From a bacterium (GTDB taxonomy: Bacteria > Myxococcota > UBA727 > JAUIJE01): a stretch of 64,000 nt of DNA. The notes under the pieces were generated by a model. That model saw only the letters and a program-made list of their open reading frames with translations. It was not told the DNA's origin and made no database searches. This document shows, piece after piece, positions 1-64,000 of this stretch (positions are counted from its first letter, which is position 1; the number at the start of each line of letters is the position of its first letter). Location of the stretch: contig JAUIJE010000003.1 in the NCBI GenBank assembly GCA_030431455.1, positions 72,360-136,359 on the forward strand, given 5' to 3'. Made by a program: the position numbers and the translations under genes.

Positions 1-112
1 GCGGATAGTAGACCATCGGCTTGTCATAGATGGGTTGGAGCTGTTTGCTCGCCACCTGGGTCATCGGGTAGAGGCGCGTGCCCTTGCCGCCGGCGAGCAG
101 GATGCCTTTCAT
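1..112 (-). CDS. rmlA: Glucose-1-phosphate thymidylyltransferase, N-terminal fragment (cut by window edge)
   Basis: Only the first 37 codons lie in the window. They start at an ATG and read [18 protein letters not shown], followed by a segment ending in [11 protein letters not shown]. This is the nucleotide-binding signature (GGxGTRL) and substrate loop of RmlA, which makes dTDP-glucose from glucose-1-phosphate and dTTP. The ATG overlaps the rmlB stop codon by 4 nt, so the two are translationally coupled. RmlA supplies RmlB, which in turn feeds the WecE-type aminotransferase two genes upstream. The rest of the protein cannot be judged. Confidence 0.88.
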
Positions 113-1170
113 GTCGTCCCCCGGCGGCCGTTTTTGTACCAGCGCTGTTGAAACGCGACGTGTTCGCCGCGTTGCACCCGGTGCAGCCACTCTTGGTGGT
201 CTAGATACCAGCGCACGGTGCGCTCGAGGCCCTCGTCGAGGGTGACCGACGGAGACCAGCCGAGTTCTTGTTCGATGAACGAGCAGTCCATCGCGTAGCG
301 AAAGTCATGGCCGGGCCGGTCTTGCACCATCTCGATGAGCGACGCGCTGAACCCGGGGGGTTGGCCTGCGTACCGGTCGTAGGTGGTCAGCAAGGTCTTG
401 ACCAAGTCGAGGTTGGTGCGCTCGGTCCGGCCCCCGACGCAATAGGTCTGTCCCGGCGCGCCTCGTTCCATCACCGTGCAGAGCGCGTCACAGTGGTCGT
501 CGACGAAGAGCCAGTCCCGGACGTTGGCCCCGGTGCCGTAGATGGGCACGGGCTCGCCCGCCAGCGCGCGGCAGAGCACCAAGGGGATGAGCTTTTCGGG
601 GAACTGGCGCGGCCCGTAGTTGTTGGTGCAGTTGGTGATCAGGGTGGGCAGGCCGTAAGTCTCGTGCCACGCGCGCACGAGGTGATCGCTGGCCGCCTTC
701 GAGGCCGCGTAGGGGCTCCGCGGCGCGTACGGGGCCTGTTCGGAAAAGGTCCCGTCGTCGCCCAGGCTGCCGAACACCTCATCGGTGGACACGTGCAAAA
801 AGCGCACCTCGTCGCGTCCCTGCCAATGTTGTTGGGCCGCGCGCAGCAGCACGCCGGTGCCTTGTACGTTGGTGTGCAAAAACGCGAACGGGTCATCGAT
901 GGACCGGTCCACGTGGGTCTCCGCCGCGAGGTGAAAGACATGGGTCACGTCGTGTTCGGCGAACGCGGCTGCGACCTGTTCGGGCGCGGTGATGTCACCT
1001 TGCACAAACACGTGACCGGCGTCGTCCTCGAGCGCGGCCAAGTTTTCGAGGTTGCCCGCGTAGGTGAGCGCGTCGAACGATACGACCTTGCGGTCGGCGA
1101 ACCTACGCCGCAACAGGTGCACCAGGTTGGACCCGATGAAGCCGGCCGCACCGGTGACGAGGAATGTCAC
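109..1170 (-). CDS. rmlB: dTDP-glucose 4,6-dehydratase
   Basis: This 353-residue protein has the normal length for RmlB. It shows the NAD-binding GAAGFIG motif (residues 7-13), the STDEVFG catalytic segment (Thr129, Asp130, Glu131) and YAASK (Tyr154, Lys158) of extended SDR enzymes. RmlB converts dTDP-glucose to dTDP-4-keto-6-deoxyglucose in the cytoplasm. I chose the GTG at 1170 because it forms a GTGA overlap with the upstream aminotransferase and puts the Rossmann motif at the very N-terminus. The open frame continues further upstream, but that part has no homologous look. No RmlC or RmlD is visible; the wecE neighbour suggests the keto-sugar is aminated rather than turned into rhamnose. 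Confidence 0.94.
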
Positions 1171-2294
1171 GTCAACGCCCGCCGGGTCACGTCGAGGAGC
1201 ACCGCCGCCGCCCGCTCCGCGTCCGCGTCCGTCATCGACGCGTGCAGCGGCAAACGCAAAAGCTGCGCCGCCACCAGCTCGGTGTTGGGCAAACGCTCGT
1301 CGCCCCCGTGCGCGGGCGCGGTGTGCAGGGGCTCGTAGTGCTGGCTCGCCGCGACCCCGTGCTCGCGCATGGCCGCGGCCACGGCCGCACGGTCGGCGTC
1401 GGGGGGCAACAGCAGCGCAAACACGTGCGCGGGGTGTCGCACGCCGTCGTCTATCTGTTGCCGGCTCCCGCCCAACGCCGCCCAGTCCTCGTCGAGGGCC
1501 GCGGCGTAGGCCTGCCAAATCGTCTCACGGATTTGTTGGGTCGCGTCCGCGGCTTCGAGCTGCGCGGTGAGCACGGCCGCGAGCACATCGGAGAGCAGAT
1601 AGGACGAGCCCACCGCGCGCCAGGTGTACTTGTCGACTTCGCCGCGCATGAAGCGGGACCGGTCGGTGCCCTTTTCGCGCAGGATCTCGGCCCGCTCGAC
1701 GTCCTCTTCGCGCGCAAAAAAAAGCGCGCCCCCCTCGCCGCAGCTGATGTTCTTGGTGCGGTGAAAACTTACCGCGCTCATCCGGCCAAATGTGCCAAGC
1801 GGGCGCTCCCCCGACGCGCCGAACAGCCCGTGGGCGTTGTCCTCGACCAGAGCAATGTCCCGCTGATCACAAAAGTGGGCGATGGCCTCGATGTCGGGAG
1901 CGACCCCGCCGTAGTGCATCGTGCAGACCGCAGTGGTGCGCGGGGTGACGGCGGCCTCGAGTTCCGCCAGCCCCATGCTGAACGTACGCGGGTTGATGTC
2001 CGCAAACCGAATCTTGGCCCCCCGCAGGGCAAAGGCATTGGCCGTGCTCGTGAAGGTGAAGCTCGGCATCACCACTTCGTCGTCGGGCCCGAGGTCGAGC
2101 ACGAGGGCGGCCAGCTCCAGCGCGGCCGTGCACGACGGCGTGAGCAGGCAGGGCCGGTCACCGGTGAGCGCGCTCAGCATCTGTGACGCGCGCTGGGTGA
2201 ACGGCCCATCGCCCTCGGTGATGCCGCCGCGCAGGGCCTGCTCGACATACGCGAGTTCGTTGGGCGCGATGGTGTGGGCGGCGAACGGGATCAC
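1167..2294 (-). CDS. wecE: dTDP-4-amino-4,6-dideoxyhexose aminotransferase (WecE/RffA-like, DegT/DnrJ family)
   Basis: This is a 375-residue PLP enzyme of the DegT/DnrJ/EryC1/StrS family. The N-terminus (IPFAAHTIAPNEL), the EDNAHG segment (Asp152) and FHRTKN with the PLP lysine at residue 181 match WecE/RffA enzymes. Those aminate dTDP-4-keto-6-deoxyglucose to dTDP-4-amino-4,6-dideoxygalactose. The GTG start at 2294 overlaps the upstream stop as GTGA. The flanking rmlB/rmlA supply its substrate, and the GNAT domain encoded two genes upstream could N-acetylate its product, as WecD does in enterobacteria. The 4-epimer made is inferred from resemblance, not proven. Confidence 0.86.
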   Translation of the reverse strand: MIPFAAHTIAPNELAYVEQALRGGITEGDGPFTQRASQMLSALTGDRPCLLTPSCTAALELAALVLDLGPDDEVVMPSFTFTSTANAFALRGAKIRFADINPRTFSMGLAELEAAVTPRTTAVCTMHYGGVAPDIEAIAHFCDQRDIALVEDNAHGLFGASGERPLGTFGRMSAVSFHRTKNISCGEGGALFFAREEDVERAEILREKGTDRSRFMRGEVDKYTWRAVGSSYLLSDVLAAVLTAQLEAADATQQIRETIWQAYAAALDEDWAALGGSRQQIDDGVRHPAHVFALLLPPDADRAAVAAAMREHGVAASQHYEPLHTAPAHGGDERLPNTELVAAQLLRLPLHASMTDADAERAAAVLLDVTRRALT

Positions 2295-3310
2295 GCTTGC
2301 CCTCGCGTCAGCACCGTGAACGATCCGCGCGGCCCGCGCTTCAGCGCGACAAAGTCGACCACCCCGCGCACAAAGCCTGTGCCGTATCCGAAATGAAACG
2401 CGGCGAGCACCGCGGGCAACACCGGGAGGTATTTCCACTCGGTCTTGCGCGCGATGTCGACCGACGCGGCCAAAAGCCCGGCCCCGTAGGTGCCCGCGGC
2501 GAGGACGAGCGCCCCGCGGGCGAGATTAGACACCAAGGCCCCGGCCCCGAGCGCGCCGAACGTGACCACCAATGTGCCTGGAACCAGGTGGCGCCAGGAC
2601 GCGGGCAGCTTGTGTTTCTGGATCACGCGGACTTTGTAGTAGCCGTATTGGGAATACTGTTTGAACAGGGCGCGCAACGTGTTGCGGGGCGAATACCAAC
2701 TCTTGATGCGGGGGCTCTGCCAGATTTTGCCCCCCGCGCGCACCGTGCGCAGGTTGAACTCGTCGTCCTGGTTGCGCACGAGTTCTTCGTCGAAGAGCCC
2801 GACCTGGTCGAACCAGTCCTTGTGCCAGCAGCCGTAGGTCACGGTGTCGACTTCGCCCTCGTAGTCGGGCTTGTGAAAGGCCGCGCCCCCCGTCGAGTAG
2901 GGCGAGTGGTAGGCGGCGGCGATGGCCTCGTGCAGGTAGCCCTTCGTCTTGGTGCGGGCCGCGCCGCCGACGTTCTGCGCGCCGGTCTCGGCCAAGACCT
3001 CGACGCAGGCTTTGACGTAGTCGGGCGCGTATTCGGTGTGCGCGTCCATGCGGATGATGATGTCGCCCTCGGCCGCGGCGATGCCGTGGTTGAGCCCGGT
3101 GGGCGTGACCCGTTCGGGATTGTCCACCATCCGAATGCGCGCGTCCTCGTCGGACAGGCGCTCTAGAATCGCGCGGGTCCCGTCGTCGCTCATGCCGTCG
3201 GCGATGAGCACCTCGAGGGGTTGGCCCGGGTCCTCTTGGGCGAGGATGGACCGCACGCAGCCTTCGATGTGGGCCGCTTCATTGCGGCACGGCACGACGA
3301 TGCTGATCAC
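2291..3310 (-). CDS. Family 2 glycosyltransferase with C-terminal membrane segments
   Basis: This is a 339-residue GT-A glycosyltransferase of the GT2/ExoA type. It starts with ISIVVPCRNEAAHI, has the nucleotide-binding ADGMSDDGT stretch near residues 38-45 and a metal-binding DAH motif at 89-91. A QDDEFNLR segment probably carries the catalytic acid. The last 100 residues contain two hydrophobic segments that could hold it to the inner membrane. The GTG start gives a GTGA overlap with the upstream gene. It probably adds one sugar of the repeat unit to the lipid-linked intermediate; donor and acceptor cannot be read from the sequence. Confidence 0.87.
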   Translation of the reverse strand: MISIVVPCRNEAAHIEGCVRSILAQEDPGQPLEVLIADGMSDDGTRAILERLSDEDARIRMVDNPERVTPTGLNHGIAAAEGDIIIRMDAHTEYAPDYVKACVEVLAETGAQNVGGAARTKTKGYLHEAIAAAYHSPYSTGGAAFHKPDYEGEVDTVTYGCWHKDWFDQVGLFDEELVRNQDDEFNLRTVRAGGKIWQSPRIKSWYSPRNTLRALFKQYSQYGYYKVRVIQKHKLPASWRHLVPGTLVVTFGALGAGALVSNLARGALVLAAGTYGAGLLAASVDIARKTEWKYLPVLPAVLAAFHFGYGTGFVRGVVDFVALKRGPRGSFTVLTRGQA

Positions 3311-4716
3311 GTCCCGAGCACCTTGGCGTAATAGAGCACGTCGGGGTTGGTCGGGTGGTCGTAGGCCTCGAACCCGGCGCGCTCGTACACGTGACGTGCA
3401 GCGTCATTGTCGCGGTACACGCTCAGCCGAATCGAGCCCGCGCCCCGGGCCCGGCCCTCGTCGATGAAGCGGCGCACCAACGCGGTGGCCACCCCTTTGC
3501 CCCGGGCCGCGGGCGACGTCCCGATGCCCACCAGCGAAAAGACCGGGCCAGGAAGCTCGACATCTTGCTTGGAGGGGTGTTCGCCGCCACCGCGCAGAAG
3601 CTTGACCCGGCGTTTGAGCTCGGCCCGGAAGGTCTTGCGCAACATCAGCCCGGGGTTTTGCAGCAGACCGACGGCCGCGAACGGGCCCACCGTTTTGTTC
3701 ATGCCCACCTGGGCGTCGAGAAAACACCCAAACACATAGCCGAGCACCTCGCCGCCATCGTCGTACACAAACGCGGCCGCGTCCTTTTCCTGGGTGAACC
3801 ACCACAAAAACCCGCGCGCGTATGTGGGCCCGAGCTCGGCCCCCATGCTGCCCGCGAAGGTGGCCAAGTGCAGCGGCACCACCCGCCGGATGTCACTGGC
3901 GTGCATCGACCGCACCCGGCTCGGCACCGCCTCGTATTTCTTGCCCAGAACCAAAAAGCCCCGGCCCCAGTCGGAGAGGCCTCGCTCAGCGAACTTCTCG
4001 TCCGCGTCCTCGACGACCTCAAACGGCGGAAACCATTTGTCCCCCATGCGAATGCCGTACGAAAAGAACCGCTCGTCGACCACGGAAAAACCCGCGCGCC
4101 GGAAGTGGTCGATGGCCTCTTCGGGCGAATGGCTGGTCGAGGACTCGAGGGCCACGTCGCGATACTTCTTGTTGCGCGTGGCCACGTACATCCCGAGCGC
4201 GGCCGCGCGTTTGAGCGGCATCTCGACCTTGCGGAACACGGTGTCGTCGTTGGTGTACGAGATGAGCAAACACCCGCCCGGCCTGAGCAGGCGCCGCGCC
4301 TTGTTGAAGGTGTCGCGGATGTTGGGCACGTAGTCGATGACGCCGAGCGCGTAGATGGCGTCGTACTGCTCGTCGCTGGGCAGGTCGAGCAGCGTGCCCA
4401 CATAGGTCGTGACCTCGCGGCCCGCGGCTTCGAAGCGGCGTTTGGTGGCGGCGATCATCTCCGCGCTGACGTCGAGACACTCCACGTCGTGGCCACGTTC
4501 GGCCACTTGCAGGGCACAGTGCCCGGCCCCACAGCCCATCTCCAGCACGCGGGCGTTTTTGGGAAGAGCGGCGTCGAGCATCTCGAGCGCGGTCTCTTCC
4601 CGGCGCAAGTAGTCGAACGCCCGGGCGCGGTTTTCCGGTTGGTAAAAGGCGTCCCATTGGTCGGCGTAGGCGTCGAAAAAGCGGCCAGCGTCGTCGAGGC
4701 GCGAGGGTTCGCTCAT
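3307..4716 (-). CDS. Fused SAM-dependent methyltransferase and GNAT N-acetyltransferase
   Basis: This single 469-residue reading frame has two domains. Residues 1-260 form a class I methyltransferase with the SAM loop EMGCGAG (59-65) and LDVSAEM. Residues 265-469 form a GNAT acetyltransferase with the acetyl-CoA loop GTSPAARGKGVATAL (399-413) and NDAARHVYERAGF (437-449). The ATG at 4716 overlaps the upstream stop as ATGA; a longer frame is open but has no support. Because wecE lies two genes downstream, the GNAT half may N-acetylate the dTDP-4-amino sugar (WecD role). The methylation target is unknown. The linker shows no frameshift or stop. Confidence 0.83.
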   Translation of the reverse strand: MSEPSRLDDAGRFFDAYADQWDAFYQPENRARAFDYLRREETALEMLDAALPKNARVLEMGCGAGHCALQVAERGHDVECLDVSAEMIAATKRRFEAAGREVTTYVGTLLDLPSDEQYDAIYALGVIDYVPNIRDTFNKARRLLRPGGCLLISYTNDDTVFRKVEMPLKRAAALGMYVATRNKKYRDVALESSTSHSPEEAIDHFRRAGFSVVDERFFSYGIRMGDKWFPPFEVVEDADEKFAERGLSDWGRGFLVLGKKYEAVPSRVRSMHASDIRRVVPLHLATFAGSMGAELGPTYARGFLWWFTQEKDAAAFVYDDGGEVLGYVFGCFLDAQVGMNKTVGPFAAVGLLQNPGLMLRKTFRAELKRRVKLLRGGGEHPSKQDVELPGPVFSLVGIGTSPAARGKGVATALVRRFIDEGRARGAGSIRLSVYRDNDAARHVYERAGFEAYDHPTNPDVLYYAKVLGT

Positions 4717-5894
4717 GGGGTTTGTCCTGCGGCGATACAAAGTTCTTCGATGAGTTCGTCCGCGAACGATTCGACGCTCCAGCGGTCACGTGCGGCCAAG
4801 CCGTTCTGCACCAGACGGGTCCGCAGCGGCTGGTCGTCGAGCAAGCGGGCGATGGCGGCGGCGAGTTCGCCCGGGCTCTTGGGGGGCACGAGCAGGCCAT
4901 CGAGGTTGTGCTCGACCGAGGAAGGGATGCCGCCCACGTTCGTGGCCACCACCGGACAGCCAAAACAACGGGCCTCGACCAGCGTGCGCGGCGTGCCTTC
5001 GGACAGGCTCGGCTGCACGAGCACGTCGTGGCTGCGGTAGAGGTCGAACAGGTCGGGCCCAAAGTCCATCATGCCCTTTTGTTCGATGTCGTCGGCGAAG
5101 GGGGACGTTTCGATGCGGCGCGTGATGGCGCGGCCGGCTTCGGTCTTGCGGTCGCTGCCGCCGACGAGGGTGAGCTTGACCTTGCGGTCTTGCCGCAGCC
5201 GATCGAACGCTTCGAGCAGGTCGTTCACGCCTTTTTCGGGCCGAAGGTACCCGACGAAGAGCAGGCGCGGGATGTCACTGACTTCCGGCCCGCGCGGGTT
5301 GGACATTTCGTCTCGGTAGAGGCACGAGCTGACCACCACGCGGCCGTGACGGCCGCCGAGGGTGTGCCACATCTCGGCGCCATTGGTGCAAAGCCGCGTG
5401 CGGGGCTCTTGGGCGAGGTCGGCCATGGCGTGTTCGGAATGGGCCGCAAACGTCGTGGCCAGCGTGCGCACCACCCCGGAATAGTCGGTGGACGCTTTGA
5501 CCACCTCGAGGGGCGAGCTCACCACGTGCAGCAGCTTGGGGCGCTTGAGGTGCTGTACGGCGTTGGGCAGCTGGAACGGCAAGCGGATAAAGAGCGCATC
5601 CACGCTCTCGGCAAAGCGGCGCAGGATGCGCCGGGCGTTCAGGTAATGTTTCTGCGCGCCCATGGTGGTTTGCATCGGGGGCAGAAAGGTCACGTCTTGC
5701 TGCGCGACGTCCATCGCGTAGTTGAGGTTGCGTTGCATCTCGGGGAGCAAGGGCACGCACAGGCGGCTGTGATCGGTTCGCGCACGCAGCTCGTCGAGCA
5801 GGCGCCCGATGGAGTGGTTGATCATCAGCCGGCCGCCCCCCATCGCGGAGGTCGTGCCGGAAATGATGCCAAGCGTGCCAGAGAAACGGGTCAC
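4713..5894 (-). CDS. Family 4 glycosyltransferase
   Basis: This 393-residue GT-B enzyme has the C-terminal GT4 signature: LLFVGYLRPEKGVNDLLEAF, LVGG, and PSLSEGTPRTLVEARCFGCP followed by VVATNVGG. The Glu residues of the SEGTPRTLVEA stretch normally contact the donor nucleotide sugar. The N-terminal glycine-rich SGTTSAMGGGRLM is the usual acceptor-side loop. The GTG start at 5894 lies 2 nt after the carbamoyltransferase stop. It is a cytoplasmic, membrane-associated enzyme that probably adds one sugar of the repeat unit; the linkage cannot be predicted. Confidence 0.87.
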   Translation of the reverse strand: MTRFSGTLGIISGTTSAMGGGRLMINHSIGRLLDELRARTDHSRLCVPLLPEMQRNLNYAMDVAQQDVTFLPPMQTTMGAQKHYLNARRILRRFAESVDALFIRLPFQLPNAVQHLKRPKLLHVVSSPLEVVKASTDYSGVVRTLATTFAAHSEHAMADLAQEPRTRLCTNGAEMWHTLGGRHGRVVVSSCLYRDEMSNPRGPEVSDIPRLLFVGYLRPEKGVNDLLEAFDRLRQDRKVKLTLVGGSDRKTEAGRAITRRIETSPFADDIEQKGMMDFGPDLFDLYRSHDVLVQPSLSEGTPRTLVEARCFGCPVVATNVGGIPSSVEHNLDGLLVPPKSPGELAAAIARLLDDQPLRTRLVQNGLAARDRWSVESFADELIEELCIAAGQTP

Positions 5895-5896
5895 GG

Positions 5897-7609
5897 TTAG
5901 GCGGCGGCGGTCTTCTTCACCAGGAACGGCCCGGCGATGAGGTAGTTCAGCCCGCTTTCCTTGAGCACGTGAAGCGCGTCCTTGGCGTCGCGACAAATCG
6001 GGAAGCCGTGCAGGTTGAACGACGTGTTGAGCACCACCTTGCGCCCGGTCTTTTTTCGGAACGCGTCGATGATGCCGTACATCGCCGGGTTCTGCTCCTC
6101 GCGCAGCAACTGGGCCCGGCAGGTGAGGTCCGCGTTGTGAATCGCCGCGATGAGGTCGCGGAAGTTGTCGCGCGAATCAAACGTCATCATCATGTACGGG
6201 CTTTCGTTGCCCTTTTCGTTGTGGATGTACTCGTCGGCGTGCTCGGCCATCATCATCGGCGCAAACGGCATCCAGAAGTCGCGCTTTTTGACCATCTGGT
6301 TGATGACCCGCACGACGTCTTGGTTGGAGGGGTCGGCGAGGATCGAGCGGTTGCCCAATGCTCGTGCACCAAACTCCATGCGACCGGCGCAGCGCGCCAC
6401 AGGTTCGCCTTGCACGAGCAAGTCCGCCACCGCCTCGGCCATGTTGTCCGGTTTCGAATACTCGTAGCCCGTGGCCTTGATCGCGGCTTCAGTGTCCGCC
6501 TCGTCGAGGTCGTCGCCGAGGTAATAGTGCTCAAGGGGTTTGACCTCGGCGTGGCCATACTTGGCCGCGGCCGCTTGGTAGAAGCCACCGATGCACAAGG
6601 TCTCATCCCCACACGACGGGAAGGCCTGGAAGCTGTTCACTTCGGGAAGCTCGGCCAGGCGCTTGTTGGCCTTCACGTTCATGAACACGCCGCCGGCCGC
6701 GACCACGTCGCGCACCCCGGTCTCGCGCACGGCGTTGGCGCACCAACGCGCGAGCACCTTTTCGGTGAAGCGCTGCAAACCCGCGCACACGTAGTCGAAG
6801 CGCACCCCGCGCAGCTTGGTGAAGATTTCGGGCACGAAGTTGTCGGTGGGGAGCAGCGAGCCGCGCTTGAGCTTGAGCCCGCTGCCGTCGAGACCGAGGA
6901 ACGATTCAAAGATCTTGCAGGTCTCTTCGGTGGCGCTTTCGGACACGTACGGTGCCATGCCCATGAGTTTGTACTCGTGCTCGAGGGGGATGAACCCGAG
7001 CGCGTAGGTCACCCAGGAGTAGATGGCGCCAAGCGAATGCTGCCACGGGGTCTCGGCGAGCACGGTCTGTTTGCCGTTTTCCCAGACGCGCACGGTGGCG
7101 CAGTTGCGGTCGCCCGCGCCGTCGCAGGTGAGCACCAAGTAGGGCTTGTCCGGTCGTTCGCGCAGGCCGTAGTAGGCGGTGGCGGCGTGGCTGGTGTGGT
7201 GGTCGAAGAAGGTCAGCTGGCGGTTGCCGAGACCGTCTTTGTCGAGCTGCTTTTTGAGTTCGTTGTGGCCGACGTCCATGCGGGTGGCGACGAGCAGCGG
7301 CACCGCGAGGCGTTGGCGCATGCGACCGGTGACGGTCTCGAACCGTTTGTACGATTCCATCAGGTCGTCGCGCGAGTGGTACCGGATGAGAACCTGGCGG
7401 CAGCCGAGCACGACCTCTTCAATGTCACTGGGGGACGCGCCGACGTGCTCCAGGCAGGCTTGGATGGCGTGTCGGGGGTAGCCCCAGTAGTTTTTCTCGC
7501 GCATCACGCGCTCTTCTTGCACGGCGTAGAGGAGGCGGCCGCCTTGGCCGATGCAGGCACTGGCATTGTGTCCGGCGTGGACGCCGAGGATGTATTTCTT
7601 GTTGGTCAT
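5897..7609 (-). CDS. O-carbamoyltransferase, NodU/CmcH family
   Basis: This 570-residue protein has both NodU/CmcH domains. The N-terminal YrdC/Kae1-like fold opens with ILGVHAGHNASACI. The C-terminal carbamoyltransferase domain contains MEFGARALGNRSILADPSN. The family transfers carbamoyl from carbamoyl phosphate to a sugar hydroxyl through an adenylate intermediate, as in nodulation factors and antibiotics. Within this operon it probably carbamoylates a sugar of the surface polysaccharide. I chose the ATG at 7609 because the typical N-terminal MTNKKYILGV begins there, with a purine-rich GAAAGAGAA upstream. The frame above it is open but unconserved in style. Confidence 0.92.
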   Translation of the reverse strand: MTNKKYILGVHAGHNASACIGQGGRLLYAVQEERVMREKNYWGYPRHAIQACLEHVGASPSDIEEVVLGCRQVLIRYHSRDDLMESYKRFETVTGRMRQRLAVPLLVATRMDVGHNELKKQLDKDGLGNRQLTFFDHHTSHAATAYYGLRERPDKPYLVLTCDGAGDRNCATVRVWENGKQTVLAETPWQHSLGAIYSWVTYALGFIPLEHEYKLMGMAPYVSESATEETCKIFESFLGLDGSGLKLKRGSLLPTDNFVPEIFTKLRGVRFDYVCAGLQRFTEKVLARWCANAVRETGVRDVVAAGGVFMNVKANKRLAELPEVNSFQAFPSCGDETLCIGGFYQAAAAKYGHAEVKPLEHYYLGDDLDEADTEAAIKATGYEYSKPDNMAEAVADLLVQGEPVARCAGRMEFGARALGNRSILADPSNQDVVRVINQMVKKRDFWMPFAPMMMAEHADEYIHNEKGNESPYMMMTFDSRDNFRDLIAAIHNADLTCRAQLLREEQNPAMYGIIDAFRKKTGRKVVLNTSFNLHGFPICRDAKDALHVLKESGLNYLIAGPFLVKKTAAA

Positions 7610-7622
7610 GGTCGGTTCTCTT

Positions 7623-8891
7623 TCAAGGCTGTAGAAGCGGCCTGGCGAGCAATCGTAAAACGGCTGGCGGGTCACTGTGCGCGGCGTTCGGTGGCTGTGC
7701 GGCCTGTCGGTGCGCCCGGCGTTGGGCCTGCACCCAAGCTTCCAGGACACGATCGTACCGAGCCGCGGAAATGCCCAAGCCGAAGAAGATCATTGGTGAA
7801 TAAAGAACTTCGGAGGTGAAGAACCCCAGGTAGAGGAACGCGATGGTCTGGACCACTGTCGCTTCTCCAAGCGTCCTGACAACCGGCGGGACCACCACCC
7901 TTGCTGGGGCTTTCCGCCGCCAGGACAACGCCATGAGCCAAAATGCAAGGAAGGTCACCACACCCGAGCCGCCAAAAACATGGGCATACACATTGTGTGC
8001 TTCAATGGGCACACCATCGGGATCGAACCGGCGACCGAGCCGGCGCTTCAGGCCAGCGGGAGACTCGCCCAGAATGGGGGATTCAAATCCCGCCATGAAT
8101 GATTCTCGAATCAGCTCGACCCGTTTGGTGTCGCTGCCGATGCCAAGCCGTGTCTGCTCTATCCGCCGCTCAAGCACGCTCGTTGTAGTCACCTCTGTGA
8201 CGATTCCATAGGTGCCGCCAACGAGCAGCGCACCAAAAAGGATGGCCGAAGACCCTCGGCGAAGCGCAACCACGTAGGCCAACACCAAGGCGACACCGAT
8301 CCACCCCGACCGGTTCCCCGTCGAGAACACCGCACCCGCAATGATCAGGCCCGCGAGGCCGAGCAGCACGAGCAGTCGACGCGACCTGGTGGAGGTGGCC
8401 ACCAACGCTCCGTTTAGCAGGGCCGGGATCGCAAACAGTGCATAGGCGTTCTTGTTCCCTACGCCCTCCATTGGGTTGATGCCTTCGATTCCGATCTCAC
8501 CTCCCGCCAGCCCGCGCAATCCGATGATGGCACCCGCCAAGACCATTCCGACCGCGGCGTAGGTGTAGTCCCGGTTCGATCGAACAAGGAGGTAGCCGAC
8601 GAGAGCGGTCGTCAGCACCGCGCTGGTTTTCACAAGCTCGCCGACTACCCCGCCCCCCGGGACACAAGAAAGCCCATAGAGACCAAGAAACAGCGCAGAG
8701 GTGATGGTCGCGCTTCTCGGAATGCGGCTCGTGCCGGAGACAACAAGGTAGAAAAGCAGTGGACCGACGACCACGAGGTAGGGGTGCACTGAGAACGGCC
8801 CCAAACCGAGGCGCATTCCAGGAAAGGCGCTCCCCGCAAACAACAGGCCAATGACAAGCAGGGTGCTGCGTCGCAACCGGTTTGAGTTCAT
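7623..8891 (-). CDS. O-antigen polymerase/ligase-like membrane protein (Wzy candidate)
   Basis: This 422-residue protein is built of about ten to twelve hydrophobic segments. It includes the long extracytoplasmic loop before the last helices that is typical of Wzy/WaaL proteins. Visible polar motifs include GVGNKNAYALFAIPALLNG and STGNRSGWIGVAL, the latter resembling the NRSG box of the O-antigen ligase family. It would join repeat units or ligate them at the periplasmic face. The ATG at 8891 overlaps the upstream glycosyltransferase stop as ATGA. Polymerase versus ligase cannot be decided from sequence; the Wza/Wzc genes at 41676-44529 favour a polymerase. Confidence 0.77.
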   Translation of the reverse strand: MNSNRLRRSTLLVIGLLFAGSAFPGMRLGLGPFSVHPYLVVVGPLLFYLVVSGTSRIPRSATITSALFLGLYGLSCVPGGGVVGELVKTSAVLTTALVGYLLVRSNRDYTYAAVGMVLAGAIIGLRGLAGGEIGIEGINPMEGVGNKNAYALFAIPALLNGALVATSTRSRRLLVLLGLAGLIIAGAVFSTGNRSGWIGVALVLAYVVALRRGSSAILFGALLVGGTYGIVTEVTTTSVLERRIEQTRLGIGSDTKRVELIRESFMAGFESPILGESPAGLKRRLGRRFDPDGVPIEAHNVYAHVFGGSGVVTFLAFWLMALSWRRKAPARVVVPPVVRTLGEATVVQTIAFLYLGFFTSEVLYSPMIFFGLGISAARYDRVLEAWVQAQRRAHRQAAQPPNAAHSDPPAVLRLLARPLLQP

Positions 8892-10117
8892 GCCGGCACT
8901 CGCCTGGCCCGCGCCCAACGACGTCGGCCGACGCGTTGGCGCGCGCGCGCCCCGCAGACAGAATAGAGCTGAACCAGCTGCTCACAGTAGGCGGCCAAAG
9001 AAAACCGTTCATTCGCGTGCTTTCGTGCCGCACAGGCCATCGTGTACAGCGCGTCCGCATCAGCTAACAGTCGCGCCAAGGCATCGGCCAGCTGGATGGA
9101 GGACTCTTCCGGAACCAGGTAGCCAGTTCGACCGTTGACCGCGGTTTCCGCAACTCCTCCCTGTGCCACCCCGACGATGGGACGGGCGGCCGCCATGGCC
9201 TCGACCACGGCCCGCCCGTACGATTCCTGACCGGTGGGGTGAAGGAGAACGTCCATCTCGGAAAGCATCTCGACAGGGTTTTGAACAAAGCCGCGAAACT
9301 CTAGATTGGGAAGCGCCTCGATTTCGGCCATGAGCGAGCGGACATAGGGGTCGGTCCCAGCCTCGCCGCCGTGACCGTACAGTCGAAACAAGACGTTCTG
9401 ACCCTGAAACCGTTTCGCGACGTCGATGAAGAGGTCGTGCCGTTTCCATCTGCAGGTCAAGTTCCCCACCATGCCGACGATTATGGGTGCGGTCGCCGTG
9501 GTTCCCCGCCGAACCGGAACCCGGTTGTACCTGTTGGTGTCGATCGCGTTCTCCAGGACGCGTAGAACCTCTGGGCGAAGCCACGTGCGTACGGCCTCTC
9601 CGGTGCTTCTCGAGTTGGCCAACACGATGTCGGCAAGGCTCTCCATAATTCGGCCGAGCCGACGGCCCTCGGTCGGAAAACGAAACGGATTGCCCGGTCC
9701 GACGCGCTCGCGGATGTGCCACAGGTGCGGCAACCCCAACGCGAATGCCGCCAGCCCACCTTCCGGCGTCAGCATTGTATTTGTGTGAACCACATCTACC
9801 GCAAACCTATTGGCGAATCGAACGACTCCCGCTGCCGAACCGAAGCTCGCACCGGTCCGTATCAACTGGCGCCCTTCGATGAACGGCCTGCGCACCAGCG
9901 AAGCTCGGTTCTTTTTGTTCCACCAGTAGAGGGTCCTAAACTGAACTCTTCCCCGAGTTGCGTCGCGAAGCCGTTCCTCTTCTTCGGCAGAGCCCATGGT
10001 GTGACAAACCGCCACAGAATCAACGTCCAGCCGGCGAAGCCCGGCCATGATGTCTATGGTCGACATGGCCGCACCGCCCGCCGACGTGTTCATCACGTGC
10101 AGCACTCTCATGGTCAC
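8888..10117 (-). CDS. Family 4 glycosyltransferase
   Basis: This 409-residue GT-B protein begins MRVLHVMNTSAGGAA, a typical GT4 acceptor-side loop. It carries MVGNLTCRWKRHDLFIDVA, LFRLYGHGGEAGTD and the donor-site stretch HPTGQESYGRAVVEAMAAA followed by RPIVG. A GTG at 10117 overlaps the upstream stop as GTGA. An ATG two codons later is an equally possible start. The C-terminal 20 residues are Arg-rich and low in complexity. It probably adds a sugar of the repeat unit; specificity is unknown. Confidence 0.86.
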   Translation of the reverse strand: MTMRVLHVMNTSAGGAAMSTIDIMAGLRRLDVDSVAVCHTMGSAEEEERLRDATRGRVQFRTLYWWNKKNRASLVRRPFIEGRQLIRTGASFGSAAGVVRFANRFAVDVVHTNTMLTPEGGLAAFALGLPHLWHIRERVGPGNPFRFPTEGRRLGRIMESLADIVLANSRSTGEAVRTWLRPEVLRVLENAIDTNRYNRVPVRRGTTATAPIIVGMVGNLTCRWKRHDLFIDVAKRFQGQNVLFRLYGHGGEAGTDPYVRSLMAEIEALPNLEFRGFVQNPVEMLSEMDVLLHPTGQESYGRAVVEAMAAARPIVGVAQGGVAETAVNGRTGYLVPEESSIQLADALARLLADADALYTMACAARKHANERFSLAAYCEQLVQLYSVCGARARQRVGRRRWARARRVPA

Positions 10118-12111
10118 TTCGCCACCGCGCGATCGATGCGGGGAGCACGCAAACCAACCTTCCGTAGGTCAGCTACGCGCTTGAACGTGAGCCCCCCCCC
10201 CTGACGCCGAGACACAACGTCCAGAGTTCCCCGCGCCCACCACTCGAGAACAGTGAGCCCCCAGACCCGGTCTAAACTCCTCACATCACCAGAGCGAAAC
10301 GAAGCAAGATGTCGTTGTACGAGGCGAGGCGCCAACCAGCCACGGCTTCGCACCGCCGATACGCTGAGTGCATCTCGAACCCGTTCGCCAAGGGGAGAGT
10401 CACGCAACCAATGATGAACCGGGAGGACGAACCCTTGCTTGCGTCGACGCCGAAGATCCACCGGCAGCAGGTCACGAACTGCATCGAGCAGGACTCTTTT
10501 GACCCCCGAGTCCTCGTACCGGTCGCTCGCCCCCCCCGTGGGGTTCATCTTCATCGCGTCAGGAAGACGTTGCGAAAGAGCAGCAATCTCCTGGTCGACG
10601 AACGGAATTCGAAGTTCAAGCGAGTGCGCCATACTGGCCGCGTCGGAATCACGAAGGAGCTGGGACCGCATGAAGACCGATACGTCGAGGCCCATCGCGA
10701 GTCGAACAACGCGTTCATCGTTCGGGTCAGCTCCTTCCAGTCTCAGCGTCTGGCGCAGTCCGTCGAGCGGGTCGGTCTCGGGGCGGCGCACGAGTGCGGC
10801 GGCTTCACTTGGCTGAAACAGGCTATGGGGTGCTTGCCAGGTCGACAGCGGGCTCCGGCGCGACGACAAACTCTGAATGCGCGCTCTCGCGCGCAGCGAG
10901 GGAACAAACCGCTGACCACCCGACAACAAACTCGCCGCGGCAGACACGGCGCGCCCTGACCGGGTGGCAGTGTAGCGTGCCATTCGGCGCATCACGGGGT
11001 AGCCACCGAACCATTCGTCCCCGCCAAGTCCGCTCAGTACTCCCTTGACATCCGCCGTGGCGCGCCGGGAGACAAACCACGTATTGAAGCCGTCCACGGA
11101 TGGCTGATCAAGGTCAGCCATGATCTGCGGAAGACTCTCCGCCATCGACGTTCCGTCGACATCCACCGCACAATGGACCAATCCCAATGCAGATGCCACT
11201 TCGGCGGCGCCATCATACTCACCGCCGCCGGGCACATCAGGAAAACGAAGGGTGTAGGCACGCAGCTGAGCGATGCTCCGTGACATCAAGGTGCTGATCA
11301 CTGCACTGTCCACCCCGCCGCTAAGAAACACACCGACCTCCGCGTCAGCGAAAGCATGTTTCTCCACGGTCTCAACGAGCACTTCACGGGTACTCCGGAC
11401 GGCCTCTTCGTAGCTGCTGAAAGCCTTTGGCTTCTCCTCGTACCAACGACATCGAGCGACCTCACGTCCTCCTTGCGCCAGGTCGATGCACACCCCCGCA
11501 GCGAGCATTTCTACATCGCGCAACATGGACCCGGGCTGCAGCACAAATCCACGCAACAAGAAATCGTGGACAGCATCGATGCTGGCTTCCCTGCACACAA
11601 CGCCGGACGCAAGCAAAGACTTCAACTCGGAGGCGTAGACAACGGAGTTGCCGTGGCCTCGCGCGACAAGAAGCGGCTTCATGCCGAAGGGGTCGCGGCC
11701 CAGCAACATCCGAGGTGATTCACCACGACCGTCGTACAACGCAAATGCGAACATCCCGCGCAGGTCATGGACAAACTCTGGTCCCTGCTCAAGGTAAAGG
11801 GCGAGAGCGACTTCTGCGTCGGACGTGGACTCGAAGACGAAGCCAGCATCACGCAGCCGAGCACGGTGTTCACGGAAGTTGTACAGCTCTCCGTTGAACA
11901 CCAGCGCAACTTGACCTGAGCCATCGACGAACGGCTGCTGCCCTGCGTCCGACAGATCCATGAGGGCCAACCGCACCATGCCCATCGCGCCGTCGGGGAG
12001 GAGCGCCAACCCCGCACCGTCAGGCCCTCGGTGCCTCATGTGAGAGAGCATCGTTTGTACGACGTCCTCTGCGTTCTCAGCGTCCCCCCAGATGCCGGCC
12101 AGACCGCACAT
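10114..12111 (-). CDS. asnB: Asparagine synthase-like glutamine amidotransferase
   Basis: This is a complete 665-residue AsnB-type enzyme. The N-terminal Ntn glutaminase has the nucleophile Cys2 (MCGLAGIWGD), MRHRGPDG and FNGELYNF. The synthetase domain has the pyrophosphate loop SGGVDS (264-269). In polysaccharide loci such proteins (WbpS type) amidate uronic acids instead of aspartate. The UDP-sugar dehydrogenase of this operon would supply a uronic acid, so amidation of that residue is the likely role. That is inference; real asparagine synthesis is not excluded. The ATG directly abuts the upstream TAG stop. Confidence 0.92.
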   Translation of the reverse strand: MCGLAGIWGDAENAEDVVQTMLSHMRHRGPDGAGLALLPDGAMGMVRLALMDLSDAGQQPFVDGSGQVALVFNGELYNFREHRARLRDAGFVFESTSDAEVALALYLEQGPEFVHDLRGMFAFALYDGRGESPRMLLGRDPFGMKPLLVARGHGNSVVYASELKSLLASGVVCREASIDAVHDFLLRGFVLQPGSMLRDVEMLAAGVCIDLAQGGREVARCRWYEEKPKAFSSYEEAVRSTREVLVETVEKHAFADAEVGVFLSGGVDSAVISTLMSRSIAQLRAYTLRFPDVPGGGEYDGAAEVASALGLVHCAVDVDGTSMAESLPQIMADLDQPSVDGFNTWFVSRRATADVKGVLSGLGGDEWFGGYPVMRRMARYTATRSGRAVSAAASLLSGGQRFVPSLRARARIQSLSSRRSPLSTWQAPHSLFQPSEAAALVRRPETDPLDGLRQTLRLEGADPNDERVVRLAMGLDVSVFMRSQLLRDSDAASMAHSLELRIPFVDQEIAALSQRLPDAMKMNPTGGASDRYEDSGVKRVLLDAVRDLLPVDLRRRRKQGFVLPVHHWLRDSPLGERVRDALSVSAVRSRGWLAPRLVQRHLASFRSGDVRSLDRVWGLTVLEWWARGTLDVVSRRQGGGLTFKRVADLRKVGLRAPRIDRAVAK

Positions 12112-13698
12112 CTACGAAGCCCTCCGCTCGGCGCCGATGCGATCATGGTCCAGACCGTCGGACCCTGCGGCCGGCTTCTCCTGGTTCATCAAGGCGACAA
12201 GAACGTCGGCCGATTCACCGGCCGCATTGCCCCGAACGCCGTGGAAAGCTCTGGTCACGAACCGCGCTCCAGCCGCGAGATTCTCCGTCCGGGCGGGACC
12301 GTCGGAGAGCAGCTCAGTCACCGTTGCTGGCAACCGACTCTCTTCGTTCACATGGGTGGTGGCACCCTCAGCGACAAAGTCCACACCTTCAAGCTCGTTC
12401 TGAAAATCGATGGTGAGCACCGGCACATCGACGAGCATCGCCTCCACTGCCACTGTTGATGCAGACACAAGCAGGAGCCTGCAGCCCTGCAACCATTCAA
12501 AAATGGACGGCGGCCCCCATGCCCCCGGCTCGACCAACAGCAGGTTGGGGGGCAGAACACCACCCGCCTCTTCGAGATGATACGCCTTCCGGTCTTGGTG
12601 GTGGACCTTGACTACGTAGCCGATGCTGGGGGTTGCACGGGCAAGTGACTGCACCGCTCGAATCATCTCGCGGTGGTGCGCCAAAGAAAGTGTAATCCCT
12701 GGACCGGTCGTCGCCCACAGTACGTAGGGGACGTCCGCTCGGGGCCGGAGCCGGGTTGTCACCGACGGGCACACCCGGCCGGACTGTTGCGGCAGGTGAT
12801 CAAGGTGGGGGGCACCGACAACGATGGAACGAGAGGTATCGGCGCCGAGCGCTCTCAAAGCATCAACGTTGGCGTCGCCCTGCACCAAGAACCGATCCAC
12901 CGCGTGCAGCGACTGGACGATCGAGCCGGCGATGTTCCCGTGCATGAAGCAGGCGGTGGGCACGCCGTGCCTCGCCGCCACCCGGGCCATGGCACGGCCT
13001 TCATGGGTCAAGTCATCCCCCACGACGATCAACTTGGGCGCAAACCCTGAAAGGGACCGCTCGGCCAATACGATGGCTTCACAACCGTGCGGCAACATCC
13101 TCACGAGGGTTCGCTTGACCGCCGCGCTGCGGCGATGTTCGGACCAGCCAACGGAGGCTGGTGGCGTCGAGTTCGCCGCCCGAACCGAGCGAAGATACCC
13201 GTCGAGCACGGCCCTGTGGATCGCTGCCGTCCATGCGCCCAGCCCGTTGGTCGCCCGGTGTCCCGCTTGCCGAATGCGATCGACCAAAAAACCTTCGGTG
13301 GCAACAAATGCCACGGTATGACCGCGCCGGCGAAGCTCGTCGGCCACCGGTACCTGAGCCAGTAGATGGTTGTGGTGCTGGGCTAGGAAAAGAACATCCG
13401 TCTGCGACGGGGCGTCTGACCTGCGCGCACCGTAAAGCCTTTGAATGCGACGCTTCGCCTCATAGCCCGCGGTCCGAGCCAATCTCTTTGTGCGTACACG
13501 CCAACTCTCGTCGCCGCGCCTTGCGTCATCAGCCATGACCGCCCGAATGATGGATGACACAACAATGTCAAACACCGAGGCACCGTTAAAGACCGCTGCT
13601 CCATACGAATCCCAATGCCGTTGCTCCTGGTCGAGTCGACTGAGCAGCGTCCTCTTGCCCTCAAGCGAACGGTCAGGGGACGAACCAGCCGCCGTCAT
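12112..13698 (-). CDS. GT-B-like polysaccharide protein of unknown specificity
   Basis: This 528-residue protein was not recognised with certainty. After an N-terminal region of about 95 residues there is a Rossmann-like opening (DVLFLAQHHNHLLAQVPVA). Later come TACFMHGNIAGS, VVGAPHLDHL, VVKVHHQD and VSASTVAVEAMLVDVPVLTID. This HG / VKVH / SxST layout is that of GT-B proteins of the CDP-glycerol-transferase, polysialyltransferase and epimerase-like group. Its neighbour downstream in the sequence has the same layout, and both are co-transcribed with two CMP-nonulosonate pathways. They are therefore candidates for the nonulosonate transferases. The ATG overlaps the next stop as ATGA. Confidence 0.55.
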   Translation of the reverse strand: MTAAGSSPDRSLEGKRTLLSRLDQEQRHWDSYGAAVFNGASVFDIVVSSIIRAVMADDARRGDESWRVRTKRLARTAGYEAKRRIQRLYGARRSDAPSQTDVLFLAQHHNHLLAQVPVADELRRRGHTVAFVATEGFLVDRIRQAGHRATNGLGAWTAAIHRAVLDGYLRSVRAANSTPPASVGWSEHRRSAAVKRTLVRMLPHGCEAIVLAERSLSGFAPKLIVVGDDLTHEGRAMARVAARHGVPTACFMHGNIAGSIVQSLHAVDRFLVQGDANVDALRALGADTSRSIVVGAPHLDHLPQQSGRVCPSVTTRLRPRADVPYVLWATTGPGITLSLAHHREMIRAVQSLARATPSIGYVVKVHHQDRKAYHLEEAGGVLPPNLLLVEPGAWGPPSIFEWLQGCRLLLVSASTVAVEAMLVDVPVLTIDFQNELEGVDFVAEGATTHVNEESRLPATVTELLSDGPARTENLAAGARFVTRAFHGVRGNAAGESADVLVALMNQEKPAAGSDGLDHDRIGAERRAS

Positions 13699-15419
13699 AC
13701 GAACCGCTCCGCGGACGCCAGGACGCGCGGCGGCATTCCGGTGACCAGCTCGGCGATGTAGCCCAACGCGTCCGCGGTCGGCCCGGTCGATGTGTCGGCG
13801 ACAAGGCGAATCTGACCCTCCGCTATGGTATTGCGAACGTCAGGGTCCGACATGAGCGTCCTGAGCGCTGCAACCAGGTCGTGAGCATGTTCGACGCCAA
13901 GAGCCGCGCCCGCGTCTGCATAGCCGACGTCTTCGGGTTCCCCGGTCAAGTTCAGTACGCACAGGGGGACGCCAAGGCGACAGGCATCGAGCCCCGTCGT
14001 GGAAGACGTCACCACCGCCACCGCGGCTCGCCGCAGCAGGCAGGTGAGATCGCCTTCCGTCGTCACACTGCAGCCGGGCGCCCCGTCCAACACCTCCTCG
14101 GCGATTCCGCTGCTATCCGACGGATGCAACTTCACCACCAACGGCACCCCCAACGCGGCGCTTGCATCCCGCAGTGCCTCAATGGTCCGGCGAAACACGC
14201 CGCTTGACACGATTGAGCCACCCGCTCGCGACGCGAGGTAAAGGACCCCTTCTCGTTGGGACTCCGATCCGCCTTGGGTCGTCTGCGGTGCTGCCGCCCC
14301 AGGCATTCCCACCACCACGCACCTCTCGGACGGGACGCCGGATTCGACGAGCGCACGCGCATCACGCTCTCCCCACAGCAACAGGCGCCCCGCCAAAAGG
14401 TCGGCGAACAACGCGTGTGGGTTGCGCAGCCCATGCTGCAGGTAGAGCGTCTCGAGGCCTTGTTGGTTGGCGACGTGGATCGCCGCACGGGTGAGGGGGT
14501 GGGTCGCGGAGGTTGTCATCACCGCGCGTGGCGACGTTTGTGCAATCGCGCCCCGGGCCGCTGCGATGTGCCACACCCCTTGCCACATTCGGTGGGCCAC
14601 GGCATTGCGCAGCGCCGGCTTGAGCAGTTCCGCCGCTCCGGGGCCCAGGACCGCCCAGAGTTGTCCCGGAATGTTGGAAACCCGACGCCGCGCTTCGCGG
14701 GCAATCTGCAAAGCCGAACGAAGGGTGCGGCGTCGAGGCACGGCGACCCCGGCGGCGTGAAGCGCCGGAACCCCAGCGGCGGCAGACGCCAGACAGACCT
14801 TGCGGCGGCCCGCCAATGTTACAGCACGGACACCTTTCATGCGGCCGGCCAGGGGGCCAAGAATCTTGAAAGAGTTGGCGAAGTTTTCCGCCCAAAGCAC
14901 CTCGCAACGCGGGGTATTCGGTGCGCGCCATGCGAATACACGCTCGAGCGTCTCCTCGCGCGCCGACCAGGCCATCTTGCGCAACGAAATCGACGGCGGC
15001 TCTTCATGGTTGTCATGTTCTGGAGCGTCGCGCCCCATTCGCCGAAGATACTCACGAACTATGCTTCCCGCGCGGGAGCCGTCGTGCCACACGACCGGTC
15101 CCTCCACGTCGACATGGTCGAGATGTAGTAAGATCACCAAGCGATGCACCAGCTCGTGCACATCCTGGATCACCACCGATCGGACAACGGGCCAGACATC
15201 GAGGCCGTCGTCCTCTAGTCCCCCCAAGACCTGCCCGGTTTGGTCTGCGATCCACAGCAAAGCGTCGAAGACCTCCCGGTGTCTCTTCGACGGCAGGGGA
15301 AGACTTTCGGCGGATTTCGCCGCAGGCACGGCGAACACACGTAGCCCCGCTGCCTGCGGGGGTACGACATGGGCTTCATCGGGGAGAATGAGGGTTTGTG
15401 GTCTGCTCAGACTGTGCAC
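13695..15419 (-). CDS. GT-B-like protein with HP and SS motifs, candidate surface-sugar transferase
   Basis: This protein of about 574 residues has a weakly conserved N-terminal half. Its C-terminal GT-B-like half shows LYLQHGLRNPHAL, VVVGMPG, LVVKLHPSDSSG and VVTSSTTGLDACRLGVPLCV. The HP and SS motifs are those described for bacterial sialyl/KDO/polysialyl transferases and CDP-glycerol transferases. It is paralogous in layout to the next gene. The GTG start at 15419 lies 10 nt after the ABC-transporter stop and lacks a clear ribosome-binding site, so the N-terminus is uncertain; the frame stays open for 30 more codons. A role as nonulosonate transferase is inference. Confidence 0.55.
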   Translation of the reverse strand: MHSLSRPQTLILPDEAHVVPPQAAGLRVFAVPAAKSAESLPLPSKRHREVFDALLWIADQTGQVLGGLEDDGLDVWPVVRSVVIQDVHELVHRLVILLHLDHVDVEGPVVWHDGSRAGSIVREYLRRMGRDAPEHDNHEEPPSISLRKMAWSAREETLERVFAWRAPNTPRCEVLWAENFANSFKILGPLAGRMKGVRAVTLAGRRKVCLASAAAGVPALHAAGVAVPRRRTLRSALQIAREARRRVSNIPGQLWAVLGPGAAELLKPALRNAVAHRMWQGVWHIAAARGAIAQTSPRAVMTTSATHPLTRAAIHVANQQGLETLYLQHGLRNPHALFADLLAGRLLLWGERDARALVESGVPSERCVVVGMPGAAAPQTTQGGSESQREGVLYLASRAGGSIVSSGVFRRTIEALRDASAALGVPLVVKLHPSDSSGIAEEVLDGAPGCSVTTEGDLTCLLRRAAVAVVTSSTTGLDACRLGVPLCVLNLTGEPEDVGYADAGAALGVEHAHDLVAALRTLMSDPDVRNTIAEGQIRLVADTSTGPTADALGYIAELVTGMPPRVLASAERFV

Positions 15420-15429
15420 GACAACATGT

Positions 15430-17148
15430 TCACGCGGACACGACTTGGGCGAGTTCTCGCGATGGGTTTGCGGTGAGGCGATCCAACCGAACGACGTGGT
15501 CACACACATCGAGCGTTTCCGCGCGGTGCGCCACTATGACAAGGGAAATCGTCCCCTTCAGGTTCGAGAGTGTCTCGCGCACCACTTTCTCTGACCGAGG
15601 GTCCAAAGCGCTCGTGGGTTCGTCCAAGATGATGAGCTTCGGGTTGCCGACGAGCGCGCGAGCAATCGCCAGCCGCTGACGCTGCCCTCCGGACAGCCCC
15701 GACCCGCGCTCACCCACGGGCGCATCCCAGCCGCCGAGCTGACCTTCGATCTCTTCCAGAATTCCGGCACGCCTCGCGGCATCCCGAAGCTCCGTCTCCG
15801 AGTGGCTTCGGAAAAACTCGATGTTCTCCCGGATCGTCCCAGAAAACAGCGTCGGTTCCTGGGGAACGTACGCCACGCACTGAGACCACGCTTTTGGATC
15901 CACATCACCCGCCGGCTCAGCATTGACGCGGTATTCTCCTGACGTCGGCGAACGGAGGCGAAGCAGAATCTGCACCACCGTCGACTTGCCTGCTCCCGAC
16001 GGGCCCGCGATGCCCAACGCCTGCCCGGGCCGTACGGTGAATGAGAGGTCTTGTAGCGTGAGTTCGTCCGCGCCCGGATACCGAAAGCTGACAACGTCGA
16101 ACTCCAGTCCTTCGAATCCAACCAAGGGAGCACCGCCGAACGTCGGCTGAGACGAACGCATCGTGTCTCGGGCCGTCTCGATCACGCGAAAATGCACGAG
16201 GCCCTCCACCACGAAATGGTAGGTCGACTGGAGCGCTTGGGTGTATGTCAATGCCCGAACGAGTAGCAATGCTGTTGCACCAATGCTCGCGATCTCCCCG
16301 TACTCGAAGAACCACACTGCCGCCAACCCCGCCAACACCACGACGCCGGCTAGGTTCTGGTAGGCCACAGGAATGAAGGAGCTGAGCAAGAGCGACCGGT
16401 AACGAACGTACTGGATCTCCCGGACCTGTTTGGTGAGCTCCTCGTGTGCGGCCTCGCCAGCATCAAAGGCTCGAATCTCCTTCACAAGCAGGACCGTTTC
16501 GTTGAGGTCGCCGGCGAAGTCCAGGGTCAGTTGAACGCGGCTTTGAATGTACTTCCAAGCCGCCTTCGTGAGCGGACGAACCGCCAAGAACAGCGCCGCA
16601 CCCGCCACGGCGAGCGCCGCCGCCGGAATCGGGTCGATCACCACCGCGGCACCCACCAACACAGCGAGGCTTGTTCCCGCGACCGTGGCCTTCGCAACGT
16701 TGTGGATGGCCTTCGCGGCCTTGATGACATTCTCTGTGAGCAGCGTCTGTAGATGTCCAAGGCGTTCCGTAGACTGCACATGCCAAGACGACCGCAGGAA
16801 CTCACCGGTGACATCGACACGGACCTGCGCTTCGTACTGGCTCTCGAGCGCACTCGCCAAAAAGCCGTTGACGCCTTGCAGCACCGCCCGAAGGCCCACT
16901 GCAGCCGCGCTCGCGACCAAAAGCTGCGGGAGCGTCAAAGAAATCTGAACGTCGATGACGGGAACCGTCAGGTTGAGCGCGCGGTCTTGGCTCGCCATCA
17001 GCCCGAAGATGGGCACCAATGACGCCACCACCGCGGTCTCAGCAAACGCTGCAAACGTGGACAGCACCGCAAGCGTCACGACCCGCGCCCGCTGCGTCAT
17101 CATCGCCGCGTAGAGAAGCTTCCAGTCGCCTGGCGAGCCCGTTTTCAT
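15430..17148 (-). CDS. ABC exporter half-transporter, candidate oligosaccharide flippase
   Basis: This 572-residue protein has an N-terminal six-helix transmembrane domain (about residues 20-310) fused to an ATPase. The ATPase has Walker A GPSGAGKST, signature LSGGQRQRLAIARAL, Walker B LIILDEP and the D-loop SALD. Such half-transporters homodimerise; PglK is the known example that flips lipid-linked oligosaccharide in glycan loci. No Wzx-type flippase is present in the window, so this gene is the best candidate for moving the repeat unit to the periplasm. A 35-nt gap separates it from the upstream MaoC-SDR gene. Confidence 0.9.
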   Translation of the reverse strand: MKTGSPGDWKLLYAAMMTQRARVVTLAVLSTFAAFAETAVVASLVPIFGLMASQDRALNLTVPVIDVQISLTLPQLLVASAAAVGLRAVLQGVNGFLASALESQYEAQVRVDVTGEFLRSSWHVQSTERLGHLQTLLTENVIKAAKAIHNVAKATVAGTSLAVLVGAAVVIDPIPAAALAVAGAALFLAVRPLTKAAWKYIQSRVQLTLDFAGDLNETVLLVKEIRAFDAGEAAHEELTKQVREIQYVRYRSLLLSSFIPVAYQNLAGVVVLAGLAAVWFFEYGEIASIGATALLLVRALTYTQALQSTYHFVVEGLVHFRVIETARDTMRSSQPTFGGAPLVGFEGLEFDVVSFRYPGADELTLQDLSFTVRPGQALGIAGPSGAGKSTVVQILLRLRSPTSGEYRVNAEPAGDVDPKAWSQCVAYVPQEPTLFSGTIRENIEFFRSHSETELRDAARRAGILEEIEGQLGGWDAPVGERGSGLSGGQRQRLAIARALVGNPKLIILDEPTSALDPRSEKVVRETLSNLKGTISLVIVAHRAETLDVCDHVVRLDRLTANPSRELAQVVSA

Positions 17149-17183
17149 TCAGCGTTCCACGTTCGTTGGTTGCTGGGGCCCAA

Positions 17184-18392
17184 TTAGGGCATCACTGCGC
17201 CACCGGCACACGGCATCTCGGCGCCGGTGATCTGCTGCGCGGCCTCAGAGAACAAGAACCCGACGAGTGCAGCTACGTCATCGGCTGTTGTTAGGGTTCG
17301 GGTGGCGGATTTTCGCGCCTCGGCAAGCAGGTGACGCTCCGACAGATGCCGCACAAGGTCGGTTTGCACCATGCTGGGGCTAACCATGTTCACGGTCGTC
17401 CCTTTTGAGCCAAACTCTGCGGCCAAAGCCTTGGTCAAGCCCCACAGTGCGCTTTTTGCAGTTACATAGGCCAGCATCTTGGGAGGTGGCGGCCCGTGGA
17501 GATACGAGGTGCCGATAAACACCACGCGGCCTTCGCGCCCGGCCGCATCGGCAACCACGCGCTGCGCGGCAAGGAGTCCCCATCCCACGTAGGCTCGCAA
17601 CAGGCCGTCGACATGGGTCCAGTCTGCCTCAGCAGCCTTCTCGAAGGGCAGGTCGGGAGTCGCCGCGTGAACCACCCCGACGAGGGATCCTTGCGATCGT
17701 CGGAGGTCATCGATTTGCTCGGCAGCGACGCCCAGGTCGCTGACGTCGAGTACGACCGGAAGCGCACTGCCCCCCCTTTGTTCGATCCGAGACACCACCG
17801 CCGCCACCGCGTCGTGGCTGCGGTGGTATCCACAGAGAACCCGATGTCCCGCCGCCGCCAGCTTCTCGGCAATCGCCGCACCGATCCCTCGACTTGCTCC
17901 GGAGACAAGGACCACACCGCCGGTGTGCCCGCGCCCAGCGACGCTCGCGCCGTCGGCTGAGGGACTGCTGATCGAATCGGACGAACCTTTGCCGTCCACA
18001 AGACCCACCACCGCGGTGGCGCGAAGGACCGTCAGTCCGTTCTGATTCTCGCCTGTGATGGCCAGCTGAGCAGATCCGTCAACACCGGAAACACGCTTCA
18101 CCAGAGCAGACAGCGACACTGTATCGCCAGGGAAGACTGGCGCCGTCCAATCAATCTGAAGGCGCCGCCACAAGGCCCCGGGCCCCGGCAGCTTGGTCCC
18201 GATGAGCGCAGAAATGGCGGCCACAAGGATGGCGCCGTGCGACACCCTTGTGGCAAAGCCATGCGCGGCGGCGAACGTGCCGTCCATGTGCAGGGGGTTG
18301 GTGTCGCCACAGAACGCCGCAAACGCATCCAAGGTTGCTTCGGATACGGTCAATGAAAGCTGTTCGACAGCACCGACTTCGAGCGCGCTCAT
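17184..18392 (-). CDS. MaoC-like hydratase fused to short-chain dehydrogenase/reductase
   Basis: This 402-residue fusion has residues 1-135 as a hot-dog MaoC/R-hydratase with the catalytic FCGDTNPLHMD (Asp30, His35). Residues 155-402 form an SDR reductase with SGASRGIG (164-171), a central HAATPD segment, and Tyr/Lys in AYVTAK. Together these are the dehydratase/hydratase and ketoreductase activities of fatty-acid-like chemistry on a carrier protein. The ATG overlaps the stop of the ACP gene (ATGA), so the ACP is the likely carrier of its substrate. The linker (136-155) is Ser/Gly rich. No ketosynthase lies nearby, so it may process a short acyl group rather than extend a chain. Confidence 0.86.
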   Translation of the reverse strand: MSALEVGAVEQLSLTVSEATLDAFAAFCGDTNPLHMDGTFAAAHGFATRVSHGAILVAAISALIGTKLPGPGALWRRLQIDWTAPVFPGDTVSLSALVKRVSGVDGSAQLAITGENQNGLTVLRATAVVGLVDGKGSSDSISSPSADGASVAGRGHTGGVVLVSGASRGIGAAIAEKLAAAGHRVLCGYHRSHDAVAAVVSRIEQRGGSALPVVLDVSDLGVAAEQIDDLRRSQGSLVGVVHAATPDLPFEKAAEADWTHVDGLLRAYVGWGLLAAQRVVADAAGREGRVVFIGTSYLHGPPPPKMLAYVTAKSALWGLTKALAAEFGSKGTTVNMVSPSMVQTDLVRHLSERHLLAEARKSATRTLTTADDVAALVGFLFSEAAQQITGAEMPCAGGAVMP

Positions 18393-18643
18393 CCGACGAC
18401 AAGCCCCTTCTCGCGGAGCAGCGCGATGACCTGTGCCATTGATCGCAGCTCTTGTGCCTCCTCTTCGGCGAACGACACTCCGAACTCTGATTCGAGGGTC
18501 ATTACGAGATTGATGATGCCCGCAGAATCCCATTCATCGATGTCGTCCTCCGAACTCGATTCCGTGAGCTCATCCGGATCGATCCCCAGCGCCGCCGCCA
18601 CCGCTTCTTTGACCTGATCGATGCCTGCCTTCCCTGCAGTCAT
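18389..18643 (-). CDS. Acyl carrier protein of the polysaccharide operon
   Basis: This 84-residue acidic protein has the phosphopantetheine site DEWDSAGIINL with Ser40, followed by LVMTLESEFGVSF, the helix II/III pattern of ACPs. It differs from the canonical GADSLDxVE motif of the fatty-acid ACP encoded at 52506, so it is a dedicated carrier. ATGA overlaps on both sides couple it to the FkbH-like gene upstream and the MaoC-SDR gene downstream. In FkbH systems the ACP carries a glyceryl group derived from 1,3-bisphosphoglycerate. Confidence 0.92.
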   Translation of the reverse strand: MTAGKAGIDQVKEAVAAALGIDPDELTESSSEDDIDEWDSAGIINLVMTLESEFGVSFAEEEAQELRSMAQVIALLREKGLVVG

Positions 18644-20400
18644 GCTCCACCTCCCGTGATTCTCTTGATGTGCTCAGGCCAAGTCGGAGCGCGTTCACGT
18701 GCGATCACAAAGCGTTCGCCATCCTGTGTGCCTGCCGCGGTCGGCTCAAAGCCTCGTCGAGGAAAGAAGTCCCTCACCATGGCGTTCTTGGCCGTCGGCC
18801 GATACTCGGCTTGCACAGTCCCGACGTAAGGGGCCAACTGCGACATCAAGTCTGCCAACATGGCGTCCTCCACGCCTCGGTTCATGACACGGCAACTCAT
18901 GAGGAACGTCTCGATGACTGCGCCGTCCTGCTCGCTTTTCACGACGCCTACGCCAACGATCCCCAACTTGCCGTAGCGGTCCTCGAGGCGATACCACCGG
19001 ATGGCGATCGCAGGATCGTCCATCATCCTTCGGAGCTCATCTTCGGTGTACCGAATCGTCGTCAGATTGTACTGATTGGTCTTCTGGCAAAGCTGATGCA
19101 CCCTGGCGAACGTTCCTGCATCGAGGTCACCACATTCCAGGGTCATCTCCAGGGACCGCAAAAAATCCTGAAGATTCGTCGCGTCGCTGACGGCCTCCTG
19201 CCTTTTTCGGTCGGCGAGCATCATCTCGGACCTGGTTCGGTCCTCTTCAGACACAGATGGGGCAAACACACCCTCGAGGTCGCTCAACGCCGCGACGTAG
19301 CCACCAGGGTGCGTTGGTAGGTCCAGGACGCGAACCTCCGGAACGTTCGCCCGAACCTCGGCGCGCTCTACTGGGTTATCATCGATAAACACCAGGCTGT
19401 TCAGACCAATGTTGAGCGAGGCAGCGATTCGCCGCAGCATTTCGGACTTCGGTTGCCATCCCGCCTCAATCGCCACGAAGTCGGATTCGCGCAGGACGAG
19501 ATCGGGATGGGCCCTGAAGCATTCGGCCACCGCATCGGGGTAGTTCTTGCTGGCAATCGCCAACATCAAACCCCGTGCCTTCAAAGACCGCAGAGCCAGC
19601 TGGAACCGTCGAAACAACAGGCCCTGGCCTTCATCGCCTATCTTGATTCCTGCCAGGCCGTCATCGCCCAACACCCCACCCCACAAGGTGTTGTCGAGGT
19701 CAAGCACCAAACACTTGTGTCTGGGAAGCAACACCCCGTACAACGTGCGCGCCAATGCTCGAGCATACGCCGGCTGGGCAGTGCTGCTGATCGCAACGCG
19801 CGCCATGGCGAACAGCTTCTCGTCAAAGAACGCGTCCAAGCCAATGCGATTCACAGCCTGAACGTGGTCGAACACAAACGCGCCAGGCACATCGGCCAAC
19901 GCTGCAGCAAGATCCACGTTGAGCGACGAGACAACCGCGGCAGGTCCATTGGCCTGTCCGGCCTCGAAGGGATCGAGCAGTCGTCCTTGGCTGGGATGGA
20001 AGTTGCTGACAAGGATCGTTGCACTTGTCCGGTCGCGCAGAGTCTGAACCAGCGACCTCAACCGACCCTTGATGGATTCCACGCGCTCTTGTCGTGAATC
20101 GACGTCCAACGATTCAAAGGCGTGGCCGAACGCCGCGTCCAGGTCCTCGAGACGCAGCAACAGAATCACCGCCTTCGCGTTGCTTTGGTAGAGCTCGGAC
20201 GAGTCGTCGAGGATCTCCTGTTCCAACTGACCCATGGGCGCGTGCCATGGCCGAACCAGCCAACCCATCTCGAAGGCGGCGTCGATCAGGTAGGGGCGGA
20301 GAAAGGCAGTGTGGAAGGTGGAAAGCAATGCGACCGGCGTACCCTCTTCGACCAATCGAGGCTCAAGCTCTTTCGCCCTTTTTAGTGCCGAAACGCTCAC
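18640..20400 (-). CDS. FkbH-like HAD-IIIC enzyme (candidate glyceryl-ACP synthase)
   Basis: This 586-residue protein has the full FkbH layout. The N-terminal SGNH-like region contains LLSTFHTAFLRPYL. The HAD domain has the nucleophile motif LVLDLDNTLWGGVLGDDG (Asp234, Asp236), IASKN and VFIDDNPVERAEV. The C-terminal domain is GNAT-like with QKTNQYNLTT and MSCRVMNRGVE. FkbH enzymes dephosphorylate 1,3-bisphosphoglycerate and load D-glycerate onto an ACP; the ACP gene is the next one. The GTG start at 20400 overlaps the GSCFA stop. Substrate identity here is inferred from the family. Confidence 0.9.
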   Translation of the reverse strand: MSVSALKRAKELEPRLVEEGTPVALLSTFHTAFLRPYLIDAAFEMGWLVRPWHAPMGQLEQEILDDSSELYQSNAKAVILLLRLEDLDAAFGHAFESLDVDSRQERVESIKGRLRSLVQTLRDRTSATILVSNFHPSQGRLLDPFEAGQANGPAAVVSSLNVDLAAALADVPGAFVFDHVQAVNRIGLDAFFDEKLFAMARVAISSTAQPAYARALARTLYGVLLPRHKCLVLDLDNTLWGGVLGDDGLAGIKIGDEGQGLLFRRFQLALRSLKARGLMLAIASKNYPDAVAECFRAHPDLVLRESDFVAIEAGWQPKSEMLRRIAASLNIGLNSLVFIDDNPVERAEVRANVPEVRVLDLPTHPGGYVAALSDLEGVFAPSVSEEDRTRSEMMLADRKRQEAVSDATNLQDFLRSLEMTLECGDLDAGTFARVHQLCQKTNQYNLTTIRYTEDELRRMMDDPAIAIRWYRLEDRYGKLGIVGVGVVKSEQDGAVIETFLMSCRVMNRGVEDAMLADLMSQLAPYVGTVQAEYRPTAKNAMVRDFFPRRGFEPTAAGTQDGERFVIARERAPTWPEHIKRITGGGA

Positions 20401-21473
20401 AGGAACTTCCTCAAAGAGGCAGGCAGGTACCGCTGAGGAATGGATTCCTTGAGCCGCTTCTTCGCGCGCCAGGCGAGGCGACGGACACGGCTGGGCTCGT
20501 TCACAGTCGTCGTTGGCGCAATCGGTGTTCGGTCCTTCTGGGGCTCAGAAGCAATGAGACTGAGGGAGGGAGGGGCGTCCACCTGGGCATCCGGACCGCC
20601 AAACGTCCGAAGCAAGTGCCAGCCGAATAGCTCCACCGCTCGGGGGTTGTAGTGTCGGCCGTCCTCCTCGGCGAACGCCAGCGGGTCGTCCGAGAACCGT
20701 ACGAAGTCTGCCACCGGCAGGAAGTGAACCGAGTCATCGCCCTCGGCGAACTCGGACATCGCACTGTGCAACCGAGCAACCGACTTCATGGAAGCACTGC
20801 GCACATCCCCAGGCAGGAGCGTGGCGAACAACGGAATGCCGCTGGTGGAGAACACGAGCTCAACTCCGGGTTTGAGCCGACGCAGCCCTTCGGTGATCGC
20901 ACGAAGGTCGCTCTTGATTTCTTCGACGGTCTGCATCCTCGTTGACAACTTCATGTCCTGGGCGATCTGCGGTGGGGGAAGGAGGATGAGGTGGTTTTCT
21001 GTGCTGGGCGATGGAAAGACCTCAGCGAACTCCGCGAAGACGAACACGACATCCGCGCCGCGCATCTGGCGTGCAGCCTTTGCATCTCGCGAGGCGCGGC
21101 GGGCGAGAACCTCTTCCGGAGAACCGAGTACCTGCGTGTAGCTTTTGGCGAACGGGTCCAAAAAACCCTTGCCGTCGGGAAGCTCCCACACACCCTCCGT
21201 GTCCCGCTGCGGCCACTCCTCGTTTGCCGCCCTCACCGCTTGGAGGATGGTCTTTGTGTCGTAGAGATGACCGTCGGGGTGCGATTTGGCATTGAACCCC
21301 CAGCGTCGCAACGTCGCGGTCAGCCACACCGCAGCGCAAGAACCGAGAAAAAAGAGGTTCGATGCGCGATCGAACAGCTGATGCGGAACCACCTCCGGTT
21401 CGGAGTGTCGCCCTCGCCAGGTATGCACATGGTCGAACTCCCACGTGCCACGTTTTCCCTCAAGAAATGGCAT
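20397..21473 (-). CDS. GSCFA-domain protein (SGNH-like), putative acyl-handling enzyme
   Basis: This 358-residue protein carries FFLGSCAAVWLTATLRRWGFN, the variant GSC(F)A signature of the GSCFA family. It also has VFVFAEFAEVF and the C-terminal HYNPRAVELFGWHLL, where the His-containing motif of the family falls. GSCFA proteins are predicted SGNH-type esterases or acyltransferases with no firm biochemistry. Its place between a methyltransferase and the FkbH/ACP pair suggests it transfers or trims the carrier-bound group. The last 45 residues are Arg/Lys rich. It starts at an ATG 35 nt after the preceding stop. Confidence 0.78.
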   Translation of the reverse strand: MPFLEGKRGTWEFDHVHTWRGRHSEPEVVPHQLFDRASNLFFLGSCAAVWLTATLRRWGFNAKSHPDGHLYDTKTILQAVRAANEEWPQRDTEGVWELPDGKGFLDPFAKSYTQVLGSPEEVLARRASRDAKAARQMRGADVVFVFAEFAEVFPSPSTENHLILLPPPQIAQDMKLSTRMQTVEEIKSDLRAITEGLRRLKPGVELVFSTSGIPLFATLLPGDVRSASMKSVARLHSAMSEFAEGDDSVHFLPVADFVRFSDDPLAFAEEDGRHYNPRAVELFGWHLLRTFGGPDAQVDAPPSLSLIASEPQKDRTPIAPTTTVNEPSRVRRLAWRAKKRLKESIPQRYLPASLRKFL

Positions 21474-21508
21474 GGGTCACTCCCGCAGTGACTTGAACGG
21501 CAGCGCGC

Positions 21509-22327
21509 TCACGACGGTTTGCAGGTGGCGGTGAGTCGCACATAGGGTTGGGAACCCGACCCCACGTCCTCGAGCACCTTCTTGGTCAGAGTGAGTCCCG
21601 TGCCGTTCATCAGGTGTTCGTAGTGGTGACTGAACGCCGTCCGTTTGCGCGGACGGGACTCTGTTTCACGCGCCAAATCAAGGTTGGTCACCTCGGCAAA
21701 CACCAAACGCGTGGTGTTGTTTCCCGTTGCCATCAGGCGAAAGAAATCCTGAAGCTCGCTGGGCGTAAAGTACTGAAGCGTGCCCACCGCGATGACAACC
21801 ACACCGTCCAGCGGATTGCTCTTCAGCCACTCCTGGATCTCTCCCGCGATGAACGTCAGACCAGGGAACCGCTCATTGTTGTCCGCCATCTGAGCGGCGT
21901 TCAAATCGATGCCGACCAGCGAGCGCCCTTCGCCGAATCCCTCGTTTCCAAGCCATTCCAAAAACCGTCCGCTTCCCGCGCCCACTTCGATCACCGTCTT
22001 TGTGCCGGGGAGCTCATCGAGAACTTCTCGGAGCTGGTTCACCAACGCCTTGCGCTGCTCCAGCCGGACATCGTCGTGCTCTTCAAACCACTTTTTCCCA
22101 TCCGCATTCGCCCAGAAACGATCGCGGTTGAGCCGACGAAGTTCGTGCTCCGGCAGTGCGTAGTATTGACGCTGAAACTCTCCCCACATCACCCGCTCAA
22201 ACACATTGCGTGGCGTCCGGGCCGCGAACCACTCCTCCCGCATCCCCTCGGTGAGGTCGCTGGGGAGCACGCGCCCGAGGGCCCGTCCCAAAAGGTCTTT
22301 GGTTTTTGCTTTCAGCTCTGCTCTCAT
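21509..22327 (-). CDS. SAM-dependent methyltransferase
   Basis: This is a 272-residue class I methyltransferase with VIEVGAGSGRFLEWL as the SAM loop, GIDLNAAQM, and VVVIAVGTLQYFTPSEL as the post-II/III region. The ATG at 22327 lies 1 nt after the upstream neuA stop. The open frame extends 85 codons upstream but that stretch is the shadow of neuA. It is grouped with the ACP/FkbH module, so it may O-methylate the carrier-bound group or a sugar hydroxyl. In Campylobacter a di-O-methylglyceryl group on a nonulosonic acid is known. The target here is inference. Confidence 0.83.
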   Translation of the reverse strand: MRAELKAKTKDLLGRALGRVLPSDLTEGMREEWFAARTPRNVFERVMWGEFQRQYYALPEHELRRLNRDRFWANADGKKWFEEHDDVRLEQRKALVNQLREVLDELPGTKTVIEVGAGSGRFLEWLGNEGFGEGRSLVGIDLNAAQMADNNERFPGLTFIAGEIQEWLKSNPLDGVVVIAVGTLQYFTPSELQDFFRLMATGNNTTRLVFAEVTNLDLARETESRPRKRTAFSHHYEHLMNGTGLTLTKKVLEDVGSGSQPYVRLTATCKPS

Positions 22328-22328
22328 C

Positions 22329-23021
22329 TCATGTCCTGTCGTGGTGCAATGAACGCTCCAGCAAGAACTCGGCAAACGCCCAGTCGAGCTCGTCGTTGAT
22401 GTCGTGTGATCGATCGCGCGGCATGATGTAGCCAACGCAGGTGTCATCCCAAAGTGTGCCGCCGTCAGCCAGCCTCGCCTGCCCCGCATAGACAGAACCA
22501 TTGCGCACAAACACCTTCGGCATCTCGTGGGCGGCGATCCGACCGGCCTCCTCTTCCAACAGAGGCCGGAGCACGGGACCATCCATCGTCTTCAGCTTGA
22601 GGGGATGGACGCCGTGCTCCACCTCCACCACGCTCACGGCGGACCTGGCCTCGGTGGTTTCCATGAGCGCCAGCGTGCCGTCGACATCGCTGGCGAGGGT
22701 GAACGGACTCGTGACCTGAAGAATGCAGAAGGTGTCAAAGCCCTGAAAGCACTGTAGAGCGTGCTGCACGTAGGCCACCGCCGGCGCTTTGTCACCCGCC
22801 AACGCAGCGGGACGCGCCAACGCAGCCACATGTTCCGTTCCCGCCGCGCTTTCCAAGATCACCGGGTCGTCTGAACTCACGACCCACTGGTTCACTCGTT
22901 GCGCCTTGGCCGCCACATCGAATGCCCATCGGAACAGAGGCCGTCCTCCGAGGGGACGGGTGTTCTTGCCCGGGATTCGTTTTGAACCCGCTCGCGCGGG
23001 AATGATGCCAAGTACCTTCAA
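22329..23021 (-). CDS. neuA: CMP-nonulosonate (acylneuraminate) cytidylyltransferase, copy 1
   Basis: This protein of about 230 residues has the CMP-sialate synthetase N-terminus IIPARAGSKRIPGKN, SSDDPVI, LQVTSPF, VEHGVHPLK and the C-terminal DINDELDWAFAE. It activates a nonulosonic acid with CTP in the cytoplasm. The start is unclear because only TTG codons fit. I prefer the TTG at 23021, giving MKVLGIIPARAG, 7 nt after the neuC stop; a TTG at 23039 would overlap neuC and add six residues. It is the last gene of the second nonulosonate cassette and differs clearly in sequence from copy 2 at 25205. Confidence 0.87.
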   Translation of the reverse strand: MKVLGIIPARAGSKRIPGKNTRPLGGRPLFRWAFDVAAKAQRVNQWVVSSDDPVILESAAGTEHVAALARPAALAGDKAPAVAYVQHALQCFQGFDTFCILQVTSPFTLASDVDGTLALMETTEARSAVSVVEVEHGVHPLKLKTMDGPVLRPLLEEEAGRIAAHEMPKVFVRNGSVYAGQARLADGGTLWDDTCVGYIMPRDRSHDINDELDWAFAEFLLERSLHHDRT

Positions 23022-23028
23022 CGGCCGC

Positions 23029-24180
23029 TCAGTACACAATGCGCTTTTGAATCTGCGGGGTGTGTTTGGTCAGCTCTTCCGCGATGCGTGCGCCCGCGGT
23101 CCCGTCGCCGTAAATCGGCTCCATGGGGTAGCGACCGTGATCGAGCTGACGCCGAATCGCTTTCTCGATGTCGTCTCTCGAGTGGCCGACGTCAATGACG
23201 TTCGACCCGCGCTCGCGCATGTCCTGGCGCGAACCAATGTTGACCACCGGGGTGCCGATGAACGCGCCTTCGCGAATGCCACTGGAGGAGTTCCCGACCA
23301 GACAAGCCGTTCGCTTCATGAGGTGGACGTAGGTCGCGATGGGCAGGTTCTTGAAGAAGTGCATTCGGGTGTCGCGACCCTGTTCGCGCCACTTTCGCAT
23401 CCCACGGGAAATATCCTCTGAACCAGCATCCGAGTTGGGCCACAGGCAAATCGCAGGAAGGCCCGTTGCCTCGATGGCCTCAAGGGTGGCGGTGATCTGT
23501 TCCTCGCCCACCCCGAATTCCGTGGTCACCGGGTGCTGGGACATGAGGATGAACGGCTGGTCCAATGCCACATCGCCGCCAACGCCTTCGAACTTGAGTT
23601 CGCCCAGGACCGCATCCCCATCTTGCTCGAGGATGTCCTTGACCAGGTCGATGCGCGGGCAGCCCACAAGACGAATATCGTCCTCTCGTTCGCCCAGCTT
23701 GCGAATCCGATCCGCTGCGTCTTGGCTCGCGGGGAAATGCAGGTGAGCAAACTTGGTCACTGCGTGTCGGATACTTTCGTCGATGGTACCGGTCACCTCG
23801 CCACCCATCGTGTGCGCCAACGCAATGTTCATGTACGCCGCGGCCAACGTTGTGGCCATGGTCTCGTACCTGTCACCGACCGTGACGACGTAGTCCGGCT
23901 TCAGCTCATCGAAGGTGGTGGCCAGTTCGATCAGCCCGAGCCCGGTGGTCTTCGCCATCGTCAGTGGCGTTTCCCCCTCGATGACCATGTAAATGCGACG
24001 GTCGATGGTGAACCCGTCACGCTCGACCAGGTCCACCACCGAACCGTACCGATCGAGAAGGGCCGAGGCGCCAGCAACAACCTGGAGCTGAAGCCCAGGG
24101 TGATCCTGAATCGCCTTCATCGCGGATTTGATGCTGCTGTAGTTCGCGCGGGAACCGATGACGACGCATATCTTTTTCAT
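23029..24180 (-). CDS. neuC: Hydrolysing UDP-HexNAc 2-epimerase (NeuC family), copy 1
   Basis: This 383-residue GT-B-like epimerase has GSRANYSSIKSAM at the N-terminus, VTVGDRYETMATTLAAAYM, HTMGGEVTGTIDESIRHA and LVGNSSSGIREG. These are the substrate and UDP-binding segments of NeuC enzymes that release a 2-epimerised N-acetylhexosamine from a UDP-sugar. The product feeds NeuB. The ATG overlaps the neuB copy 1 stop as ATGA. Whether UDP-GlcNAc or a di-N-acetyl bacillosamine-type sugar is used cannot be told from sequence. Confidence 0.92.
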   Translation of the reverse strand: MKKICVVIGSRANYSSIKSAMKAIQDHPGLQLQVVAGASALLDRYGSVVDLVERDGFTIDRRIYMVIEGETPLTMAKTTGLGLIELATTFDELKPDYVVTVGDRYETMATTLAAAYMNIALAHTMGGEVTGTIDESIRHAVTKFAHLHFPASQDAADRIRKLGEREDDIRLVGCPRIDLVKDILEQDGDAVLGELKFEGVGGDVALDQPFILMSQHPVTTEFGVGEEQITATLEAIEATGLPAICLWPNSDAGSEDISRGMRKWREQGRDTRMHFFKNLPIATYVHLMKRTACLVGNSSSGIREGAFIGTPVVNIGSRQDMRERGSNVIDVGHSRDDIEKAIRRQLDHGRYPMEPIYGDGTAGARIAEELTKHTPQIQKRIVY

Positions 24181-25196
24181 GTCCTACTCAGCTCTCTTTG
24201 GAAAAAGTCATCGGGGTGCAGAAGTGCGTCCGCCGCCACGTCCCGCGCCAGCGTCTTGCCCAAGTAGGCATCCAGCTGAGCCGGGGGAATGCCCGTGCCC
24301 GGCTTTTTCAATGCCACCATGTCTGCGGTGAGCGTGGTGCCACGCGGAAGAGCCTGACGGGCGACCAATGACTTCTGGAAGGTCGTTTTCATCGCGGCGT
24401 AGGCGCTGATGTCGTTCTTGTCGACGGGGTGAGCCAGCGCGGTCCAGACCTCGTTCAAGCTGTCGGCCAGAACTCGGAACCGCTCAGGCGTCATCGAATG
24501 CTGCGCATCACTGCCGTACATGAGGGTGGAGAACGTAAAATGCTTCTCCACACAAACCGCGCCCAGCGCAGCCGCCGCAATGGGACTGGCGTACCCCAGC
24601 GTGTGGTCCGAAAAACCGACCGCACAGCCGTAGCGGCCCTTCATCTCCGCGATCACATTGAGCCCCACGGCTTCAGGGCTGCACGGATACGCAGAACTAC
24701 ACTGCATGACCAAAAGAGGGCCCCCGCCGCGCAGCACCTCGACCGCCGCATCGAGTTCCGCCCAGTCGCTCATCCCACTGGACAGCAGCACCGGCTTTTT
24801 GGTCTGCGCCAAGTGTCGCAGCAACGGAAGGTTGGTCACCTCTCCGGAGGGCACCTTGTACGCGTCGACACCGACCTCCTCGAGGAAATCAATCGCCTCC
24901 AACGAAAATGGGGACGACAGAAATCCCACGTGCCGTTCGGCACAGAGCGCCATCATGTCGTCATATTGCGAGCGGGTGAACGCTGTCCGCTGAAAGTACT
25001 CAAACCGCGGCTCCGCTTTGAAGTAAGGCGGATTGGGCGCGTTCCGAATGGTCTCCGCCTCAGCAATGTGGGTTTGAAACTTCACGCACTTGGCGCCGCT
25101 GGCCGCGGCCGCCTCGATGAGCTTCATCGCATTGCCGAACGACCCGTCGTGTACTGAACCGACCTCGGCGATGAGGACCTGGTCAAATGGATGCAT
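24177..25196 (-). CDS. neuB: Nonulosonic acid synthase (NeuB family), copy 1
   Basis: This 339-residue protein has a TIM-barrel domain with [53 protein letters not shown] and VCVEKHFTFS. A C-terminal SAF/antifreeze-like domain ends in [10 protein letters not shown] and LGKTL. This is the NeuB/NeuB-like family that condenses PEP with an N-acetylmannosamine-type sugar. The ATG at 25196 lies 8 nt after the upstream neuA stop; a longer open frame above it lacks support. The EKH motif is intact here, unlike in copy 2. Confidence 0.92.
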   Translation of the reverse strand: MHPFDQVLIAEVGSVHDGSFGNAMKLIEAAAASGAKCVKFQTHIAEAETIRNAPNPPYFKAEPRFEYFQRTAFTRSQYDDMMALCAERHVGFLSSPFSLEAIDFLEEVGVDAYKVPSGEVTNLPLLRHLAQTKKPVLLSSGMSDWAELDAAVEVLRGGGPLLVMQCSSAYPCSPEAVGLNVIAEMKGRYGCAVGFSDHTLGYASPIAAAALGAVCVEKHFTFSTLMYGSDAQHSMTPERFRVLADSLNEVWTALAHPVDKNDISAYAAMKTTFQKSLVARQALPRGTTLTADMVALKKPGTGIPPAQLDAYLGKTLARDVAADALLHPDDFFQRELSRT

Positions 25197-25204
25197 AGAT
25201 TTCG

Positions 25205-25921
25205 CTACCTCGCCGGTTGGAAAGTTTCGGTGGCGTTCCGCTCCGCCCACAAGAACTGGGCAAAACGAAAGTCGAACGCATCGTTGATGTCGACACTTCT
25301 CGCTCGCGGCATCACCACACCGCGACAGTCCTGGCCGATGATGACGCCGGACTCCACCACCTCACGTCGGGTCAAATAGACCGAGCAATTGCGCACGTAG
25401 GCCGGCGGCAGGTCGGCCTTGCTCATCCGGCCCCGTTCCTCCTCGAGGTATGGCTCAAGGCGCCCACCCACCAACCGCTTGGCCTTCACCGGGTGGACAT
25501 CGTGCGGCATCTCCACAACGGTCACGACGGTGTCTGCCCCGGTTTGTTCGAGCACCTCGACGCAGGCGTCCACGTCGTCGCCCAATGTGAACGGCGAGGT
25601 CGGCTGAACGATGCAGACCGCATCCGCACGCTGCCCGCTTGCTTCATACGCCGCCAGAACATGCCGCACGTAGTCGATGGCGGGACTGTCGTCGGCGGCG
25701 AGATCGGCGGGACGCTCCAGGGCGATCGCCCCGGCCCTGGCCCGCGCCAGGTCCAACACGTCCGGATCGTCAGAGGAGACGTACAACGCAGAAAGCGTGC
25801 GAGCCGTGAGCGCGGCGTCCATGGCCCATTGCACCAACGGCTTGTCGCCCAACACCCGCACGTTCTTCCGCACCAGCCCCTTTGACCCGGCACGCGCGGG
25901 CACGATGCCGACAATGTTCAT
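25205..25921 (-). CDS. neuA: CMP-nonulosonate (acylneuraminate) cytidylyltransferase, copy 2
   Basis: This 238-residue protein has VGIVPARAGSKGLVRKN, SSDDPDVLDLA, VQPTSPF, VEMPHDVHPVKAK and a C-terminal VDINDAFDFRFA. These are the CTP and nonulosonate-binding segments of NeuA. The AGSKG instead of AGSKR loop and other changes set it apart from copy 1, so the two copies may activate different nonulosonic acids. The ATG overlaps the hydroxyacid dehydrogenase stop as ATGA. It is encoded just upstream of neuB copy 1 and closes the first cassette. Confidence 0.92.
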   Translation of the reverse strand: MNIVGIVPARAGSKGLVRKNVRVLGDKPLVQWAMDAALTARTLSALYVSSDDPDVLDLARARAGAIALERPADLAADDSPAIDYVRHVLAAYEASGQRADAVCIVQPTSPFTLGDDVDACVEVLEQTGADTVVTVVEMPHDVHPVKAKRLVGGRLEPYLEEERGRMSKADLPPAYVRNCSVYLTRREVVESGVIIGQDCRGVVMPRARSVDINDAFDFRFAQFLWAERNATETFQPAR

Positions 25922-26865
25922 GGCTGGATCCCAAGGGCACGCAACACCTTGTTGGCGACGAACGTCTCCGTCTTGACGAAACTCTCGCGCGTATTTCCGC
26001 CGATGTGGGGGGTGAGCAGAACCTCGGGCCGGCCCTGGCCGTACGCGACCACGGGGTGGGACGCGTCGATGGCGGGCTCCCCCGACAAGACGTCCAACGC
26101 GACCCCACCGAGGCGGCCATGTTGCAGCGCCGCCAACATGGCAGTCTCGTCGACGATGCCGCCTCGCGCAGTGTTGATGAGCACGGCACCGGGCTTGAGA
26201 CGCTCAAAGAACGTCTTCCCCAAGAGCCCCTCCGTCGACTCGTCGAACACGGCGTGCACCGACACGATGTCACTTTTTTCGGCCAACAGTGCGAGGTCCG
26301 CGCATCGCTCCACATCAGCAGGAAAGTCTGCGCGTGGGTCATATCCCCATACGGTGGCACCGAAGGCACCAAAGAGCCGTGCGGTGAGCTGGCCGAGACG
26401 GCCGACGCCGACCAGGCCCACCCGCTTTCCATAGATTTCAGATCCTCGGAACAGGTCGCGGTCCCACCCCCCGCTTTCGACATGTTCCGCGGCATGCGCC
26501 AGACGCCGCAACAGGGCCAAGGTCAGCGCGAGGGTGTGCTCAGCGGTGGCCACGACGGTGCGCAGGAACTCTGCTTCGCCTTTGAGACTCACCACTTGAA
26601 CGTTCCGTGCCGCCGCGGCTTGAAGGTCGATGTGGTCGAGCCCGGTGGTGGCGGTGGCCAACACCCGGCACCGAGGCGCGGCTCCCATCTCCGCCGCCCC
26701 CACCCGAGAGGCAAGGCGAACCCAAACCGCGTCAAAGTTCGCGAAAGCGGCCGGCAGGTCCGCCGGGACGGTGGCCTCCATCGTCACGTCACAATGCTCA
26801 CGCAACAGTCCCAATGCCGGCTCACTGAAGTCATCGGGCTCGGCAATGAGGACGCGAGGGGTCAC
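25918..26865 (-). CDS. D-isomer-specific 2-hydroxyacid dehydrogenase
   Basis: This 315-residue enzyme has the two-domain layout of the phosphoglycerate dehydrogenase/formate dehydrogenase superfamily. It shows the NAD loop GLVGVGRLGQ, LINTARGGIVDE with the catalytic Arg, and TPHIGGNTRES with the catalytic His. It lacks the C-terminal ACT domain of biosynthetic SerA. The GTG start overlaps the neuC copy 2 stop and its own stop overlaps neuA copy 2, so it is locked inside the nonulosonate cassette. It may act on a 2-keto or 2-hydroxy acid precursor, possibly a glycerate derivative for the ACP module. This is inference. Confidence 0.88.
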   Translation of the reverse strand: MTPRVLIAEPDDFSEPALGLLREHCDVTMEATVPADLPAAFANFDAVWVRLASRVGAAEMGAAPRCRVLATATTGLDHIDLQAAAARNVQVVSLKGEAEFLRTVVATAEHTLALTLALLRRLAHAAEHVESGGWDRDLFRGSEIYGKRVGLVGVGRLGQLTARLFGAFGATVWGYDPRADFPADVERCADLALLAEKSDIVSVHAVFDESTEGLLGKTFFERLKPGAVLINTARGGIVDETAMLAALQHGRLGGVALDVLSGEPAIDASHPVVAYGQGRPEVLLTPHIGGNTRESFVKTETFVANKVLRALGIQP

Positions 26866-28037
26866 GCGGCGGGGACCTCATCCACGTAGGAGATGTGCTT
26901 CTGCACGTAGGGGGTGAGATTGGCCACCGCCTGGGCCACACGGTCGGCTACGTGACCGTCGCCGTACAGCGTCGATGGTGCATAGCGACCGTGACCGAGC
27001 TGGTTGCGAATGCAGCCCTCGATGTCGTCGGCCACCGGCTCAACCTTTTTCACATGGTCATCGTGCTCCCGATGGCGCTGGCGATTCCCCACCAAGACGA
27101 CCGGGGTACCGAAGTACCCCGCGTCCCGCACAAACGAGGACGAGTTGCCCACCAGACAAGCGGCGTTGGCCAGGACGCGCAGGTAGTCGTCCGGCGTGAG
27201 GTTGGTCATCGTTCGAAGCCAGCCATCTCCACGGTCCGACCGAAAGATGCGAATGGCTTTGCTAATGTGGTCACTGCCCGCGTCGATGTTCGGCCACAGC
27301 AAGAGCGTAGGCGCCGCCACCCGGTCCAGTGCCTCCAGCACCGCTTCCATCTGGCCCCGCTCGCCTCCGTACTCGGTGGTGGTGGGGTGAAACACGGTCA
27401 CCAGGAAAGGTTTGGCCACGTCGATGGGGGCGCCTGCGCCGCGCCCGTTGATGACCTCTGAAGGCAACGTCCTGTCCAGTCGGCGGGCGAGGTCGCTCGA
27501 CGGGCAACCGACCCCGAGGATGGACGTCTTGTGCTCGCCCATCCGTTCGAGGAAGTGTGCGGCACGCTTGGTCGATGGAAAATGAAACTGCGCAAACTTG
27601 CTGATCGCGTGTCGTGCGCTCTCATCGATGGAGCCCGACACTTCCCCGCCCTGCAGGTGGACGATGGGGAGATTCATGTAGGCGGCGGCGATGGCCGCAC
27701 CCAGCGCCTCGTATCGGTCGCCGATCATCAAGAGCAGGTCCGGGCGCAGCCGCGCAAACTCGGAAGCGAACTCGATTGTGCCAAAGCCTACGGACTTGGC
27801 CATGGTCACCGGTTGGGAGCCCTCCAGCTCCACAAAGATGCGTCCATCAATGGTGAAACCGTCCTGCTCCACCACCTGGGCCGGCTCGTCGAACCGCTCG
27901 AGCACCATCGTGCCGGCACACACGGTTTGCAGCGTCAGCGCGGGATGTTCCTTGACCGCCTGCATCACCGGCTTGAGCCGGCCGTAGTTGGCCCGGTCGA
28001 CGAGCACGACACATACTTTTCGCTTGCGGTCAGCCAA
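26862..28037 (-). CDS. neuC: Hydrolysing UDP-HexNAc 2-epimerase (NeuC family), copy 2
   Basis: This 391-residue paralogue of the epimerase at 23029 has VLVDRANYGRLKPVM, LMIGDRYEALGAAIAAAYM, HLQGGEVSGSIDESARHA and CLVGNSSSFVRDAG. Differences such as SFVRDAG for SGIREG in the UDP-binding loop suggest a separate specificity. The start is a TTG at 28037, overlapping the neuB copy 2 stop by 8 nt; no better in-frame start is visible. It should provide the hexosamine for neuB copy 2. Confidence 0.9.
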   Translation of the reverse strand: MADRKRKVCVVLVDRANYGRLKPVMQAVKEHPALTLQTVCAGTMVLERFDEPAQVVEQDGFTIDGRIFVELEGSQPVTMAKSVGFGTIEFASEFARLRPDLLLMIGDRYEALGAAIAAAYMNLPIVHLQGGEVSGSIDESARHAISKFAQFHFPSTKRAAHFLERMGEHKTSILGVGCPSSDLARRLDRTLPSEVINGRGAGAPIDVAKPFLVTVFHPTTTEYGGERGQMEAVLEALDRVAAPTLLLWPNIDAGSDHISKAIRIFRSDRGDGWLRTMTNLTPDDYLRVLANAACLVGNSSSFVRDAGYFGTPVVLVGNRQRHREHDDHVKKVEPVADDIEGCIRNQLGHGRYAPSTLYGDGHVADRVAQAVANLTPYVQKHISYVDEVPAA

Positions 28038-29076
28038 GGTCTTGCTCCTGGATTTGCCCGTTCTTCTTCACATTCCGCCGAAGGGTCTTGCCTACGACAT
28101 CGTCCCACCGCGCGGCGGGGATGCCCGTGCCCGGCTTTTTCAATGACAGGTCGCCGGCGCCGAGCACCGTCCCTTCCGACAAATCGTGACGAGCCACCAC
28201 CGACTTGGTGAATATGTTGTGCAGGTCGCCCAACGAATCCGCCATCGCGTCCTTGTCCACCGGATGCTGCACCGCCGTGCGCAAGGCGGTGGCCCCCTCT
28301 TTCAGCGCGCGCAGTTCATCGATGGTCAACGACGACGACGTATCCGGCCCGAAACAGTGCTTGCTGAACACCACATGCACTTCCAACAGGTCCGCACCCA
28401 ATGCCACCGCACCGAGCCCCGCAGCCACGGTGGCGGAATGGTCGGAATAGCCCACCGGCCCGGAATAGCGCGCCTTCATGTCGCCAATGACGTTCAACCC
28501 CCAACGCGCCGGTTCGACCGGGTACGAGGTCGTGCATTGGAACACGGCAACATCTGCGCCCGCCCCTTCGGCGCAGCGAACCGCGGCGTCAAGCTCGTCC
28601 CAGTGGCTCATCCCCGAGGAGATGAGCAAAGGCTTTCCGGTGGCGGCCATCTGCCGAATCATGGGCAGATTTGAAATCTCCCCCGAGCCAAGCTTCCACG
28701 CGGGCATGCCCACGCGCTCCAGGAGCTCGACCGCCTCGAACGAAAACGCCGACGACAAAAACACGATGCCGCGCTCTTTGGCGTGAGCGGCCAGACCGTG
28801 CCACTGGTCCTCGGTGAACTCCATGCGCTGCCAGTACTCGAACCGGGTGGCGTCCTGCTTGGAGAACTTCACCCGCCACGGTTCATCGGGGGTGGACTCC
28901 GCCTCGGCGATGTGTGTCTGAAACTTGATGGCGTCTGCCCCGGCGTCCGCCACCGCATCGACATATGCATGGGCATTGCCCAACGAGCCGTCGTGGGCCT
29001 GGGCGATCTCCGCGATCACGAACACATCGTGTCCGGGCCCGATCCGCCGGTCCGCGATGTCGATCACGCGGCTCAC
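28030..29076 (-). CDS. neuB: Nonulosonic acid synthase (NeuB family), copy 2
   Basis: This 348-residue TIM barrel plus SAF domain protein has [48 protein letters not shown] and [10 protein letters not shown]. It is homologous to copy 1 along its length. The usual EKH motif reads EVH here ([16 protein letters not shown]), so the Lys is replaced. [14 protein letters not shown] segment resembles the GPD substrate loop, which is GSD in copy 1. The GTG start overlaps the upstream epimerase stop as GTGA. It is the first gene of the duplicated nonulosonate region in the direction of transcription. Confidence 0.9.
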
Positions 29077-30062
29077 GCCTGCTCCCAGAACGCCGCCACC
29101 GTGTGGTCGATGCCCTCGTCGATGCGCACCGCCGGCACAAAGCCGACTTGAGCCTTCGCTCGGCTGACATCCGCCAGCGAGTGGCGCACGTCCCCGTCGC
29201 GAAACTCCTGGTACACAGCTTCTTTCGGCTCTGCGCCGCGCGCCTTGGCCGCTTTGGCCAGCGCCGCGTGCAACTCGGTCAGGGTCGTGCGATCGCCCAC
29301 CGCCACGTTGAGCACCCGCGCACCGTCGGCGGGGGCAAACGCGCTCAGCAGGTTCGCTTGCACCGCGTTCTCGACGTAACAGAAGTCGCGGCTGGTCTCG
29401 CCGTCACCGTAGATCGCGCACGCCTCCCCTGCCTTCAGACACGCCAACCAACGCGGAATCACCGCCGCGTAAGGACCATTCGGGTCCTGGCGCGGTCCAA
29501 ACACATTGAAATAGCGCAACCCCGTCGTGGCGAACCCGTAACAACGGGCGAACACGTCGGCGTAGATTTCGTTCATCTTCTTGCTCGCGGCATAGGGCGA
29601 GAGCACTGCGCCGACCTCGTCCTCGACCTTAGGCAGCTGCGGGTGGTCGCCGTACACCGAGCTCGATGACGCATACACGAAGCGCGTGACCCCCGCGTCC
29701 CGCGCCGCCACCAACATGTTCAAAAACCCGTCGACATTCACCGCATGGGTGAGCTGCGGGTTGTCGATGCTGCGCGGCACGCTGCCGAGGGCCGCCTGGT
29801 GCAACACCACCTCGACGCCCTCGACCGCGCGCTGGCAGGCCGCCGGGTCCCGGATGTCGCCCTCGACGAACCGATAGCCATCTCCCACAAATGCATCGAC
29901 ATTGGTCCGATGCCCGGTGGAGAAGTCGTCGAGTCCCACCACGGATTGCCCGAGGTGGAGCAACCGCTCGACGAGGTGCGACCCGATGAACCCCGCCGCC
30001 CCTGTCACCAGGAACGTCCGAGGCTGGGCTTTGAGTTCTTGTTCAAGACCCGCGTAATTCAC
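29073..30062 (-). CDS. NAD-dependent UDP-sugar C4 epimerase (WbpP/TviC-like)
   Basis: This 329-residue extended SDR has [38 protein letters not shown] and YAASK with the catalytic Tyr/Lys, then [20 protein letters not shown]. These features match WbpP/TviC enzymes that interconvert UDP-GlcNAc/GalNAc or their uronic acids. It follows the UDP-sugar dehydrogenase by 1 nt, the same pairing as tviB-tviC in the Vi-antigen locus. The pair would therefore make UDP-GalNAcA. The start is a GTG. Confidence 0.9.
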
Positions 30063-30063
30063 G

Positions 30064-31353
30064 TCACAAACTCCAGTACTTCACGTGGGCGGGCACGTCC
30101 GAGGGGCTGAGCGCACTCTTCACGTCGATGAGCACCCCGCCCTGCCGAAGCCGCGACAGGATGTCGGCTTTCTCTTTTGCGTACGCCGCATGCGGCACCG
30201 CCCACACCAGCGCGTCCAGGTCGGTGTACTCAGACAAAGGGGACAAGCGCACGCCATACTCGTGCATCGCCTCTTCGGGCTCGGCGTGGGGGTCGTGCAC
30301 CATCGGCTCGATGGCAAAATCCGCAAGTTCGCGAATGATGTCTGGCACCCGGCTATTCCGGATATCGGGCACGTTCTCCTTGAACGTCAGACCCAACACC
30401 CCCACCCGCGCCTCACGAATGCGCGTGTCCCCGTCGATGAACAGCTTCACCAGCTTGCGTGCGACGAAAGCGCCCATGCCGTCGTTGATTCGCCGCCCGG
30501 CGAGAATAACTTGCGGGTGATAGCCGACCTCTTCTGCCTTCGCGGTCAGGTAGTACGGGTCGACGCCGATGCAGTGTCCTCCGACGAGCCCGGGGGAAAA
30601 CGGCAAGAAGTTCCATTTGGTGCCGGCTGCCTCGAGCACGTCCTTGGTGCGAATGTCGAGCCGGTCGAAAATGAGCGCGATCTCGTTCATCAACGCAATG
30701 TTCAAGTCACGTTGAGTGTTCTCGATGACCTTGGCTGCCTCGGCGACCTTGATGGTCGGGGCGCGATGAACGCCGGCGTCGATCACCAGCTCGTAGGTGC
30801 GCGCCACCCGCTCCAACGTGTCTGCATTTTGTCCGCTCACAACCTTGGTGATGCGCTCCAGGGTGTGCTCTTTATCCCCGGGGTTGATGCGCTCGGGGGA
30901 ATAGCCGAGGAAAAAGTCCTCGCCGCATTTGAGCCCCGAGACCTCTTCGAGAATCGGGGCGCAGACCTCTTCGGTGACGCCGGGGTAGACGGTGCTTTCG
31001 TAGACCACCACCGCGCCCTTGGTCAGCGCTTTGCCCACGGTCTCCGACGCCCGCATCACGGGGGTCAAATCGGGGCGCCGCGCGGAATCGATGGGGGTCG
31101 GCACCGCGACAATGAAGAACGTGCGGTCCTTGAGTTGTTCGACGTCGGCGGTGAAGGTCAGCCGGCTCGCGGATAGATCCTCGGCGGTGACCTCTCCAGT
31201 CCAGTCGTGACCCTTACTGAGGGTGTCGATGCGTTTTTGGTTCACATCGAACCCGAGGGTGTCCGGCGCTTTCTTGCCGAATGCCACCGCCACCGGCAGC
31301 CCGACGTAGCCCAGGCCGATCACGGCAATCTTTTCTGCCGTTACGCTATTCAT
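30064..31353 (-). CDS. UDP-N-acetylhexosamine 6-dehydrogenase (TviB/WbpO-like)
   Basis: This 429-residue nucleotide-sugar dehydrogenase has [18 protein letters not shown] (NAD loop), [24 protein letters not shown] and [14 protein letters not shown] with the catalytic Cys. It oxidises the C6 hydroxyl of a UDP-HexNAc to the uronic acid in two NAD-dependent steps. I chose the ATG at 31353 because a GGAGG lies at 31359-31363, 5 nt upstream. An ATG one codon earlier is only 2 nt from it. The start overlaps the regulator gene by 8 nt, so the ribosome-binding site lies inside that gene. Confidence 0.93.
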
Positions 31354-31924
31354 CATGTCCTCCGAGGACAATCCAAGGAACTTCAGGGGGCGGCTCCGGG
31401 TTGAGGCCCGGCTCGGTCACCAGAATCGCCACGTCCGCCGTGCCAATGTCATGGGAAAGGTCTGCGCGATCGCTCAACACCACCACGTCGCGCATCACTT
31501 CGGCCACGGGCCCGGTGCCGCGGACGTGGACATTCGCGCGCGCTCCCTCGGCAGGGTTGGCCTTGGCCACCGCAACCTGGAGGGTGCGCGCAAGCCGCCC
31601 GGTCATGGCCTGGTACTGCTGCGCGGCCCGTTGCATAAACATGTACGTGAGGCGCGCCTTCTCATCGATGCCGCGCGGGGTCAGGATGTAGAGATAGCCG
31701 AGCTTGTGCTCAGACTTGGCCGCGGTCTTGACCTTCAGGACCCCGCGCTCGACCAGGCGTTTGAGCACGAAATGTGTACGGGTCAGCGACAGACCCGCCC
31801 GCTCGGCCAGCTTGCGTTGGCTGAGGGACGGCTGCTCGGACAGGGCCTCCAGGATGGGAAGCTCGGCGTCGTCGATGCTGGCGGCGGATTCGCTCAAAGC
31901 GCGGTCGGGTGGGCTCCGCCCCAT
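31346..31924 (-). CDS. MarR-family EPS-associated transcriptional regulator
   Basis: This 192-residue protein has an N-terminal winged helix-turn-helix (about residues 22-95) with ILEALSEQPSLSQRKLAE, GLSLTRTHFVLKRLVERG and LGYLYILTPRGIDEKARLT. The last part is characteristic of the MarR-type EPS-associated regulators that head exopolysaccharide operons. The C-terminal half contains PVAEVMRDVVVLSDRADLS, a possible small Rossmann-like segment that could sense a ligand. It is the first gene of the 32-kb operon. A perfect palindrome just upstream (31930-31939) is a candidate autoregulatory operator. Activation or repression cannot be told. Confidence 0.86.
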   Translation of the reverse strand: MGRSPPDRALSESAASIDDAELPILEALSEQPSLSQRKLAERAGLSLTRTHFVLKRLVERGVLKVKTAAKSEHKLGYLYILTPRGIDEKARLTYMFMQRAAQQYQAMTGRLARTLQVAVAKANPAEGARANVHVRGTGPVAEVMRDVVVLSDRADLSHDIGTADVAILVTEPGLNPEPPPEVPWIVLGGHDE

Positions 31925-31929
31925 TCAGT

Positions 31930-31939
31930 CCCAATTGGG
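31930..31939. promoter_or_regulatory. Perfect 10-bp palindrome next to the regulator start
   Basis: CCCAATTGGG begins 5 nt upstream of the EPS-regulator ATG, inside the divergent intergenic region. Its position would let a bound protein block the regulator mRNA start or translation. Binding by the MarR-type protein itself is inference from location only. No clear -35/-10 pair was recognised nearby. Confidence 0.4.
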
Positions 31940-31994
31940 TCTGACGGTGGAGGGCAAAAGCTGGCGTTCCGTTCGGTCACGAAACAGTGAAAGC

Positions 31995-32034
31995 CCTGCC
32001 TTTACAGCAGGTTAGAGATCGGCAGGGATCTCTA
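31995..32034. promoter_or_regulatory. Two adjacent inverted repeats in the divergent promoter region
   Basis: The first repeat is CCTGC (31995-31999) and GCAGG (32007-32011), with a 7-nt spacer. The second is an 8-bp perfect stem, TAGAGATC (32013-32020) and GATCTCTA (32027-32034), with a 6-nt loop. They sit between the EPS regulator (minus) and the SGNH gene (plus). No T-tract follows on either strand, so they look like protein-binding sites or leader structure rather than a terminator. Confidence 0.4.
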
Positions 32035-32125
32035 GGGGTTGGTTACACCGGGCGGTGGGATCGTTCAATGACGAAACAGATCCGTGTCTGCTGACGGTCA
32101 AGCATCGCCGGGCTAAGGGCATCCC

Positions 32126-33187
32126 ATGGCGCCAGACAGTTTTCCGGTCCAGGAGGATGCGGCGGTTGCTCGACGCAATCTGGTGGTCTTCCTGGCCGTT
32201 ACGCTCGTTCTCGGAGCGAGCACGATCGCGACAAACGTCGTCGTGAACCCTTTCGGAAAGTACCCGTGGCGGGTGCTTCCGCCGGTGATCGAAACGGCAA
32301 GGACCGAGAAGTCCGCGGCACTTTCAGCGACAGCCCCAAAGCCCCAAGCGCTTATTTTGGGGTCGTCTCGCACCATGAAGCTGGCCCCATCGGACATTCG
32401 GGAGCAAACCGGCCTGACGACCTACAACGCATCTGTGCATAGCGCGCGCGCCGAGGATCTGCTTGCTTTCTATCGTCTTGCCGAGAGGCTTGATGGCCCG
32501 CCCCTAAAGTTGTTGGTGATCGGGCTTGACGTCGAAGCAGCGCACAATACGGTTCAGCCGGACGCCCGGCTCCTGAACAACAAACGTTTGCTGGCGGAGC
32601 TCGCGGACCAGGACATCGAAAGATCATCGTTGGCAGCCTTCGGCGAAGATCTTGGCTGGCCGACCCTCCGCGCGTCGATTTCTTCTCTCCGCGTCTCGCC
32701 TGCGGACCGCTGGGCGGAGAGTTCGCAAACGACGTTTAATTCCGCGGGATTCGTTACCTATGGTCGCGACGAAAAGCTGAAGTCCGAGAATATTTTTAAT
32801 CTTCCCAAGAGGATTGCGTCCTCCAAGCAGGAGTATGTTGCGCGTTTTCGGGGCTTTGACCAACTCGATGCCGTACGGCTTGGGCGGCTCGAAGCCCTGT
32901 TCGAGGCTGCGTCGTCACGCGGCACACGCGTTGTCGTCTTTCTCACGCCGCTCCACCCCGAACTGCTGGCCCACCTGCAAGCGACCAACCTGGTCGCCCG
33001 ACTGAACGACCTACGAAACTGGCTGCACACGTTCTGCGCAACAAAAAAGATCGTCGCGTACGACGCAACCGACCCAAACCGCTTTGGTGCGGACTTGCAT
33101 GGCTTCTTCGATGGCGCGCACGCAGATCGAAACAACATGAGGAAGCTAAGCCACGTACTTCTGGAGCTGGACGGCTGTGCTCTTTAA
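32126..33187 (+). CDS. SGNH/DltD-like protein paired with MBOAT acyltransferase
   Basis: This 353-residue protein has an N-terminal membrane anchor (about residues 18-40). A periplasmic SGNH-like domain has the nucleophile region ALILGSSRTMKL (Ser80/Ser81) and a C-terminal DGAH (Asp329, His332) fitting the Asp-His pair. Such proteins work with MBOAT proteins to move acyl groups, usually acetyl, onto exported polysaccharide. The ATG is preceded by an AAGGG about 7 nt upstream. Its 3' end overlaps the MBOAT gene by 11 nt. It is on the opposite strand to all surrounding polysaccharide genes. Confidence 0.72.
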   Translation: MAPDSFPVQEDAAVARRNLVVFLAVTLVLGASTIATNVVVNPFGKYPWRVLPPVIETARTEKSAALSATAPKPQALILGSSRTMKLAPSDIREQTGLTTYNASVHSARAEDLLAFYRLAERLDGPPLKLLVIGLDVEAAHNTVQPDARLLNNKRLLAELADQDIERSSLAAFGEDLGWPTLRASISSLRVSPADRWAESSQTTFNSAGFVTYGRDEKLKSENIFNLPKRIASSKQEYVARFRGFDQLDAVRLGRLEALFEAASSRGTRVVVFLTPLHPELLAHLQATNLVARLNDLRNWLHTFCATKKIVAYDATDPNRFGADLHGFFDGAHADRNNMRKLSHVLLELDGCAL

Positions 33188-34562
33188 CAGCTACGTCTTT
33201 ATTCTAGTCTTTCTCCCCATCGTGCTTTTTGCGTGGTGGGCGACGCGCGGAAGACCTCGGCTACGACTCGCCACTCTGACAGCGGCCAGTTATTTCTTCT
33301 ATGGGTATTGGGATTGGCGGTTCACCGCGTTGATGGCCGCGTCGACCGCGGTCGACTTCTATTGCGGCCTGGGTATGGGCCGACATCCGTCGGCGCGAGG
33401 TCGGTATCTCGCGGCTTCCCTCGTCACGAACCTCGGCGTTCTCGCGGTGTTCAAGTACCTGGGTTTCTTCGGCCGCTCAGTCAACGCGTTGGTGGCGGCC
33501 CTGGGTACGGAGCCCGTCTTCCCCGAACTCCATATTATTCTGCCCGTGGGAATCAGTTTCTACACGTTCCAATCGATGTCGTACTCGATTGATGTGTACC
33601 GCTCGAAAGTAGAGCCGACGACCGATCCCCTGCTTTTTGCCGCCTATGTCTCGATGTTTCCACAGCTGGTGGCGGGCCCGATCGTCCGGTTTACCGACGT
33701 CGAAGCGCAGCTGGCAAACCTCCCTCAGCGACCATCCGCGCCGCACCTTGAAGCGGGCTTTCGGTTGTTTGCCTTCGGACTTTTCAAGAAGCTGTGGATC
33801 GCTGACACCATCGCTACGTGGATCGATCCCCAACTGTCAAACCCGATGAGCTTGGACCTGTTCTCTGGTTGGTGGTGCGCCCTCGGTTACACGGCTCAGC
33901 TATACTTTGACTTTTCAGCATACAGTGACATGGCGGTGGGCCTTGGACTATTGCTCGGGCTCCGCCTCCCCCAAAACTTCGATTCCCCATACGTAAGTGC
34001 AAGTATCTCAGAGTTTTGGCGACGCTGGCACATCACGCTCTCATCGTGGCTTCGCGACTACCTCTACATTCCGCTCGGTGGCAACCGACATGGCCGGACG
34101 AGGACGCTTCTGAACCTCACTGTGACGATGTTCTTGGGCGGGCTATGGCACGGGGCAAACTGGACCTTCGTTGTCTGGGGGCTCTTCCACGGCCTTTTGC
34201 TGGTCGTCGGGGCCTTGCTGCCCAAGTCCATCGTTCAGCTCGTACCTCGCGTCGCCCGAGTCGGAATCACATTCCTCTGCGTGGTGCTTGGCTGGGTCAT
34301 CTTCCGAGCTTCGGATCTTGCCGAGGCTTGGCTGTGGCTGCGCGCGATGTCCGGTGCAAACGGAGCGGCGGCGGCTTTTGGCCACGGCCGCGCGGTCCCC
34401 TTGCTCATCGTCATGTCGCTCATCGGTTGCTGGCTGGTTCCCAATATGTGGCAGCTCAGGGCGCCGCGGAGCCGATTTGTCGCCGTCGGATTGGCGTTTC
34501 TGTTTTTTGCGTGCATCTTACGCCTCGGCGAACCGAGCCCGTTTCTGTACTTCCAGTTCTAG
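33177..34562 (+). CDS. MBOAT-family O-acyltransferase (AlgI/DltB-like), copy 1
   Basis: This 461-residue protein has about eleven hydrophobic segments and the MBOAT signatures MLFNSYVFILVFLP, YFDFSAYSDMAVGLGLLLG, FWRRWHITLSSWLRDYLYIP and GGLWHGANWTF, the last with the catalytic His. AlgI/DltB-like proteins pass acyl groups across the inner membrane for transfer to polymer by an SGNH partner, here the preceding gene. The GTG start overlaps that gene. It converges on the nucleotidyltransferase with only 14 nt between the two stops, too short for a separate terminator. Confidence 0.92.
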   Translation: MLFNSYVFILVFLPIVLFAWWATRGRPRLRLATLTAASYFFYGYWDWRFTALMAASTAVDFYCGLGMGRHPSARGRYLAASLVTNLGVLAVFKYLGFFGRSVNALVAALGTEPVFPELHIILPVGISFYTFQSMSYSIDVYRSKVEPTTDPLLFAAYVSMFPQLVAGPIVRFTDVEAQLANLPQRPSAPHLEAGFRLFAFGLFKKLWIADTIATWIDPQLSNPMSLDLFSGWWCALGYTAQLYFDFSAYSDMAVGLGLLLGLRLPQNFDSPYVSASISEFWRRWHITLSSWLRDYLYIPLGGNRHGRTRTLLNLTVTMFLGGLWHGANWTFVVWGLFHGLLLVVGALLPKSIVQLVPRVARVGITFLCVVLGWVIFRASDLAEAWLWLRAMSGANGAAAAFGHGRAVPLLIVMSLIGCWLVPNMWQLRAPRSRFVAVGLAFLFFACILRLGEPSPFLYFQF

Positions 34563-34576
34563 CTCGCCTTCGTCTC

Positions 34577-35353
34577 CTACTTGCCCAGAGCGTCCTCGGT
34601 CGCGCGCCGGTGGTACCACTGTTGGGCACGCCACACCTCGTCGGGCGTGCCCAGGTCGAAGTACAGGGCGCCCTCGCTGTGGTGACCCATCGCCTTCAAA
34701 CCACCTTCGATCGCGGTGTTCAAAACGCTGGCGAAGTCCGCCACCCCGGTGCGAATGCAGGTCCGCAGATGCTCGGTGAAGCGCGGCGACCAACACAAGC
34801 AACCCCAGGCCAACGTGAGGTCGGTCTGCTTCGGCTTGTCGTCGACGCGTCGAACGGTGCCGTCGCTGGAGATGTCCACCATCCCGAACTTCGTGGGGTC
34901 CTCGACTTCGAAGAGCCCGAATACAATGTCACAGTCGTGTTCGCGCAACATGGTGGCCATCGGCCGGAACATGTCGCCCGGAACAATGATGGTGTCGGCC
35001 ATCGCGAAGCACACCGTCTTGCCCTTTGTGAGTTGATACGCCGAGTGAAGAGCGTGGGCCAACCCAGGTGAGGTAGAGGCGCTGTCCGCTTCACGGTCGC
35101 CTTGAATCACATAGCTCAAATGCGAGTCCAGCATCGCGCCGTCACCCAGGTAGGACAGCAGTTGCGCCTTTGCCGGGCTGATGACGATGCACGTGTGCGA
35201 CACACCCGAATCACGAAGCAGCTCAAGGGCGAACCGAATGGCAGGAACCGGCCCCTTGGGACCGATCACCGGAAACAGCTCCTTCGGAAACGGCAGGCCA
35301 AGACGCGTCCCTTTTCCCGCCGCGGGAATCAATCCGATCAACTCGTCACTCAT
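34577..35353 (-). CDS. Sugar-phosphate nucleotidyltransferase (RmlA/GalU-like)
   Basis: This 258-residue protein has the nucleotidyltransferase loop IGLIPAAGKGTRLGLPFPKEL, VCFAMADTIIVPGDMF in place of the usual D-x-D metal segment, and KFGMVDISSDG. It would activate a hexose-1-phosphate with UTP or dTTP. It is shorter than GalU (about 300 residues) and RmlA (about 290). The KGTRL loop is normal. Its ATG overlaps the upstream glycosyltransferase stop as ATGA. Substrate unknown. Confidence 0.85.
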   Translation of the reverse strand: MSDELIGLIPAAGKGTRLGLPFPKELFPVIGPKGPVPAIRFALELLRDSGVSHTCIVISPAKAQLLSYLGDGAMLDSHLSYVIQGDREADSASTSPGLAHALHSAYQLTKGKTVCFAMADTIIVPGDMFRPMATMLREHDCDIVFGLFEVEDPTKFGMVDISSDGTVRRVDDKPKQTDLTLAWGCLCWSPRFTEHLRTCIRTGVADFASVLNTAIEGGLKAMGHHSEGALYFDLGTPDEVWRAQQWYHRRATEDALGK

Positions 35354-36531
35354 GTCACTCTCCCGTTCCGCTCAAGGTCTGGCGTGGTCAACCCGAGAGC
35401 GCGCTGCAACCGCTCGCTCCAAGTCCTCGCGTTGCGTTGGGCTACGAAGTCAAAGGCCTTGGCCACCAGAGACGCCCGAAGGTCCTCATCGGTGAGCAGT
35501 CGTGAAGCGCCCGCTCTCAGTGCGTCGTCATCTTCTTCGTCGATGACAAGGCCCCACCCGTGCTCGCGCGCCCAACGCGACAACTGGCTGTCACGAGGGG
35601 CGTGTACCAAAATCGGCACACCAGAGACCAGGTACTCCATTGCCCGCGTCGGGAAGTTCGAACGAATCATGTCCTCGTTCTTTCGCTCAAAGCTGAATGG
35701 CAGGTAGAGCATCCGACTCCGTCGTTGGGCGGCGAACAGTTCGTGTCTGGAGACGAGGCCAGCGTTCACGCCTTCCTGCATGAGTCCGTAGCGGCGAAGA
35801 TGTGCTTCGTCGTTGCGGCCAAATATGTCGAGGCGGGGGTGGCCAGGGAGCTTTGGGAGTACGCGAACAAGACGCTGCACTGCATCGATGTTCATGGCGG
35901 GATAGAGCGTACCCGCCAGATGAATCACATTCTCCACCGCTTCCACTGGTGCCAGGGTCGGTGCAGCTTCGGGAAGCTCGGTGATGGTGTGCGGCAAAAG
36001 CTGCACCTCACGCCCAGCGATGGCGCCCACCTCCTCGCACAGGACGTCGGTGATGGCGAAGCAATCAGTGGCCGAACGCGCGATGCGTCCCTGCATGAAC
36101 GCCATCTGGCGATACCGGCGCCCTGGGTTGTTCTTCCAGGTGATGTCGAAATACACCACGTGCGGAATGTTCAACTGTCGCGCGACCATCCAACCCGCGA
36201 TGGCGAACACCGGGTCGGGAAAATGCAGGTACATTCGACGCGGTCGGTACCGCACCGCCAAGCCCAAGAGCCAAGCGTGCACGGCCCCGAGCAGGATGGG
36301 CCCTGAGCGCGCGTAGCCACGCTCCAGCCACCGCGCCGTGCTCTGGGTTCCGAAGCGATGTTCGCGGAAGGGGAGCCGGAGAGACTCGTCCCAGTTCACC
36401 GGGGGACCGGCTGCGACCACGCAACTGTCCGATGGGAAATGCTGGAACAGCTGATGGAGGATGATCGACGTCGGGGTTTGGCTTGCCGGGAAGCGGTAGC
36501 TGACGATCAGAATGTCAGTGCTTCGGCCCAT
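35350..36531 (-). CDS. GT-B glycosyltransferase
   Basis: This 393-residue protein starts MGRSTDILIVSYRFPASQ. It has a membrane-associating stretch (GAVHAWLLGLAVRY), VIHLAGTLYPAMN and the donor-site region SNFPTRAMEYLVSGVPILVHA, with LVIDEEDDDALRAG near the end. This is the GT4-like layout. The ATG at 36531 is chosen because the Rossmann opening follows at once; the longer open frame is a shadow of the SGNH gene. It lies in the export/assembly half of the locus, away from the other transferases. Specificity unknown. Confidence 0.78.
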   Translation of the reverse strand: MGRSTDILIVSYRFPASQTPTSIILHQLFQHFPSDSCVVAAGPPVNWDESLRLPFREHRFGTQSTARWLERGYARSGPILLGAVHAWLLGLAVRYRPRRMYLHFPDPVFAIAGWMVARQLNIPHVVYFDITWKNNPGRRYRQMAFMQGRIARSATDCFAITDVLCEEVGAIAGREVQLLPHTITELPEAAPTLAPVEAVENVIHLAGTLYPAMNIDAVQRLVRVLPKLPGHPRLDIFGRNDEAHLRRYGLMQEGVNAGLVSRHELFAAQRRSRMLYLPFSFERKNEDMIRSNFPTRAMEYLVSGVPILVHAPRDSQLSRWAREHGWGLVIDEEDDDALRAGASRLLTDEDLRASLVAKAFDFVAQRNARTWSERLQRALGLTTPDLERNGRVT

Positions 36532-36568
36532 GCGCGCTCTCTTCCGTCTGTTCAGTGTCGGGGATCGC

Positions 36569-37666
36569 TTACCGCCCCGCCGAGGAAGGGACAAGGGCGC
36601 CCTGCTCCACCAGAGCATCGACCACCACACCTGCGGCGATCTCGTGACCCAACGGCGACCAGTGCGTGTCGTTGGGGAGGTAGACGTCCTGGGTCCCGCC
36701 AGCAATGGCCGCGTTGACCGCCTGGTCCACCCGCGGAGCGAGATTCGGACCAAGGCTGTCCATGAGTCGTGTCAATCTCGAAAGCCCGCGCCCTTGCTCA
36801 CCCGACAGGTACGGCTCGTAGGCGGTGAGCTTGTCGGGGGCGAGAAGCGCCACAAACCAGTGGCCGTGGGACCGGACCCGGTTGGCCAGGGTGCGGATGG
36901 CGCACTCCACCCGAGCGAGGTTCTCGGGCGTCTGAAACCGGGGTTTGTTCAGGTCCGTGAGAAACACCAAGAGCGTGTCGCTGTTCCGATTCGAGAACAG
37001 TGACGCGGTCTTGAGCGAGAGGCTCCTTGTCTTGGTGAGGTCCATCCCGATGACCTCTCGGTTGAACATCCGAATCAGTGTGCTCGAGGCCAGCTGAAGG
37101 TCGATTTCCCACCAAGGCGGCAGGGGTTCGAATCGCGCCACACCCAGAGACAATGCCACCGCACGCTGCGGAGTGGGGAGCGCGGTGGGTGGAGTGCGCG
37201 ATGGCGGACACTCACCAAGTTTTCCTGCGGTGCGGAGGACGAGCTGGAGCTGCCGCTCGACCGCTTCAAAGATTACGATGGAGGGAGGGGACTTCACGTA
37301 CACGGGCGATGTCAGGACATCATCCCACGTCATCTCGTTGAGATGACGAACTTGCACGGTCATCCCGGTCTTGGCCCGGAGATGTGCGGGCCAGCCAAAC
37401 TCTGTCTCCATGCTGAACGAATCGCCGAGCACCAGGACGTCCGCCGGGTCCTCCCACGACGACGCCTCATACTGCGGCTCTTCAAACGCCCGCATGCTTT
37501 GGCGCGGCGCAAATTCGCGCTCCGGATAGCCACCGATCCTCGTCAGATCGCCGCCGAACGGGCCAAAGTACAGGCCCGCGACAAGCGAGACCACCATCAT
37601 CAGCCCGGGAAGGCCGAGCATGATCGCGGCGTATCGTGAATAGGCGATGTTGGACTTGGGCGTCAT
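36569..37666 (-). CDS. AlgJ/AlgX-like SGNH acetyltransferase paired with MBOAT copy 2
   Basis: This 365-residue protein has one N-terminal transmembrane segment (about residues 15-34). Its SGNH domain contains LVLGDSFSMETEF (Ser83) and LPNDTHWSPLGHEIA (Asp333, His335), the DTHW motif of AlgJ/AlgX-type polysaccharide acetyltransferases. It would act in the periplasm with the MBOAT protein encoded just upstream. The start could be this ATG or a TTG at 37684 that overlaps the MBOAT stop (TTGA); the ATG has GGGGAG directly upstream but too close to be ideal. Confidence 0.84.
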   Translation of the reverse strand: MTPKSNIAYSRYAAIMLGLPGLMMVVSLVAGLYFGPFGGDLTRIGGYPEREFAPRQSMRAFEEPQYEASSWEDPADVLVLGDSFSMETEFGWPAHLRAKTGMTVQVRHLNEMTWDDVLTSPVYVKSPPSIVIFEAVERQLQLVLRTAGKLGECPPSRTPPTALPTPQRAVALSLGVARFEPLPPWWEIDLQLASSTLIRMFNREVIGMDLTKTRSLSLKTASLFSNRNSDTLLVFLTDLNKPRFQTPENLARVECAIRTLANRVRSHGHWFVALLAPDKLTAYEPYLSGEQGRGLSRLTRLMDSLGPNLAPRVDQAVNAAIAGGTQDVYLPNDTHWSPLGHEIAAGVVVDALVEQGALVPSSAGR

Positions 37667-37680
37667 GCTCCCCGAGTTTG

Positions 37681-39201
37681 TCAAAAGTTGTAGTACAGGA
37701 ACTCACTGCCTGCGGACAGGCTGACCAACGCCCAGGTCGCAGCCAACCCCAACAACAGCGCCCAGTGCAACGCCAGACTGAAGCGTAACCGGGGCCGTGG
37801 GCGTGTCGGCGCCAATCGCATGAACTCCTGGACGTTGGGCATGAAAAACGTCAAGCAAGCGGCCACCACCACCCACAACGCCGCGCCTGCGAAGTCCCGA
37901 CCGAACCAGATCGGCACCACCGGTGTCACGAGCATCTGCCCCCATTCGCCTTCGGCCCCCGAGAAGAACCGGTCGGCGATGGAAGCGGGAAGGTAGACCC
38001 CCTCCATGCCCGCCATCCCCCGCAACAATGCCATTGCCCCGTCTGTGGTGGTGGCGCGAAAAAAGATCCACCCCAGAACGACACAGCCGAACGTCATCAC
38101 CTGGCCCACGCGGGCCGCGGCCCAGCTTTGTGTTGGAGGCAGCAGGCTGCGCAAACCATGGTTGACGATGAGGTACGTGCCGTGGAGCCCGCCCCAGAAC
38201 ATGAAGTTCCATCCGGCGCCGTGCCAAAGTCCCCCCAAAAGCATGGTGACCATCAAGTTCAGGTGTCTGCGCGCCTTTCCTCGACGGTTTCCCCCGAGAG
38301 CAATGTACAGATAGTCACGGAGAAAACGTGAGAGTGTGATGTGCCAGCGTCGCCAGAACTCGATCACCGACGTGGCTTTGTAAGGGGAATCGAAATTGAA
38401 AGGGAGCCGCAACCCGAACACCAGCCCAAGGCCGATGGCCATGTCGGAATAGCCAGAGAAATCGAAATAGAGCTGAAACGTGTATGCAAGGGCTCCGCCC
38501 CACGCCTCAAAAAGGGTCGGGGCGCCAACCCCCCGATCCGCGGCATCGAAAACAGTGTTGGCAAATGGTGCCAAGCTGTCCGCGATGACAACCTTCTTGA
38601 ACAGGCCGAGGACAAACACAGACATTCCCACCGCAAAGTTGCGCGACCTGATCTTGAGCGCCCATTTTCGGGCAAGCTGCGGCAACAGTTCGTGGTGGGA
38701 GACGATGGGACCGGCGATGAGTTGTGGAAAGAACGTCACAAAGAAGCCGTACGGCAACAGGCCGCCCGGCCGGGCCTCTGCTCGGCTTGTGTCGACGAGG
38801 AAAGCGATCTGCTGAAACGTGAAGAACGAAATCGCGAGGGGAAGCGCCACTTTGGGCGGAGCGAGCGTTGTGTCGAAGACGTGGTTGAGGTTGGTGACGA
38901 TGAAGGCAGCGTATTTGAAGTATCCAAGCAGCCCGAGGTTCAGAGCAACACCCGCCACGAGCCACCGACGCCGGCTCCCGGGGTGGGGCGCAGCGCCAAT
39001 GGCATGACCAAGGCGATGGTTGACCAGAACCGAACCCACGATCAGTGGCAGGTAGGTCGGGTTCCAATAGCCGTAGAATACCAAGGACGCGACGCCCAAA
39101 AACGCGACGGCGACATCCCTGCCGAACCTGTTCGCGTATCGGGTGCCGACAATGACAACCGGCATGAACAGGAAGATGAAGGTATAGCTGTTGAAGAGCA
39201 T
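37681..39201 (-). CDS. MBOAT-family O-acyltransferase (AlgI/DltB-like), copy 2
   Basis: This 506-residue polytopic protein has MLFNSYTFIFLFMP, QLYFDFSGYSDMAIGLGLVF, FWRRWHITLSRFLRDYLYIA and GGLWHGAGWNFMFWG, the last with the catalytic His. It is about 45 residues longer than the plus-strand copy, mainly in the C-terminal region. With the following SGNH gene it forms a complete O-acetylation pair. It starts at an ATG 52 nt after the lipoprotein stop. The two MBOATs face each other across a GT and a nucleotidyltransferase gene. Confidence 0.93.
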   Translation of the reverse strand: MLFNSYTFIFLFMPVVIVGTRYANRFGRDVAVAFLGVASLVFYGYWNPTYLPLIVGSVLVNHRLGHAIGAAPHPGSRRRWLVAGVALNLGLLGYFKYAAFIVTNLNHVFDTTLAPPKVALPLAISFFTFQQIAFLVDTSRAEARPGGLLPYGFFVTFFPQLIAGPIVSHHELLPQLARKWALKIRSRNFAVGMSVFVLGLFKKVVIADSLAPFANTVFDAADRGVGAPTLFEAWGGALAYTFQLYFDFSGYSDMAIGLGLVFGLRLPFNFDSPYKATSVIEFWRRWHITLSRFLRDYLYIALGGNRRGKARRHLNLMVTMLLGGLWHGAGWNFMFWGGLHGTYLIVNHGLRSLLPPTQSWAAARVGQVMTFGCVVLGWIFFRATTTDGAMALLRGMAGMEGVYLPASIADRFFSGAEGEWGQMLVTPVVPIWFGRDFAGAALWVVVAACLTFFMPNVQEFMRLAPTRPRPRLRFSLALHWALLLGLAATWALVSLSAGSEFLYYNF

Positions 39202-39253
39202 CTACGGTTCTGGTGACAACGAGAAAACTCGATATCGCAAATGCTCCATGGCG

Positions 39254-41119
39254 TCAGGACGAACCGTTGCCGTGGATGGTCGTCGCCCCGCCGACCGCCG
39301 TCTGTGTCAAGAACCAGTTGATTTCGGAAAGCGGCAGGTCGGTATTTCCGGTCACCGTGAGGTCTCCACCTACTTCATCCAGCGCCTCAAGCGCGCTCAG
39401 AGAAGCCAATGAGGTGTTGTCGCTCAGAACCAAGGCATTGCCAACGAATGAGAGCGAATCGAGACCTGCCAGGGACGTAAGGCCGGCGTTCTCGATCAAC
39501 TGCGCATTTCCTGTCACGGTCCCGAGCGACTCCACTCCGGAGAGCTCAGACAGGCTGTTGTGTCCTCGCAAGAAGAAATCGCCGCCAATATTGACGAGGT
39601 TCGGCAGATTGAGTGTGATGAGTCCCACGTTGTAAGCCAGGTGTACGTCTCCTGGGACGTATTGGGTAATGGCCAACGATACCGAAGTCAGAGAGGGGTT
39701 GTACCGGAGGTCAAGACCGCTGGGCGCCGGTACGTTGTCCAGCACAACCTCGTTCAGCTGAGGGTTGAACCAGATCCTCGCGGCTGCACCCAGAAACTCA
39801 AGGTTGGCGAATTCAACTATTGCGACCGCATCGTTCTCGAACACGTCAATGCGACTCTGTACTTGAAGCAACGAATCGACTGACACCTCCAACAAAGCCG
39901 GATTCTGCTCCAACACCAGCGCTCCTTCAACCCGAGCCAGGGAAGAAAGAGCGTCCAACGACAACAGCGAGTCCTCCCCGCGAATGGCCAGAGTGCCGAC
40001 CTGCTCCAACTGCTGCAGTCCCTCCAACGAAGTGATTCCATTGTTCGCTTGGAGCGTAATACCGCCTGTCATTTGCACGAGCGCAGTACCGGTCAGCGAA
40101 CCAAGAGAGTCATTGGCGGCAATGCTGAGCTCACCCCCGACGTCCCCAAGAGCATCCAAGCCCGACAGATCCACCAGCGAGTCGTTGTTGTGTATGAGGA
40201 AGCTACCGTTGACGCGCTCAAGGCCGTTGAATCCGTTTAACGACGCCAACATCGCATTGTTGGCCACAATGATGTCGCCTGAAACCTGCTTCAATCGCTC
40301 GAAGCCCGATAGGTCAACCAGGCCGGTGTTCACGATCAAGAGATTCCCCACCACACAAGCAACATCTTCGAACACCTCCACGTCGCTCGCGTCTGAGATC
40401 GAGTAGGTCCCGTCGAGAATCCCACCCTCTCCGCATAGTTCGGGTTCGACGTCGCCTGGTAGCCCGTTGCACACAAAGGTCTCAGCATCGACTTCCTCGA
40501 TGCTCAATGTGCCATCCGCGTCAATGTCGTCTCCGACGCGGACGGCAACCCCGCCGTTCGGGCAGTCAAAACCAGGGGGTACCGGTGTGGTATCCACCAG
40601 TGTTTCAACGCCCGCACAGACATTGGATTGGTGGACGACCTCTTCGTCGTCCAGGTAGCCGTTGTGGTTTCGGTCCTCGCCAGTCAGAATCGCGACACCA
40701 CCATGTTGGCACGCGAGCCCGGGCGCGATCACAAGTGTGCGAACCAGCCCATTTTCTCCGTCGGACTCGCAGATGAGGCTCGTTTCCAACACTTCGTTGT
40801 CATCGAGAATTCCGTTGTCGTTGAGGTCGAGCCCGGTGGTGATCAACACCCCCCCAAATGCACACGCACTGCCATCATCTAAACGCTCGACCCGAACTTT
40901 CTCGGCGGGTTGGGCGTCGCAAGCAATCGCTTGGGACTCCACTTCGTCATCGGCCAGCACACCATCCTCGTCCAGGTCGTGACCGAACTCGATCAGCCGC
41001 CCCCCCCAAGGACAGATTTCTCCCTCCTTGATGTCCGTGGAGCGGTGTAGCTCATCGGCAGTGTCCACAGGATCGGCGCAGGCGACGCCCAGCAACAAAA
41101 CGCTCAGAATTCGCCACAT
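39254..41119 (-). CDS. Lipoprotein with four EF-loop cysteine modules and L-domain-like repeats
   Basis: This 621-residue protein begins with a signal peptide and a lipobox-like LLGVAC (Cys14). Residues 32-217 hold four modules about 50 residues apart. Each runs Cys, Gly-Gly, a 12-residue EF-hand-type loop, then Cys. The loops start at Asp48, Asp98, Asp149 and Asp198 and end in Glu59, Glu109, Glu160 and Glu209. From about residue 229 to the end run irregular leucine-rich repeats like receptor L domains (LVDLSGFERLKQVSGDI and similar). An AGGGGAGGGG ribosome-binding site precedes the ATG at 41119. The protein is probably on the outer membrane or surface. Calcium binding and contact with the polysaccharide are inference. 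Confidence 0.8.
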   Translation of the reverse strand: MWRILSVLLLGVACADPVDTADELHRSTDIKEGEICPWGGRLIEFGHDLDEDGVLADDEVESQAIACDAQPAEKVRVERLDDGSACAFGGVLITTGLDLNDNGILDDNEVLETSLICESDGENGLVRTLVIAPGLACQHGGVAILTGEDRNHNGYLDDEEVVHQSNVCAGVETLVDTTPVPPGFDCPNGGVAVRVGDDIDADGTLSIEEVDAETFVCNGLPGDVEPELCGEGGILDGTYSISDASDVEVFEDVACVVGNLLIVNTGLVDLSGFERLKQVSGDIIVANNAMLASLNGFNGLERVNGSFLIHNNDSLVDLSGLDALGDVGGELSIAANDSLGSLTGTALVQMTGGITLQANNGITSLEGLQQLEQVGTLAIRGEDSLLSLDALSSLARVEGALVLEQNPALLEVSVDSLLQVQSRIDVFENDAVAIVEFANLEFLGAAARIWFNPQLNEVVLDNVPAPSGLDLRYNPSLTSVSLAITQYVPGDVHLAYNVGLITLNLPNLVNIGGDFFLRGHNSLSELSGVESLGTVTGNAQLIENAGLTSLAGLDSLSFVGNALVLSDNTSLASLSALEALDEVGGDLTVTGNTDLPLSEINWFLTQTAVGGATTIHGNGSS

Positions 41120-41151
41120 GGCCCCTCCCCCTGCACGGCCAGTATGCCGAA

Positions 41152-41679
41152 TCAAACGGAGGGCTGCATCGGGCCGCGAGGATGAGCGGGCACGACGTCC
41201 TCCGCGTTCAGCGAACACGTCACCACCCTGCCGAGCAGAGCCACCTCGACGGCGAGTATGTCGTTGGCGCGCCCACACACGCGCCCACGCACCCCCGTTA
41301 AGGGGCCGCGGCCGATCAGCACATCCGTCCCGGCAGGCAGCGTGTCGACCACGGCCAGGTCCCTGCGAAGCTCGACCATCGTGCGAAGCGCCGTCACCAC
41401 ATCGTCCGGCACGTGGCTTGCTCGGCCACCGCGCAGTCCCACGACGTCGACAACGCCGCGCACCTTGCGAATCCTCAACAGCTCACGCGGCCCAAGATGG
41501 ACATGCACAAAAACATAGCCCGGGAAAAGCGCCAAATCCTGCGTGCGGATTCGGTCGCTCCACACCCGCCGAACCCGACACGTCGGCAAAAACGTCTCGA
41601 GGCCTGACCGCTCAAGGCCACGCGTGACGGATCCCTCTTGGCGCGTGCGCACGTGAACTGCATGCCACGCCAACGTCAT
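41152..41679 (-). CDS. NusG/RfaH-like transcription antitermination factor
   Basis: This 175-residue NusG paralogue has an NGN domain (about 1-110) with WHAVHVRTRQEGSVTRGL, ETFLPTCRVRRVW and LFPGYVFVHVHLG. A KOW domain (about 115-160) has GTDVLIGRGPLTGVRGRV. Specialised NusG paralogues such as RfaH, LoaP and UpxY are encoded in the long polysaccharide operons they help transcribe. This one overlaps the Wzc-type kinase stop as ATGA. It could aid read-through of the long operons in this locus; no conserved ops-type site was recognised. Confidence 0.86.
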   Translation of the reverse strand: MTLAWHAVHVRTRQEGSVTRGLERSGLETFLPTCRVRRVWSDRIRTQDLALFPGYVFVHVHLGPRELLRIRKVRGVVDVVGLRGGRASHVPDDVVTALRTMVELRRDLAVVDTLPAGTDVLIGRGPLTGVRGRVCGRANDILAVEVALLGRVVTCSLNAEDVVPAHPRGPMQPSV

Positions 41680-43934
41680 GCCTCCGCCCCTTGGCTTTGA
41701 GACTCCCCGTAGTAGTACCCGTACTTTCGGTAATACGCGTAGTAGTCACTCCCGTACCGCTTTGCTGCGAGGTCAACGTCGTTGAGCAAGCAGCCGAAAA
41801 GCGGCACGTTCGCATCGGTGAGCGTCCTCACCGCCTGCTTCGCCGATGCCTTCGTGGTCTCCTGGTACTTCAGGACCACCACCGTGCCATCCACCTGGGT
41901 CCCCACGATGACCGGATCGGTGACCGCGCCAACTGGAGGCGAATCGAACACAATGCGTGTGTACTTCTCCTTCATCTGCTCGATGAGCTTCGAGAAGGAT
42001 TGTGTGTGGAGCAACTCTGCGGGATTGGGCGGGACCGGTCCGCACACGAGGACGTCTAGACCGGGCGCGTCGGTCGCCTGAACAGCCTCCAACAACGTGG
42101 AATCACCCACAATGCAAGACGACAGGCCCTTGTCGTTGGGCACGCCGAACGCGCGGTGAAGACGAGGGCGGCGCATATCGGTGTCCACGATCAGCGTCCG
42201 TCCCCCCGACTGCGCCATCGTGACCGCGAGGTTGATCGCCGTCGTGGTTTTCCCTTCGCGGGGTGAAGGGGACGTGACGAGCACCGTTCTCAGAGGCTTG
42301 TCCGGCGTCATGAACATCAGGTTGGACCGCACGAATCGCAGACACTCCGCGGGAGTACTCTTGGGATGCTTCATCACGTAGAGGTCGCGTTCTTGGAAAT
42401 ACTGGTCCTTCTTCGCGCCAGTCGATTTGGGGGTGGGTCCGACGTCGATGAGGGGCACAATGCCAAGGAATGGCGTTTTCGGAAGGACCGTCGCGACGTC
42501 CTCTTGATTTTTGAGTGTGTTGTCGAGGAGGTCAAGAACCAGCACCAAGGCGATCCCGAGAAGCAAACCGAGAAATACGCCGACGCTGAGGTTATTCCGG
42601 TAGCTGGGTCGAAATGCACCGCCGGGATCTCTCGCTTTTTCCAGGATGCTCACGTTGTTGATGTGAAGCGCACCGGTGAGGTCTGTCTCTTTCATGCGCG
42701 TCGTCACAAGTGTGAATAGGCGTTCGTTGGTGTCAACGTCACGCTTGAGACGTCGGTAGTCGAGCTGCAGTTTGTTCAGCCTCGCCTCCCGTTGACGTTC
42801 CGTGGCGAGGGCGACCTTCAGACCTTCCTCGGTTGCCGCCATCGACGTCTGCTGGCGATTCAGCGCTGCAATGATGTTTGAGATTTCCTTTTCGAGCCGC
42901 TGCTCCAGCAGATGCCGCTTCTCGGCCAACGCGAGCATCTTGGGGTGAGCGGGCTGATAGCGCGCCGCAAGCTCCCTCCACTCCGTCTCGAGGTCGGCCA
43001 GCGCGGTCTTGAGACTCGAAACGACCGGAGCGGTTTGGACTTCGTAGATCGAGTCCACCAAAGACGGTTCTTCTTGGATCAGCTTGAGCATGTCCGCGTC
43101 GGTCTGGCCTTGAATCCGAGCGGCTTGCACCTCGGCCAAACGAGCATTGAACGAGTTGAGCCTCTGTTTCACAGACTCCAGCTGCGACTCGAGACTTGCG
43201 TTGAGAACGTTGTTCTCCTCCATGAAGCGGTAGAGTTCGTCCTCACTCGCCTCAAGCTTCTTCTTCAGTTCGGCATACTGGACCGACAACCACGTGCCGG
43301 CGTCACGGGTGCCATCTACGCGACGCTCGCCATTCAGCTCCATGTACGCCTTTGCGACGGCGTTGGCGATCAAGGCGGTGCGTTCCTTGTGTGCACTTAC
43401 GGCAATGATGTGAACGATGTTTTGCGTCTTCTCCGGCTCAACGCTGTACCGACCAAGAACAAAATCAGCGGGATCGAGTTCTGCTCGCTGCCGGTCGCGC
43501 TCGACGGCATCTTTTACAGCGTCTAGCCCCGTCCATGTGTCATCGCTGAGCACACCGATGATTTCTCCCGCGCGGCGGGCCACAGCGCGGGACTGAATTA
43601 CGCGGTATTCCTTTTCATAGAACGCTTCTGTCGCCCAAAAGCCCCCGGTCCCAAGCTGCACCACGTCCTGCACACCGCTCAGGATGTTTGAGTTGGTCGA
43701 GGTGTCGATGATGATCGTGGCTTGGGCTTGGTACAGACGCGGTTGGCGCGACGTGTAGACCAATGTAACGCCGGCCGCTGCAGCAGCGGCCAAGACAACG
43801 ATCCACCAGCGCTTTCTGAGGGCATCGAGGTAGCGCCGCACATCGATGCTGCTCTCTTGCGGCGGCTCAGCGAGACCGAAATCCGACAACAGCTCGGAGG
43901 CGGAAGGGCCCTGTGGATTGGGGGTCGACGCCAT
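41676..43934 (-). CDS. wzc: Polysaccharide co-polymerase and tyrosine autokinase (Wzc/BY-kinase)
   Basis: This 752-residue protein has a Wzz domain between transmembrane segments (about 43-60 and 449-468) with a coiled-coil-rich periplasmic part (220-400). The cytoplasmic BY-kinase domain has Walker A SPSPREGKTTT (555-565), Walker A' LIVDTDMRRP (581-590) and Walker B IVFDSPP (661-667). A tyrosine cluster with nine Tyr lies between 727 and 742. It controls chain length and export by cyclic autophosphorylation together with the OPX protein. The ATG at 43934 lies 13 nt after the wza-like stop. Confidence 0.94.
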   Translation of the reverse strand: MASTPNPQGPSASELLSDFGLAEPPQESSIDVRRYLDALRKRWWIVVLAAAAAAGVTLVYTSRQPRLYQAQATIIIDTSTNSNILSGVQDVVQLGTGGFWATEAFYEKEYRVIQSRAVARRAGEIIGVLSDDTWTGLDAVKDAVERDRQRAELDPADFVLGRYSVEPEKTQNIVHIIAVSAHKERTALIANAVAKAYMELNGERRVDGTRDAGTWLSVQYAELKKKLEASEDELYRFMEENNVLNASLESQLESVKQRLNSFNARLAEVQAARIQGQTDADMLKLIQEEPSLVDSIYEVQTAPVVSSLKTALADLETEWRELAARYQPAHPKMLALAEKRHLLEQRLEKEISNIIAALNRQQTSMAATEEGLKVALATERQREARLNKLQLDYRRLKRDVDTNERLFTLVTTRMKETDLTGALHINNVSILEKARDPGGAFRPSYRNNLSVGVFLGLLLGIALVLVLDLLDNTLKNQEDVATVLPKTPFLGIVPLIDVGPTPKSTGAKKDQYFQERDLYVMKHPKSTPAECLRFVRSNLMFMTPDKPLRTVLVTSPSPREGKTTTAINLAVTMAQSGGRTLIVDTDMRRPRLHRAFGVPNDKGLSSCIVGDSTLLEAVQATDAPGLDVLVCGPVPPNPAELLHTQSFSKLIEQMKEKYTRIVFDSPPVGAVTDPVIVGTQVDGTVVVLKYQETTKASAKQAVRTLTDANVPLFGCLLNDVDLAAKRYGSDYYAYYRKYGYYYGESQSQGAEA

Positions 43935-43947
43935 GGGTTCGCCGCTC

Positions 43948-44529
43948 CTAGAAATAGCTCTCAGGCACAAACACGATGTCGCCCGGGACGAGCTCGACGT
44001 CGGGTTTATCGCCGCGCTGAATATCGTTCACGTCGATCGAGATCTTTCGCTGGGCGTCCCCATTCCCGCGGGTCACCAGCGTTCGGTTCAAATCGCCGAG
44101 CCTCGTGGCGCCACCTGCTTCGGCGATTGCCGCAATGACCGTCATTCCTTCTTGGTAGTCGTAGTTGCCGGGGTTCTTCACCTGCCCCAACACATACACC
44201 CGCCGCGAATTGAACTTCTTCACCAACAAGCTGACCTGCGCGTTCTTGAGGTACGCCTCGTTGTAGCGAGTCTGGATCAGCAGCTGCGCGTCGTTCGGTT
44301 CCAGGCCATTCACAGCGACCTCACCGATGAGAGGGAGCCGGAGGGTCCCGTCGGCGCCCACTTGGTGGACACCCGAGAGGTCTGGTTCGCCAAACACGCG
44401 AACCTCAACGACGTCATTGGGGCCCAGGACAGGCTTGAGCTCCCCCGCGGTCACCTGCGGCGCAGGCTCCGGGCCAGAAGCACAAGCTGCCCCAGTGAGC
44501 ACAGCCAGGATGGCGATGGTTCTCTTCAT
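43948..44529 (-). CDS. Short OPX polysaccharide export protein (Wza-like, no C-terminal part)
   Basis: This 193-residue protein has a signal peptide with a lipobox-like end at Cys16 (LTGAAC). The polysaccharide export domain follows (LGPNDVVEVRVFGEPDLSGV, RLPLIGEVAVNGLEP). Next is an SLBB domain with RRVYVLGQVKNPGNYDYQEG and LVPGDIVFVPESYF at the very end. E. coli Wza is about 380 residues and has extra domains plus a C-terminal helix through the outer membrane; all of that is absent here. The barrel gene immediately upstream probably supplies the missing outer-membrane pore. The ATG at 44529 has only a weak ribosome-binding site. Confidence 0.9.
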   Translation of the reverse strand: MKRTIAILAVLTGAACASGPEPAPQVTAGELKPVLGPNDVVEVRVFGEPDLSGVHQVGADGTLRLPLIGEVAVNGLEPNDAQLLIQTRYNEAYLKNAQVSLLVKKFNSRRVYVLGQVKNPGNYDYQEGMTVIAAIAEAGGATRLGDLNRTLVTRGNGDAQRKISIDVNDIQRGDKPDVELVPGDIVFVPESYF

Positions 44530-44595
44530 CTTGTGTTTAATACGTGAACACACACCCCGGAGACATTCAATCGGGGCGGGATCTTCGGCTCACAC

Positions 44596-46218
44596 TCAGT
44601 AATGAAAGCTGAGCAGCCCGAGAGTCTGGTTCCGCACAAAGCTGAAATTCAGCTGTTCGCCGCCATCGAGCGTCACGGTGGTGTTTGTCAGCCGGACATC
44701 AAGGTCATTGGAGACCCCCACGCTCATCCAATCAAAGATGAAATAGTGGGCCGAGAGCTGGAAATCGACGTGCCCATCAAGGCGGCTGCCCTGAGAGATG
44801 TATTGGATGTACGTTGCGTCAGGATCGCCAATTCCAGAGAGATCGCGACCGAACATCAACACGCTCAGACCCGTCGCCGCGCGGAACACGAAATCGCTCC
44901 CCAACCATTGGTTGAAGTTCAAGTAGACGCGATTGTTGGTGATGTGCTGATACAAGGGAGCAGGGTCGACTCGACGCAGGAGCCCCCCGGCGACCTGGGT
45001 CGAGTCCAGCGGACGCCACCGGAGCTCCAGCTGGGTGGTGATGCCGATGAGGCTGAGTGAGTCGAGATAGCCAAAACCAGGAATCAGGGTGTTCCCGAAT
45101 GACGGAACCGGGTTGATCGTGAACGGGTTGGCGTATCCAATCTGGGCCATGCCACTGAGCCGTGGGGTGAACTGGCCCATGATGCCGCCCGAAATGAATG
45201 TCGGGATGGAGATGGGCGCCTGAGTCCCCGTGGTGAAGGCGAAGGGGTAAAAGTGAACCCCGGTGCCCGCCTGGGCAAAAAGCCCAGTCTTGGGCAGAAA
45301 ACGCCAATCCACGCGGGCGGTGGCGCCGAAATTCATCGAGTCCAGCACGTCCGTGCGGAGGCCGGTTCCAGCCCCAAAAAGTCCACCTTCCCAGCGGGTC
45401 GACGGGAACAACGTAAAGCCGGCGAGGCCAAGCGGCCCGATCCAATCCAGGTACTTGCGAACGCCGAAGTTGCCCGAGAACTTGAACCGCAGCGTTCCCC
45501 CGCCGGGCGTGAAACCGAGACCAGCGGACAGGTTGTTCTGGATGGACGTGAAGACGGCGCCATTGCTCACGTACCCCGCATCGTTGCTGAAGGACAGTGA
45601 GTCACGGACCGCGAACGAGAACATCCCGCCCCGGTTGATCTCTAGTCCACCGGCCACGCCCGTCCGAAAGAGCCCAAGGTTGCGGGTCTTGCCGTTGATC
45701 AATCCAGGAAGAAAGCCGTAGTCGGCAAACGCGTTGGCATCAAACGCAATCAACGACCCAGGATATGTGACCTCCAGGCGCGGCCGAAGTCGCATGACCG
45801 CGTCGCCAGAAAAGTCACTGATCATTCTCGAGAATGGAGTCGAGTAGGGGTTGACGTCAAAACCCAAGGCGGCGTCGAGCGCCAGATGCATCCTCGCGCG
45901 GCCGTCCTCTGACAACGCGATTCCCGGGCCCTGTGGGGCCCCGCTCGTGCCCAGTCGGTTTACTCCGGGAGCGGTTTGTTGGGTACCGGGGTCCTTCGGG
46001 TCGGCTTCGCCGTCGGCCGCCGGCGCCCCCTCGTTCTCGAGGTCGGTGAGCTCTTCCGACGGGGGCGGCTCTTCGCCCTGGGGGAGCGGCTGGTTCTGGG
46101 CGAGGGCCGAGCCCCCCGAGATCAAAATGACGGCCGACAACGCGGTGCGGAGACTCTTCAACAGGGGCTCACGATCGCCGTAAATTGCCGACATCATTAC
46201 ACTCTTTGGCTCATTCAT
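44596..46218 (-). CDS. Outer-membrane beta-barrel protein, candidate export porin for the OPX protein
   Basis: This protein of about 540 residues has a signal peptide ending SALAQ, then a Pro/Glu-rich linker. A long region of alternating amphipathic strands follows with many aromatic girdle residues, for example LFRTGVAGGLEINRGGMFSFA, and it ends in LSFHY with a terminal aromatic. This is the look of an integral outer-membrane barrel. It is the first gene before the short OPX gene, as in myxobacterial loci where a porin (Wzp) completes the export channel. The start is uncertain: ATGs at 46218, 46197 and 46194 all fit. Confidence 0.78.
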   Translation of the reverse strand: MNEPKSVMMSAIYGDREPLLKSLRTALSAVILISGGSALAQNQPLPQGEEPPPSEELTDLENEGAPAADGEADPKDPGTQQTAPGVNRLGTSGAPQGPGIALSEDGRARMHLALDAALGFDVNPYSTPFSRMISDFSGDAVMRLRPRLEVTYPGSLIAFDANAFADYGFLPGLINGKTRNLGLFRTGVAGGLEINRGGMFSFAVRDSLSFSNDAGYVSNGAVFTSIQNNLSAGLGFTPGGGTLRFKFSGNFGVRKYLDWIGPLGLAGFTLFPSTRWEGGLFGAGTGLRTDVLDSMNFGATARVDWRFLPKTGLFAQAGTGVHFYPFAFTTGTQAPISIPTFISGGIMGQFTPRLSGMAQIGYANPFTINPVPSFGNTLIPGFGYLDSLSLIGITTQLELRWRPLDSTQVAGGLLRRVDPAPLYQHITNNRVYLNFNQWLGSDFVFRAATGLSVLMFGRDLSGIGDPDATYIQYISQGSRLDGHVDFQLSAHYFIFDWMSVGVSNDLDVRLTNTTVTLDGGEQLNFSFVRNQTLGLLSFHY

Positions 46219-46456
46219 GAGCCCACCCGCGCTCGCCGCGCGGGTGCCCAGATTCATCGAAACGCGAGGTTAATCGCAATCTTGCGCCACCCGCAACAAC
46301 ATTCACATCGAAACACATGGAAAACACGTCTTCTTGGGTGCGTGGTCACAGCGACGCAAAGTGTTCGAAAAAACTGGCCTGATCTCGACGACCAAAGACC
46401 CGTCTCAGGCGGACCGTTTCGCCTCAAAACAGACAATGCCATTGGATCTAGGGGCA
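46219..46456 (-). promoter_or_regulatory. Leader/promoter region of the export operon
   Basis: About 240 nt without a gene separate the barrel gene from the terminator. It must hold the promoter of the export operon, but no convincing -35/-10 pair was found. A small hairpin, CGCA with TGCG around a 4-nt loop (46275-46286), lies about 60 nt before the gene. Because a NusG paralogue is encoded in the same operon, this leader is where an ops-like recruitment site would be expected. That is inference only. Confidence 0.35.
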
Positions 46457-46488
46457 CAAAAAAGCGCGCCTCGCGGCGCGCCTTTTTG
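46457..46488. terminator. Strong bidirectional rho-independent terminator
   Basis: GCGCGCC (46464-46470), loop TCGC and GGCGCGC (46475-46481) form a perfect 7-bp GC stem. Six A residues lie on its left and five T residues on its right, so it ends transcripts on both strands. It starts 15 nt after the stop codon of the second ExbD/TolR gene and mainly serves the minus-strand TolQ operon. It isolates that operon from the polysaccharide export operon. Confidence 0.92.
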
Positions 46489-46502
46489 GGTCGCGGGGGC
46501 GG

Positions 46503-47120
46503 CTACTCTTCGCCGCCACCCTCTCCCCCTTCGCCTTCCGCGGCGTCGGCCTTCCGGCCATCGCCCACCGTGAGCCGGATGCGGCCGTAGCCGGCCTGCT
46601 CGCAGGTGTACAGAACGCGCTTCATCACCTTGTAGTTGGTGTGCTTATCGGTCTGGACGTTGACCGTGGTGGTCGGGTCCTCATCGGGATTGAGCTGCTC
46701 GGCGCGGCCCGATCCGATGGCCTCAAAGCGCTGGCGGTTGTCCACCAGCTTTTCTTCCAACTCAGAGATGTTCCAGTTGGGGTCGTCGGGGTCCAGCTGC
46801 CCGAGGTCGAGCAGGACCTGGCCCTCGAAGTAGAGCTGCTGATTTCCCGTCTCCGGATTGTAGGAGATCGAGATGATCGGCACGCGGGTGACCTCAGCGC
46901 CGTGCTCGGCGAGCGCCATCTTCATGTCCTTGGACAAAAAGAGCATCTCGCCGGAAGCGTTGAAGTTCATGACCAAGAAGATGACCAACACCATCATCAT
47001 GTCCACCAGCGCGGTGACGTTGAGATACACGTCGCCGCTGCGGCCACCGCCGTGGGCGGACAACAGCTTCATGGAGTGGAAGCGGTGCGATTGACGCAGG
47101 TCGCGAAACTCAACAGCCAT
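46503..47120 (-). CDS. ExbD/TolR-family protein, copy 2
   Basis: This 205-residue protein has one N-terminal transmembrane helix with the family motif NVTALVDMMMVLVIFLVM, including the proton-relay Asp. A periplasmic domain follows, ending in TDKHTNYKVMKRVLYTCEQAG and an acidic Gly/Glu tail. It is longer than typical TolR (about 140 residues) because of an insert around residues 90-145. It is the last gene of a TolQ-TolR-TolR operon, starting 12 nt after the previous stop. Confidence 0.88.
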   Translation of the reverse strand: MAVEFRDLRQSHRFHSMKLLSAHGGGRSGDVYLNVTALVDMMMVLVIFLVMNFNASGEMLFLSKDMKMALAEHGAEVTRVPIISISYNPETGNQQLYFEGQVLLDLGQLDPDDPNWNISELEEKLVDNRQRFEAIGSGRAEQLNPDEDPTTTVNVQTDKHTNYKVMKRVLYTCEQAGYGRIRLTVGDGRKADAAEGEGGEGGGEE

Positions 47121-47132
47121 GTCCCACTCCTT

Positions 47133-47606
47133 TCACTGTGATGCGGGTTGAAGCTGCACGCCGGTGAGCTCCAAACCAATGTTAATGTCAATCGCCTTGG
47201 CGATGTCTTCAAACTTCACGCCGTCCTCAGGCTTGACCATCACTTGGGTCCGCTCGGGTCGCGCTTCTTTGAGCGACTTGAGCGCGGCTTGTACGCCGTC
47301 CCAATCGTAGCCATTGGCGGTGTTGGGGAAGGTCGAGGCTTCCGCCCCTTCCTCTTGGACGCTGGAGTTGGACTCGGTCAAGAGCACGAAGATCGGCTTG
47401 GGCGGATCCTCGTCCTTGTCCTTTTCCTGCTGCTCCTGCCCACCCGAGGTGTTTTGAATCTCGAGTGCTGCAATCTGCGTCCACACCGCCGTCATGACCA
47501 GGAACGTCATGATCGTCATCAAGAGGTCGATGTACGGCACCAAGTTGATGGCAGCGTCCAGCGAACGCTTGCCACCTTTTCCTGGTTCTGGTGCGGCTCC
47601 ACCCAT
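47133..47606 (-). CDS. ExbD/TolR-family protein, copy 1
   Basis: This 157-residue protein has a transmembrane helix with INLVPYIDLLMTIMTFLVM, including the conserved Asp. An acidic, charged linker (EKDKDEDPP) leads to a periplasmic domain ending MVKPEDGVKFEDIAKAIDINI. It would form the force-transmitting part of a proton-driven TolQ/ExbB motor. It starts 3 nt after the TolQ-like gene and differs strongly from copy 2, so the motor may use a heteromeric pair. Confidence 0.88.
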   Translation of the reverse strand: MGGAAPEPGKGGKRSLDAAINLVPYIDLLMTIMTFLVMTAVWTQIAALEIQNTSGGQEQQEKDKDEDPPKPIFVLLTESNSSVQEEGAEASTFPNTANGYDWDGVQAALKSLKEARPERTQVMVKPEDGVKFEDIAKAIDINIGLELTGVQLQPASQ

Positions 47607-47609
47607 GGA

Positions 47610-48275
47610 TCAGCCCGCGCTCTCTTCGATGGCCGACACGTTCAGCTTGTCCTTGTTGCGCAGGACCATGTTGATGGTCGAGGCCGCGGAAGCCTTGATG
47701 TCGTCCATGAGCGCTTGGGTGCGACCTTGGAGGATGGAGTAGATGACCAGCGGCGGGATGGCGGTGATGAGACCGTAGGCGGTGCAGTGCATGGCCTCGG
47801 AAATACCCGCGGACAGCATGGTCGATTTGTCGGCGGCGGACACGGAGGCGACCGCGGCGAACACTTTGACCATCCCGAGCACGGTGCCGAGCAGACCCGC
47901 GAGGGTGGCGCCGTTGGAAATCATGGAGAGGTAGCCGGTGCGCTTTTCGAGATAGGGCATCTCGTGCATCGACGCTTCGTCGATGGCGGCTTGCACTTCC
48001 TCTTCACCGTGGCGCGTCTCGAGGAGGCCGGCTTTGAGGATGCGGGTCAGCGGGCTTTGCGGCTGGTCGCTGAGGAAGCGGATGCCGCCCATCACGTCGC
48101 CGCGGAAGATGCGCTCACGAAGTCCGGCGAGGACCGCTTCTTTGTTGAGGCGGGTCTTGAAGAAGAGAACGTAGATACGTTCGGTCATGATGGCGAAAGA
48201 CACACCTTCGAAGACGGAGATCGGAATCATCCAGAATCCGCCTTCGCGGTACGCTTCTGCGAGTTGTTCCAACAT
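47610..48275 (-). CDS. MotA/TolQ/ExbB proton-channel protein
   Basis: This 221-residue protein has three hydrophobic helices and the family motif SNGATLAGLLGTVLGMVKVF, with ISEAMHCTAYGLITAIPPLV in the third. It forms the stator ring that uses the proton gradient. An AAGGAG ribosome-binding site precedes the ATG at 48275; the open frame upstream has no support. With two ExbD/TolR proteins downstream and no TonB, TolA, TolB or Pal in view, the set resembles the AglRQS-type motor of Myxococcus more than a TonB or Tol system. Confidence 0.9.
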   Translation of the reverse strand: MLEQLAEAYREGGFWMIPISVFEGVSFAIMTERIYVLFFKTRLNKEAVLAGLRERIFRGDVMGGIRFLSDQPQSPLTRILKAGLLETRHGEEEVQAAIDEASMHEMPYLEKRTGYLSMISNGATLAGLLGTVLGMVKVFAAVASVSAADKSTMLSAGISEAMHCTAYGLITAIPPLVIYSILQGRTQALMDDIKASAASTINMVLRNKDKLNVSAIEESAG

Positions 48276-48787
48276 CGCTTTTGGCTCCTTACAGCCCGCC
48301 TGGGCTTTGTTTTTGCTGGCCGAGGTGGCCCGAAAGTTCGCCTGCCCAGACCCTCTGCGATCGGGGCAACGGCGGTTTCCTACTACAGGGGATTGAGTTT
48401 TGAAAAGACCGCATTCGTCCCCTTTCTGGCGGATGCGGCGAGCCGCAGACCGCGCGATCACTGACAGTCCTTCCGCGTCGGGGTTCCGCAGGATCCCACA
48501 TGCGTCCGCCAGGGTGCACGATCGGCGCGGCAAAGCACACAAACCGAACGATCCCACCGCATTGCGTCGTCCCAGTGTGGCATGTAGGGCAATGTGGGGC
48601 GAGCATCGCTTGTCGTGTGGAGGGCCCCGTGGCGCCGCGCTTTACGATCTGCATCCGCCGCTTCAAGGGAAGAGATCGCTCGCTTTTAGAATGCGGGGTT
48701 GGCCTACAAGTTCAAAAGCGGCCGTGCGCCGGGCACCGCGGCGTTCTCGCCCACCTAGCGATCCAGTCACACTGCGGGGGATGAGCG
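48276..48787. other. Non-coding interval between TolQ operon and glycosyltransferase
   Basis: I see no supported gene in this 510-nt stretch; the open frames on both strands lack start signals and recognisable motifs. It should contain the TolQ operon promoter on the minus strand. A short hairpin (AGCCC 48293-48297 with GGGCT 48302-48306) lies directly before the TolQ ribosome-binding site on that strand. On the plus strand the same hairpin is followed by TTGTTTTT and could end antisense transcripts. Confidence 0.5.
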
Positions 48788-50566
48788 TCAGCCCGAGCGG
48801 GGCTCGACGTCCGACGAGCCCGACGGCACCTGCGCCTGCTCCAGGGTCGGGCCCTCGCCGGACGCGTCGACGAGGAAGCGGCCGGTGGCGGGTCGCTTGC
48901 CTGGCTCGTCGGGGGTGGGCACCGGGGGCGGGGGGTCGTCGTCTTCAAAGTCAGGGCGGGCCTCGAACACGGTGTCGTTGACCCACTCGTCGTTGCCCAT
49001 CTGGGCGAGGACCTTTTGCGCCTGGTCGCCGAGGGAGACCGACCACGGGTTGGACGCGGTGGCGTCGGGGTCGGCGCTGGAGGGGGTGGCGGTGGGGCCG
49101 GGGGCGATGGGGGCGCGCTCGGTGGCCTCGTCGGGGGAGAGGTTCTCGACGAGGTCGACGTTGGGGGGCGGGGCCGGGTTGCTGTCTGGTTCTTCGCCGG
49201 TGACCGCGGGGCCGCGGGGGTCGACCACGGTGGCGGCCCAGACGTCGCCTTGGTCGGTGTTGGGCGAGGACAGGCCGCCGAGGTCGGGGGCGGACACGCC
49301 GGTGGCGGCGACGTCGATGGGGGTCTCGACCCGCTCGGGGCGGATGGCCGCAACGACATTGGGGGACGCGTTGGTGCCGGGCGGGATGCGGTGCCCGGTG
49401 GAAGACTGTGAATAGCCCTCTTCCGACAGGTCATGCTCGGTGGCGACCACCGTGCATTGGAGCATGCGCGACAGGACCTGGGCGAACTCCTCGGCCCGCT
49501 GCCGGCTGTCCGCGGCCTGCACCTTGTGAGCGACCTGGGCCCGAAGCGCGGCGCGGGCGTCCGCGCTTTGCACCAAGCGCACGACGTGGGCGGCGACCCC
49601 GTCGAGGTTGCCAGGTTCGACGACGACCACGTCACCGGCCACCGCGAGGTCCTTGGCCCCCTCGGCGTCGACCGCGACCACGGTGGGGCGGGCCATGGCC
49701 ATGGCCTCGAGGGCCCGGTGGGGCAATGCATAGGTGGGCGGGGTCGACATCACCGCGACCACCTGGGCCCGCTTGAGCGCGGCGCGCAGCTCGTTGGGGT
49801 TCTCGACGAGGCGGCGCGACAGCGGACGCGACTTGTCGTCGAGCACGGACAGCTGCGGGTGGTCATCGAAGGGCGCGCCCACGATCTCGATGTGCTGCTG
49901 GGGAAGCGCCTGGTGGATCTTGCGGGCCAAGGCCAGGGCGCGCTCGCTCTCCTGGCGGTCGCGGGCCCCGAGGATGACGACCCGGTCGCCGTCGCGGGCG
50001 GTCCCGGAGAACACCCGCAATGATACTGCACGCGGCAAGAGCTCGATGCGCCGGGGGTCGGTGCGCTCCGAGATGCGACGCGCCATCAACCGGGAGGGGG
50101 CGAGGATGACGTCGGCCATGCCCAACACCTCGCGTTCGCGGTCGAGGCCCCCCCGGATCGCGAGGGCGGTCTCGTCGACGCCGGCGGAGCGCTCGATGGT
50201 CTCGTCGAGGAAATGGCCGCACTCGATGAGCACCGGGATCTTCTTCTTCTTGCGGGGGGGCAAGGCCGAGGCGGTGAGCAGGTCGGCGCACACCACGAGG
50301 TCGTAGGGCTCAGACCGGAGCTGGCGGCCGAGGGCGCGCTCATACTTGCCAAACTGCTCGACCAGCGAGCCGTCCCCGACGGGCACGCGCATCAGCCGGG
50401 CGGTGCCAAGCCGCTGGATGTGGGCCTTGCCCTTGCCGCGCACGGTGAGCGCGTCGACGGAAAAACCCTCCTCAGGGAAGATCGACAGCAACTGTGCCAA
50501 CCGGGCCGCGGTGGATGTGGGACCGGGCACCTCAGCGAACGCGCAGAAGAGGATGTGTTTTTCCAC
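48788..50566 (-). CDS. Family 4-like glycosyltransferase with long disordered C-terminal tail
   Basis: This 592-residue protein has a GT-B part (about residues 1-385). It starts HILFCAFAEVPGPTSTAARL and has VILGARDRQESERALALA, VVAVMSTPPTYALPHRALEAM and RPTVVAVDAEGAKDL. The remaining 200 residues are Pro/Asp/Ala/Thr rich without recognisable domains (for example APGPTATPSSADPDA). The usual donor-site EGxP motif is replaced by TYALPHRALEAMAMA. The GTG start gives the natural N-terminus. It is outside the main operons and diverges from the TetR gene. Its role, sugar transfer or something else, is open. Confidence 0.68.
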   Translation of the reverse strand: MEKHILFCAFAEVPGPTSTAARLAQLLSIFPEEGFSVDALTVRGKGKAHIQRLGTARLMRVPVGDGSLVEQFGKYERALGRQLRSEPYDLVVCADLLTASALPPRKKKKIPVLIECGHFLDETIERSAGVDETALAIRGGLDREREVLGMADVILAPSRLMARRISERTDPRRIELLPRAVSLRVFSGTARDGDRVVILGARDRQESERALALARKIHQALPQQHIEIVGAPFDDHPQLSVLDDKSRPLSRRLVENPNELRAALKRAQVVAVMSTPPTYALPHRALEAMAMARPTVVAVDAEGAKDLAVAGDVVVVEPGNLDGVAAHVVRLVQSADARAALRAQVAHKVQAADSRQRAEEFAQVLSRMLQCTVVATEHDLSEEGYSQSSTGHRIPPGTNASPNVVAAIRPERVETPIDVAATGVSAPDLGGLSSPNTDQGDVWAATVVDPRGPAVTGEEPDSNPAPPPNVDLVENLSPDEATERAPIAPGPTATPSSADPDATASNPWSVSLGDQAQKVLAQMGNDEWVNDTVFEARPDFEDDDPPPPVPTPDEPGKRPATGRFLVDASGEGPTLEQAQVPSGSSDVEPRSG

Positions 50567-50670
50567 GTTTGTCCGACGGAAAGTGTACCCGGACCGCTGG
50601 CGAAAAAGGGAGACCGCCCCAACCCGGGCGGGTCGGGTTGATGACCGCCGGGGGCGGGTTGCTTGAAACG

Positions 50671-50690
50671 CGAACGTTCGTTTATAAACG
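50671..50690. promoter_or_regulatory. Two overlapping perfect palindromes upstream of the TetR gene
   Basis: CGAACGTTCG (50671-50680) and CGTTTATAAACG (50679-50690) are both perfect and share two bases. They end 4 nt before the TetR ATG. GAACG/CGTTC half-sites are common for TetR regulators of lipid metabolism such as FabR and DesT. The likely use is autoregulation of the TetR gene, with possible control of the divergent glycosyltransferase. Binding is inferred from symmetry and position. Confidence 0.62.
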
Positions 50691-50694
50691 AGAC

Positions 50695-51216
50695 ATGCCG
50701 AGACGACGCCTGCACCGGGACGACGACATGCTCGAAGCGGTGCGGCGCGTGCTGCGGGCCCATGGCACGGGCGCGCCGGTGCGGGTCCTGGCCCAGGAGG
50801 CGGGTGTCTCGACCGGCGTGCTCTACCAACGCTTCGGCAGCAAGGACCAGCTGCTGCAGGCCGCGCTCACCGCCGCGCCGCCGGACGTCGACGGGATCGA
50901 ACGGCACCGGGGTGAAGACAGCGGCGCACATGTGCACCGGTTGGGCGACATCGCGTTTTCCCATTTTGTGCGGGTGCTCCCCGACGCGCTCCTCGCGTGG
51001 ACCCGCGGGGGGGACCGCCCGGCCGACCCCGACGGCCGCGGGCAGGTGGTGCGGGCCTTTGCCCGGGCGCTCGGCGACGACGAAGGCGCGGACGTTTTGG
51101 TGGCGCTGGCGCACGATCTCGCGCTGGCCGTCGTCACCGACGGCCTCGACCGGCGGACGGCCCAGGAGCGCTTGCGGGTCCGCTGTGCGCGGTTGCGGCT
51201 CAGCCCGCCCGCTTGA
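50695..51216 (+). CDS. TetR-family transcriptional regulator
   Basis: This 173-residue protein has an N-terminal helix-turn-helix with VRVLAQEAGVSTGVLYQRFGSKDQLLQAAL (about residues 22-50), the TetR pattern. An all-helical ligand-binding region follows, with FSHFVRVLPDALLAW and LAHDLALAVVTDGLD. I chose the ATG at 50695 directly after the palindromes; the longer frame would read through them. Its 3' end overlaps the convergent fabF by 17 nt. This placement suggests control of the fatty-acid operon, but no matching palindrome was recognised before fabD. Confidence 0.86.
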   Translation: MPRRRLHRDDDMLEAVRRVLRAHGTGAPVRVLAQEAGVSTGVLYQRFGSKDQLLQAALTAAPPDVDGIERHRGEDSGAHVHRLGDIAFSHFVRVLPDALLAWTRGGDRPADPDGRGQVVRAFARALGDDEGADVLVALAHDLALAVVTDGLDRRTAQERLRVRCARLRLSPPA

Positions 51217-52450
51217 ACACGAGGGCGGTGTGGCCGCCGCCCATGCCGAAGTTGAGGCTGAGGGCGTGGCGCATCTCAGCGGTCTTCGGCGCGGTCACAA
51301 AGGGCAGATCGAAGGCCGCGTCGCGGATGCCCGCGGACACCGGGAGCTTGCCCGAGTGGAGCGCGTGGGCACAGATCGCGGCTTCCACCGCGCCGGCCGC
51401 GCCGATGAGGTGGCCGGTCAGCGACTTGGTCGACGAGACGTGCACGTTCTTGGTGTGCGCGCCGAACACGGTCTCGATCGCCCGCGCCTCGGCCTCGTCG
51501 CCGGCCACGGTCCCGGCGCCGTGGGGGTTGATGTAGTCGATGTCCTCGGGCTTGAGGCCCGCGTCGTCGAGGGCCGCGCGGATCACCGCGGCCATGGTCT
51601 CGGCGTTGGGGTCCCAGTCGAGTTCGCCGCTTTGCCGGGCGGCGAACCCCACCACGTCGGCGAGGGCTTTGGCCCCGCGCCCTTGGGCGGCGTCGGCCTC
51701 TTCGAGGATCAGGGCCCCGGCGCCTTCGCCGATCACAAAGCCACTGCGGGACTTGTCGAACGCGCGGACCGGGGTCTTGTCGTCGTCGTTGTTGGTGGTG
51801 TGCACGCCGGCGTTGAGGTAGGCCGACACCACCATGGTGTGCACCGCCGCCTCCGCGCCCCCCGCGAGCACGCGGTCACAGCGACCGTCGCGGATGTGGG
51901 TGAGCCCCTCGCCGACCGCGTAAGCGCCCGAGGTGCCTTCGCCGGACGGGGTCCAGTTGGGACCGCGCAGATTGAAGCGCATGCCCACGTGGCCCGCGGA
52001 CAGGTTGCCGATCACCGCGGGGATGAAGAACGGGGACACCCGCCGGGGGCCGCGGTCTTCGAGCAGGTCCTGCACGTCGAGGATGTGCCCCACGCCGTTG
52101 AGGCCGACGCCGAACAGGGTGCCGAACGTGTTGCCGGCGTCGTCGTCCATGCGCTCGGGCAAGCCCGCCGAGGTCCACGCCTGTTGCGCCGCCGAGATCG
52201 AGTACACGATGAACGGATCGGTGCGGCGGGCCTCTTTGGCCTCCATGTACTGGGTCGAGTCAAAACCCTGGAGTAGCCCCGCGATGTGCACCGCGGCGGC
52301 GTGCCCCCCCCATTTGGCGTCTTGGAGGACGTCAGACCGGGAGAACCCGGTCTTGCCCTCGATCGCCGCGCCAAACGTTTCTTCTGCGGTGTTGCCGATG
52401 GGCGTGATCATGCCCGTCGACGTGACGACAACCCGTCGCGTCATGGCCAA
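51200..52450 (-). CDS. fabF: FabF-like beta-ketoacyl-ACP synthase lacking the active-site cysteine
   Basis: This 416-residue thiolase-fold protein is homologous to FabF throughout. It has VTSTGMITPIGNTAEETF, NPHGAGTVAGDEAEA with the first catalytic His, and STKSLTGHLIGAAGAVEA with the conserved Lys and second His. Where FabF has TACTSG with the nucleophile Cys, this protein reads GEGTSG, so Gly172 (codon GGC at 51935-51937) replaces it. The C-terminal FGFGGTN is FGMGGGH. It is the last gene of fabD-fabG-acpP-fabF, 55 nt after acpP. Without Cys it cannot accept an acyl chain in the normal way; decarboxylase, initiation or chain-length-factor-like roles are possible. Confidence 0.9.
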   Translation of the reverse strand: MAMTRRVVVTSTGMITPIGNTAEETFGAAIEGKTGFSRSDVLQDAKWGGHAAAVHIAGLLQGFDSTQYMEAKEARRTDPFIVYSISAAQQAWTSAGLPERMDDDAGNTFGTLFGVGLNGVGHILDVQDLLEDRGPRRVSPFFIPAVIGNLSAGHVGMRFNLRGPNWTPSGEGTSGAYAVGEGLTHIRDGRCDRVLAGGAEAAVHTMVVSAYLNAGVHTTNNDDDKTPVRAFDKSRSGFVIGEGAGALILEEADAAQGRGAKALADVVGFAARQSGELDWDPNAETMAAVIRAALDDAGLKPEDIDYINPHGAGTVAGDEAEARAIETVFGAHTKNVHVSSTKSLTGHLIGAAGAVEAAICAHALHSGKLPVSAGIRDAAFDLPFVTAPKTAEMRHALSLNFGMGGGHTALVFKRAG

Positions 52451-52505
52451 AACCTCACGAGGCCCGCGCGACGCTGCGCGGGCCCATGTCGTTGTCGCTC
52501 GCTGC

Positions 52506-52757
52506 TCAGGAAGCGGCTTTTTGCTCGTCCTGGAAGCGCTTCACGTGACCGATGGCATCGCCCACAGTGGAGATTTTTTCCGCTTCCTCGTCGGGGATCT
52601 CGGTCTGGAACTCTTCTTCCATGGCCATGATCAGCTCGACGATGTCGAGGGAGTCCGCGCCGAGATCCTCGATGAACTTCTTCTCATCGGTGACTTCATC
52701 TTCGCTCAGGCCCAGCTGGTCAGCGATAATCGAACGAACGCGTTGCTCCATATCCAT
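52506..52757 (-). CDS. acpP: Acyl carrier protein of fatty-acid synthesis
   Basis: This 83-residue ACP has the canonical phosphopantetheine site [15 protein letters not shown] with Ser36, followed by [18 protein letters not shown]. It carries the growing acyl chain for FabD, FabG and a ketosynthase. I chose the ATG at 52757 because AGGAGA lies 6 nt upstream; a second ATG two codons later is less well placed. It sits 90 nt after fabG, a gap large enough for an internal promoter, which would fit the high ACP demand. Confidence 0.95.
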
Positions 52758-52847
52758 GTCGCGTCTCCTATCAAACGGCTGCGTTGCCGCGGTTTGCTTA
52801 TCTGGCACAGGTGCGGCGCACAACACGATCCGCGACCCAGAAATCGA

Positions 52848-53600
52848 TTACATGTACATCCCGCCGTTGACGCTCAGGACGTGCCCGGTGACGTAACGCG
52901 CGCCGTCGGACGCGAGGAACGTGACCGCCGCGGCGACGTCTTCGGGGGTCCCGATCTCTTTGAGCGGGATGAAGTCGAGGATCTTGGCCTTTTGGTCGTC
53001 GGTCAGCGCCGCGGTCATGTCCGTGGCGATGAAGCCCGGGGCCACCGCGTTGACGGTGACATGGCGGGAGGCGAGCTCTTGGGCGAGGGTCTTGGTCAGG
53101 CCGATCATGCCGGCCTTGGCGGCGGCATACGCGACTTGGCCGGCGTTGCCGGCTTCGCCGACCACGCTCGAGATGTTGATGATGCGGCCCTCGCGCTGGC
53201 GGGTCATCAGCTTGGCCGCCGCGCGGGCGCAGTAAAACGACCCCGACAAGTTGGTGGCGAGGGTGTCGTCCCAGTCTTTGTCCTTGAAGCGGAGGAGCAA
53301 CATGTCGCGCGAGATGCCGGCGTTGTTGACCAGGATGTGCAGCCCGCCGAGGTCGTCTTTGATCTTCTTGATCGCCTCGTCGACGGCGGCGGAGTCAGAC
53401 ACGTCAAACCGCATCACCACGGGGGACGGGCCCCCTTGCGCCTCGATGAGCTGGGCGGTCTCGGCCGCCGCGGCCTCGTTGCCGGCGTAGTTGATCACGA
53501 CCTTGGCGCCGTGCTTGGCGAGGTCGAGACACACCGCCCGGCCGATGCCCCGGCTGCCGCCGGTCACGAGCGCGACCTTGTCCGTGAGGTTCTGCTTCAT
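52848..53600 (-). CDS. fabG: 3-oxoacyl-ACP reductase
   Basis: This 250-residue SDR has VALVTGGSRGIGRAVCLDL (NADPH loop), NNAGISRDMLLLR, the catalytic Ser in INISSVVG, YAAAKAGMIG with Tyr/Lys, and VNAVAPGFIATDM. These are classical FabG segments. It reduces 3-ketoacyl-ACP with NADPH. A GGAGG ribosome-binding site lies before the ATG. Flanked by fabD and acpP, it belongs to the housekeeping fatty-acid pathway rather than to the polysaccharide locus. Confidence 0.95.
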   Translation of the reverse strand: MKQNLTDKVALVTGGSRGIGRAVCLDLAKHGAKVVINYAGNEAAAAETAQLIEAQGGPSPVVMRFDVSDSAAVDEAIKKIKDDLGGLHILVNNAGISRDMLLLRFKDKDWDDTLATNLSGSFYCARAAAKLMTRQREGRIINISSVVGEAGNAGQVAYAAAKAGMIGLTKTLAQELASRHVTVNAVAPGFIATDMTAALTDDQKAKILDFIPLKEIGTPEDVAAAVTFLASDGARYVTGHVLSVNGGMYM

Positions 53601-53679
53601 CGGGATCCTCCGGTCGGCATCCTACATACACCCACAACAGGTGCAAGGGGTTGGGGCGAGGCAAATGCGGCGCGGTGCG

Positions 53680-54627
53680 TCAGCCGCCCAGGGCCTCGAC
53701 CACCGCCGCCACCGACGCGGGGTCCTCGGCGTTGAGGTAGGTCTTGTCCTTGTGCATGCGCCGCATGATGCCCACCAGGGTCTTGCCCGGGCCCACCTCG
53801 ACGAAGGTCTCGGCCCCGAGCGCGACCAGCTTGTCCGCGCACTCGGTGAACCGCACGGTGCCGGTGACCTGCGACAGCAGCAGGTCCACGATCTTGCTCT
53901 TTTCTTGGTTGGCCTCGGCGGTGAAGTTGGCCACCACCGGAAGCGCCATCTCGCGCACCCGCACGCCCGCGAGGGTCTCTTTCAGACGCGCCACCACCGG
54001 CTCCATGAGCGCGGAGTGAAACGGCGCCGACACCGGCAACGGCACCACCCGTTTGGCCCCCGCCGCTTTGAGCGCGGCCCCGGCTTTGTCGACGCCGGCG
54101 GCGTGTCCGGCGATGACCGTTTGCGCGGGTCCATTTTCATTGGCCACGCCCACATATGCATTGTTGTCGGGGTCCGAGACCTCGGCGAGGACCTTGCGGA
54201 TGTCGTCGGGGCCGAGCCCCATCACCGCCGCCATGGCGCCCTCCCCCTCGGGGACCGCCTCCTGCATGAACGTGCCCCGGGCCCGCACCGCGCGGGCCGC
54301 GTCGGACAGCGGCATCGCCCCCGCGCAGACCAGGGCGCTGTACTCGCCGAGCGAGTGGCCACAGGCGAAGTCGGGAGCCGGGACCCCGCGGGCCTTGAGC
54401 ACCTCGAGCACCGCCACCGACATGGCCAGGATCGCGGGCTGGGTGTTCTTGGTGAGGGTGAGCGCCTCGGCCGGGCCCTCGAAGATCGTTTTCGAGAAAT
54501 GTTCGGACAGGGCTTCGTCGACCTGGTCGAACACCGCCTTGGCCGCGGGCTCCTCGTCGTACAGAGCCTTGCCCATGCCGACCTTCTGCGCGCCCTGGCC
54601 GGGGAAGAGAAACGCCACTTTGCCCAT
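53680..54627 (-). CDS. fabD: Malonyl-CoA:ACP transacylase
   Basis: This 315-residue acyltransferase has FLFPGQGAQKVGMGKAL, the nucleophile motif GHSLGEYSALV, RARGTFMQEAVPEGEGAMAA and PVSAPFHSALM with the catalytic His. It transfers malonyl from CoA to ACP. A GGAGGT ribosome-binding site precedes the ATG. It is the first gene of the operon. The 149-nt region to the divergent gene at 54777 holds its promoter, but no clear consensus boxes were recognised. No fabH is present. Confidence 0.95.
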   Translation of the reverse strand: MGKVAFLFPGQGAQKVGMGKALYDEEPAAKAVFDQVDEALSEHFSKTIFEGPAEALTLTKNTQPAILAMSVAVLEVLKARGVPAPDFACGHSLGEYSALVCAGAMPLSDAARAVRARGTFMQEAVPEGEGAMAAVMGLGPDDIRKVLAEVSDPDNNAYVGVANENGPAQTVIAGHAAGVDKAGAALKAAGAKRVVPLPVSAPFHSALMEPVVARLKETLAGVRVREMALPVVANFTAEANQEKSKIVDLLLSQVTGTVRFTECADKLVALGAETFVEVGPGKTLVGIMRRMHKDKTYLNAEDPASVAAVVEALGG

Positions 54628-54776
54628 TCCGACACCTCCGGGCGCGGGTTATCGCCAAGGTAGGGAGGCCTGGCAACGACAAAAGGGCCCCGGACAGCGC
54701 CGGCGACGCCGCCCGGTGTCTTGCACAGTCTGGGTCGCCTCGACGACCGCGTGACGCACCGTGGTACCGTGCGGAC

Positions 54777-55396
54777 GTGCTGTTCGGGGTGTGGCTGGGT
54801 TTGCTGGTGGGCGCGCAAGCGCCGTCGACCGCGGTGCAGTCGCACATCGACCGCGGCAAGGAGTTGATCGACAAGCTGGAGTACGAAGCCGCCGTCGATG
54901 AGTTGGTGATCGCCGCGGACAGCCCCGACGCCAGCCCGGAACAGCGCGTCGAAGCCAATCTCTACGCCGGCATCGCCAACCGCGTGCTCGGCAAGGACGT
55001 CGACGCCAAGTTGAACTTTGTGTTCGTGCTCAAAAACGACCCCACCGCCCGGCTCCCCGAGGGGACCGCGCCCAAGATCAACAACTTCTTCGAGCTGGTG
55101 CGCCAGGAGGTCGAGCTCACCCGCGTCCGCCCGGCGCCCCCGCCCGCGCCGGTCCCCGAGGAGGGCCTCGGCGTTTTGGTGTGGCTCGGCGGCGCCGTCC
55201 TCGGGGTCGGCACGGTGGGCGCGGTCTTGGCCGCGGCGGCGGCGGGGGGCGGCGAGTTCGCGCTCGGGGTGCACGCGGTGCCGGGCCGGGCCAAAGAACT
55301 CGCGACCTGGGCGGTGTGGGGCGGCGCCGCGGCGGTGGTGGTCGCGCTGGTCGTCGGGGGCGCGGGCGGCACAATGTTGTTGTGGGGGGTCGTGGA

Positions 55397-55400
<4 letters not shown>
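54777..55400 (+). CDS. Hypothetical membrane protein with helical N-terminal repeat region
   Basis: This 207-residue protein was not recognised. The N-terminus looks like a signal sequence (LFGVWLGLLVGAQAPSTA). An alpha-helical TPR-like region follows (HIDRGKELIDKLEYEAAVDELVIAA). Then come a Pro-rich linker (PAPPPAPVPEEG) and two hydrophobic segments (about 130-150 and 178-203) rich in Gly, Ala and Val. It starts at a GTG and its stop overlaps the start of the LamG lipoprotein (ATGA), so the two are probably one transcript. It may anchor or help secrete its neighbour. Confidence 0.7.
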
Positions 55401-57850
<2,450 letters not shown>

Positions 57851-57853
57851 GGC

Positions 57854-58285
57854 TCAGAACGGAAAGCCCCCATCGCCCGCGGGGCCGGCGTCGGCGCCGC
57901 CCGCTTGGGCCCCGGCATCGGCCGGGTCCTCGTCGTCGTCGTCGTCCTTGTCGTCGTCGTCATCGTCCTGGGGGACGATCACCACCACCCCGCTGCAGTC
58001 CGCGGGCAAGGCCAAGGGACACGTCTGCAGGCCGGCGATCTCGGCCAGGCAGATCGGGTACTCCTCCTCGACGTACAGGGCCTCGTCACATTGCACGGTG
58101 TCGTTGTAGACCTCTTCGCACTCTTCCTGGGTGCTGGCCATGAAGCAGTGCTCGACGTGCTTTTCACAGTATCGTTCCCCGATGGTGCGGCACCGCTCCA
58201 CCGCCTCGGGATCGGGGCAACCGGCCAGCACCAGCACACCCCCCAAAAGAACCCAGACCGAACGCAACGACATCACAAACCTCAC
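57854..58285 (-). CDS. Small cysteine-rich lipoprotein with poly-Asp tail
   Basis: This 143-residue protein has a signal peptide and lipobox LAGC. Eight further Cys residues lie within the next 80 residues (for example VERCRTIGERYCEKHVEHC), enough for four disulfides. A tail follows with DDDDDDKDDDDDED and an Ala/Gly-rich end. It is not recognised as a known family. The GTG at 58285 overlaps the RND permease stop; an ATG four codons later is also possible. Being last in the efflux operon does not by itself show a role in efflux. Confidence 0.7.
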   Translation of the reverse strand: MRFVMSLRSVWVLLGGVLVLAGCPDPEAVERCRTIGERYCEKHVEHCFMASTQEECEEVYNDTVQCDEALYVEEEYPICLAEIAGLQTCPLALPADCSGVVVIVPQDDDDDDKDDDDDEDPADAGAQAGGADAGPAGDGGFPF

Positions 58286-61200
58286 GGGCGCACCGGGTTG
58301 GTGGACACGATGGGACGCTCCTCGGGGTGGGCGGGGCGCTCCTTGGACACAAACGGTTGCCGCAGGTCCTCGACGATCATGTACAGCGACGGCACCACCA
58401 ACAGCGCGATGAAGGTGGCAAAGAGCACCCCAAAGCCCAGGCTGATGGCCATGGGGATGAGGAACCGGGCTTGGATCGACGTTTCGAAAATCATCGGCAT
58501 GAGACCGAAGAAGGTGGTGAGCGAGGTGAGCATGATCGGTCGCAACCGGCGCTTGCCCCCATAGGTCACCGCTTCGATCGCGCTCATGCCCTCGCGGCGG
58601 GCGCGGTTGGTGGCGTCGATGAGCACCAAGGAGTCGTTCACCACCACCCCCGCGAGGGCGATGATGCCCATGACGCTGATGATGCTGAGCTCAAACCCCA
58701 TGAGCAGGTGACCCAACACCGCCCCCACGAAGCCGAAGGGGATCGCGGCCATCACGATCACCGGCTGCACGTAGCTCCGAAACGGAATCGCGAGGAGGGC
58801 GAAGATGACAAACAACGCGAAGATGAAGTTCTGCCCCAGGGACTGCATGCTTTCCTGTTGCGCCCGTTGTGACCCGGCGAACTCCGCGGTCATTCGTGGA
58901 TAGCGGGACAACAGCTCGGGCAACACGTCCTTCTTCAGGGAGTCGAGCACCGGCTGGGGCGAGACCACCCCCGCGGCGAGGTTGGCGGTGACGTTGACCT
59001 TGCGTTTGCCGTCCTCCCGTTTGATCGAGGTCGCGGCCCGGCCGCGCTCGAGGCTGGCCACGTGCGACAGCGGCACCAGGCCCCCCCGGGGGGTGTGGAT
59101 GCGCAACCGCTCGAGGTCCTGCTCGCTGCTGCGCTCCTCCTCGGGCAGCCGGACCATGACCTTCACTTCGTTGCGGCCGCGTTGCTCGCGCAGTGCTTCG
59201 GCCCCGAACACGAACGAACGCAACTGCCGGGCCACCATCTGCGACGTCAGCCCCAGGTTGCGCGCCTCGGGCAGGAGGTGGAACGAATACTGCGGCTTGC
59301 CCGAGCTGTAGCTGTTCTCGACGTCGGTGAGCTCCGCGTAGGTGCGCAGCTCCTCGGCCAGGGCCACCGACGCCTGGGCGAGATGTTCGGTGTTGGCCGA
59401 GACCAACTGCACATCCACCGGCGCCCCCGCCCCCGGGCCCGACGTCGACGTGAACACCATGGACTCGACCCCCACGAGCTCGGGGGTGTTCTTCTTCCAG
59501 GCGTTGCCAAACTCCTCGGACGAGAAGTCCCGTTCGCTGCTCTGCACCAGCGAGATCTCCACCGTGACGAGGTGGCTCCCGGTGAGCTGCCCCCCACCCG
59601 CGGGCCCCCCGGTGGGCTTGGTCTCGCCCAACCGGGTGAACATCCCCCGCACGGTGTCGCGGCCGAGCTCCTCGGTGGTCGCCCGCGCCGAGGCCTCGAT
59701 GGTGCGTTGGATTTCCCGGGCCAGCGACTCGGGCGCGCCATAGGGCAGCGTGACCGTGGCCGTGACTTCGTTGCCCTCGAGGACAGGGAAGAACCGGAAC
59801 GGCACCAACCCCGCGCCCACCAGGGACGCGGCCACGATGAAGCTCGCCACCGCGGCGGCGAAGGTGACGTAGCGGAACTTGAGGGCGGTGGCCAAGACCG
59901 GGTCATACACATTGTCGATGAACCAGTTGAGCCCCCGGCTCGCTTGCCGGTACATGGGGTCGGCCACCATGGTGAAGGGCTTGAGCAGCCAGTTGACCAA
60001 GCCCTTGCCCTTGAGGTGGGCGATGTGGGCGGGGAGGATGAAGAACGACTCCAACACCGAGAAACCGAGCACGGCCACGACGACGAACGGGATGATCCCG
60101 AAGATTTTTCCCGAGAAGCCGGGGGCGAAGAACAGCGGCGAAAACGCCGCCGCGGTGGTCAGCACCGCGAAGGTGACCGGGACCGACATTTCGCGGCCGG
60201 CTTCGATCGCCGCCTTCATCGGCTCCATGCCCTCTTGCATTTTGTCGAACGCGTGTTCGCCCACGATGATGGCGTCGTCGACGACCATACCCAGGGTGAT
60301 GATGAACGCAAACAGCGACACCATGTTAATGGATTGGTCGAAGGTGGGCAGCACCAAGAACGCGCCCATGAACGAGATGGGGATGCCCAACGCCACCCAA
60401 AACGCGAGCCGCAAATCCAGGAACAGCGCGAGGATGAGCAACACCAAAATGAGCCCGAGCATGGCGTTGTCGAGCAGGAGCTGGATGCGTTCCTGCAAGA
60501 TGATGGAGTCGTCCTTCCAGACCTTGACCTCGATGGATTCGGGGACATCGGCGCGGAGTTCGTCGAGGTAGTCGCGCACCGCCCGGGCCACCTGGGAGGG
60601 GGTCTCATCCCCCATCCGGTACGCGGTGACCTGCACCGCGGGCTTGCCGTTGAACAGGTAGTCCACGTCGGTGTCGAGGTACCCGTCGCGGATGTTGGCC
60701 ACGTCGCCGAGTCGCACCTGGGCGCCCTGGGCGGTGCTCTTGAGCACGAGGTCGGCGAAGTCCGAGGCGGTGCGCTTGCGGTCGGCCACCCGCAGCAAGA
60801 ACTCGCCCCGGCTGGATTCGATCTCGCCGGCGGGGAGCTCGAGCGACGCGGCCTTGATCTGCATCGCGATGTCGTCCGCGGTCCAGCCGTAGCTCTCGAG
60901 GGTGGCGCGGGGGACCTCGATGGCGACCTCGATGGGCGGGACCCCTTTGATCTCGACCTGGGTCACGTCCGGGCTGTCGAGCAGGTCGGCCCGGGCCTTC
61001 TCGGCGAAGTTGTGCAGCGTCGACAGCGGCGCGTCGCCCCCGATGAGGAAGGAGATGACCTCACGCTTGCGAGACATCAACGAAATCGTGGGCTCCTCCG
61101 CGTCCTCGGGGAACGAGGTGATCCGGTCGATGGCGTCCTTCACGTCACCGAGGGCGACCACGGTGTCGGTGCCGAGGATGAGCTCGACGCTGACCGCCCC

Positions 61201-61506
61201 CGCGCCCTCGATGGAGGAGGACGTGACCCGCTTGACCCCGTCGAGGCCGCGCACCGCTTCTTCCACCGCGAGCACGATGCCCTGCTCGACCTCCGACGGG
61301 CTCGCCCCCGGGTAGGGCACACCGATTTGCACGATGTCGAGGGTGAACTCAGGGAACACCTCTTGTTTGGTCCTCACGATCCCGATGATGCCGCCCACGA
61401 GGATGACGAACATCATCAGGTTGGCCGCCACCGAGTTGTGCGCCATCCAACCGATGGCGCCTTTGGCCAGGGACTTGTCCGTGGATTTGTCGTCGGGGGT
61501 GCTCAT
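58282..61506 (-). CDS. RND-family efflux permease (AcrB/HAE1-like)
   Basis: This 1074-residue inner-membrane transporter has the RND pattern of 12 helices and two large periplasmic loops. Visible signatures are GVPYPGASPSEVEQGIV, the proton-relay GMVVDDAIIVGEHAFDKM in helix 4, and GVVVNDSLVLIDATNRA and LTSLTTFFGLMPMIFE in the second half. It exports substrates using the proton gradient with the adaptor and TolC-like protein encoded upstream. The ATG overlaps the adaptor stop. The sequence fits hydrophobe/amphiphile rather than heavy-metal pumps, but the substrate is unknown. Confidence 0.94.
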   Translation of the reverse strand: MSTPDDKSTDKSLAKGAIGWMAHNSVAANLMMFVILVGGIIGIVRTKQEVFPEFTLDIVQIGVPYPGASPSEVEQGIVLAVEEAVRGLDGVKRVTSSSIEGAGAVSVELILGTDTVVALGDVKDAIDRITSFPEDAEEPTISLMSRKREVISFLIGGDAPLSTLHNFAEKARADLLDSPDVTQVEIKGVPPIEVAIEVPRATLESYGWTADDIAMQIKAASLELPAGEIESSRGEFLLRVADRKRTASDFADLVLKSTAQGAQVRLGDVANIRDGYLDTDVDYLFNGKPAVQVTAYRMGDETPSQVARAVRDYLDELRADVPESIEVKVWKDDSIILQERIQLLLDNAMLGLILVLLILALFLDLRLAFWVALGIPISFMGAFLVLPTFDQSINMVSLFAFIITLGMVVDDAIIVGEHAFDKMQEGMEPMKAAIEAGREMSVPVTFAVLTTAAAFSPLFFAPGFSGKIFGIIPFVVVAVLGFSVLESFFILPAHIAHLKGKGLVNWLLKPFTMVADPMYRQASRGLNWFIDNVYDPVLATALKFRYVTFAAAVASFIVAASLVGAGLVPFRFFPVLEGNEVTATVTLPYGAPESLAREIQRTIEASARATTEELGRDTVRGMFTRLGETKPTGGPAGGGQLTGSHLVTVEISLVQSSERDFSSEEFGNAWKKNTPELVGVESMVFTSTSGPGAGAPVDVQLVSANTEHLAQASVALAEELRTYAELTDVENSYSSGKPQYSFHLLPEARNLGLTSQMVARQLRSFVFGAEALREQRGRNEVKVMVRLPEEERSSEQDLERLRIHTPRGGLVPLSHVASLERGRAATSIKREDGKRKVNVTANLAAGVVSPQPVLDSLKKDVLPELLSRYPRMTAEFAGSQRAQQESMQSLGQNFIFALFVIFALLAIPFRSYVQPVIVMAAIPFGFVGAVLGHLLMGFELSIISVMGIIALAGVVVNDSLVLIDATNRARREGMSAIEAVTYGGKRRLRPIMLTSLTTFFGLMPMIFETSIQARFLIPMAISLGFGVLFATFIALLVVPSLYMIVEDLRQPFVSKERPAHPEERPIVSTNPVRP

Positions 61507-62708
61507 CCTTGATCTCCCGCTTTGACAACTTTGTCATTGTAGAACTGAGCGGTGGTGTCGTTGCGCACCTTGAACTGCATGCCCTCCACCGGGCTGGCCA
61601 GGGGGGACACCACCACCCGGTCGCCGTCGCCGAGGCCGCGGCGGATGTACAGCCGGTCTTGCCGGCGCCAGCCCACGTCCACCTCCCGGCGTTGCAGCTG
61701 GTCGTCGTCGTCGAGCACATAGACATAGCGGCTGCTCTCCACCGCCGCCTCGGGGACCGCGACCACGTTGTTGGCCTCCTCCCCCTCGAGCTGCACGGTG
61801 ACGAAGGCATCGGGGAACAACGGCACCCCGCCCTCTTCCGCCTCCAGGGGCTGGGGCACCTCGATGATCACGGTGGCGGTGCGGGTCTCGGTGTCGAGGC
61901 TGCCGGCCAGACGCACCACCGTCCCCTCCCGCACCACCGTCGAGCCCCCCAGCTCCTGGATCACGCGGACCTTCGATCCTTTGGTCCCGGGACCGGACGG
62001 GATCTCCAGGAGGGGGAGCTTTTTGACCGGCACGGACGCTTCCACCCAGAACGTGTCGGTGCCGATCAGCGTCGCCACCTGCGAGGCCTGGCCCACCACC
62101 GCGCCCCGCTCGGCGTTTTCGTTCACCACCAGGGCATTGAACGGCGCCCGCAGCGTCGTGCGCGCGAGGTTGAGCTCGGCGCGCTTCACCGCCTGCTCGG
62201 CGGTGGCCACCATGGACTCCGCCTTTTTCAGTTGCGGGACCCGCAAGGCCAAGTCGGGGTTGCCCTTTTTGTTGCCGAGCAACTGGTACTCGCGTTTGGC
62301 CACGTCGCCGCGCCCCTGCTCGAGGGTGAGCTCGATCTGGGCTTGCAGCAGTCGTTGCTTCTCGGTCTCGAGGGCGATGGCGTAGTCGCTGGCGTCCACC
62401 CGCAGCAGGGTCTGGCCTTGTTTGATCCGCCCCCCCACCACCAGCTCGTCGGCGACGTAGGTCACGCGACCGCTCACCTCCGGGGAGAGCACCACCCGCC
62501 GCGCGGGCGACACAGTGCCATTGGCGGTGAGCTGCGCGTTCACGGTCTCGGCCCGGACCACGAGGATGTCGGCCGCGGGCACCACCCGGGCGGGCGCCTC
62601 GCGCTTGGACTGTGGCTTCAGCTTGATGATGCCCACCGCGGCACCGGCCGCGAGGAGGATCACCGCCAGGGGCAGCAGGACAACACGGGTCAAACAACCT
62701 TCTTTCAC
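61503..62708 (-). CDS. RND efflux periplasmic adaptor (membrane fusion protein)
   Basis: This 401-residue protein has an N-terminal membrane anchor (about 8-28) and a biotinyl-lipoyl-like part (GRVTYVADELVVGGRIKQGQ). A helical hairpin of about 100 residues follows, then LRAPFNALVVNENAERGAVV and beta-barrel domains. It bridges the RND permease to the TolC-like channel. The GTG start overlaps the TolC-like stop and its own stop overlaps the permease start, so all three are translated together. Confidence 0.93.
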   Translation of the reverse strand: MKEGCLTRVVLLPLAVILLAAGAAVGIIKLKPQSKREAPARVVPAADILVVRAETVNAQLTANGTVSPARRVVLSPEVSGRVTYVADELVVGGRIKQGQTLLRVDASDYAIALETEKQRLLQAQIELTLEQGRGDVAKREYQLLGNKKGNPDLALRVPQLKKAESMVATAEQAVKRAELNLARTTLRAPFNALVVNENAERGAVVGQASQVATLIGTDTFWVEASVPVKKLPLLEIPSGPGTKGSKVRVIQELGGSTVVREGTVVRLAGSLDTETRTATVIIEVPQPLEAEEGGVPLFPDAFVTVQLEGEEANNVVAVPEAAVESSRYVYVLDDDDQLQRREVDVGWRRQDRLYIRRGLGDGDRVVVSPLASPVEGMQFKVRNDTTAQFYNDKVVKAGDQG

Positions 62709-64000
62709 GGCCGGACTCCTTGGGTGAACGCACCACCGAGGGCGTCCAAAAGATCAATGCGGGCAGCGAGGAGCTGACGACGCTGGGTGAGCAACGTCAG
62801 CTCGGCTTGAAATGCTTGGCCCTCGGCGATGAGGACCTGGGGATAGGTGACGAGGCCGGCTTCAAAGCGGGCCAACGATTCTTGGCGGGCCTTGTCGGCG
62901 GCGTCGCGCTGGGTGCGGGTGGCGGCGAGCTGCTTGCTGATTTCGTCCTCGCGGACCCGGGCCATCTCCACCGCCTGGACCACCCGGCGGCGGAGCTGGA
63001 AGTACTGCTCCTTGCTCACCGCCTCGTTGGCCTTGGCCGCGCGAAACCCTTGGATGTTCTGGCCGCTTTGGAAGATGGGCAAGGTGAACACCGCCCCCGC
63101 CCCCCAGACCCATTGGGACTTGGGATCTTCGACCATGAACGCCTGGGCCCCAGCCTGTCCGGTGAACGCCAGGGTGGGCAGGAAGTTGAGCATCGCCGCC
63201 CAGCTCCGCGCTTCGGCGGCGTCGATGCGTTGCTTCGCCGCGCGCACGTCGGCGCGGCCTTCGGCGAGGTCCTCGGGTTGGCCCACCGCCGAGAGCGGGG
63301 CGAGGTCGGGGACGCGTTCGGGGGTGCGGACGTTGATCGACTCGTAGGTGCCGATGAGAATGCCGATTTGGCGTTCGAGGATGCGCACCTGGGTCATGGC
63401 CTGCGGACGCAATGCCTCGGTGGAGGCGAGCTGCTGCTTTTGTTGCAGCACGTCGACCGCGGTGGATTGACCGGCGTCGAACCGGAGCTCGGTGAGTTCG
63501 AGTACGGTGCGCTGGTTGGCGATCTGCTGATCGATGATGGTCAGCTGCTCTTTGGCCGCGGCGAGGTCGAAGTACGCCCGGGTCAGCTCGCGGGCGGTGA
63601 CCATCTGGTTTTGTTGCACGTCGTTTTCGGCGGCGGAGGCGTCGTGGGAGGCGGCGCGCTGGTTCATCACCGTGCGGCCGAGGTCGAGCTGCCATTGCCC
63701 TTTGAACAGCGCCGACCCCGAGAAGAACACCAACGGGGGCCGGTCTTTGGTCACCCCGGCGAACTGGGTCTCGAGCGGGGCGCCGGGCACCTGGGGGGTG
63801 AAGCCTCCCGAGGGAAAGCCGCCGAACTGAAAACCCAAGGAGTTGTAGGGCGCGACGTTGCCCGCGGCCTCGAAACGGACCGCGGGAAGCAGCGGGGCAA
63901 TGGCATTTTGGGCCTGGATCTCCGACGCGTCCACCCGGGCCCAGCCCGCCCGGAGGTCGCCGTTGTGGTCCAGGGCCTTCTGGATCAGGTCGTCGAGGAC
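62705..64000 (-). CDS. TolC-family outer-membrane efflux protein (N-terminus beyond window)
   Basis: 432 codons are visible and the frame is still open at the window edge, so the signal peptide and start are missing. It has the duplicated coiled-coil pattern of TolC/OprM, with TARELTRAYFDLAAAKEQL, RFDAGQSTAVDVLQQKQQL and a second copy with RFEAGLVTYPQVLIAEGQAF. An internal GTG would give a shorter frame, but the 22 upstream codons (LDDLIQKALDHNGDLRAG) clearly belong to the family. It forms the outer-membrane channel for the efflux pump. Confidence 0.93.
   Translation of the reverse strand, partial: VLDDLIQKALDHNGDLRAGWARVDASEIQAQNAIAPLLPAVRFEAAGNVAPYNSLGFQFGGFPSGGFTPQVPGAPLETQFAGVTKDRPPLVFFSGSALFKGQWQLDLGRTVMNQRAASHDASAAENDVQQNQMVTARELTRAYFDLAAAKEQLTIIDQQIANQRTVLELTELRFDAGQSTAVDVLQQKQQLASTEALRPQAMTQVRILERQIGILIGTYESINVRTPERVPDLAPLSAVGQPEDLAEGRADVRAAKQRIDAAEARSWAAMLNFLPTLAFTGQAGAQAFMVEDPKSQWVWGAGAVFTLPIFQSGQNIQGFRAAKANEAVSKEQYFQLRRRVVQAVEMARVREDEISKQLAATRTQRDAADKARQESLARFEAGLVTYPQVLIAEGQAFQAELTLLTQRRQLLAARIDLLDALGGAFTQGVRP

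Follow-up and report, generated by a model that had tools for sequence, protein, structure and literature searches.

The window analysed here, a 64,000-nucleotide stretch of a myxococcal genome (lineage UBA727, JAUIJE01), carries five genes in a row on its minus strand, between positions 17184 and 22327. They encode a methyltransferase, a GSCFA protein, an FkbH-like enzyme, an acyl carrier protein (ACP) with its attachment serine at position 40, and a fusion of a MaoC hydratase with a short-chain reductase (SDR) (Table 1). All five had been listed in a first-pass annotation of this DNA and were confirmed, and the two 4-nt ATGA overlaps given there, between FkbH and ACP (18640–18643) and between ACP and MaoC-SDR (18389–18392), are real. 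A third 4-nt overlap (GTGA), absent from that annotation, joins GSCFA and FkbH, while methyltransferase and GSCFA are separated by 35 nt. The row lies directly downstream of two NeuB-NeuC-NeuA sets, which are themselves preceded, almost without gaps, by genes for a UDP-sugar dehydrogenase and an epimerase. On its other side, the row is followed by genes for an ABC transporter, glycosyltransferase-like proteins, AsnB, a Wzy-type protein and a carbamoyltransferase. From the UDP-sugar dehydrogenase through NeuB/C/A to the ABC transporter and the glycosyltransferases, neighbouring genes overlap by 4–11 nt or leave small gaps.

Table 1. Genes of the five-gene row, the adjoining nonulosonate sets and other features of the window mentioned in the text
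Feature	Position	Strand	Family match or remark
MaoC (hydratase/dehydratase)-SDR reductase fusion, 402 aa	17184..18392	-	Pfam MaoC 2.4e-17, adh_short_C2 6.3e-33, one chain
Dedicated ACP, 84 aa	18389..18643	-	PP-binding PF00550 5.2e-7; attachment Ser40 in DEWDS
FkbH-like glyceryl transferase/phosphatase, 586 aa	18640..20400	-	TIGR01686; FkbH_N, HAD-IIIC, C-terminal domain
GSCFA protein, SGNH-type fold	20397..21473	-	PF08885 4.2e-16; GSC (Cys46) and DGRH motifs
Class I SAM methyltransferase, 272 aa	21509..22327	-	Methyltransf_25 E=7.6e-8
CMP-nonulosonate cytidylyltransferase-like, set 2	22329..23039	-	PseF-like TIGR03584 98 bits, below cut-off; CTP_transf_3
NeuC-like UDP-GlcNAc 2-epimerase, set 2	23029..24180	-	TIGR03568 387 bits, above cut-off
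NeuB-like nonulosonate synthase, set 2	24177..25196 (ORF opens at 25250)	-	PF03102 2.6e-72
Cytidylyltransferase-like, set 1	25205..25921	-	CTP_transf_3 6.9e-19
D-2-hydroxyacid dehydrogenase-like, inside set 1	25918..26865	-	PF02826 2.8e-47; adjoins GSCFA in L208
NeuC-like epimerase, set 1	26862..28037	-	family of the other window NeuC; homologue in L208
NeuB-like synthase, set 1	28030..29076	-	PF03102 1.7e-62
MT-GNAT protein	3307-4740		candidate transferase
MBOAT	33177-34562		candidate transferase
MBOAT	37681-39201		candidate transferase
FAS AcpP	52506-52826		

The three core proteins retain the characteristic motifs of their families. The FkbH-like protein scores 282 bits against TIGR01686 (E=5e-84, cut-off 147) and retains the HAD-IIIC motifs DLDNTLW at 234 and FIDDNP at 338, with D234/D236 and D340/D341 in place; 3SLR is a relative in the PDB. 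In the fusion protein, the MaoC motif GDTNPLH (D30, H35) and the SDR residues S296-Y309-K313 are likewise intact. The ACP bears the D/E-W-D-S signature common to other FkbH-linked ACPs. A second copy of the fatty acid synthase (FAS) carrier AcpP was considered and rejected, given 23% identity and a different DSL context. A 4'-phosphopantetheinyl transferase is encoded elsewhere in the genome. The operon has no ketosynthase, the nearest being fabF in the FAS cluster about 33 kb away.

For the GSCFA protein, the first-pass annotation had proposed the role of transferase, handing the acyl group to a sugar. The protein matches PF08885 with 59.9 bits (cut-off 25), and its GSC motif is invariant in five sequences. 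With its structure model (pLDDT 72), Foldseek retrieves SGNH/GDSL enzymes, the best PDB matches being PatB and the acyltransferase SsfX3. Given this predicted fold and the GSC and DGRH motifs, its activity could be that of an acyltransferase or that of an esterase. As the transferase of this particular module, however, it finds no backing: any GSCFA protein occurs in just one of 23 other genomes with cassette-type or MaoC-FkbH loci, on a contig without FkbH, and in a genome of the same order (L208) the gene sits in an operon of UDP-sugar dehydrogenase, epimerase, NeuB, NeuC, GSCFA, D-2-hydroxyacid dehydrogenase and NeuA that lacks FkbH. The L208 operon indicates that GSCFA goes with the nonulosonate genes, and these two observations led us to reject it as belonging to the conserved module. 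The methyltransferase was likewise rejected as an FkbH-linked one: it has no homologue beside FkbH in loci L031–L110, and the methyltransferase that does recur beside FkbH belongs to another family. Other candidate transferases in the window are an MT-GNAT protein and two MBOATs, none of which adjoins the cassette, so that GSCFA is the only adjacent candidate acyltransferase. Judged by sequence comparison, FkbH, ACP, MaoC and SDR are the real unit of the locus, which we call the cassette in the following, and the methyltransferase and GSCFA genes were added to it locally.

A fused hydratase-reductase without any ketosynthase had been called unusual for this purpose in the first-pass annotation, but MaoC and SDR recur beside FkbH in many phyla. 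In an alignment scan of named bacterial genomes with MaoC-SDR, FkbH adjoins 20 of the 24 full-length matches, nearly always together with an ACP, although this sample is biased towards MaoC-SDR, which served as the query. The records that hold these matches belong to Omnitrophota, Myxococcota, Verrucomicrobia/Kiritimatiellia, Alphaproteobacteria, Gammaproteobacteria, Gallionella, Chloroflexi, Nitrospina, Planctomycetota, Acidobacteria, Oscillospiraceae and Ignavibacteria. One cultivable carrier of the cassette is Vibrio sp. Of7-15 (L043). MaoC and SDR also occur at no fewer than nine of 76 FkbH places found independently of them in Myxococcota, Campylobacterales-type, Bacteroidota-type, Pseudomonadales-type and alphaproteobacterial genomes, where only part of the neighbourhoods was extended; four-function cassettes from these FkbH searches include L135, L136, L192, L256 and L263. 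MaoC and SDR are fused at some loci and encoded by separate adjacent genes at others, and the order varies between FkbH-ACP-MaoC-SDR and MaoC-SDR-FkbH-ACP. Partial sets exist as well, namely FkbH-ACP-MaoC with no SDR identified (L107, L259, L260) and FkbH, ACP and SDR without MaoC (L172, L173, L176), and because of these, MaoC and SDR may act separately or serve another purpose. Simpler relatives in Bacteroidota (L184–L193, L266) combine FkbH-ACP with an MBOAT or GNAT and lack MaoC and SDR. A DNA-level search of E. coli genomes returned no FkbH match.

Several of these genes were also seen on plasmids. A Tistrella plasmid carries FkbH, ACP, a methyltransferase and an MBOAT, and a Niveispirillum plasmid FkbH-ACP-WcbI-SDR, so that FkbH-ACP is accompanied by acyltransferases on both. 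On a Subdoligranulum plasmid, MaoC-SDR comes after FkbH, and a Methylosinus plasmid record is tetronate-like.

On a quick FkbH tree with some long branches, association with MaoC/SDR requires 5–7 changes, compared with 19 for shuffled labels; it is thus clustered, yet was gained or lost repeatedly. A single clade of MaoC/SDR-linked FkbH proteins was rejected, as the label is spread over several parts of the tree. The window FkbH groups with that of L135, a second myxococcal genome that has this cassette.

The surroundings of these cassettes point to glycans. Most cassettes, at least 16 besides that of the window, adjoin an acyltransferase of a glycan-modifying type: a GNAT in L031, L032, L035, L036, L038, L044 and L263, an MBOAT in L046, L048, L065, L070, L080, L094, L136 and L192, a hexapeptide transferase in L039 and an AAC(3)-type N-acyltransferase in L135. 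Several of the GNAT-type cassettes lie inside pseudaminate clusters with PseB/PseG-H/NeuB (L031, L035, L038, L044, L263), whereas the nonulosonate sets of the window are of the NeuC type (ManNAc route). More generally, NeuB lies within about 9.5 kb of eight of 70 stand-alone FkbH loci, so that the previously noted link to nonulosonate genes holds. A working holo-ACP is supported by L107, where the gene immediately upstream of FkbH encodes an ACPS-type phosphopantetheinyl transferase. The initial reading of FkbH and ACP as an acyl-building module for a glycan is supported, and the cassette very probably is a real glycan-acylation unit.

It could be objected that the genes serve a small secreted metabolite resembling a polyketide or tetronate, rather than a polysaccharide, since polyketide clusters are the best-known setting of FkbH (PMC4979870; PMC7489565) and some relatives are embedded in polyketide synthases (PKS). 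We consider this highly improbable, as the operon has no KS, AT, FabH or thioesterase, forms part of the tight gene run from UDP-sugar dehydrogenase to glycosyltransferases, and has stand-alone relatives that are repeatedly found in glycan clusters. The known polyketide operons for methoxymalonyl-ACP and tetronate glycerate utilisation do share FkbH and a stand-alone ACP that yield glyceryl-ACP, and tailoring on the carrier. They achieve the latter by two dehydrogenases and an O-methyltransferase, or by FabH-like condensation with an acyltransferase/dehydratase (PMC7489565), whereas the window has MaoC plus SDR and no PKS. The hydroxyacyl-CoA and acyl-CoA dehydrogenase types and the O-methyltransferase of methoxymalonyl-ACP operons do not flank FkbH-ACP here, where the neighbours are GSCFA and MaoC-SDR, and no acyl-CoA dehydrogenase-type family was found among the operon genes scanned. 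Likewise, no KAS III family was found among the genes scanned, so that the FabH of the tetronate glycerate-utilisation operon is missing.

A polyketide relative is nonetheless informative about how the four functions work together. In one Myxococcota genome (L137), a trans-AT PKS begins with MaoC-SDR-FkbH-ACP-KS, i.e. the four functions stand on one polypeptide, in an order also found in several cassettes, which argues for sequential action on one carrier-bound unit. Unlike the cassette, this loading module feeds a ketosynthase and not a sugar acyltransferase. The fusion bears on the proposal that MaoC-SDR instead turns an FAS intermediate (an acetoacetyl or crotonyl thioester) into 3-hydroxybutyryl-ACP, a common N-acyl group of bacterial amino sugars, with FkbH acting separately or on another substrate. 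MaoC and FabG-like SDRs are typical 3-hydroxyacyl enzymes, and 3-hydroxybutyryl groups are found on nonulosonates and diamino sugars (PMC3210612). We nevertheless judge this proposal improbable, because the single ACP, the coupling of FkbH to it and the PKS fusion argue that the enzymes act in turn on the unit loaded by FkbH, and because the operon holds neither a ketosynthase nor an acyl-loading enzyme.

We propose instead that FkbH, ACP and MaoC-SDR form a self-contained cassette that supplies the acyl donor for a surface glycan, working via lactyl-ACP and a sugar acyltransferase, and rate the chances of this scheme as about even. By analogy with its family, FkbH would dephosphorylate D-1,3-bisphosphoglycerate and load the glyceryl group onto holo-ACP. 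As the domains and their fusion suggest, MaoC would then remove the 3-hydroxyl group to give 2-hydroxyacrylyl (enol)/pyruvyl-ACP, and SDR would reduce the 2-keto group to yield lactyl-ACP. Finally, an acyltransferase would move the lactyl group to a sugar, forming an amide with GNAT or AAC(3) and an ester with MBOAT; in the window, the likely acceptor would be the operon's own nonulosonate or some other sugar in the same polysaccharide. The cassette is supported by intact catalytic motifs, tight spacing, recurrence across phyla, acyltransferase neighbours and the fused PKS version. In addition, a pathway-reconstruction tool encodes the FkbH loading module as yielding D-lactate-ACP (PMC7901079). 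Counting against the lactyl route, MaoC and SDR normally use 3-hydroxy- and 3-keto-acyl chains, so that the elimination from glyceryl and the 2-keto reduction are assumptions; for the window, there is also no adjacent GNAT or MBOAT, and the nonulosonate set is of the NeuC type instead of following the pseudaminate route. Lactyl is our best guess for the product, at about even odds.

The earlier suggestion of a methylated glyceryl product, modelled on Campylobacter, fares less well. Here, the cassette would make glyceryl or O-methylglyceryl, with FkbH loading, the methyltransferase methylating and MaoC-SDR in a minor or different role. The parallel stands in so far as Campylobacter-type flagellar loci (L177, L171) also bring FkbH and dedicated ACPs together with a methyltransferase within a glycan locus, in the arrangement ACP-methyltransferase-FkbH-FabH-ACP, which in L177 lies beside PseB/PseG/NeuA. 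It breaks down in that their FkbH belongs to a distant clade, a FabH-like KAS III takes the place of MaoC/SDR, and the methyltransferase, of 300 aa and linked to FkbH, is of another family; while they have two ACPs and FabH, the window has a single ACP and no FabH. FkbH-ACP-methyltransferase sets without MaoC/SDR do occur in Campylobacterales (L171, L177) and Bacteroidota (L183–L190), di-O-methylglyceric acid is found on PseAc in C. jejuni flagellin (PMC3958885), and T. forsythia has N-glyceroyl pseudaminate, for which the responsible gene has been called elusive (PMC6120980, PMC6388019). In the window itself, a methyltransferase is encoded two genes upstream of FkbH, but it lies outside the FkbH-linked family, with GSCFA in between, and the FkbH of the window clusters with L135, at a wide distance from the Campylobacter FkbH. 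Furthermore, a glyceryl end product leaves MaoC and SDR unexplained, because their motifs are intact and the genes translationally coupled; their presence points to a reduced product. We therefore regard glyceryl or O-methylglyceryl as rather unlikely for this cassette.

The proposed lactyl cassette also invites comparison with the Dlt-type system, in which a small carrier brings an acyl group, supplied by an adenylating enzyme, to an MBOAT membrane acyltransferase. The MBOAT-type relatives L065, L070 and L136 similarly encode a carrier protein and an MBOAT, followed by one further gene. Unlike in Dlt, the acyl group of the cassette would be made by FkbH (plus MaoC-SDR), and the window operon has no adjacent MBOAT.

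A product of the predicted kind is known from chemistry. In the capsule of Psychrobacter marincola, pseudaminate bears an N-linked (R)-lactate, Pse5(R)Lac7Ac (PMC7281560), so that a C3 2-hydroxyacyl group is N-linked to a nonulosonate as predicted for GNAT-type cassettes; the nonulosonate genes of the window differ from this example in being NeuC-type and not pseudaminate-type. The abstract and consulted passages of that paper yielded no report of biosynthetic genes for N-(R)-lactyl-pseudaminate. N-lactyl groups also occur on Rha4N and Fuc3N (PMC9912281, where T. fructosivorans and S. litorea strains are cited as producers). A literature search on FkbH in O-antigen loci, on lactyl-ACP and on bryostatin with FkbH found no direct genetic precedent for glycans.

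Tentatively, and as a possibility that we hold with less than even confidence, FkbH-ACP-MaoC-SDR might constitute a general, unnamed pathway from 1,3-bisphosphoglycerate to lactyl-ACP for the N- or O-lactylation of surface sugars, common to many phyla and exchanged with PKS loading modules. Such a pathway would explain N-lactyl glycans without known genes, while FkbH-ACP without MaoC-SDR would give rise to N-glyceroyl glycans. The mass added to the carrier would separate the two products (+88 Da for glyceryl, +72 Da for lactyl). For rare C3 acyl groups of bacterial surface sugars, the chemistry is known but genes are lacking; FkbH-ACP cassettes, with or without MaoC-SDR, are concrete candidate genes for such decorations, and they connect the chemistry of polyketide loading with the decoration of glycans.

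Two complete NeuB/NeuC/NeuA sets stand in tandem in the window, and a D-2-hydroxyacid dehydrogenase gene is inserted within the first of them. The genome with the same gene order (L208) has a counterpart of this first set, plus GSCFA and D-2-hydroxyacid dehydrogenase genes. Two MBOAT acyltransferase genes also lie in this polysaccharide region of the window, each paired with another gene, and a further ORF may encode an N-acyltransferase acting on the same polysaccharide.

Coordinates of the nonulosonate, acyltransferase and FkbH-associated features
Source	Position	Strand	Feature
Window	3307-4740	-	single ORF matching methyltransferase and GNAT domains
Window	22329-29076		tandem NeuB/NeuC/NeuA sets
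Window	32126-34562	+	MBOAT gene and second gene
Window	36569-39201	-	MBOAT gene and ALGX-like SGNH gene
L107	7601-7933		ACPS-type phosphopantetheinyl transferase gene, immediately upstream of FkbH
L137	2932-9000		trans-AT PKS
L266	4092-11212		dTDP-sugar genes (RmlB-like, DegT aminotransferase), then FkbH-ACP and GNAT-like gene

In other genomes, FkbH and ACP also occur without MaoC and SDR. Bacteroidota loci L184, L186, L188 and L190 carry an FkbH-(300-aa methyltransferase)-ACP-MBOAT operon, and L191 and L193 the same without the methyltransferase; all six resemble Dlt-type carrier and MBOAT systems. L266, which likewise lacks MaoC and SDR, is a candidate N-glyceroyl cassette.

The trans-AT PKS of the Myxococcota genome L137 opens with the domains MaoC-SDR-FkbH-ACP-KS, which seem to serve for loading a three-carbon (C3) starter unit. 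Finally, a radical-SAM gene lies close to the cassette in L035, L036, L039 and L087, its B12-binding domain being Pfam-confirmed in L035 and assigned by similarity in the other three. Because a radical-SAM enzyme C-methylates FkbH-loaded glycerate in corramycin (PMC10099666), C-methylated variants of the acyl unit may occur.
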